From assembly GCA_015493575.1 (NCBI GenBank), contig WGCX01000315.1, positions 1 through 35,188 of the forward strand: DNA of 35,188 bases, read 5' to 3'. The position numbers were made by a program, and so were the translations under genes. Shown piece after piece: positions 1-35,188 of the stretch; position 1 is the stretch's first letter, and each line of letters opens with the position of its first letter. Source of the stretch: Desulfobacteraceae bacterium (GTDB taxonomy: Bacteria > Desulfobacterota > Desulfobacteria > Desulfobacterales > Desulfobacteraceae). The notes under the pieces were generated by a model. It was not told the DNA's origin, did not search any database, and saw only the letters and a program-made list of their open reading frames with translations.

Positions 1-179
1 GCCTCGGCATTTGCAGAGCACCCGGGGTATCCGCAGCCGCCGCAATTTGCCCCGGGCAGGACCTCTTCTATGGCAGTAACTCTCGGATCCACATAAACAT
101 AAAAAATCTTTGAAGCAAAAGCCAGAACACCACCGATAACGAGTCCAAGTCCGCCCATCAAAATAATAGCATCAAACAT
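1..179 (-). CDS. rnfB: Rnf electron transport complex subunit B (5' end only, runs off the window)
   Basis: Reverse complement reads MFDAIILMGGLGLVIGGVLAFASKIFYVYVDPRVTAIEEVLPGANCGGCGYPGCSANAE; the LPGANCGGCGYPGCS Fe-S motif after one N-terminal TM helix is typical of RnfB. RBS-like TAAGGGAGGG lies upstream of the ATG. Confidence 0.9.
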   Translation of the reverse strand, partial: MFDAIILMGGLGLVIGGVLAFASKIFYVYVDPRVTAIEEVLPGANCGGCGYPGCSANAE

Positions 180-386
180 TTGGTATCCCTCCCTTAAGAT
201 ATCCTTGATATTTGTATGTTTAAAGATTATTACCAGATTCTTATAGGCATTTGTAAAACAAAAAGTCAACGATATCATAAAAAAAATCACAAGGTTCACA
301 TTGACATTAAAGATTTTATGGAGTACCTATATTTTATTTATATTTGTAACCCTGTAAAAACAGCTTATTTTAAAAGAGGAAACCCC

Positions 387-3158
387 ATGGGCAAAGAAAA
401 TACTATTGAAATTAATGGAAATCATTTTTCGTTTGAGCCTGGAGAAACCATTCTTGAAGTAGCACAGAAAAATAATATATTTATTCCTACCTTATGTCAT
501 TTAAAGGGTGCTACTCCCACAGGATCATGCAGGATCTGTGTTGTGGAAGTTGAAGGGGCCAGGTCCCTTGTTGCATCATGCGCAGCACCTGCAGCAAGAA
601 ATATGGTAGTTCACACTGAATCTCCTGAAGTCATCAAGGCAAGACGAACCATAATCCGTCTGCTTCTGTCCTCGGGGAATCACAATTGTGCCATAAGGGA
701 TTTTGACTCAAAAGACTGGACACAATTCCAGCTGAGGGTACTTGAAGAGGATGGAAATGAAGACCTGTGTCCTGCATGGGGAGACTGCAAACTCCAGGAC
801 CTTGCATACAGATATCAGGTAAAAACCAAGGGGCTGCCTTTGTCAGAATGCCAATATCCCATTGAAAAAGTAAATCCTTTTATTATAAGGGATTTTTCAA
901 GGTGTATTTTATGCGGACGTTGTGTGCAGGCCTGCAGGGAAATCCAGGTCAATAACGCCATTGATTTCGGGCACAGGGGAGCTAATACAAAAATTATTGC
1001 CGGCACCGATGTTGCGCTGAAGGATTCAGACTGCGTATTCTGTGGCCAGTGCGTAGAAGTATGTCCCGTTGGAGCCTTGACTTCCACCCATGATCTTGAA
1101 CTTGAAAGATTTGCAAAAACAAAAAAGGTACGTACAACATGCACCTTCTGCGGTGTGGGCTGCCAGGTGGAAATGACCGTACAGAACAATAAGATCGTTA
1201 AAATGGCAAGCGCAGGAGAAGATGTTGCTCCCAACCACGGAAGATTATGTGTAAAGGGACGGTATGGATTTGCCTTTGTTGGATCTCCCGAGCGTATAAC
1301 CGTTCCCATGATAAGAAAAAATGGCAAACTTGAAGGGGTGACATGGGACGAAGCCCTTGATCTTGTTGCATCGAAATTTACAGGTATAAAGGATGAATTC
1401 GGCCCGGACAGTCTTGGTGTTTTTACCTCTGCAAGGATAACCAATGAGGAAAACTATATTGCCCAGAAGTTTACAAGGGCGGTGCTTAAAACAAACAATG
1501 TCGACCATTGCGCCCGACTGTGACATTCCTCAACCGTAGCCGGTCTGGCTGCAGCATTTGGAAGCGGTGCAATGACAAACACAATTGGAGATATTGAAAC
1601 AGCAGATGTCATTATTGTTGAAGGCTCCAATACAACTGAAAACCATCCTGTAATTTCAACCTTTATAAAAAGAGCTGCAACTCTTAAAGGTGCAACTCTT
1701 ATTGTTATAGATCCAAGACGGCTTAAGCTTACCGAATCAGCTGACAAATGGCTGAGGCTTCAGCCGGGAACCGATATTGCCCTTATAAACGGTTTCATGC
1801 ATGTTCTCATAGAAGAAGATATATACGATAAAAAATTTGTTGAAACAAGAACAGAAGGATTTGAAGAACTTAAAAAAACTGTGAAAAAATACACGCCGGA
1901 ATATGTTGAAAAAATAACCGGTGTTGCAGCTGAGGATATTGTAAATACAGCCAGAACCTTTGCAGCTGCAAAAAGAGGATGCATTGTTTACTGCATGGGA
2001 ATCACACAGCATACAACGGGAACTGATAATGTAAAATCCCTTGCAAATCTGTCCATGCTCTGCGGTGATCTTGGCATCCCCGGAGGTGGGGTTAACCCGT
2101 TAAGGGGGCAGAATAATGTCCAGGGCGCCTGCGACATGGGAGGACTTCCCAATGTATTTACAGCATACCAGAAAGTTGACGGTGATGATGCCCGTATAAA
2201 ATATGAAAATGCCTGGGATATTACGGGGCTTTCTCCAAAACCGGGGCTTGCGGTAACTGAAATGGTTCAAAAGGCAGGAGAAGGTGAACTCAAGGCTCTG
2301 TATATCATCGGTGAAAATCCACTGGTATCAGACCCTGATCTTAACCACGCTGAAAAAGCCTTTAAAAATCTTGATTTTCTTGTTGTTCAGGATATTTTTC
2401 TAACGGAAACAACAGCCCTTGCCGATGTTGTCCTTCCTTCGTTCTGTTTTGCCGAGAAAAACGGTACATTTACAAACACCGAACGAAGGGTTCAAAGGGT
2501 CAGAAAAGCGGTTGAAGCTCCGGGATTTGCAAGAAGAGACTGGAAAATCATCTGTGATATTGCAAACCGCATGGGATACCCCATGAACTACCCCAATGCC
2601 AATGCAATTTTTGAAGAGATAAGGCTTGTCACGCCTTCATATGCCGGTATAACATGGGAAAGAATAGAAAAAGAAGGTATTTTCTGGCCATGCCCCACTG
2701 AAAACCATCCCGGAACTCCTGTGCTGCACGCCAAGCAGTTTACAAGAGGCAAGGGACTTTTCCATGCCATTGACCACAGAGATCCCGCTGAGATGACAGA
2801 TGAAGAGTATCCTTTTATACTTACAACCGGAAGGTTGTTGTTTCAATACCACACAGGTACCATGACAATGAAATCCGCAGGCCTTAATTTTCTTGCCCCT
2901 GAGTGTTTTGTGGAAATATCAGTTAACGATGCAGAACGCCTTGGTTTGGAAAACGGGGATCTCGTTGATGTGGTATCAAGAAGGGGAAAAATTAAAACTA
3001 AAGCGAAAATATCTCCAAAGGCAGTTGACGGAACATTGTTTATTCCATTTCATTTTGCAAATGCGGCTGCAAACAGGCTTACAAATGCAAAACTTGATCC
3101 TGTTGCAAAAATTCCTGAATTCAAGGTCTGTGCAATAAATATACGAAAGGCTGCATAG
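387..3158 (+). CDS. fdhA: Formate dehydrogenase alpha subunit, selenocysteine-containing (Sec at TGA 1521-1523), with N-terminal NuoG-like 2Fe-2S/4Fe-4S module
   Basis: ORFs 216..1523 and 1572..3158 are in the same frame, separated only by TGA 1521-1523 and 16 sense codons: ...[35 protein letters not shown]. This matches the FDH active-site motif CARV-U-H.PSVAGL. The start is more likely ATG 387 (AAAGAGGA RBS) than 216. N-terminal ferredoxin motif: CHLKGATPTGSCRICVVEV. Confidence 0.95.
1521..1563 (+). promoter_or_regulatory. Bacterial SECIS-like hairpin directly downstream of the Sec UGA
   Basis: GUAGCC-GGUCU-GGCUGC (1536-1552) forms a 6 bp apical stem (one G.U) with a GGUCU loop starting 18 nt after the UGA. 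A lower UUCC/GGAA pairing (1526-1529/1560-1563) is possible. Confidence 0.8.
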
Positions 3159-3175
3159 GAACAAGAAACAAGTGG

Positions 3176-3210
3176 CAAGAGACAAGAGACAAGAGACAAG
3201 AGACAAGAAA
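3176..3210. repeat. 7-bp tandem repeat (CAAGAGA)x5, last unit imperfect
   Basis: caagaga x4 followed by caagaaa, just after the fdhA stop. Confidence 0.9.
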
Positions 3211-3224
3211 TTAGGGATAAATAT

Positions 3225-3255
3225 GAGGCGGATCTGGATTTACACCAGCCGCCTC
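3225..3255 (+). terminator. GC-rich hairpin in the fdhA / rluD-like convergent intergenic region
   Basis: GAGGCGG-at-CTGG...CCAG-CCGCCTC; related to the left arm of the dispersed hairpin family. Confidence 0.5.
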
Positions 3256-3275
3256 TAAACAAATCTAAAAAATAT

Positions 3276-4229
3276 TTAAGGATCGGACAAACCGGAAAGT
3301 ACCTGTTTCATATCATGTGGAACAGGTGCTGTAAAAAAAATTTTCCTGCCTGAAAAAGGATGCCTGATTCCAAGTTTCCACGAATGCAACATCTGTCTTG
3401 ATATATCCTTTTCCAGGATTGACAGAGAATTTTTATTTTTTGCATGTCTTTTCCTTTTAAAGCCGTAGGTCAAGTCTCCAACAAGAGGATGCCCGAGGGC
3501 TCGAAAATGTACCCTTATCTGGTGGGTCCTGCCTGTTTTAAGTTCTGCTTCAAGAAAAGTTGCAACATAAAATCTTTTTCTTACACGCCACAGAGTTTCA
3601 GCATTCCTTGAATGGGGAGCATTTACCGACATCCTCTTCCGCTTTATTCTGCCACGTCCAATGGGGAAAATGATCCTGCCTGAATTTTCTTCGATATTTC
3701 CCGTAACAAGGCACAGGTATTTTTTAAAAATGCGGCGCTGTTTAAATTCATTTTTAAGAAAATTAAAAGCTGAGCTGTTTTTTGCAATGACCATTATGCC
3801 GGTTGTATCCTTGTCAAGCCTGTGAACAATTCCAGGTCTTAATGGGTTTTCTCCAACGTTTTTAATTTCCGGAAAATGATATATAAGAGCGTTGACAAGG
3901 GTTCCTGAAAAATTACCCGGTGCAGGGTGGACAACCATACCGGCTCTTTTATTGACCACAAGGATATGATTATCCTCATGTAAAATGTTAATATCCAGGG
4001 CTTCGGGCAATATGGAAATCTCATCTTTACGGTCAGGTATCATTCCTGTAATGATATCTCCGGGTTTTAATCTGTAGCCTATTTTTTTTCTTTGCCCTGA
4101 AACGCGGATATGACCGGATTTGATAAGATTGGATGCGTAATTCCTTGAGCAGGAATCGGAAATTTTCGACAGGATAAAATCAAGCCTTTGCCCGTAATCC
4201 TCTTTATTTATTTTAAATGAGACTTTCAT
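3276..4229 (-). CDS. RluD-family pseudouridine synthase
   Basis: S4-like N-terminus (QRLDFILSKISDSCSRNYASNLIKSGHIRVSG) and catalytic motif GIVHRLDKDTTGIMV. Start placed at MKVSFKINKEDY; the upstream part of the 369-aa ORF is an intergenic repeat. Confidence 0.9.
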   Translation of the reverse strand: MKVSFKINKEDYGQRLDFILSKISDSCSRNYASNLIKSGHIRVSGQRKKIGYRLKPGDIITGMIPDRKDEISILPEALDINILHEDNHILVVNKRAGMVVHPAPGNFSGTLVNALIYHFPEIKNVGENPLRPGIVHRLDKDTTGIMVIAKNSSAFNFLKNEFKQRRIFKKYLCLVTGNIEENSGRIIFPIGRGRIKRKRMSVNAPHSRNAETLWRVRKRFYVATFLEAELKTGRTHQIRVHFRALGHPLVGDLTYGFKRKRHAKNKNSLSILEKDISRQMLHSWKLGIRHPFSGRKIFFTAPVPHDMKQVLSGLSDP

Positions 4230-4334
4230 ATAAACGGCCATGAGGACGATCTGGACAGTGTTCCAGCGCCTCACAACGAACATAAAAAGAGCATTTGTGA
4301 CTATGTCAAAAATGAGCTCTTTCATATAAAAAAA
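4223..4334 (-). repeat. Dispersed hairpin repeat, long copy 1
   Basis: Shares a 64-bp identical core (4260-4323) with 34789-34852 and the CCTCATGGC(C/A)GTT-TATA end. It carries CTTTCATATAAA at both ends (4223-4234 and 4319-4330). Confidence 0.9.
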
Positions 4335-4406
4335 ATTAACCGACAAACGCCTGATGCGCCTGTCGGCCTCACTTACATCAACCATAATTTAATGCGGTTG
4401 CAAAAA

Positions 4407-4949
4407 TTAATTAAACAATTGTTCAATCTCCGTGCGCATCACATCTTCATCCACATCCTTTGCAATGGAAAGTTCCTGAACAAGTAAGCTCTGCGCTGTA
4501 TCCAGAAGCTTACGCTCACCAAAGGAAAGGTCTTTTTCAAGTTTTAACTGGAAAAGATCCCTGAACACCTCTGCAACATCGTAGATGGATCCTGTCTTGA
4601 TCTTATCCATGTACTCCCTGTACCTCCGGTTCCAGGTCTGTTTATTGCCATTATGGGTCTTTTCCTGCATAACTTTATAAACCTGGGTAACCTCTTCTTC
4701 AGAAATAACATTTCTAAGCCCGACAGAGTCGACATTGGAGGTTGGGATCATGATCACCATTCCGTTTTCAACGATTTTCATCATATAAAAACTCATGTTC
4801 TCACCGTTTATCACTTTATTCTCAATGGATTTTATGTATCCAACACCATGGGCAGGATAAACTGCGATGTCACCCTTGATAAACTCTTTTTTCCCGTTAC
4901 TTTCGGATTCTTGAATTCTATCTTTAATTTTTTCCCCCATCATTGACAC
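4407..4949 (-). CDS. CarD-family transcriptional regulator
   Basis: N-terminal FIKGDIAVYPAHGVGYIKSIENKVING...YMMKI, typical CarD/CdnL/TRCF RNAP-interacting domain. Confidence 0.9.
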   Translation of the reverse strand: MSMMGEKIKDRIQESESNGKKEFIKGDIAVYPAHGVGYIKSIENKVINGENMSFYMMKIVENGMVIMIPTSNVDSVGLRNVISEEEVTQVYKVMQEKTHNGNKQTWNRRYREYMDKIKTGSIYDVAEVFRDLFQLKLEKDLSFGERKLLDTAQSLLVQELSIAKDVDEDVMRTEIEQLFN

Positions 4950-5194
4950 CAGCCTTTTGGTTATAATTCGTGTTTAAACAAAAACATGCCCATTTATCTG
5001 TCAGCTGAAGGATTAAAAATTCAAGTGTTTTCTAAAACGCAAAAAAATTTTGAAATCCCGCACCTTGTGCAAATGGAGCAACATTTTTATTTCGACACAG
5101 GTTCTTGTTCAGATACGGACTTAATTAATAAACATTACGGCCATTTTCAATGATATATAACATAAACTCACATATTGATCAAATGGAAAATTAA

Positions 5195-5788
5195 TTAAGA
5201 TTGAGAACAATTATTGCAAACCGTCACCGTCATGGCTTTTTTAAAACCCTGTTCCATAATCATTAAACAGGAGTCAACGGATTTTTCCACGATATTTTCA
5301 AGTTCTTTTTCCTCACTGTTTTCAAAAGAACTTAAAACATGAGCAATCACCTCTCTGCTGCCATGGGGCCTGCCAATTCCTACTCTTACACGGATAAAAT
5401 CCTTTGTTCCGAATGCCTCAATAATGGATTTGATCCCATTATGACCGCCATGCCCACGATTTTTAACTATTTTTATCTTACCGAATTCAAGGTCAAGGTC
5501 ATCATGCACAACAATAATATCCGATGTATTAATTTTAAAATAGGCGGCAATTTTCCGGAGGGGGAACCCGCTTCTGTTCATAAAAGACTGGGGCTTTACA
5601 AGAATGGTTTTAATTTTATTTACTGTTCCCTTTGAGTATTTTGTATCAAAACGGGATTTATCAAAGGAAAGGGAAAACCTGCCGGCAAGAGAATCAATAA
5701 TTCTAAAACCGACGTTGTGGCGGGTCCGGGCATATTTTGCTCCGGGATTTCCCAGACCTGCCAGCAGGACAATCGGGTTGTCAGACAT
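5195..5788 (-). CDS. pth: Peptidyl-tRNA hydrolase
   Basis: LLAGLGNPGAKYARTRHNVGFRIID...KPQSFMNRSG...VVHDDLDLEFGKIKIVKNRGHGGHNGIKSI. Start set at MSDNPIVLL (5788). Confidence 0.95.
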   Translation of the reverse strand: MSDNPIVLLAGLGNPGAKYARTRHNVGFRIIDSLAGRFSLSFDKSRFDTKYSKGTVNKIKTILVKPQSFMNRSGFPLRKIAAYFKINTSDIIVVHDDLDLEFGKIKIVKNRGHGGHNGIKSIIEAFGTKDFIRVRVGIGRPHGSREVIAHVLSSFENSEEKELENIVEKSVDSCLMIMEQGFKKAMTVTVCNNCSQS

Positions 5789-5804
5789 AGAAATCAAAAA
5801 TATT

Positions 5805-6446
5805 TTACTCTGTAGCGGATTCTGTTGTTTCAGCAGTTTCTTCAGTCTCTGCTTCCAGATCTTCCTCTTCTTCAACAACTTCTTCTTCTGCTGCAGTTGG
5901 ATGTGCAATATTTAAAATAGTATAATTAACATCATGGGGCAATTCAATGTCATCTCCGAGGGATACATCTTCAATATGAATGGAATCACCAATCTCAAGA
6001 CTGGATATATCAATAACAACATTCTCAGGAGCATCTGCCGGCCTGCACAGAACATCGATCTCACGCCGTATCGTCTGAAGCACTCCGCCCATTTTAATGG
6101 ACTCTGATTCACCTGTAATTTCAACGGGGACACTGACCACAATCTTTTTGTTCAGGTCGATTTCCTGGAAATCAACATGCAGGCAGTTTAAATTAAATGT
6201 GTCCATCTGGTAATCCCTAAGCATGACAGTTCTCTGACCTTCCTCAAGATCAAGATTAATGAAAAGCCCGGTGGAACCGTGTTTCCTAATCATGTTTGTT
6301 AAATCGTTGGCAGAGAGAGACAGCATGACGGGCTCCGTTTTCGGGCCATACATTATCCCTGGAACCGACCCGTTTTTCCTCAAAAAATGGGCATGTCCCT
6401 TTCCTTTTCCTTTTCTTATCTCAGCTTTTAAATTAATCAGTTCCAA
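5805..6446 (-). CDS. rplY: 50S ribosomal protein L25/general stress protein Ctc
   Basis: MELINLKAEIRKGKGKGHAHFLRKNGSVPGIMYG...HVDFQEIDLNKKIVVSVPVE, with an acidic C-terminal tail typical of long Ctc-type L25; adjacent to pth and prs as is common. Confidence 0.93.
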   Translation of the reverse strand: MELINLKAEIRKGKGKGHAHFLRKNGSVPGIMYGPKTEPVMLSLSANDLTNMIRKHGSTGLFINLDLEEGQRTVMLRDYQMDTFNLNCLHVDFQEIDLNKKIVVSVPVEITGESESIKMGGVLQTIRREIDVLCRPADAPENVVIDISSLEIGDSIHIEDVSLGDDIELPHDVNYTILNIAHPTAAEEEVVEEEEDLEAETEETAETTESATE

Positions 6447-6490
6447 CTGATGTCCTCCGTATCTGCATTATTGCAGTCTAATTTACAATT

Positions 6491-6592
6491 TATTTTTATA
6501 TGAAACAGTGCAAAACGTTAATACAACTATCTCATGACTTGTCGTGAGCAGATCTGGGGTTTAAGTCCAGATACGACCTCATGGCCCTTACA
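6491..6592 (+). repeat. Dispersed hairpin repeat copy (TTTTTATATGAAA ... CGTGAGCAGATCTGG...CCAGATACGACCTCATGGCCCTTACA)
   Basis: Matches the family consensus by eye; the prs stop codon (6588-6590) lies inside its end. Confidence 0.75.
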
Positions 6593-7529
6593 CAAAAAGA
6601 GAGTTGACAGAATCACCTCTATAGCTTCTTATAATCGCCTCTCCCACAAGTTTTGCGATTGAAAGAATTTGTATCTTGTCACATGCTTCAGCTTCTCTCG
6701 ACAATGGAATCGTGTCTGTCACCACAAGAGTCTTTAAAGAAGATTCTTCTATTCGTTTGACAGCAGGGCCTGAAAGTACCGGGTGGGTACAGCAGGCATG
6801 GACTGATTTGGCACCATGACGTTCAATTACCCCTGCAGCCTCAGTAAGCGTTCCTGCAGTATCAACCATATCATCAAGGACAACGGCAATTTTACCCTTT
6901 ACATCCCCGATAAGAGCCATGGCTTTAGCCTTGTTGGGAGCACTGCGGCGCTTATCAATGATGGCAAGCCCTGCATGGAGACGTTTTGCAAATGCCCTTG
7001 CCCTTTCAACACCTCCGGCATCGGGGGAAACAATAACAATATCGTCATGACCGTAATTGGTTTTAATATAATCAAGGATAACAGGGGCTGCATATAAATT
7101 ATCAACGGGAATATTAAAAAACCCCTGAATCTGCCCGGCATGAAGGTCAAGGGTTATCACTCTGTCAACTCCTGTATTGGTGATTAAATCCGCAACAAGT
7201 TTTGCACTGATCGGCACCCTCGGAGTTACTTTTTTATCCTGGCGTGAATACCCGAAATAAGGAACTACCGCTGTTATCCTGCTTGCAGAAGATCTTTTCA
7301 GAGCATCGATCATCAAGAGCAGTTCCATAAGATTATCATTAACAGGCGCACAGGTTGACTGGATTATAAAAACCTCCTGTTTCCTGACGTTTTCCTTAAT
7401 TTCAAGCTGTATCTCACCATCGCTGAATTTATCAGCTTTTATTTTGCCAAGGGGTTTTGCAAGATACTCGGTTATTTTAAGGGCAAGTTCAGGATTTGAA
7501 TTTCCTGAAAAAATCGATATTCCGTTCAT
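6588..7529 (-). CDS. prs: Ribose-phosphate pyrophosphokinase
   Basis: [29 protein letters not shown]...DGEIQLEI...[13 protein letters not shown]...[13 protein letters not shown]. Confidence 0.96.
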
Positions 7530-7563
7530 AAAAAATCTCTTTCAATAAATTTGGGTACATTGC

Positions 7564-7639
7564 TGGCTGGGGCGGGAGGATTCGAACCTCCGAATGCAGG
7601 AATCAAAATCCTGTGTCTTAACCGCTTGACTACGCCCCA
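7564..7639 (-). tRNA. tRNA-Gln (anticodon TTG)
   Basis: Reverse complement TGGGGCGTAGTCAAGCGGTTAAGACACAGGATTTTGATTCCTGCATTCGGAGGTTCGAATCCTCCCGCCCCAGCCA: 7-bp acceptor stem, loop TTTTGAT, T-loop GGTTCGAATCC, encoded CCA. Confidence 0.95.
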
Positions 7640-7665
7640 TTAATAATATAATGCACTAATTACAA

Positions 7666-8571
7666 TTAATTTTCACACCCCGCAAAGGCAGTGAGAAAAA
7701 TTCTCTTCTCAGGTGTCATCCCCAATGTTTTCCATTGCCGTGACACGTTTTTATAAGCATTTTCAGCTTCTGAATAATCAGAGAAAAGAACAAAAAAAGA
7801 TGAACCACTTCCCGTCATGAAAATTGTTTCATGGAGAAAATCAGCCATCTTATCTTTTACTGCCTTAAGTTCAGGATACAGACTGTACGCTGCAGTTTCA
7901 AGATCATTGTGCAGATACCCTTTAATATCCAGCCTTCCGTCTGATTTACATATATTTAACAGCGCATTATTATTAAATTTTCTGTTTTTTGTCAATGCTA
8001 AATCAACATTTTTGTAAACCGCTGCCGTTGATGCACTGAATCCCGGATATACAAGCAGTATATAATAAGGCAGAAAAACATTACAGATATCAAGTTTTTC
8101 ACCTGTGCCCCTTGCAATCGCATTTCCTCCCTGAATAAAAAAAGGGACGTCAGCACCAAGCTTACGTCCCATTTCCATCAGAAAAGAATTTGAAAAAGGG
8201 AAATCATACCATTCATTCATCGCTTTGAGCACACAGGCGGCATTACTGCTGCCTCCTCCAAGCCCCCCGCCCGGTGGAATCCTTTTATTTATTTTTATAC
8301 CGACACCCCTGTTTGAGTGTTTTTTTACAGAATTCAGGGGAAGGCTGCTGATAAAAAATTCAGCGGCTTTAAAGGCAAGATTAGAGTTATCCTCCGGAAC
8401 ATGTGGATGACTGCATTGAACTGAGATCTCTTTTGCTTTAAAATCAAACTCCAGGTCATCCCCGAGTTCAAGCTCTGTCATCAGTGTAAAAAGGTCATGA
8501 AATCCATCTTCTCTTTCTGCGGTTACATAAAGAAAAAGATTGATTTTCGCAGAAGAATGCAGGCAGATCAT
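7666..8571 (-). CDS. ispE: 4-diphosphocytidyl-2-C-methyl-D-erythritol kinase
   Basis: SSAKINLFLYVTAEREDGFHDL... and GHMP motif KRIPPGGGLGGGSSNAA; MTGSGSSFFVLF. Confidence 0.95.
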   Translation of the reverse strand: MICLHSSAKINLFLYVTAEREDGFHDLFTLMTELELGDDLEFDFKAKEISVQCSHPHVPEDNSNLAFKAAEFFISSLPLNSVKKHSNRGVGIKINKRIPPGGGLGGGSSNAACVLKAMNEWYDFPFSNSFLMEMGRKLGADVPFFIQGGNAIARGTGEKLDICNVFLPYYILLVYPGFSASTAAVYKNVDLALTKNRKFNNNALLNICKSDGRLDIKGYLHNDLETAAYSLYPELKAVKDKMADFLHETIFMTGSGSSFFVLFSDYSEAENAYKNVSRQWKTLGMTPEKRIFLTAFAGCEN

Positions 8572-8879
8572 AAACCTTTTGCCCTGGCAAAGGCCATTTT
8601 CAGTTCATGGAGAAGACTTCCCATTAATTTTACTTCGTCTTCCTCTAAATTCCCCCGTGTTTTTTTTTCCAGCATTATAACCATATCTATTGTCTGTTTA
8701 GCAAGATCAAGATCCCTTACCCTTGCTCCGGTGGATGGTTCCGGCATCTCCCCGAGGTGAACAAGGGCAGAAGAATAAAGAGACAAAATAAAAGTGGAAA
8801 AAGCAACTTCAGGCATGCTGTTTGCCTTACCTGGAGTGCCGCTGCCATCCTTCATTACAAAACCGTTTCCTTTATCCAT
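8568..8879 (-). CDS. DUF1844-domain protein
   Basis: PEVAFSTFILSLYSSALVHLGEMPEP...DLDLAKQTIDMVIMLEKKTRGNLEEDEVKLM; 4-bp overlap with ispE. Confidence 0.85.
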   Translation of the reverse strand: MDKGNGFVMKDGSGTPGKANSMPEVAFSTFILSLYSSALVHLGEMPEPSTGARVRDLDLAKQTIDMVIMLEKKTRGNLEEDEVKLMGSLLHELKMAFARAKGL

Positions 8880-8930
8880 TTTCTACACCTTTTTTTGGTA
8901 AATATTCTTACCAGCGCTTTTATTTTCGCC

Positions 8931-9029
8931 TATTTTGGCCTTCACAATAGCATTCGTAGCTTCCCAGTCCCAAATAGGCGAATATGAAGCACTGGCCAGA
9001 ATTGACATGATAAGGATCGAAAATTTACC
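8931..9029. repeat. Second dispersed structured repeat, copy 1
   Basis: TATTTTCGCCTATTTTGGCCTTCACAATAGCATTCGTAGCTTCCCAGTCCCAAATAGGCGAATATGAAGCACTGGCCAGAATTGACATGATAAGG; clearly related to 24131-24238. Internal stem TTCGCCTATTT/AAATAGGCGAA. Confidence 0.85.
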
Positions 9030-9145
9030 TTTTTTAAAAATTTTTCCATTAATCCTGAGCTTATATCTAAAGCGGGCAATGCCCGCAACCCAAGTGCCTG
9101 CCTCAATTTCTTGTTCTTTTATTGCAAAAATTGAGGGGTAATGCA

Positions 9146-9763
9146 CTAAAGATCAGGGTCAATATAATTCCATATCACCCTTGAATCCCCCTTTACCACA
9201 GAAGAAATATATCCGTCTACAATGAAATGTTCAACCCTGTAGATATCATCGTCAGCCATCAGCACAGTATTTAAATGATCAGGAACTTCAATTACTCTTA
9301 CACCTCTCATACCCTGCAACCCCGTACCGATGAGTTTAAGCACCGCTTCCTTTGAAGTAAAACACCTGAAAAAGATCAGATTTATATTATCTGTTTCAAA
9401 CAGGTCATTTTCCTCTGAACTGCATATACGTTTAAATAAAGGAATTGAGACCGGTTTTATCTTTTCAATATCAATGCCCGTATCAGAACGTGCAACAATT
9501 CCTGCCGTACAGCCTGGTTTATGTGAAATAGACCAGTAAATTCCACGGCAGGAAAGGGGTTTTCCCTTTTTATTTTTTTTTAACTTATCAGGATAAAACC
9601 CTGAATATTCCCCTGAAATCCTGAGACTCTGCCTTGCATACCTGCCAGGAAAAATCGTTTTATCCCTTGATTTAAGCTGTCCGGATGTTTCAGGTACTTT
9701 TAAAAGAACAGGATAAAGGACTGAAATGTCTGTTTCCTCCCGGTATGGTGTATCATTTCGCAA
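9146..9763 (-). CDS. 4'-phosphopantetheinyl transferase superfamily protein
   Basis: WSISHKPGCTAGIVARSDTGIDIEKIKPV...FKRICSSEE...FFRCFTSKEAVLKLIGTGL. Confidence 0.88.
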   Translation of the reverse strand: MRNDTPYREETDISVLYPVLLKVPETSGQLKSRDKTIFPGRYARQSLRISGEYSGFYPDKLKKNKKGKPLSCRGIYWSISHKPGCTAGIVARSDTGIDIEKIKPVSIPLFKRICSSEENDLFETDNINLIFFRCFTSKEAVLKLIGTGLQGMRGVRVIEVPDHLNTVLMADDDIYRVEHFIVDGYISSVVKGDSRVIWNYIDPDL

Positions 9764-10511
9764 GCATATCTTTCATCATTGCATCAACAGCCACAACTGC
9801 AGGAGAATCATCCGGAAGATCAATTAAAGATTTCCTTTCCATATCAAACTCTAGAAGGGCTTTGTCTTCAGGAATTTTGCAGACAATGGGGATATCGATT
9901 TTTTCAGCTTCAGCAAGAAAAACTGAGCCAAGTTCCTCGGGCGCCCTGTTCACAACAAGTCCTATATTGGTCACGGCAAGTTTGAGCCCGCCGAGCATCT
10001 CCTTTATTCTTGCAACTGCCCTTAATCCCCTTAAGGCATAATCTGTGACAAGAAGAAGCATGTCAACCTTTCCACTGGTACGCCTGCTTAAATGTTCCAT
10101 TCCCGCTTCATTATCAACAAGAAGATATTTGTAATTTTTGCTCAATTGTTCTGTGAACCTGTTAAGGATATTGTTCACCATGCAGTAACAGCCCTGGCCT
10201 TCCTGACGTCCCATTACAAGGAGATCAAAGGCCTGGGTTTCTATGATAATCTGATTCATCAGCATTTCAATATAAACGATTTTATCCATACCGGATGGAA
10301 CACCCTGGGGGTCACGCATAAAATCTTCCCTGACATCTCCAACGGTTTTTGTAACGTCCATTCCAAGGGTTTCACCAAGATTACTATTGGGGTCAGCATC
10401 AACTGCCAGCACTGGAGAAGCCCCGGTTTTTGCAAGATATCTCAAGGCGAGTGCAGAGACTGTTGTTTTCCCGACACCGCCCTTTCCGGCAAGCGCAATT
10501 ATTTTACTCAT
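9753..10511 (-). CDS. CooC/AcsF-type nickel-insertion P-loop ATPase (CO dehydrogenase maturation), paralog 1
   Basis: MSKIIALAGKGGVGKTTVSALALRYL (deviant Walker A), AVDADPNSNLGETLG, GCYC (CxC), VDNEAGMEHLSRRT. GGAG RBS before ATG 10511. Confidence 0.9.
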   Translation of the reverse strand: MSKIIALAGKGGVGKTTVSALALRYLAKTGASPVLAVDADPNSNLGETLGMDVTKTVGDVREDFMRDPQGVPSGMDKIVYIEMLMNQIIIETQAFDLLVMGRQEGQGCYCMVNNILNRFTEQLSKNYKYLLVDNEAGMEHLSRRTSGKVDMLLLVTDYALRGLRAVARIKEMLGGLKLAVTNIGLVVNRAPEELGSVFLAEAEKIDIPIVCKIPEDKALLEFDMERKSLIDLPDDSPAVVAVDAMMKDMLAK

Positions 10512-10786
10512 TATTACTCCCAAATACAGGTTAAAAAAATAAATTTAAAAATTACTCATCAATAAAAACAGAAAAAAAACAGAAAAAATTTTGATCATAC
10601 ATCAAAGAATCTCGTTTCAATACCTGATTTTCAGATATACTGCCACAAAATATAAGGCAAAACAAAAAAAACGCAACAAGAAAAACAAAAGCAGATAAAT
10701 TTTATAAGAAACTCAAATCACAGCTTAGTTACAAAAAATTGATTTGACAGATAAAAAAGGGTTCGATATAGATACCAGTGTTAAAA

Positions 10787-10889
10787 AATTTTATATGAAA
10801 CTTCTTTTAAGTTCCTTTAAGAATCAGAGTTTCTATATTTATTTAGAGGCCGTCTGAGAGAATCCAGATCGGCCTCATGGCCGTTAGTT
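10787..10889 (+). repeat. Dispersed hairpin repeat copy upstream of fchA
   Basis: TTTTATATGAAA...TAGAGGCCGTCTGAGAGAATCCAGATCGGCCTCATGGCCGTTAG. Confidence 0.8.
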
Positions 10890-10961
10890 CAACCTTTGAA
10901 AAATGTTTATTTCCGTTCTAATTTTAAAACAATCATAAAAGATAAAAGGAGGACCGCTAAA

Positions 10962-11594
10962 ATGTCAATGCTGGATAAATCCTGTAAAGGTTTCAACGAA
11001 GTCCTGGCCTCAAAGGCCCCTGTTCCGGGCGGAGGAGGAGCTGCTGCAATGGGAGGCGCCATTGGAATGGCTCTTTCCAACATGGTTGGAAACCTTACCG
11101 TGGGGAAAAAAAAATATGCCGATGTGGAAGAAGAGGTCAAAGATCTTCTTGAAAAAGGTGTAAAAATTATCGCTGAACTGGAAAGCCTTGTTGACAAGGA
11201 TGCTGAAGTTTTTGAGCCCCTGTCCAAGGCCTACGGATTGCCAAAGAGCACTCCTGAAGAAATTGAATTTAAACAGAAAACAATGGAAGACTGTTGTAAA
11301 ACAGCGTGTTCCGTTCCCATGGAAATTATGCGCAAAGCTTTTGCAGGTATAAAAATCCATGAAAGAATGGGCCAAATCGGCACAATGATCGCAATTTCCG
11401 ATGTTGGATGTGGTGTTGCATTTATGAAGGCCGCCCTTGTTTCAGGAAGCCTTAATGTTATCATCAACCTTAACGCCATAAAAGATCAGGCATTTGTCAA
11501 CGAGACAAGACAAGAGATGAACAAACTCCTTAAAGAGGGTTCAAAAATTGCCGATGAGACCTTTGATCTTGTGGTTTCAAAATTGACAAAATAG
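10962..11594 (+). CDS. fchA: Methenyltetrahydrofolate cyclohydrolase / formiminotransferase-cyclodeaminase family
   Basis: VLASKAPVPGGGGAAAMGGAIGMALSNMVGNLTVGKKKY; AAAGGAGGA RBS before ATG 10962; next to folD. Confidence 0.9.
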   Translation: MSMLDKSCKGFNEVLASKAPVPGGGGAAAMGGAIGMALSNMVGNLTVGKKKYADVEEEVKDLLEKGVKIIAELESLVDKDAEVFEPLSKAYGLPKSTPEEIEFKQKTMEDCCKTACSVPMEIMRKAFAGIKIHERMGQIGTMIAISDVGCGVAFMKAALVSGSLNVIINLNAIKDQAFVNETRQEMNKLLKEGSKIADETFDLVVSKLTK

Positions 11595-11606
11595 GGAGAT
11601 TACAAA

Positions 11607-12464
11607 ATGGCAGAAGCATTAAAAGGAAAACCCGTAGCCGATGCAATCAAAGCAGAACTTACAAAAAAAGTTGACGAACTCAAGGGAAAAGGCATCACCC
11701 CGAAACTTGGAATCATAAGAGTGGGAGCTCGTCCCGATGATCTGTTCTATGAAGGCGGAGCAAAAAAAACATGCAAAGCCGTGGGTATGGATTCCGAAGT
11801 GTTTGAATATCCCGAAGACATCGATCAGGCAGCATTTGAGAATGCTGTTAAAGAAGTCGGGGCAAAAAAAGATGTAAATGGGATACTGATGTTTTCCCCG
11901 CTTCCAAAAACTCTTGATGAAAGAAAAATAAGAACCCTGATTCCCGTGGAAAAGGATGTTGACTGTCTGACAATAGGAGGGGCAGCCAAGGTTTTTACAG
12001 ATGATCCAACGGGGTTCCCACCTTGTACACCCAAGGCCTGCATGGAAATGCTGGATTTTTATAATATTCCCATTAAAGGCAAAAAATGTGTTGTTGTGGG
12101 AAGATCTCTTGTTGTTGGAAAACCCATGGCAATGCTTCTTTTGCGGGAACATGGCACTGTTACCATCTGTCATTCAAGAACGGAAAATCTTCCAGATGTA
12201 TGTAAGGAAGCTGAAATCCTTGTGGCTGCAGTGGGCAGGGCAAAAATGGTTAAGGGTAATTTTGTAAGCCCCGGCCAGATCGTCATTGATGTCGGCATAA
12301 ATGCAGATCCTGATAATCCCGGCAGATATTGCGGAGATGTTGATTTTGCAGAAGCAGAACCCATTGTTGAAAAAATTTCTCCCGTACCTGCAGGTGTGGG
12401 CTCAGTTACAACATCCGTGCTGTGCAAGCACACAATACTTGCATGTGAAATGCAGAACAAATAA
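11607..12464 (+). CDS. folD: Bifunctional methylenetetrahydrofolate dehydrogenase/cyclohydrolase
   Basis: [25 protein letters not shown]...[12 protein letters not shown]...[21 protein letters not shown]...VIDVGIN. Confidence 0.95.
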
Positions 12465-12511
12465 CAGGGGTAAATAACCGGCTTTTTTTATTTACCACCA
12501 TTCTGTTGTAA

Positions 12512-12540
12512 GGGGCGGATTTCATATCCGCCCTTTTTTT
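12512..12540 (+). terminator. Rho-independent terminator after folD
   Basis: GGGCGGATTTCATATCCGCCC followed by TTTTTTT. Confidence 0.85.
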
Positions 12541-12542
12541 AT

Positions 12543-12589
12543 AAAAAAAGGCATTCAACCGGAGTTATTCCCATTGAACGCCTTTTTTA
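12543..12589. terminator. Bidirectional terminator-like hairpin between folD and fhs
   Basis: AAAAAAAGGCATTCAA...TTGAACGCCTTTTTT; A-tract/T-tract on both sides. Confidence 0.75.
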
Positions 12590-12600
12590 TATTTTTCTAT

Positions 12601-12634
12601 AGATCCGGATTTTCAATATATAAAATCCGGATCT
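12601..12634. repeat. Perfect 13-bp inverted repeat, 8-nt loop
   Basis: AGATCCGGATTTT-CAATATAT-AAAATCCGGATCT. Confidence 0.9.
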
Positions 12635-12642
12635 GCAGTGTA

Positions 12643-12680
12643 ACTTGTTACATAAATTTAGACTTGTTACATCAATTTAG
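12643..12680. repeat. 19-bp tandem duplication at the fhs 3' end
   Basis: ACTTGTTACATAAATTTAG / ACTTGTTACATCAATTTAG; the second copy contains the fhs stop codon. Confidence 0.9.
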
Positions 12681-14440
12681 AACAGACCGCTTACCTTACC
12701 CGTTGCAGTATCAACATCAACGCGTCTGAACGCTGGATTGGAGCTTGTACCAGGCATCAGGCTGATCGTTCCTGCGCATGGGCAGAGAAATTTAGCACCG
12801 GAATAGATCAATACGTCACGAATGGGCAGTGTCCAGCCTTTTGGAACTCCCTTGAGGGTTACATCGTGACTGAGGCTGAGATGGGTTTTTACCATCATGG
12901 TTGCAAAATCATCATATTTCGGATCTGCTTCAAGCATCTTTGCCTTTGCTTCAGCATCCGGTGTCCATGAAACTCCGTCAGCACCGTAAACCTCTTTTGC
13001 TATTTTTTCCACACGATCCCTTAATTTCATCTCAATGGGATAGAGGAATTCAAAATTTGTCTCTTCATCACAGGCTTCCTTAACAGCTTCAGCAAGCTCT
13101 ATGGCACCGTCGCCGCCATTTTCCCAGTGAGTTGACTTGGCACAGCGTGCACCGGCATCTTCGGCAGCCTTTCTTACCATTGCAATTTCAGCATCGGTAT
13201 CTTCATGAAAGCAGTTGATGCATACAACAGGATTGATCCCTGATTTGCGTATGGTATTAATATGGTGAACCATATTGCACACACCTTTTTCCAGCAATCC
13301 GAGATTTTCCTTTTTATACTCTTCTGCAAGGGGAAGACCTGCAACAACCTTTGGTCCGCCACCGTGCATTTTCAGGGCACGGATAGTACTTGTTAACACA
13401 GATACATGGGGTTTCAAACCACTGTTACGGCATTTTACATTCCAGAATTTCTCAAATCCGATATCAGCTCCAAACCCACTTTCCGTTACATGATAATCAA
13501 ACAGTTTCAAACCGACACGGTCAGCAATAATTGAAGACTGGCCAACTGCAATATTTGCAAATGGTCCTGCATGTATCATACAGGGCTGATATTCAGCAGT
13601 GCACATAAGTGTTGGATTAATTGTATTTCGCATCCATGCTGTCATGGCTCCGCCAACCTCAAGGTCACCGGTTGTAACGGGTTTTCCGGCTTTATCAAAA
13701 GCGACAGTTATCTCATCAAAGCGTTTTCTCATGTCTGCAAGGTCTTTGATAATGGAAAGGATGGCCATGAGCTCAGAACCAACGGCAATACCGAACTTGG
13801 ACTGCATAGTGAACCCGTCATACCGGCCGCCCATACCAATAATGATATTTCTAAGACTCTGGGCGCAGTAGTCAATTATCCATCCAAGCTCAACCCTTGT
13901 TGGATCAATATCAAGACGACGCATCTTTGTAAGTCTCTGTAACTGCTCATCGTTGTAATTACGCTCATGCTGCATACGGGCGGTCAGGGCCACCATGGCA
14001 AGGTTGTGAGCATTCATGATATCATTGATATCACCTGTAAGGCCGAGAGAGAACTCAGTCATTGGAATAATAAGGGAATTACCGCCGCCTGCAGCAGTTC
14101 CTTTTATATTCATGGTGGGTCCGCCTGAAGGCTGTCTTAAAGCGCCGCCTACATTCAAACCAAGTTTACCCATACCTTCCATAAGACCACATGCCGTAGT
14201 ACTTTTACCTTCACCGAGAGGAGTCGGAGTAATAGCGGTTACCTCGATATATTTCCCATCGGGTTTGTCTTTCAGCCTGTCAATTATTTTCAGAAAATCA
14301 AGTTTAGCAAGTCTGCCCATAGCAAGGACTTCATCCTGCTGCAAACCTAATTTTTCTCTCCACTGATCAGGTGTCGGCATATTTTTTTCCGCTGCTTCGG
14401 AAATCTGCCAGTCAGCCATCTCTACTGCATTATAAGCCAT
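12677..14440 (-). CDS. fhs: Formate--tetrahydrofolate ligase
   Basis: [26 protein letters not shown]...[21 protein letters not shown]...; start set at [14 protein letters not shown] (14440), AGGAGG upstream. Confidence 0.96.
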
Positions 14441-14886
14441 TTTGCCCATCCTCCTAAATTTAAAATAAATTTTTTGACGGAGAAATTTCTCCCTCACCAT
14501 TTCCATAAAAACAAAGAAAAATCCGCAAAAATATATAAGCACTCAAACTTTTCAGCTTTTTCCATGTAATCTTTATGAATTTATTAATTCAAATTTTGCT
14601 GATTGATGCTGATTTATACTTTTACGGAGTTAATCAAATATAATACACAAAATTTCCCGTAATAATTTTTCAAAAAACAAGGTTGAAATTAAGGTATTTT
14701 TCTTAAGTCAGATCCCCTACCATAAAAAAAAAAATCAGTCAACACTATTAGAAGAAATTAAAACTTTTCCATGGCGATGCATCACCTTAAGCCGGTTGAA
14801 TCCTGGCAAAAGTACCGGTATCTTATCATTGATGTGGTTGAAAGCAAATCACAGCTTGCCTGTTATACTTATAATATCCGGCATAT

Positions 14887-15002
14887 TCAATACTGATGGT
14901 CTCGTAAAAAGTCGAAAATGCTAAAACTGCTATTAATAATTTCAGTGTGTTACGACTGAAAAAATGCCAAAATCTGACTTTTGACAGGTTCATCAATACT
15001 GA
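14887..15002. mobile_element. MITE-like 96-bp element (14897-14992) with 10-bp flanking direct repeats
   Basis: TCAATACTGA at 14887-14896 and 14993-15002 flank TGGTCTCGTAAAAAGTC...GACTTTTGACAGGTTCA (terminal inverted repeat, 12 of 17 matched). Confidence 0.7.
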
Positions 15003-15075
15003 AAATAAAATAATTAAAAGCAATGAATAGATTTTATTTTATTTATTAATTAAATAATATAAATACCCTCATCTG

Positions 15076-15104
15076 TTGACAAATTTTGATTCAGGTTGTA
15101 AAGA
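15076..15104 (+). promoter_or_regulatory. Putative sigma70-like promoter upstream of cdhD
   Basis: TTGACA-17 nt-TAAAGA. Confidence 0.35.
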
Positions 15105-15282
15105 AATCTATTTAATCGAGTTAAACCGTCTACCGGTTTTGACTCTTTTTTTAAGTTTTTGTGATGGTTACTATGGTAATTTGAAAATTAATGACCATTT
15201 TAGTCAGTACGACCATTATACCATTATGATAAAATAGTGAACCCGCAACCAATAACAACCAACATTTTATAAGGAGGTCAAA

Positions 15283-16809
15283 GTGGGATTTGAAATTACA
15301 AAAGAATCCTATGCCGGCGGAATCAAGGAAATCACCATAGGGAAAGGTGATAAAGCCCTCACTGTCGGTGGAGAAACATGCTATCCTTTTTACCAGTTTG
15401 AAGGCGAAATACCCAACAGACCCATTATTGCTATGGAAATATGGGATATGGAACCGCCTGAATGGCCGGCGGCAGCACTTGAGCCATTTAAAGACGTTCT
15501 CACTGATCCTGCTGCATGGGCAAAAAAATGTGTTGATGAATACGGCGCACAGGCAATTGTTCTGCAACTGAAAAGCATCGATCCCAATGATAAGGATGCA
15601 AGTCCTGAAGAAGCTGCTGCAACGGTAAAAAAAGTTCTTGCAGCAATTGATGTACCCCTTATTCTGTGGGGATGCACAGCTCCTGCCAAGGATGAAGAAG
15701 TTCTCAAGAAAATTGCCGAAGAATGTCAGGGTGAAAATCTCACCATAGGCCCTGTTGAAGAAAAAAATCACAAGGGAATCGGCGCTGCTGCAATGGGCTA
15801 TGGACATACCATCATATCCTCCTCTCCAATTGATGTTAACCTTGCAAAACAGGTTAATATTCTTCTCGAAAATCTTGGGATGCCTTTGGACAAAGTTATT
15901 GTTGATCCCACAACGGGCGGCCTTGGATATGGCATGGAGTATTCCTATTCAGTAATGGAACGTCTTGCCATGGCAGCCATGAATCAGGGTGATGACAAAC
16001 TCCAGAATCCCATGATCAACAACCTTGCCAATGAAGTGTGGAAATGCAAAGAGGCTAAACTCACCGTTGAAGGGGAGCCTCTGCTTGGAGATCCTGAAAG
16101 ACGTGCCATACTCATGGAATCCATTGGTGCAGTTTCATATCTCATGGGCGGATCAAACATACTTATAATGCGTCACCCTGAATCAATAAAACTTACAAAA
16201 GCATTTATTGACCTTATCATGGATGGGGGATCAGCAATGGATGTCGGCCCCATTAAAAAACGTCTTGATGATGTTGATATAGATTTTGCAGCCCTTGCAC
16301 CTGAAGTTGATCTGACCATTGAAGAAGAAGCAGGCTCTGCAAAAAAAGCCGCTCCTGCAAAAAAAGAAGAAAAACCTGCTGCCAAACCTGCTGCAAAGGC
16401 TGAACCTGCTCCTGCTGCGAAGGCTGAAAAAACCGTACCTGCAGAAACTCCGGCAGCTCCGGTAAAAGAGGAAAAACCCGCTGTTGATGCCAAGGCAGAA
16501 GCAGAAGCTGCTGCAAAGGCAAAAGCTGAAGCAGAAGCAAAGGCAAAGGCAGATGCCGAAGCAAAAGCAAAAGCCGAGGCAGAAGCAGAAGCAAAGGCAA
16601 AAATTGAAGCGGAAAAACAGGCTGAAAAGGATGCCGCTGCAAAACTTGAGGCTGAAGAACAGGCATTAAGAGATAAAAGAGCGGCAGAAATGGCAAAACA
16701 TGCTGCTGAGCAAACTGCTGCACCTAAAGCAGAAATTAAAAAAACAGCAGCAAAAACGCAGTTGTCAAAAACTGCAAAACTTTTAAATCAGCTTAAAAAA
16801 CGTAGATAA
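15283..16809 (+). CDS. acsD/cdhD: Corrinoid iron-sulfur protein small subunit / acetyl-CoA decarbonylase-synthase delta subunit, with long Ala/Lys/Glu-rich C-terminal tail
   Basis: TIGKGDKALTVGGETCYPFYQFEGEIPNRPIIAMEIWD...PTTGGLGYGMEYSYSVMERLAMAAM; GTG start after AAGGAGG; followed by cooS/acsB. Confidence 0.93.
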   Translation: MGFEITKESYAGGIKEITIGKGDKALTVGGETCYPFYQFEGEIPNRPIIAMEIWDMEPPEWPAAALEPFKDVLTDPAAWAKKCVDEYGAQAIVLQLKSIDPNDKDASPEEAAATVKKVLAAIDVPLILWGCTAPAKDEEVLKKIAEECQGENLTIGPVEEKNHKGIGAAAMGYGHTIISSSPIDVNLAKQVNILLENLGMPLDKVIVDPTTGGLGYGMEYSYSVMERLAMAAMNQGDDKLQNPMINNLANEVWKCKEAKLTVEGEPLLGDPERRAILMESIGAVSYLMGGSNILIMRHPESIKLTKAFIDLIMDGGSAMDVGPIKKRLDDVDIDFAALAPEVDLTIEEEAGSAKKAAPAKKEEKPAAKPAAKAEPAPAAKAEKTVPAETPAAPVKEEKPAVDAKAEAEAAAKAKAEAEAKAKADAEAKAKAEAEAEAKAKIEAEKQAEKDAAAKLEAEEQALRDKRAAEMAKHAAEQTAAPKAEIKKTAAKTQLSKTAKLLNQLKKRR

Positions 16810-16891
16810 AAGACAGAGCATAGCCCCTTACAATAAAAAATGATTAATGCTTTGTTAAAAACATTAAATCAATCAAGAGGAGGAACCTCTA

Positions 16892-18913
16892 ATGGCAGAA
16901 GTAAAAAAAATAAAGGCAGCAAAAAAACCAAAACTTGCTGATCCAAAGGAAGCTTCAATTGATCTGACATCACAGGAATTGATTGCACATGCCCAAAAAC
17001 TTGGTGTGGAAACAATTTTTGACCGTGCAATGAACTTAAAACCCTGTGCCATCGGCATCCAGGGCATCTGCTGCAAGAACTGCGCAATGGGTCCCTGCAG
17101 ACTGCCCCTTCCAAAGGGCGGAATAGAAGGTGAAGACACAAGAAAAGGTATGTGCGGAGCAACTCCAAACACAATTGCCGCAAGAAACTTTGTAAGGATG
17201 ATTGCAGCAGGCTCTGCTGCACATTCAGACCACGGCAGGGGTGTTGCAGAGGTGTTTCTCTCTGCGGCGAAAAAAGAAACAGATGCATACAAAATAAAAG
17301 ATGTCGATAAACTTCTTGATATTGCGCCATGGCTCGGCGTTGAAACAACCGTGGAAGTTGATGGAGAAGAGCTTGACAGGGATATTGATGAAATCGCCGT
17401 TGAAGTCGGTGAAAATGCTCTTAAGGAATGGGGTAAAAACGAAGGCGAACTTCTCTACGCAAAAAGAGCACCAGCCCCTCTTTATGCTAAATGGAAAAAG
17501 AACGGTGTTATCCCGAGAAATATTGACAGAGAAATCGTTGAAATCATGCATCGCACCCATATAGGTGTTGACCAGGATTATAAGAACCTGATTAAACAGG
17601 GTACCAGAGCAGCCCTTTGTGATGGCTGGGGCGGTTCTATGCTGGCAACTGATCTTCAGGATGTTCTTTTCGGAACTCCTTATCCTCTTCAGTCCGAGGC
17701 AAACCTTGGCGTGATGAAAGAAGACCATGTAAACCTCATCGTTCATGGTCATGAGCCGGTTCTTTCCGAAATCATTGTAGCTGTGGCCCAGTCCCAGGAG
17801 ATGATTGACTATGCAAAAACAAAGGGAGCCAAAGGTATTCAGCTTAGTGGAATCTGCTGTACTGCAAACGAGCTTCTCCAGCGCCATGGAATCCCCACTG
17901 CAGGTAACTTTCTCCAGCAGGAACTTGCCATTATAACAGGGGCATGTGATGCCATGGTTGTGGATATCCAGTGTATCATGCAGAACCTTGCAAATGTTGC
18001 AAAATGCTTCCATACAAAACTCATCACAACCCATCCCCTCGGGAAAATGGAGCAGGAAAATGTTATCCATATTGAGTTTAACGAGCATTATGCCCTGGAA
18101 GATGCAAAACGCATTGTTAAAATGGCAATTGACAACTTTGAAAACCGCAAAAGCGAAGTGATGATTCCCCAGCATAAAACCACTCAGATCGCAGGATTTG
18201 GTGTTGAATCCATTAAATATCACCTTGGCGGAACATTCAGGGGCGATTATTACACACTTAACGACAATATCATTAACGGCAGAATCCGAGGTCTTGCAGG
18301 TATAGTCGGATGCAACAATGCAAGGTCAAAACACAATGATCAGCATGTAACGATTGCCAAGGAACTGATCAAAAACGATGTCCTTGTCCTTACCACAGGA
18401 TGCAGTGCCATTGCATGTGCCGAAGCAGGACTTATGACCCCTGAGTCTGCCCAGGTTTATGCGGGCCAGGGCCTTGCAGAAGTATGTGAAACAGTTGGTA
18501 TTCCACCTGTTCTTCACCTTGGTTCCTGTGTTGACAACAGCCGTATCCTCCTTGCTGCAACTGAAGTTGTAAAAGCAGGGGGACTTGGTGATGACATCAG
18601 TGATCTACCCGCTGCAGGAAGTGCTCCTGAGTGGATGAGTGAAAAAGCGATTTCCATTGGTCATTATTTTGTTACATCTGGTGTTTACACAGTATTTGAT
18701 CTCCCGTTCCCAACATCGGGAGCTCCTGTTTTCCACAATTATATCACCAAAGAACTTGAAGAAATCTACGGTGGAATGTGGGCTTTTGCATCGGATCCCA
18801 TCGAACATGCCCATAAGATGATTGCCCATATAGACAAGAAAAGAAAAGCCCTTGGTATTGACAAGGCAAGGGAAAGAGTTCTCATGGACTTTGATGACCG
18901 CCGGGCTCTGTAA
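16892..18913 (+). CDS. cooS/acsA: Anaerobic CO dehydrogenase catalytic subunit
   Basis: KPCAIGIQGICCKNCAMGPCRLP...CGATPNTIAARNFVRMIAAGSAAHSDHGR...LGSCVDNSRI. Confidence 0.96.
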   Translation: MAEVKKIKAAKKPKLADPKEASIDLTSQELIAHAQKLGVETIFDRAMNLKPCAIGIQGICCKNCAMGPCRLPLPKGGIEGEDTRKGMCGATPNTIAARNFVRMIAAGSAAHSDHGRGVAEVFLSAAKKETDAYKIKDVDKLLDIAPWLGVETTVEVDGEELDRDIDEIAVEVGENALKEWGKNEGELLYAKRAPAPLYAKWKKNGVIPRNIDREIVEIMHRTHIGVDQDYKNLIKQGTRAALCDGWGGSMLATDLQDVLFGTPYPLQSEANLGVMKEDHVNLIVHGHEPVLSEIIVAVAQSQEMIDYAKTKGAKGIQLSGICCTANELLQRHGIPTAGNFLQQELAIITGACDAMVVDIQCIMQNLANVAKCFHTKLITTHPLGKMEQENVIHIEFNEHYALEDAKRIVKMAIDNFENRKSEVMIPQHKTTQIAGFGVESIKYHLGGTFRGDYYTLNDNIINGRIRGLAGIVGCNNARSKHNDQHVTIAKELIKNDVLVLTTGCSAIACAEAGLMTPESAQVYAGQGLAEVCETVGIPPVLHLGSCVDNSRILLAATEVVKAGGLGDDISDLPAAGSAPEWMSEKAISIGHYFVTSGVYTVFDLPFPTSGAPVFHNYITKELEEIYGGMWAFASDPIEHAHKMIAHIDKKRKALGIDKARERVLMDFDDRRAL

Positions 18914-19021
18914 AAATACATCTCACATGAGGTGAGACATATGCCTTTATATAAATTTAATACAAATTTTTAATCTTTTTTAAAAAAACGGATTAATAAA
19001 TCCTCAACGAAGGAGGACGTA

Positions 19022-21235
19022 ATGTCAAAATTAATAGCATTTGCAGCCATTCAGGGCGGTTACAAAGTTGTTGCTCAGGCTGAGGGAGCATATCATAAAG
19101 CTCTTGAAACCTATAACGCCGATACAAAAGTTGGTTTTCCAAACACCGGTTATTATTTACCTGTAATTTATTCCCTTTTTGGAATAAAAATCGAAACCCT
19201 TGAAGATATGAAGGCTCCCCTTGAAATTGCAAGGGGCCTTCTGCCTCCCCATATTAAAGGTAAACACTGGCTTCCCTATCTCGGGCCTCTCCTTGATGCC
19301 GGTATGGCAGGAATAATCTCCTATGAAATCATAGAAGCACTGAGATATCTTAATGAGCCTGATTTTTATCTCCATGCGGAAGATCCTGATATAGAAGCAG
19401 GTAAATTATGGACAGGTGCTGCCGATGATGTTGTTTTCAGGAAAAGAGGTGTTGAATTTGTTGACGGTTCCGCTCCCGGATTTGCAGCCATTGTAGGCTC
19501 TGCTCCTGATCCTGAAATTGCAAAAATGATTGTTGAAGATTACCAGAAAAAAAGTCTCTATATCTTCCTTGCTGCAAACCACAACGGAACAACCGTTGCG
19601 GAACAGCTCATTGAGGCAGGGGTGCAGATCGGCTGGAGCACAAGGATTGCATGTTTCGGACCTGATATCTCTTCTGCTGTATTTGCATTAGGCTTTGCAA
19701 ACAGGGTTGCCATGGCATTTGGCGGTATTGAGCCAGGCGATTACAAAAAAATCCTCAAATACAACAAAGACAGGGTTTTTGCCTTTGTAAACGCTCTTGG
19801 TGATGTTGGAACAGAATGGGGTGTTGCAGCAGCAGGTGCAGTAAACTGGGGTTTCCCAACCCTTGCCGATACGGATATCACACAGATACTTCCAACAGGT
19901 ATCTGTACATATGAGCATGTTGTTGCACCGGTCGCCTATGATGAAATATGCCAGAAATCAATTGAAACAAGGGGACTTAAGGTTAAAGTATCTGAAATAA
20001 ATATCCCGTGTGCATTTGGTCCTGCATTTGAGGGTGAGCGCGTCAGGGGAGCTGATCTTTTTGTCCAGTGCGGCGGTGGAAAAACACAGTGCACAGAGCT
20101 TGTAAAATCAGCTGATATGAATGAAATTGAGGATGGAAAGATAAGTGTTGTAGGCCCCGATATTACAGATCTTAAGCAGGGGGATACTTTCCCGCTTGCA
20201 ATCTATGTACAGGTTGCAGGCCGTGAATTCCAGGAAGATTTTGAGCCGATCCTTGAAAGGCAGATTCATCATCTTGTAAATTATATCCAGGGTATCATGC
20301 ACATAGGCCAGAGGGATATTTCATGGATACGTGTCAGTAAGGCAGGCGTGGAAAAAGGTTTTACCTTGAAAGACATCGGTGTTGTCCTCCATGCAAAGTT
20401 CCACCAGGAATTTGAAAAAATTCTTGACAAGGTTCAGGTCACACTGTTCACAAAGCAGGAGGATGTTGACAAATGGACCAAGATCGCAAGGGATGAATAC
20501 CATACACGTGACGCACGTGTTGATTCAATGACCGATGAAAGTGTTGAGACATATTACTCATGTACGCTATGCCAGTCATTTGCACCAAACCATGTCTGCA
20601 CGGTAAGCCCTGAAAGAACAGGTCTTTGCGGAGCATACAACTGGATGGACTGCAGGGCTTCATATGAAATTAACCCAACCGGCCCAAACCAGCCCATTGA
20701 AAAGGGAGAATGCCTTGATCCAAAGCTGGGTCAGTGGAAGGGTGTTAATGAATTTGTCAAAAAGGCCTCCAGAGGCGCCATTGAAAAATACAATCTTTAT
20801 TCCATGGTATATGACCCCATGACTACCTGCGGATGCTGCGAGTGTATTGCAGCAATGCTTCCATCATGTAACGGTATTATGACCGTTGGAAGAGATTATC
20901 TCGGTGAAACGCCATGCGGAATGAAATTTACAACTCTTGCTGGTGTTATGGGCGGTGGCGCTTCCTCACCTGGCTTTGTGGGACATTCAAAATACAACAT
21001 CACCCAGGGTAAATTTCTCCTTGGTGACGGCGGACTTTTAAGAATGGTCTGGATGCCCAAGATGCTTAAGGAAGAGCTTAAGGACAGGTTAATCGCCAGA
21101 GGTGAAGCAATGGGCGTTCCCGGGCTTTATGACATGATTGCCGATGAAACCGTTGGAATAACGGAAGAAGAAATCCTTCCCTTTCTCCAGGAAAAAGGTC
21201 ATCCTGCACTTACCATGGAGTCTTTAATCGGCTAA
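19022..21235 (+). CDS. acsB: Acetyl-CoA synthase (CO-methylating), A-cluster subunit
   Basis: YYSCTLCQSFAPNHVCTVSPERTGLCGAYNWMDCRA...PMTTCGCCECIAAMLPSCNGIM. Confidence 0.96.
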   Translation: MSKLIAFAAIQGGYKVVAQAEGAYHKALETYNADTKVGFPNTGYYLPVIYSLFGIKIETLEDMKAPLEIARGLLPPHIKGKHWLPYLGPLLDAGMAGIISYEIIEALRYLNEPDFYLHAEDPDIEAGKLWTGAADDVVFRKRGVEFVDGSAPGFAAIVGSAPDPEIAKMIVEDYQKKSLYIFLAANHNGTTVAEQLIEAGVQIGWSTRIACFGPDISSAVFALGFANRVAMAFGGIEPGDYKKILKYNKDRVFAFVNALGDVGTEWGVAAAGAVNWGFPTLADTDITQILPTGICTYEHVVAPVAYDEICQKSIETRGLKVKVSEINIPCAFGPAFEGERVRGADLFVQCGGGKTQCTELVKSADMNEIEDGKISVVGPDITDLKQGDTFPLAIYVQVAGREFQEDFEPILERQIHHLVNYIQGIMHIGQRDISWIRVSKAGVEKGFTLKDIGVVLHAKFHQEFEKILDKVQVTLFTKQEDVDKWTKIARDEYHTRDARVDSMTDESVETYYSCTLCQSFAPNHVCTVSPERTGLCGAYNWMDCRASYEINPTGPNQPIEKGECLDPKLGQWKGVNEFVKKASRGAIEKYNLYSMVYDPMTTCGCCECIAAMLPSCNGIMTVGRDYLGETPCGMKFTTLAGVMGGGASSPGFVGHSKYNITQGKFLLGDGGLLRMVWMPKMLKEELKDRLIARGEAMGVPGLYDMIADETVGITEEEILPFLQEKGHPALTMESLIG

Positions 21236-21245
21236 TGATCAAATA

Positions 21246-21278
21246 ACTGACCTGTGACCCCTTGGTTTCAGGTCAGTT
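21246..21278 (+). terminator. Stem-loop after acsB
   Basis: AACTGACCTG...CAGGTCAGTT inverted repeat. Confidence 0.5.
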
Positions 21279-21310
21279 CATGATTAAACTATATTTAATA
21301 AAACGAAAAA

Positions 21311-21356
21311 GATGGCCCGGGCCACCAGAAATTTTCCGGGCCATCATTTCCTTTTA
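21311..21356 (+). terminator. Terminator-like hairpin after acsB
   Basis: GATGGCCCGG...CCGGGCCATC followed by a T-rich stretch (ATTTCCTTTT). Confidence 0.7.
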
Positions 21357-21416
21357 TAAGAAATAACACATAAATCATTACATTTATTTATTTTTTTGTC
21401 AGAATCGTTGATTCTT

Positions 21417-21460
21417 TGAGGCAAATCCGGGTCAATCCAGATTTGCCTCATGGCAGTTAT
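21417..21460 (+). repeat. Dispersed hairpin repeat copy upstream of acsC
   Basis: TTTGAGGCAAATCCGGGTCAATCCAGATTTGCCTCATGGCAGTTATA. Confidence 0.85.
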
Positions 21461-21525
21461 ACAGATTATGTACGAATTATAGGTAAACATACAATTTTTT
21501 TATTTTAGAATTTAAGGAGATAGAA

Positions 21526-22866
21526 ATGGCATTAACCGGTATACAGATATTCAAACTCCTTCCCAAAACAAACTGCAAGGAGTGTGGTGTTCCAACATGC
21601 CTTGCCTTTGCAATGAATCTGGCTTCAGGGAAAGCCGAGCTTGACAGCTGTCCCTATGTATCCGATGAATCAAGGGAAAAACTTGCCGAAGCATCAGCAC
21701 CTCCAATCCGTCCTGTAAAAGTTGGTAAAGGTGTCAGGGCAGGAGTTACAGGTGGGGAAACAGTTTTGTACAGACATGAAAAAACTTTTTTCAACCCCAC
21801 GCTCCTTGCTGCAACAATAACATCCGATACAGATGCTGCGGATCTTGAAAAAAGGCTTAAAGTATTTAATGCATTCCAGTATGAACGTGTGGGGCTTAAT
21901 TTAAGACCTGAACTTATTGCTCTTAAAGATGCAGGAAATGGCAAAGATGCCTTTGCTGAACTTGCAAAGACAATTGCTGAAAAATCTGAATTCAACCTTA
22001 TTCTCATGACCGAAGACCTTGATGTGATGAAGGCCGGAGTTGACGCAGCAGGTTTTAAGCGACCCCTTCTCTATGCAGCAACCAAAGACAATGCAGACGA
22101 CTTTGGAGCTCTTGCAAAGGATAGCGGACTGCCCCTTGCAGTAAAGGCTGAATCCATTGATGCTCTTATTGCTTTAACTGAAAAACTTACAGGCATGGGA
22201 TTAAAGGACCTTGTTATTGATTCAGGATCAAGGGAGATCAAACAGGCCTTTGAGGACCAGATCGCAATCAGACGTGCTGCACTCAAGGCAGGCAACCGTG
22301 CTCTTGGTTTCCCCACAATCACCTTTCCATGTGAAATGGCTTCAAACCTTGATATGGAATCACTTATTTCAGCCATGTTCATCGCAAAATACGGCGGAAT
22401 TGTTGTGATGTCAGATTTTACAACGGAATCGATCTTTCCATTGCTTCTTGAAAGGCTCAATATATTTACTGATCCACAGAGACCAATGACTGTAACCGAG
22501 GGTATATTTGAAATTGGTTCACCCGATGAAAACTCTCCTGTGCTTGTTACAACAAACTTTGCACTTACATATTTTATTGTATCCGGCGAAATTGAAGGAA
22601 GTAAAGTTCCTTCATGGCTGCTTGTAAAAGACTCTGAAGGCTTAAGTGTTCTTACTGCATGGGCAGCCGGAAAATTCAGCGGCGATGATGTCGGACTTTT
22701 TGTTAAAAAAAGCGGTATCGCAGATAAGGTTAAACACAAAGAACTGATAATTCCAGGATATGCAGCAGCCATTGCAGGTGAAGTGGAAGAAGAACTCCCG
22801 GACTGGACAATTACCGTCGGCCCGAGGGAAGCAGCTCACCTTGCTGCATTTCTCAAGGCAAGATAG
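21526..22866 (+). CDS. acsC/cdhE: Corrinoid iron-sulfur protein large subunit / acetyl-CoA decarbonylase-synthase gamma subunit
   Basis: MALTGIQIFKLLPKTNCKECGVPTCLAFAMNLASGKAELDSCPYVS (4Fe-4S motif). Confidence 0.95.
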   Translation: MALTGIQIFKLLPKTNCKECGVPTCLAFAMNLASGKAELDSCPYVSDESREKLAEASAPPIRPVKVGKGVRAGVTGGETVLYRHEKTFFNPTLLAATITSDTDAADLEKRLKVFNAFQYERVGLNLRPELIALKDAGNGKDAFAELAKTIAEKSEFNLILMTEDLDVMKAGVDAAGFKRPLLYAATKDNADDFGALAKDSGLPLAVKAESIDALIALTEKLTGMGLKDLVIDSGSREIKQAFEDQIAIRRAALKAGNRALGFPTITFPCEMASNLDMESLISAMFIAKYGGIVVMSDFTTESIFPLLLERLNIFTDPQRPMTVTEGIFEIGSPDENSPVLVTTNFALTYFIVSGEIEGSKVPSWLLVKDSEGLSVLTAWAAGKFSGDDVGLFVKKSGIADKVKHKELIIPGYAAAIAGEVEEELPDWTITVGPREAAHLAAFLKAR

Positions 22867-23020
22867 ATAGTAAACGCTTACAGTCTGGAATTGACTGTGA
22901 ATGGCTACGACAATTTATTGCCGGAGATAACGGTTAATTATTTTTTAGTTGACCTCTCCGGCATTAACAGTTATGTATATTTTTTATAATATAACCTCAT
23001 AACTGCAAAGGAGAACATAA

Positions 23021-23929
23021 ATGATACTTTTTGGAGAAAGTCTGAACGTTATTTCCAATGTGATCGGCAAGGTATTCAAGGAACCCGATCCTTCCAAGCG
23101 TGACCCTGAAGTCATCCAGAAGGAAGTGCTCAGGCAGAAGGACAAGGGTATGGATTACATTGATATCAACCTTGGGCCTGCTAAAAAATTCGGTGTTGAG
23201 CTGATGCCCTGGGTCTGCAATGTTGTTCAGGAGGCTGTGCCTGGCATGCCTCTGCTTCTTGATTCATCAAACATCGATGCCATAGAGGCAGGTCTTAAAG
23301 TCCTGAAACCGGCTGATCAGCCGCATATAATCAATTCAATCATGGTAAGACCTGCAAGATACGAGAAAATGGTTCCCCTTGCAGCACAATACGATGCTGA
23401 TTTTATTGCACTTATGTGGGGTCCCGAGGGTCTTCCAAGGGATGAGAACGAGCGTGCAGCACTTGCTGTGGAGCTTCTCTATTTTGCCAATGAAGCTGGC
23501 ATTCCCAATGAAAAGATCTGGGTGGACGGGATTGTAACACCTGTGAATATTCAGCAGCCACAGGCAATAAGCCTGATGAATTTTACCGCAATGATTGAGG
23601 ATATTGCACCCGGTGCAAAGACCACCTGCGGTCTTTCCAATATTTCAAACGGACCTCCTGATCATCTGCGCCCCATTCTTAACCAGACTTATATGGTAAT
23701 GCTCCAGAAACACGGAATGAAATCAGTTATTTCAGATCCCCTTGACGATCAGCTGACTGCAATTGCAAAGGGAAAACGCCAGGATATTGTTGATTTAATC
23801 TATAAAGTTATGGATGACAGTTCATCTGTCGATCCTTCAAGTCTGTCTGAAGAACTCCTTGCTTATTACAAAACCGTAAGGGTTATACTTGGAGAAACTC
23901 TGTACTCTGACTCATGGCTTGAACTTTAA
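23021..23929 (+). CDS. acsE: Methyltetrahydrofolate:corrinoid iron-sulfur protein methyltransferase
   Basis: MILFGESLNVISN...DKGMDYIDINLGPAKK...LLLDSSNIDAIEAGLKV...TTCGLSNISNGPPDHLRPILN; pterin-binding fold. Confidence 0.93.
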   Translation: MILFGESLNVISNVIGKVFKEPDPSKRDPEVIQKEVLRQKDKGMDYIDINLGPAKKFGVELMPWVCNVVQEAVPGMPLLLDSSNIDAIEAGLKVLKPADQPHIINSIMVRPARYEKMVPLAAQYDADFIALMWGPEGLPRDENERAALAVELLYFANEAGIPNEKIWVDGIVTPVNIQQPQAISLMNFTAMIEDIAPGAKTTCGLSNISNGPPDHLRPILNQTYMVMLQKHGMKSVISDPLDDQLTAIAKGKRQDIVDLIYKVMDDSSSVDPSSLSEELLAYYKTVRVILGETLYSDSWLEL

Positions 23930-23993
23930 GGTCAATTCTTAAATCAAATACTTAAATAACCAGCGATATACTGATCTGGTTAAAAGACCTTTT

Positions 23994-24040
23994 ATAACCT
24001 CTCCTTATTATTTCTTTATGAATAAGGAGGGGTTTTTTTA
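23994..24040 (+). terminator. Rho-independent terminator after acsE
   Basis: AACCTCTCCTTATT-atttctttatg-AATAAGGAGGGGTTTTTTT. Confidence 0.9.
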
Positions 24041-24130
24041 TTTATTCACCGCTTAGCTGCCTGTAGCCGGCATTTGCTATTGACTTGTCGAATTCAGGCA
24101 TTATTTTAGTAGTGCTTCGGCCAGCACACC

Positions 24131-24238
24131 ATATTCGCCCATTTTGGCCTTCACAATTGCATTTGTATGCTTTTGCAGTCCCAAAACAGACAAATATGAA
24201 GAACTGCTCAAAATTAACATGATAAGGGAGAAATGGCC
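24131..24238. repeat. Second dispersed structured repeat, copy 2
   Basis: ATATTCGCCCATTTTGGCCTTCACAATTGCATTTGTATGC...CAGTCCCAAAACAGACAAATATGAAGAACTGCTCAAAATTAACATGATAAGG; matches 8931-9029. Confidence 0.85.
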
Positions 24239-24289
24239 AGGAACCTGAGGTATTAAATTTTTGCAATTAAAAAAAATTAAGATGGAAAT

Positions 24290-24583
24290 ATGCTGAAAAA
24301 AAAAGATAACAAATGGTTTTACATTGTTGTACAGAATCCGGGGACATTGAACGAAGAATACATGGGTTTCAAGCATGACGAAACAGATAAAACATTTATT
24401 CCTGCATTTGCAACCAAAGAAGAGGCCCAGCAGTGTTTTCTTATGATGCCGAAGGATGTGATGCATAATAAATTTGAGGTGCAGGCTGTGATACAGGAAG
24501 ACTTGATCTCCATGGCATCCACAAGTGGATTTCACGTCTTTTTAATGGATGATACGGGTAGAATCAAACAAAGGCTTGGTTAA
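24290..24583 (+). CDS. Small protein of unknown function (97 aa) between acsE and cooC
   Basis: ORF with ATG and RBS-like GATGGA; the translation has balanced composition (MLKKKDNKWFYIVVQNPGTLNEEYMGFKHDETDKTFIPAFATKEEAQQCFLMM...); no family recognised. Confidence 0.65.
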   Translation: MLKKKDNKWFYIVVQNPGTLNEEYMGFKHDETDKTFIPAFATKEEAQQCFLMMPKDVMHNKFEVQAVIQEDLISMASTSGFHVFLMDDTGRIKQRLG

Positions 24584-24587
24584 TCCG

Positions 24588-24711
24588 GGCTAATCCAGAC
24601 AGGCATCATAGCCGTTACAAATAATAACGCGTATATTTTTACGCATATTTCATAATTTGTTGTGAGACGGTTCCGGGTCTGAATCCGGATCGGCCTCGTG
24701 GCAGTTAATGG
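24588..24711 (+). repeat. Dispersed hairpin repeat: degenerate copy (24588-24622) plus full core (24661-24709) upstream of cooC
   Basis: TAATCCAGACAGGCATCATAGCCGTTA and TGTGAGACGGTTCCGGGTCTGAATCCGGATCGGCCTCGTGGCAGTTAA. Confidence 0.75.
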
Positions 24712-24720
24712 AGAAATACT

Positions 24721-25503
24721 TTGAGCTTAAAATTAGCCATAGGCGGTAAAGGCGGAGTTGGAAAAACTACTTTTACATCTCTTATTGCAAGGTGTATTGC
24801 AGATATGGACAAAGAGAAAAGAGTTATTGCCATAGATGCTGATCCGGTAGCAAATCTTGCTGCTGGACTGGGGATTCCTGAGGATCAGCCTATAACTCCG
24901 GTTGCCGAGCTGTCAGATCTCATTGCCGAACGTACAGGGGCTCAACCCGGTACCATGGGAGGTTTTTTCACAATTAATCCAAAAGTTGATGATATACCGG
25001 ATAGATTTTCCATAGAAAAGGACGGGGTAAAGCTTCTTGTCATGGGGACAGTAAAAACAGGAGGTTCAGGGTGTATATGCCCTGAAAGTACAATATTGAA
25101 AGCCCTGATGAACCATCTTGTCCTTTTCAGAAACGAAGTAGTAATAATGGATATGGAAGCAGGAGTTGAACATCTTGGCAGGGCAACATCCGGATCAGTT
25201 GATGCACTTGTAATTATTGTAAATCCTGGAAAACGCAGCAGGGTTGCAGCAGAAAGGATCAGAAAACTCGGAACAGATATCGGAATCAAAAAAATTCTTG
25301 TGATCGGAAACAGGGTAAGATCGGAAAAAGACAAAGACCTTATAAGAGAATCCCTGCCGGATTTTGAAATTCTTGGCTTTTTACCTGAAATAGAAGAAAT
25401 AGCAGAGGCTGACAGAAACGGTGTCCGTCCCTTTGAAGATATTACCCAGATACCCGCTGAACTCAAGCAGATTGCCCGGCAACTCACCGCCCTTGGGCAG
25501 TGA
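24721..25503 (+). CDS. cooC: CooC/AcsF-type nickel-insertion ATPase, paralog 2 (TTG start)
   Basis: LKLAIGGKGGVGKTTFTSLIARCI...AIDADPVANLAAGLG...GGSGCICPE (CxC)...DMEAGVEHLGRAT; last gene of the acs run. Confidence 0.92.
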   Translation: MSLKLAIGGKGGVGKTTFTSLIARCIADMDKEKRVIAIDADPVANLAAGLGIPEDQPITPVAELSDLIAERTGAQPGTMGGFFTINPKVDDIPDRFSIEKDGVKLLVMGTVKTGGSGCICPESTILKALMNHLVLFRNEVVIMDMEAGVEHLGRATSGSVDALVIIVNPGKRSRVAAERIRKLGTDIGIKKILVIGNRVRSEKDKDLIRESLPDFEILGFLPEIEEIAEADRNGVRPFEDITQIPAELKQIARQLTALGQ

Positions 25504-25542
25504 TCCGGTTTATTGTTTTTTATTATTTTTAAAGATATGTAC

Positions 25543-25563
25543 GGGCGGATTCCATATCCGCCC
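25543..25563. terminator. Hairpin between convergent cooC and nuoF-like genes
   Basis: GGGCGGATTCCATATCCGCCC; nearly identical to the folD terminator stem at 12513. Confidence 0.6.
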
Positions 25564-25629
25564 TCTATACATAAAATACTTTCACACACACGGCAGGTGC
25601 GGATTTGAATTTTCCACAACTTTCCATAA

Positions 25630-27417
25630 TTACATTATGGCGCCGAACCTGCAATTGCCGTAACAGCTCAGGCATTTAACGCATTTATCCTGATCGATAA
25701 AAGCAACCTCTTTTTTCTTCCAGGTAATTGCATCGGCAGGGCATCCCTTAAAGCAGGCACCGCATTTTTTACATTTCTCAGGATCAACTTCAAACTTCAA
25801 AAGAGCTACACATGTTCTTGCAGGACACTCCTTGCGGTAGATGTGAGCCTCATATTCATCCCTGAAATATCTCAGGGTTGCAAGAACCGGGTTAGAAGCT
25901 GTCTGACCAAGACCGCACAGGGCTGACTGACCAACCACATGGGTGAGCTCTTCAAGCTCTTCAATATCTCCGGGTTTTCCCTTTCCCTCACAGATATTTT
26001 CAAGGATTGTCAGAATTCTCTTTGTTCCTTCACGGCAGGGGGTACATTTCCCGCATGACTCATCCTGGATAAAATCCATGAAATAGCGTGCCATATCAAC
26101 CATACAAGTCCTGTCATCCATGACAATGGCACCACCTGAACCCATTATGGCTCCAACTTTGGCAATTTCCTCATAATCAACAGGAGTATCAAGATATGCC
26201 TCGGGAACGCATCCGCCTGAAGGACCTCCAAGCTGAACCGCCTTGAATTTTCTCTTATTTGGAACTCCACCGCCGATATCATATACAATGGTTCTAAGCG
26301 TTGTACCCATGGGAACTTCAACAAGCCCTATATTTGTTATATCACCTGATAAAGCAAACACCTTGGTACCCTTACTTGTATTGGTTCCAATACTTGCATA
26401 CCATGCCCCGCCCTTTAAAATAATCTGGGCAACATTGGCAAGGGTTTCAACATTATTTAGGATTGTCGGTTTTTCCCAGAGCCCCTGGTTTGCAGGAAAA
26501 GGCGGTCTGGGTCTGGGCATACCCCTTTTCCCTTCAATGGATCTCATCAAAGCAGTTTCTTCACCGCATACAAAAGCACCTGCACCCTGGTAAATTTCAA
26601 TGTCAAAATCAAAACCAGAGCCTAATATATCTTTTCCAAGAAGTCCGTATTCATTTGCCTGTTCAATTGCTATGGTAAGTCTTTTTATGGCAAGTGGATA
26701 TTCAGATCTGCAATAAATATAACCTTTATGTGAATTAATAGCTTTTGCAGCAATGATCATACCTTCAAGTACAGCATGAGGATCTGATTCCAGAACAGTC
26801 CTGTCCATAAACGCACCGGGGTCGCCTTCATCTGCATTACAGAGAACGTATTTTTCATCACTTTTAGCACCCATGGCGAATTTCCATTTAAGACCGGTTG
26901 GGAAACCAGCTCCACCCCTGCCCCTTAAGCCAGACTCAAGCATCTCATCAACGATCTGCTCCGAAGTCATTTCTGTCAAGGCTTTTGCAGCACCGAAATA
27001 ACCATCTCTTGCAATATATTCATCAATAATTTCAGGATCTATAACACCTTTGTTACGCATCACCCTGAACACCTGGGGTTCAAAAAAGGGAATATCATCG
27101 AGTTTCGGAATTTCATCCTTTGGAGCAGGTTCCTTATATAGAAGACGTTCAACGGGATTGCCTTTAATAAAATGCTCCTCAACAAGTTCTGCTGCATCTT
27201 CAGGTTTAATATTCTGATAAAACACGCCCCCGGGCTGAACCGTCATAACAGGGCCAATGGCACAGAAACCGTTACACTCTGTCATTTCTATTTCTATTTT
27301 GTTTTCCAGACCATGTTTTTTTATTTCATCTGAAAGAGCTGTTTTAACCTTTTCACTTCCTGCAGCGCTGCATCCCTCTCCGCCACAGAGCATCAGCTGA
27401 ATTCCGGTTTCATTCAT
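25630..27417 (-). CDS. NuoF/HydB/HndC-like NAD(P)H-binding flavoprotein with N-terminal thioredoxin-like [2Fe-2S] and C-terminal 2[4Fe-4S] domains
   Basis: N-terminal LMLCGGEGCSAAGSEKV...ECNGFCAIGP; LRGRGGAGFPTGLKWKFA; CNADEGDPGAFMDR; ESCGKCTPCREG; C-terminal CKKCGACFKGCPADAI...CVKCLSCYGNC. Confidence 0.93.
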   Translation of the reverse strand: MNETGIQLMLCGGEGCSAAGSEKVKTALSDEIKKHGLENKIEIEMTECNGFCAIGPVMTVQPGGVFYQNIKPEDAAELVEEHFIKGNPVERLLYKEPAPKDEIPKLDDIPFFEPQVFRVMRNKGVIDPEIIDEYIARDGYFGAAKALTEMTSEQIVDEMLESGLRGRGGAGFPTGLKWKFAMGAKSDEKYVLCNADEGDPGAFMDRTVLESDPHAVLEGMIIAAKAINSHKGYIYCRSEYPLAIKRLTIAIEQANEYGLLGKDILGSGFDFDIEIYQGAGAFVCGEETALMRSIEGKRGMPRPRPPFPANQGLWEKPTILNNVETLANVAQIILKGGAWYASIGTNTSKGTKVFALSGDITNIGLVEVPMGTTLRTIVYDIGGGVPNKRKFKAVQLGGPSGGCVPEAYLDTPVDYEEIAKVGAIMGSGGAIVMDDRTCMVDMARYFMDFIQDESCGKCTPCREGTKRILTILENICEGKGKPGDIEELEELTHVVGQSALCGLGQTASNPVLATLRYFRDEYEAHIYRKECPARTCVALLKFEVDPEKCKKCGACFKGCPADAITWKKKEVAFIDQDKCVKCLSCYGNCRFGAIM

Positions 27418-27483
27418 ACTTTACTCCTGATCGTATTAAACTAATGTTAAGCGTTCACACTGTCCCGCGTCTCAATCGACTGA

Positions 27484-27978
27484 TTATTCGTAGGCTTCAA
27501 GAACATCCTTAACCTTTTGTGATGTCATTTCACCATGGATATCTTTATCCACAATCATCACAGGGGCAAGGCCGCATGCGCCGAGACAACGGACACATTC
27601 AAGGGAAAAACGCCTGTCATCGGTTGTATCACCCTCTTTTATTCCATATTCTTTATGGACACTCATCATTGACTCTTTACTTCCTTTAACATAGCAGGCA
27701 GTGCCTGTGCATATCCTTATGGTATGTCTTCCCTTGGGTTTCAGTGAAAAAAAGGAGTAAAATGTTGCAACACCAAAAACCTGACTTATGGGGAGTTTAA
27801 GTTCCTTGCTCACATACTCTAAAAGCGTACCCGGAAGATAGCCAACAACGTTCTGAGATTCACGAAGAACAGTAATCAGAGAACCGGGTGTACCTTTCCA
27901 TTTTTCAATCACCTGATCAATTTTTTCCCACATATCACGTTCTATATCCGGGTGGTGAGGATAAACGCAGTCTTTCAT
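27484..27978 (-). CDS. NuoE/HydC-like [2Fe-2S] subunit
   Basis: VLRESQNVVGYLPGTLLEYVSKELKLPISQVFGVATFYSFFSLKPKGRHTIRICTGTACYVKGS...CVRCLGACGLAPVM; ATG 27978 preceded by GGAG. Confidence 0.93.
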   Translation of the reverse strand: MKDCVYPHHPDIERDMWEKIDQVIEKWKGTPGSLITVLRESQNVVGYLPGTLLEYVSKELKLPISQVFGVATFYSFFSLKPKGRHTIRICTGTACYVKGSKESMMSVHKEYGIKEGDTTDDRRFSLECVRCLGACGLAPVMIVDKDIHGEMTSQKVKDVLEAYE

Positions 27979-28429
27979 ATTCTTCTCCAATATTCTTCTC
28001 CCTCAAGAGATATATTAATATTTTTTCCTGAAATCAAATCATATGCAACCTTTGCACAACGTCCACTTCTGCCCTATTTCCATATCAGGATAGAATTTAA
28101 AGTCCCAAAATACAAGATTAACGATGCCCGCAACACATTTACACCATCCACATTTCTCGTTTTTTTTACAAAAAAAATTTGAAAAATTAAGGAGTTAGGC
28201 ACCAAATGTATTATCGGGATTATATATTCCCTTTTTCATGAACTCAAAAAAAAATTGAATCATAAATTTAATTTCATAATCACCGTAAATTGTCAATATT
28301 CTATTACACTTTTTATACGATATATCTATTTATGCCCCGTTGATTACAAAGTCAATAGTAAATGGTTCTAACTACTATATATTTTTGTCAAAAGCTAAAA
28401 TTTTCGCTGAAAAATGAATTGATATTATA

Positions 28430-28525
28430 TTTTTTATATGAAATAAAACGTAAGTTATTATTTTTATATGAAATTTATTGCGGGGTAAATCTGTACCAAA
28501 CCAGATCTGCCTCATTGTTGCTATA
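28430..28525 (+). repeat. Dispersed hairpin repeat copy
   Basis: TTTTTATATGAAAT...TTTTTATATGAAATTTATTGCGGGGTAAATCTGTACCAAACCAGATCTGCCTCATTGTTGCTATAT. Confidence 0.65.
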
Positions 28526-28606
28526 TGCACTGGAATATGCCGTTGAATATAAAATGGAGCATTTATCTCACAGATAAATACAACATAAATGAAATATGAG
28601 GTAGTA

Positions 28607-29272
28607 ATGTCATTTTTTAAATTTTTTACACCAATATCCTATTGGTTACTTATTGTGCTGTGGTCATTTATCTTTTTTTTCTATATCAGAAGAATCCTCA
28701 CCGGAAAGCTTGAAAATAAATTATTCAGTACTCTGCTGATAATTCTGGCAATTGATGCTTTTCGCACTTTGTTTGAAAGTGTTTATTTCGGCCTGTGGTA
28801 CACTTCCCGTGTTGGATTTATTCCTGCTTCAATACATCATTTTCTTACACGCCCGGAAAATGTTTTTATTCCAAAAAGCTTAAATGTTGTGGCGGCAGTA
28901 TTGATAATTCTTATACTGTTACGTCGATGGATTCCCGAAGAAACAGAAGAAAGGATTAAAGAAATTAATTATTTGAAGAAACTTGAAAAAGAAATTAATA
29001 CCCGTAAACAGGCACAGCTTGAAAAAGAAAAACTTATCAAAGAACTGCAGGAAAATCTTGATCAAGTTAAATTATTAAGCGGGTTGCTGCCTATCTGTGC
29101 ATCATGTAAAAAAATCAGAGACGACAAAGGATACTGGAGACAGATAGAATTATATATACACGATCACTCAGAAGCGGATTTCAGTCACGGCATCTGTCCT
29201 GAATGCGCAAAAAAACTTTATCCTGAATTTGCAGATACACTGAATGATAAAAAAAATTCAGGTAATGTGTAA
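28607..29272 (+). CDS. Membrane protein with coiled coil and C-terminal CASCKKIRDDKGYW...SHGICPEC motif (signal-transduction-associated zinc-finger-like tail)
   Basis: Three hydrophobic segments, then EKEINTRKQAQLEKEKLIKELQENLDQVKLLSGLLPICASCKKIRDDKGYWRQIELYIHDHSEADFSHGICPECAKKLYPEF, a tail familiar from delta-proteobacterial sensor/response-regulator proteins. Confidence 0.7.
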   Translation: MSFFKFFTPISYWLLIVLWSFIFFFYIRRILTGKLENKLFSTLLIILAIDAFRTLFESVYFGLWYTSRVGFIPASIHHFLTRPENVFIPKSLNVVAAVLIILILLRRWIPEETEERIKEINYLKKLEKEINTRKQAQLEKEKLIKELQENLDQVKLLSGLLPICASCKKIRDDKGYWRQIELYIHDHSEADFSHGICPECAKKLYPEFADTLNDKKNSGNV

Positions 29273-29383
29273 CCATATCCCTGCCTTTTTAAAATTTTCA
29301 TAATAATTTTTTATTGTTTTCTTGACAAAAGGTAAAGTCATGTCCTATGACAGAATACTTCTGACAAAGAAAAAACGTATTAA

Positions 29384-29432
29384 ATGAGGCCGGACTGGCC
29401 CTGAATCCAGATTCGCCTCATGGTGGTGATAT
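29384..29432 (+). repeat. Dispersed hairpin repeat copy upstream of mvhD-like gene
   Basis: TGAGGCCGGACTGGCCCTGAATCCAGATTCGCCTCATGGTGGTGATATAAAA. Confidence 0.75.
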
Positions 29433-29613
29433 AAAACTTCTGTTCAGCAAATTTAAAGACGAAATTTAAATGCACGCTTCAGGTAAAAGTTTTATTGCGG
29501 TCACAACTGCCATGGGCTGCAGGTTATATTTCCTTAAAGGTGTATGAAAACTGCTTAAAGGTTTATAAAAACCGCCATTTATTTTAATCAAAAAACAAAA
29601 AGTTTAAAGGATT

Positions 29614-30006
29614 ATGAAGACTAATAATAAGCCAAAAATTACTTTATTTTATTGTATCAATGCATTTATGGAATCTGCTCCTGTGTTTGAGGGCTGCTCC
29701 ATAAAAACAATTAAAATGGCATGTTCATCAATGACAAAGGATATTTTCCTCTTAAAAGCCTTTGAGGCAGGGGCAGATGCAGTTCTTGTATTTGCCTGTC
29801 CTGAAAAGCAGTGCCGCTATGTTGAGGGAGGCATAAGGGCAAGAAAAAGAATTGAATGGACTAAACATTTACTTGATGAGACAGGAATTGACGGCAGACG
29901 TCTTGCTATTTTCAATACCGATATAAAAGACCCGAAAGCCGCCGGAAAAATCATCAGGGAAACCATTGAACTTATTAATGAACTGGGACCCAATCCTGCT
30001 GCATGA
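29614..30006 (+). CDS. MvhD-like hydrogenase/heterodisulfide-reductase-associated [2Fe-2S] protein (divergent)
   Basis: LLKAFEAGADAVLVFACPEKQCRYVEGGIRARKRIEWTKHLLDETGI matches the MvhD pattern; upstream of metV-metF. Confidence 0.8.
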   Translation: MKTNNKPKITLFYCINAFMESAPVFEGCSIKTIKMACSSMTKDIFLLKAFEAGADAVLVFACPEKQCRYVEGGIRARKRIEWTKHLLDETGIDGRRLAIFNTDIKDPKAAGKIIRETIELINELGPNPAA

Positions 30007-30034
30007 CAATTAAAAAAACTTACGGAGTAAACCT

Positions 30035-30706
30035 ATGATAGTTGGTGAACAAAAACCGATTAAAGAGATCATGGAAAGTGTTGCGCCATACAAAAGAGTT
30101 CTCATCCTTGGCTGCGGAACATGTGTTAAAACATGTTTTGCAGGCGGAGAAGATGAGGTCGAAGTACTGGCATCTGCCCTTCGTCTTGCATTTAAGACGA
30201 AAAAGCAAAGATCAATTGAAATTGAAGAGCTGACAATTGAAAGGCAGTGTGAAAATGAATTTATCCAGGAAGCTGCAGCAGGCATCGGAAGAAATGATGT
30301 TGTGCTCTCCCTTGCATGCGGAGCCGGGGTGCAGGCAATGGCTGAGAGATTTCCAGCTGCTCCTGTTCTGCCCGGGGTGAATACAACCTTTATCGGCATA
30401 CAGGATCGTCCGGGAATTTTCAGCGAAAGATGTTCCGGATGCGGTGACTGCGGACTTGCTCGATTCGGCGGCATATGCCCTGTTACAAGATGCTCGAAAA
30501 AGCTTTTGAACGGACCATGCGGCGGCTCCCAAAACGGCAAATGCGAGGTTGATCCCAGCATAGACTGTGCATGGCATTTGATCATAGAACGTCTGACTGA
30601 ACTTGGGCAGTTAGATAATTTAAAAACATATATTCCCCCTAAAAACTGGCAGACCAGCACTTCAGGAGGGCCAAGAAAACTGGTCAGGGAGGATCAGATA
30701 ATATGA
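30035..30706 (+). CDS. metV: MetV-like methylenetetrahydrofolate reductase Fe-S/zinc subunit
   Basis: VLILGCGTCVKTCFAGGEDEVEVLASALR...CSGCGDCGLARFGGICPVTRCSKKLLNGPCGGSQNGKCEVDPSIDCAW. Confidence 0.9.
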   Translation: MIVGEQKPIKEIMESVAPYKRVLILGCGTCVKTCFAGGEDEVEVLASALRLAFKTKKQRSIEIEELTIERQCENEFIQEAAAGIGRNDVVLSLACGAGVQAMAERFPAAPVLPGVNTTFIGIQDRPGIFSERCSGCGDCGLARFGGICPVTRCSKKLLNGPCGGSQNGKCEVDPSIDCAWHLIIERLTELGQLDNLKTYIPPKNWQTSTSGGPRKLVREDQII

Positions 30707-31635
30707 GTAACGATGATATGACGATTAAACCATTGAGCAAATTACATGAAATTCTGCTGAACGGTGAATTTGCCGTTACAGGGGAATGCGGCCCCCCACG
30801 GGGAGCCAACAGAGAAGTTATTGCAAAAAAAGCAGGTCTTTTAAAAGGCTTTATTGATGCTGTAAATGTTACAGACAACCAGACGGCAATTGTCAGGATG
30901 TCAAGCATAGCAGGGGCTGTTCACCTTATTGAAGCAGGACTTGAACCTGTGATGCAGATGGTTGTAAGGGACCGCAACAGGATAGCTCTCCAGTCCGATA
31001 TCCTCGGGGCCTATTCCATGGGAATCAGGAATATTTTATGCCTTTCAGGGGATCACCAGAGTTTCGGAAGCCAGCCAGATGCCCTGAATGTATTTGACAT
31101 CGATTCCTTAAACCTTGTCCGCACAGTAAAGGATATGAGGGAAACAGGAAAAGACATGAGCGGATTTGAACTTGACATAGCTCCTGCAATGTTCATAGGA
31201 GCTGCGGCAAATCCCTTTGCAGATCCCTTTGAATACCGCGTTCTTCGTCTTGCAAAAAAAATAGATGCCGGGGTTGATTTCATCCAGACCCAGTGCATTT
31301 ACAATATGGCCAGATTTAAGCAATGGATAAAAATGGCAAGAGAAGAAGGGCTTACGGAAAAGGTTTATATCCTTGGAGGAGTGACTCCCCTTAAATCAGC
31401 AGGCATGGCAAGATACATGAACAACAAGGTTGCAGGCATGGATATCCCCGATGAAATTATAAAAAGAATGGGGAGTGTCCCAAAGGAAGATGCAATTGAA
31501 GAGGGTATGAAAATCTGCCTTGAAACCATCGCTGAACTTAAGGAACTTGACGGTGTAAGCGGTGTCCACATCATGGCCATTGAGTGGGAAGAAAAAGTTG
31601 GCGAAATTGTAAAAAGAGCAGGACTTAAAAAATAG
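30703..31635 (+). CDS. metF: Methylenetetrahydrofolate reductase
   Basis: FAVTGECGPPRGANREVIAKKAGLLKGFIDAVNVTDNQTAIVRMSS...NILCLSGDHQSFGSQPDALNVFDIDS; 4-bp overlap with metV. Confidence 0.95.
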   Translation: MSNDDMTIKPLSKLHEILLNGEFAVTGECGPPRGANREVIAKKAGLLKGFIDAVNVTDNQTAIVRMSSIAGAVHLIEAGLEPVMQMVVRDRNRIALQSDILGAYSMGIRNILCLSGDHQSFGSQPDALNVFDIDSLNLVRTVKDMRETGKDMSGFELDIAPAMFIGAAANPFADPFEYRVLRLAKKIDAGVDFIQTQCIYNMARFKQWIKMAREEGLTEKVYILGGVTPLKSAGMARYMNNKVAGMDIPDEIIKRMGSVPKEDAIEEGMKICLETIAELKELDGVSGVHIMAIEWEEKVGEIVKRAGLKK

Positions 31636-31651
31636 ACCCTGATATTCATTT

Positions 31652-31681
31652 AAAGCGTTACACATAAAAGCGTTACACATA
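31652..31681. repeat. 15-bp tandem duplication AAAGCGTTACACATA x2
   Basis: Two perfect adjacent units just upstream of the 31699 start. Confidence 0.95.
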
Positions 31682-31698
31682 AGAGAGGCGAAAAAAAT

Positions 31699-33138
31699 AT
31701 GCCTGCAAAATATAATATTGCTGTAAAAGACACTCTGCCGAGGTTTTATCCCATTGGCAAGTATTCCACCGTTGAATTCAGGGAAGACTGTGCCGGAAGC
31801 TGCAGAGAATGCGTAAAAAAAAAATGCGTGTACGATATTTTTAAAAAAAATTATCTCCACATGAGTAAAATGGAGGACCCTGAATACCTTTATGAATGCA
31901 AAAGCTGCTTTCGGTGTGTCCAGGAATGCACAAAGGGAATTTTTTCAAGAATCATTAATCCTGAATACAGAACTCTTGGAGACGATTACTGGAGACCGGA
32001 TCTCCTTCACACCACATGGTACCAGGCCCACACGGGAAAAGTGCCTGTGTCCGGCGCAGGGTACAGAGGACCGTTTGCCGGAAAAGGCTTTGATTCCATG
32101 TGGACGGACATGTCTGAAATTGTACGGCCCACAAGGGATGGTATCCATGGACGTGAATACATCAACACATCCATAGAGCTTTCAAGAAGACCTGACCATT
32201 TAAATTTTAACGCGGACGGCAGCCTTGAAACAAAAGAGATACCCATACTTGAAATTCCGGTTCCCATTTTATTCCAGATGCCCCCGTTTGGAATTTTAAG
32301 CAAAACAGTGCTTGTTTCAATTTTAAAAGCTGCAGGAGAAATAGGAACAAAATTGTTTCTTACCCCGGAAGATATATTTGATTTTCCCGGAGAAAAACTT
32401 GATAATGATCAATTAAACAAGTATGCGGACAATATTATTTTCTGCCTTGAAAAAGACAATTATGCTGATCATAAAGCTCTGATTGAAGAAAGTGCCATTA
32501 TTGAACTGAAATACAGTCCAGGTATTGAAAAAGAGTTAGGTAAACTTAAAAGCATAAATAAAGATCTTATCATTTCCATTGGCATTCCACTTAATTCAAA
32601 TGCCTGTTCTCTGGCACTTGAACTTGCAGAAGCAGGTGTTGATACCCTTCACTTTTACGCCGATAAAAACGGCAGAGAACTTGATTCTGAAAACCCGCGC
32701 TTTGTAAAGGATGTACTCAGAGATATCCATACAGGTCTTGTTAAAGCATCAATGCGGCGTATGGTCAACATTCTTGTAACAGGGGGCATTGCCCTTGCCG
32801 AGCATGTCAATAAAGCCATTATCTGCGGTGCTGACGGCGTTGTCATTGATCTTCCGCTTCTTATTGCAATGGAATGCAGGCTTTGTACAAGGTGCGAGAA
32901 CGGATTATCATGCCCCGTTAAATTTGAATCCATTGACCCTGACTACGGCAGTCAGAGAATCGTCAATCTCATGGGTGCATGGCGCAACCAGATGCTTGAA
33001 ATGTTAGGCGCAATGGGGCTTCGTGAAGTAAGGAGACTGCGCGGTGAAGTCGGCAGATCAATGTGGTTTGAAGATCTTGAAAAGGAAAGCTTTTCTCCGA
33101 TCTTCGGAGAACGAAAACAAGCTCAATATACGGAATAA
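31699..33138 (+). CDS. Glutamate-synthase-like FMN-domain protein with N-terminal Fe-S region, degenerate paralog
   Basis: N-terminal CAGSCRECVKKKC...CKSCFRCVQEC; C-terminal ILVTGGIALAEHVNKAIICGADGVVIDLPLLIAMECRLCTRCENGLSCPVK parallels the GOGAT tail of the next gene, but the canonical central motifs are missing. Confidence 0.75.
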   Translation: MPAKYNIAVKDTLPRFYPIGKYSTVEFREDCAGSCRECVKKKCVYDIFKKNYLHMSKMEDPEYLYECKSCFRCVQECTKGIFSRIINPEYRTLGDDYWRPDLLHTTWYQAHTGKVPVSGAGYRGPFAGKGFDSMWTDMSEIVRPTRDGIHGREYINTSIELSRRPDHLNFNADGSLETKEIPILEIPVPILFQMPPFGILSKTVLVSILKAAGEIGTKLFLTPEDIFDFPGEKLDNDQLNKYADNIIFCLEKDNYADHKALIEESAIIELKYSPGIEKELGKLKSINKDLIISIGIPLNSNACSLALELAEAGVDTLHFYADKNGRELDSENPRFVKDVLRDIHTGLVKASMRRMVNILVTGGIALAEHVNKAIICGADGVVIDLPLLIAMECRLCTRCENGLSCPVKFESIDPDYGSQRIVNLMGAWRNQMLEMLGAMGLREVRRLRGEVGRSMWFEDLEKESFSPIFGERKQAQYTE

Positions 33139-33141
33139 ACT

Positions 33142-34686
33142 ATGAAAAATAAAAATTTTAAACTGCCGGAAGTAAAGGAAGTTCCTTCAAGGTTTCGAAA
33201 TACCATTGGCAAATATGTTATCAAAAGAAGCTCAAAATGCATATCCTGCGGACTGTGCGCAGAACTGTGTCCATATGGCGTACATTTAAGATTTGATAAT
33301 TATTCAAAACCATTAAGGCCCGTTGAACACAAATGCATAGGGTTTGAATGCAGCAAAACAGATCATTACTGCATTGATAAATGTCCGGAAAATGCACTTT
33401 CCCTCAGGGAAAACCCTCTGCTTGAGACCCTTGGTGACTACAGGTGGACATCTGAAATGCTCCTTGCCCATTTTGCAATGGCTGAAACAGGAGATGTCCC
33501 AAAGGTGAATCTTGAGTACAGTCTTGGCAATTCAGGCGGGGGATTTGATAAAATGCGTTTTATCCATCCTGATCCTGAACAAACCATTGATATCAGTGAT
33601 GAAGAGATTGACACCAGCATTGAACTTAATAAAACAGGGGACAACAGGCCTGCAAAAACAATTTCCATCCCATGCTATGGCGGCGGAATGTCCTACGGAT
33701 CAACATCTTTAAGTGTGATTGTCGGAAGGGCAAGGGCAGCAAAAAGACTTAATTCCCTTGTCTGCACAGGGGAAGGAGGGTATCCTGAAAATTTTCTTCC
33801 CTACAAAGACCATGTGATCACCCAGGTGGCTACAGGGCTTTTCGGGGTCAGGGAGGAAACCATCCAGAACAGCCCGGTTGTGGAATTTAAATATGCCCAG
33901 GGCGCAAAACCCGGCCTTGGCGGACATCTTCTCGGAGAAAAAGTAACTGAGGCCGTTGCTGCAATGCGTGAAACCGTGGTGGGTCATTCACTTTTTTCGC
34001 CTTTCCCGTTTCACAGTGTTTATTCGGTGGAGGATCATAAAAAACATGTTGACTGGATAAAGGAGATAAATCATAAGGCCCTGTGCTCCATAAAGGTTTC
34101 CACTCCGACAGATGTTGATATGGTTGCCGTTGGTGCATATTACGCAGGTGCCCATATAATACACATTGACGGCAGTTACGGAGGAACAGGGGCTGCTCCT
34201 GATATTGCAAAGAAAAATATTGCCATGCCCATTGAATATGCCATACCAAAGGTTCACTCTTTTCTTGTTGAAGAAGGGGTCAGGGACAAGGTCTGCCTCA
34301 TTGCAAGCGGAGGTATCAGAAACGCCGTTGATGTTGCCAAGGCAATAGCCCTTGGAGCTGACGGCTGTGTTATCGGTACGGCGGATCTTGTGGCCGTGGA
34401 ATGTGTAAGATGCGGAAACTGCGAAAGCGGCAGGGGATGCGCCAGGGGAATTGCATCAACAGATGCCGAGTTAAGTGAAATGATCACAGAAGAATACGCT
34501 GAACAGCGTCTTGTCAATATGTATATGGCATGGCGCAGGCAGTGGTGCGATATTTTAAGGGGTTTTGGCATGAAAAGCATCAAAGAACTCAGGGGACGTT
34601 CAGATCTTCTTGTCCATCTTGACTATCTTGACGAAGAGGAAAAAAAGAATTACAGGCCCGCACCTGACTTTAAAATGATTATTTGA
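33142..34686 (+). CDS. Glutamate synthase-like FMN-domain protein (GltB2-type) with N-terminal 4Fe-4S region
   Basis: CISCGLCAELCPYG; TGEGGYPENF; QGAKPGLGGHLLGEKV; IHIDGSYGGTGAAPD; LIASGGIRNAVDVAKAIALGADGCVIGT; CVRCGNCESGRGCARG. Confidence 0.92.
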   Translation: MKNKNFKLPEVKEVPSRFRNTIGKYVIKRSSKCISCGLCAELCPYGVHLRFDNYSKPLRPVEHKCIGFECSKTDHYCIDKCPENALSLRENPLLETLGDYRWTSEMLLAHFAMAETGDVPKVNLEYSLGNSGGGFDKMRFIHPDPEQTIDISDEEIDTSIELNKTGDNRPAKTISIPCYGGGMSYGSTSLSVIVGRARAAKRLNSLVCTGEGGYPENFLPYKDHVITQVATGLFGVREETIQNSPVVEFKYAQGAKPGLGGHLLGEKVTEAVAAMRETVVGHSLFSPFPFHSVYSVEDHKKHVDWIKEINHKALCSIKVSTPTDVDMVAVGAYYAGAHIIHIDGSYGGTGAAPDIAKKNIAMPIEYAIPKVHSFLVEEGVRDKVCLIASGGIRNAVDVAKAIALGADGCVIGTADLVAVECVRCGNCESGRGCARGIASTDAELSEMITEEYAEQRLVNMYMAWRRQWCDILRGFGMKSIKELRGRSDLLVHLDYLDEEEKKNYRPAPDFKMII

Positions 34687-34753
34687 CCGCCATGAGGCGG
34701 ATCTGAAGTTGCCACCCGCAGGGAGCTCAGGCTGTCGACACTTTGAACAGCAT

Positions 34754-34863
34754 TTTCATATAACTGCCATGAGGCATATCTGGACTGCGTTCCAGCGCCT
34801 CACAACGAACATAAAAAGAGCATTTGTGACTATGTCAAAAATGAGCTCTTTCTTATAAAAAAA
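34754..34863 (-). repeat. Dispersed hairpin repeat, long copy 2
   Basis: 64-bp identical core (34789-34852) shared with 4260-4323; a partial copy (GACCGCCATGAGGCGGATCTG) starts at 34684 next to it. Confidence 0.9.
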
Positions 34864-34898
34864 TTTTACAGCATGCTTCATAAGGAATTTATTTGACA

Positions 34899-35188
34899 AT
34901 GAAATACGATAAAGAAAAAATGATAAAAAATCTTCTCGCATCAAGGGCAAAACTTCCCTCCAACAGGGATATCCCGGTGAAAAAATGTGACGAGGAAGGA
35001 GGATGCGGAGTAACCGGGTTCATCTCTTCGGTTCCCATAAGGGGACGTCATATTTATGAGCCCTCTGTACAGATGCACAACCGCGGTAACGGCAAAGGCG
35101 GTGGAATTGCGGCTGTGGGGCTTTCTGCAGATGATCTTGGTGTCACCCAGGAGGTTCTTGACAGCCACTACCTTTTACAGGTTGCATA
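34899..35188 (+). CDS. Class II glutamine amidotransferase (glutamate synthase GATase domain), 5' part only, runs off the window
   Basis: MKYDKEKMIKNLLASRAKLPSNRDIPVKKCDEEGGCGVTGFISSVPIRGRHIYEPSVQMHNRGNGKGGGIAAVGLSADDLG; CGVTGF and HNRGNGKGGG are GATase II-like; no stop before the window end. Confidence 0.85.
   Translation, partial: MKYDKEKMIKNLLASRAKLPSNRDIPVKKCDEEGGCGVTGFISSVPIRGRHIYEPSVQMHNRGNGKGGGIAAVGLSADDLGVTQEVLDSHYLLQVA

Follow-up and report, generated by a model that had tools for sequence, protein, structure and literature searches.

A putative iron-sulfur-rich glutamate synthase with a non-catalytic twin of its FMN subunit in anaerobic bacteria

Two adjoining genes near the end of a Desulfobacteraceae contig encode a catalytic FMN subunit of glutamate synthase (GOGAT), here called B, and a paralog of it that has lost the catalytic core, A. 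Together with the gene that follows them, which is predicted to encode a glutaminase subunit, C, they probably constitute an Fe-S-rich variant of glutamate synthase (ABC), in which A would act as a non-catalytic Fe-S subunit docking an MvhD/MetV or Hdr electron donor. The window that we analysed is the whole stretch of 35,188 nucleotides (contig WGCX01000315.1, forward strand), and its relevant features are as follows.

12677-23929, Wood-Ljungdahl genes, namely formate-THF ligase on the minus strand, CODH, ACS, two corrinoid proteins of the CdhD type and a pterin-binding methyltransferase
25630-27990, minus strand, a NuoE-like protein and a NuoF-like one with Fer4 domains, divergent, upstream of MvhD-MetVF-ABC
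29614..30006, plus strand, MvhD/FlpD-type [2Fe-2S] electron-transfer protein (Pfam FlpD, E 9.3e-23)
30035..30706, plus strand, MetV-type Fe-S partner of methylene-THF reductase (PF12225, methylene-THF reductase C-terminal, E 8.3e-38)
30703..31635, plus strand, MetF, methylene-tetrahydrofolate reductase (Pfam MTHFR, E 5.5e-36)
31699..33138, plus strand, subunit A, 479 aa, GOGAT FMN-domain paralog without catalytic core
33142..34686, plus strand, subunit B, 514 aa, catalytic FMN glutamate synthase subunit with an N-terminal 2x[4Fe-4S] domain
34893..35188, plus strand, subunit C, first ~98 aa, predicted class-II glutaminase start (EEGG^CGVTGF), gene cut by the contig end

A and B lie head to tail, with 3 nt (33139-33141) between the stop codon of A and the ATG of B. 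A preliminary description of this DNA had read them as tandem GOGAT-like paralogs, and this holds: the proteins are homologous by BLASTP (25% identity, E 4e-34) and by profile-profile comparison (E 1e-58, 417 columns), in which the gap in A corresponds to the catalytic core. B carries the full set of FMN-GOGAT motifs attributed to it at that stage (EGGYPE, KPGLGGHL, HIDGSYGGTGAAPD and ASGGIRNAVDVAKAIALGADG), matches Pfam Glu_synthase from model position 52 to the end (E 5e-88) and has GOGAT alpha subunits as its nearest relatives in the PDB (E 1.5e-62). A matches the same Pfam model over positions 260-368 only, the last third (E 6.9e-13). In a phylogenetic tree both A and B were monophyletic (support 100/100 and 100/99, respectively), on a long branch to A that leaves its exact origin unsure; judged from these comparisons, the two are distant paralogs. 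A search of plasmids for a closer named relative of A returned only 23%-identical GOGAT proteins from two Firmicutes, which match B better.

The extent of the catalytic loss was evaluated against a reference set comprising relatives of B, a canonical planctomycete GltB and further FMN-GOGAT subunits, namely the other one of the window genome, a second of modular type and one from Firmicutes. Fifty-five positions are invariant across these catalytic subunits, all of which B has by construction of the comparison; A has lost 39 and kept 16. The losses fall on the MS.G, TGEGG, Q..A.G.FG, QGAKPG.GG, SP, YS.E, K and GGTGA positions. Essentially all A proteins retain G325, G362, G377-A378, C393, C399 and C405, the first four of these residues presumably being phosphate-site positions, as is generally understood for FMN barrels. 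The catalytic motifs are absent from all 41 diverse A proteins that we aligned, each of them in an open frame, so that a hidden shift restoring the motifs, which was looked for, was not found. Selenocysteine or an in-frame TGA in A, flagged in two genomes (G212 and G301), was discarded, as the stops are natural C-termini.

What has been conserved in A is its Fe-S equipment. The protein consists of an N-terminal 2x[4Fe-4S] domain, a near-invariant WTDMSEIVRPTRDGIHGREYI segment, a compact barrel and a C-terminal CxxCxxCx5C motif, and 12 cysteines are invariant in the 41 diverse sequences (C31, C35, C38 and C43; C67, C70, C73 and C77; C393, C396, C399 and C405), in agreement with the Fe-S N-terminus and C-terminal cysteine motif first noted. 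The last four, that is, the three cysteines of the GOGAT Fe-S cluster (C393, C399 and C405) together with C396, are lost in one divergent locus (L098). The stretch WTDMSEI-RPTRDGIHGREYI, at residues 135-155 of A, is mostly invariant across the same 41 proteins and aligns with a pre-barrel loop common to modular GOGATs and shortened in B.

The AlphaFold model of A (pLDDT 76 overall) contains a complete, compact eight-stranded barrel at about residues 187-390, which is well predicted (pLDDT mostly >85). The earlier proposal that the central region of A is replaced or shortened, with the motifs gone, thus stands as regards the motifs; the region itself is present as a compact barrel. The invariant 118-154 segment was modelled with low confidence, which would be in keeping with a segment that folds on contact with a partner. 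The best Foldseek matches of the model are FMN-dependent barrels, namely flavocytochrome b2, glycolate and lactate oxidases and the GOGAT structures 1OFD and 7MFM. These neighbours, the complete small barrel and the invariance of G362-G363 and G377-A378 among A proteins would suit a flavoenzyme with a changed reaction, in which the phosphate-binding part that was kept may bind FMN or another cofactor. Yet conservation in A is concentrated in the Fe-S regions and the 118-156 segment, and the barrel interior and the beta1-beta6 loops are poorly conserved, unlike an active site; we regard a second catalytic activity as improbable.

Genome comparisons give good support to the reading of A and B as an active/pseudo subunit pair, which had been suggested from the window itself. 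A scan of GTDB genomes for A gave 263 tblastn-confirmed relatives among the pattern hits, from phyla that include Desulfobacterota, Chloroflexota, Planctomycetota, Omnitrophota, Latescibacterota, Sumerlaeota, Armatimonadota and Hydrogenedentota. Among the Desulfobacterota that have the cluster is a strain grown in the laboratory, Desulfospira joergensenii DSM 10085. In the best 80 of these 263, which were fetched, B adjoins A wherever the contig continues (80/80), the exception being a contig that ends inside A (L051). Among 297 Desulfobacterota genomes, 77 have one A and 75 have one B, and none has B only; in the two genomes with A only (G030 and G068), the coordinates suggest that A is in an open-ended frame or close to the end of a contig. 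L054 has A and B fused into one protein of 1090 aa, and in eight Desulfobacterota genomes spanning three families (G028, G080, G104, G116, G145, G223, G281 and G309) a single open frame of 975-1099 aa contains both matches. Pairwise dN/dS in ten close pairs was 0.05-0.20 for A and 0.03-0.14 for B, values which indicate that A is under purifying selection and functional. Despite the loss of its catalytic motifs, we therefore give practically no credence to A being a decaying duplicate or a frameshift artefact: the obligate pairing, the fusions, the low dN/dS and the monophyly of A and of B rule out decay, and the 263 confirmed relatives and the open frames throughout also speak against it.

The pair is two thirds of a larger unit. 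C follows B in 59/59 loci with enough sequence, and the part of it visible in the window is 67.7% identical to C of locus L043. Full-length C proteins of relatives have about 880 aa and a C-terminal GXGXG domain; in L043 the Pfam GXGXG match lies above the cut-off (E 3.7e-14) and that of GATase_6 just below it (E 1.8e-5). An alignment of 24 sequences revealed invariant residues at C30, after EEGG, R229, H254-N255-G256 and T279-D280-T281-E282 (L043 numbering), to which we assign roles from general knowledge of class-II amidotransferases, C30 being the likely nucleophile. The model of C (pLDDT 66) is usable in its GXGXG and middle parts and poor in the glutaminase half, and its only fold matches with E <0.001 are GOGAT alpha subunits. 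C is hence predicted to be a class-II glutaminase and GXGXG protein, with a glutaminase half that is weakly recognised and poorly modelled. With this content, A, B and C together would hold one copy of every GOGAT alpha-subunit module and, in addition, the FMN-domain paralog. The preliminary description had envisaged the pair as possibly a hetero-oligomeric Fe-S flavoenzyme not described before; a hetero-oligomer remains our expectation, and the description had overlooked both C and the MvhD, MetV, MetF or Hdr setting of the genes.

That setting is strikingly constant. In the window, mvhD, metV and metF adjoin (29614-31635) as a MetVF-type MTHFR cluster, and the ABC cluster stands beside the Wood-Ljungdahl genes. 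In 62 loci with at least 2.7 kb before A, the upstream genes include MvhD in 61, MetF in 58 and MetV in 48, MvhD being the most constant. In 41 loci that could be tested on both sides, MetV alone was found in 30, HdrCB alone in 9, neither in 2 and both in none, an exclusion confounded by phylogeny. Where Hdr genes are present, HdrCBA lies after C as an alternative to MetV (loci with HdrCB include L062, L063, L068, L071, L072, L077, L078 and L079, among others). HdrA after C carries a GltD-like insertion (Fer4_20 and Pyr_redox_2) in L072, and in L077 a short portion of HdrA is fused to NuoE and followed by NuoF. No hdr genes occur in the window from 28589 to the contig end; since NuoE and NuoF follow HdrCBA after ABC in other lineages, the NuoF/NuoE-like genes of the window are a possible NADH module. 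The neighbourhood also varies around an intact ABC, as in the following locus of genome G057.

L098, 8358-15859: ABC, no MvhD/MetVF; the genes upstream are those of a FAD/Fe-S oxidase (630 aa) and, divergently oriented, a type III glutamine synthetase

This locus has carA beside ABC as well, and its A lacks the C-terminal cysteine motif, so that the corresponding cluster seems dispensable there. Such variants suggest that the core unit is ABC and that the electron donor module is exchangeable. Further genes were noted nearby. A family of about 550 aa with a partial Glu_synthase match (~47 bits) lies near ABC in L041 (122-1771), L015 (1418-3067) and L096 (10179-11726); in a planctomycete (L070), canonical gltB-gltD are directly upstream of MetF-MvhD-A-B; and a GAF-type regulator with, by eye, an ANTAR-like C-terminus recurs upstream in Desulfobacula and relatives (L001, L007, L010, L011, L043, L045, L053 and L060). 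A search for riboswitches and other Rfam RNAs near the cluster gave only tRNAs, in 7 sources.

Sequence and genome data establish the identities of the subunits, the catalytic loss in A, its conserved cysteines, the obligate A-B pairing and the fusions; what we infer from them is a physical ABC complex, its cluster types, the donor and the order and direction in which electrons move. In the mechanism that we propose, the N-terminal cysteine of C, bared by removal of a propeptide, would free ammonia from glutamine, and the FMN barrel of B would add it to 2-oxoglutarate and reduce the imine to glutamate. A would be the stoichiometric, non-catalytic partner of B. Electrons from an MvhD-linked donor would reach the two [4Fe-4S] clusters at its N-terminus and its C-terminal cluster, and would be passed on to B. 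The donor would be MetV/MetF in Desulfobacterota and HdrCBA with an NAD(P)H module elsewhere. MvhD is a [2Fe-2S] protein that feeds HdrA in methanogens. Because A keeps the electron-carrying parts and a B-like fold, and because MvhD is its foremost upstream neighbour, we propose a path from MvhD (with MetV or HdrCBA) through A to B.

The same neighbourhoods could be taken further, to a single redox supercomplex of ABC with MvhD-MetVF (or MetF-HdrCBA) that would couple C1 redox chemistry and glutamate synthesis electronically, a possibility that we entertain only tentatively. The recurrence of MvhD and MetF upstream of A across phyla agrees with it, as does the presence after C of an HdrA with GltD insertion, or of NuoEF, where MetV is absent; complexes of HdrABC, MvhD and MetVF are known from, or have been proposed for, Moorella and other organisms (PMC5736913, PMC7325909, PMC9012536). 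However, ABC is intact with no adjacent MetF in L041, L059, L094 and L098, the last of which lacks MvhD as well, and catabolic C1 flux should far exceed glutamate synthesis, which would make obligate coupling hard to balance in Wood-Ljungdahl organisms. The details that such a supercomplex might have, methylene-THF reduction or methyl-THF oxidation, possibly flavin-based bifurcation at HdrA, and A as the junction, are equally doubtful. Also speculative, and to a like degree, is the idea that the pseudo-FMN GOGAT is the high-potential acceptor arm of an MvhD/Hdr bifurcating hub shared with methylene-THF reductase; if true, the making of glutamate would itself be linked to the reduction of ferredoxin or to C1 redox reactions.

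A glutamate synthase, the reading that we prefer, is consistent with the distribution of other nitrogen genes. Near ABC we found glnA at 10 loci, carA at 10, amtB at 5, purF at 4 and PII at 3, with carAB also noted (PII and glnA were identified from sequence). ABC is not the sole GOGAT of the window genome (88.75% complete), since another contig, C183, carries a complete modular one beside carA (L089, 1576-7182). The proteins of this second system are one of 371 aa, a 544-aa FMN subunit and an 832-aa GXGXG-GltD; the first has no Pfam hit and is read as the amidotransferase from its sequence and position. Canonical GltB was sought in the window genome and not found, GATase_2 being absent and Glu_syn_central giving only a sub-threshold match inside B. 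Other genomes differ. In G101 (100% complete), A and B are the only Glu_synthase proteins, there is one glutamine synthetase and the GDH C-domain was not found. G065 (one contig, 99%) also has one glutamine synthetase, neither GDH domain was found in it, and beyond A/B its Glu_synthase matches are limited to a weak one of 44 bits in a 522-aa ORF. G057 (100%) has no GOGAT other than ABC, and the complete chromosome of G008 is without another strong GOGAT match, but GDH is present. As far as gene content tells, ABC is the only clear GOGAT in some genomes with glutamine synthetase and without GDH, and some of these bacteria appear to have no other enzyme with which to make glutamate from ammonium. 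Glutamate synthesis is therefore the most likely role of ABC, and the genomes with glutamine synthetase but neither GDH nor another clear GOGAT lend indirect support to the predicted formation of glutamate from glutamine, 2-oxoglutarate and electrons.

An enzyme acting on a C1 amine instead of ammonia, like N-methylglutamate synthase, would explain the methyl-folate neighbours, and N-methylglutamate synthase has similar modules; split GOGAT-like subunits in a MetVF neighbourhood are compatible with this. Nevertheless, the glnA, PII, amtB and carAB neighbours, the glutaminase signature intact in C and the position of ABC as sole GOGAT candidate where GDH is lacking all argue against it, and we deem it very improbable.

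As a glutamate synthase, ABC would be related to known systems without coinciding with any. It has the class-II glutaminase, FMN barrel and GXGXG domain in common with NADPH-dependent GltB/GltD (1EA0, 2VDC, 6S6S); in ABC, however, these are split: C combines glutaminase with GXGXG, and B carries the FMN barrel together with a 2x[4Fe-4S] of its own. An inactive FMN-domain paralog is added, and no GltD gene is adjacent, except for the GltD-like HdrA insertion of some lineages. The modular (archaeal-type) GOGAT, as in L089 and in Monoglobus (L103), likewise has split subunits, and its FMN subunit, which in the Firmicutes form is about 35% identical to B, has a ferredoxin-like N-terminus. It differs in having no inactive twin, a separate glutaminase, and a GXGXG domain that either stands alone or is joined to a GltD-like domain.

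On the donor side, published MvhD-MetVF complexes of the Moorella type share with ABC loci the clustering of MvhD, MetV, MetF and, in some lineages, HdrCBA, and the accessible parts of their descriptions make no mention of GOGAT FMN or glutaminase subunits (PMC5736913, PMC7325909, PMC9012536); nor does the part available of a report of HdrABC beside metF in Seep-SRB1g (PMC10553843). HdrL, or type III HdrA, has a GltD insertion like that of HdrA after C at several loci, with no link to a glutamate synthase FMN or glutaminase subunit drawn in the sections at hand (PMC2702500, PMC12054007). Archaeal F420-dependent glutamate synthases (FGltS) have been proposed that, as suggested here for ABC, use an unusual electron donor module; that module is FrhB-like, and a paired inactive FMN subunit is not described in the text available (PMC9012536). 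Within the accessible open-access literature, there is no description of paired active and inactive GOGAT subunits or of a GOGAT with MetVF/MvhD, and our best reading is that, on this scope, ABC is an undescribed variant of glutamate synthase.

Ammonium enters biomass by two main routes, of which glutamate synthase is one. ABC is carried by many anaerobic bacteria, almost always near folate-reductase and electron-transfer genes, and if it is a glutamate synthase it would explain how glutamate is formed in bacteria such as G101 and G065. It would also tie the assimilation of nitrogen to the MvhD/Hdr/MetVF part of anaerobic energy metabolism, and A would be a clear example of a pseudoenzyme kept as a subunit for electron transfer.
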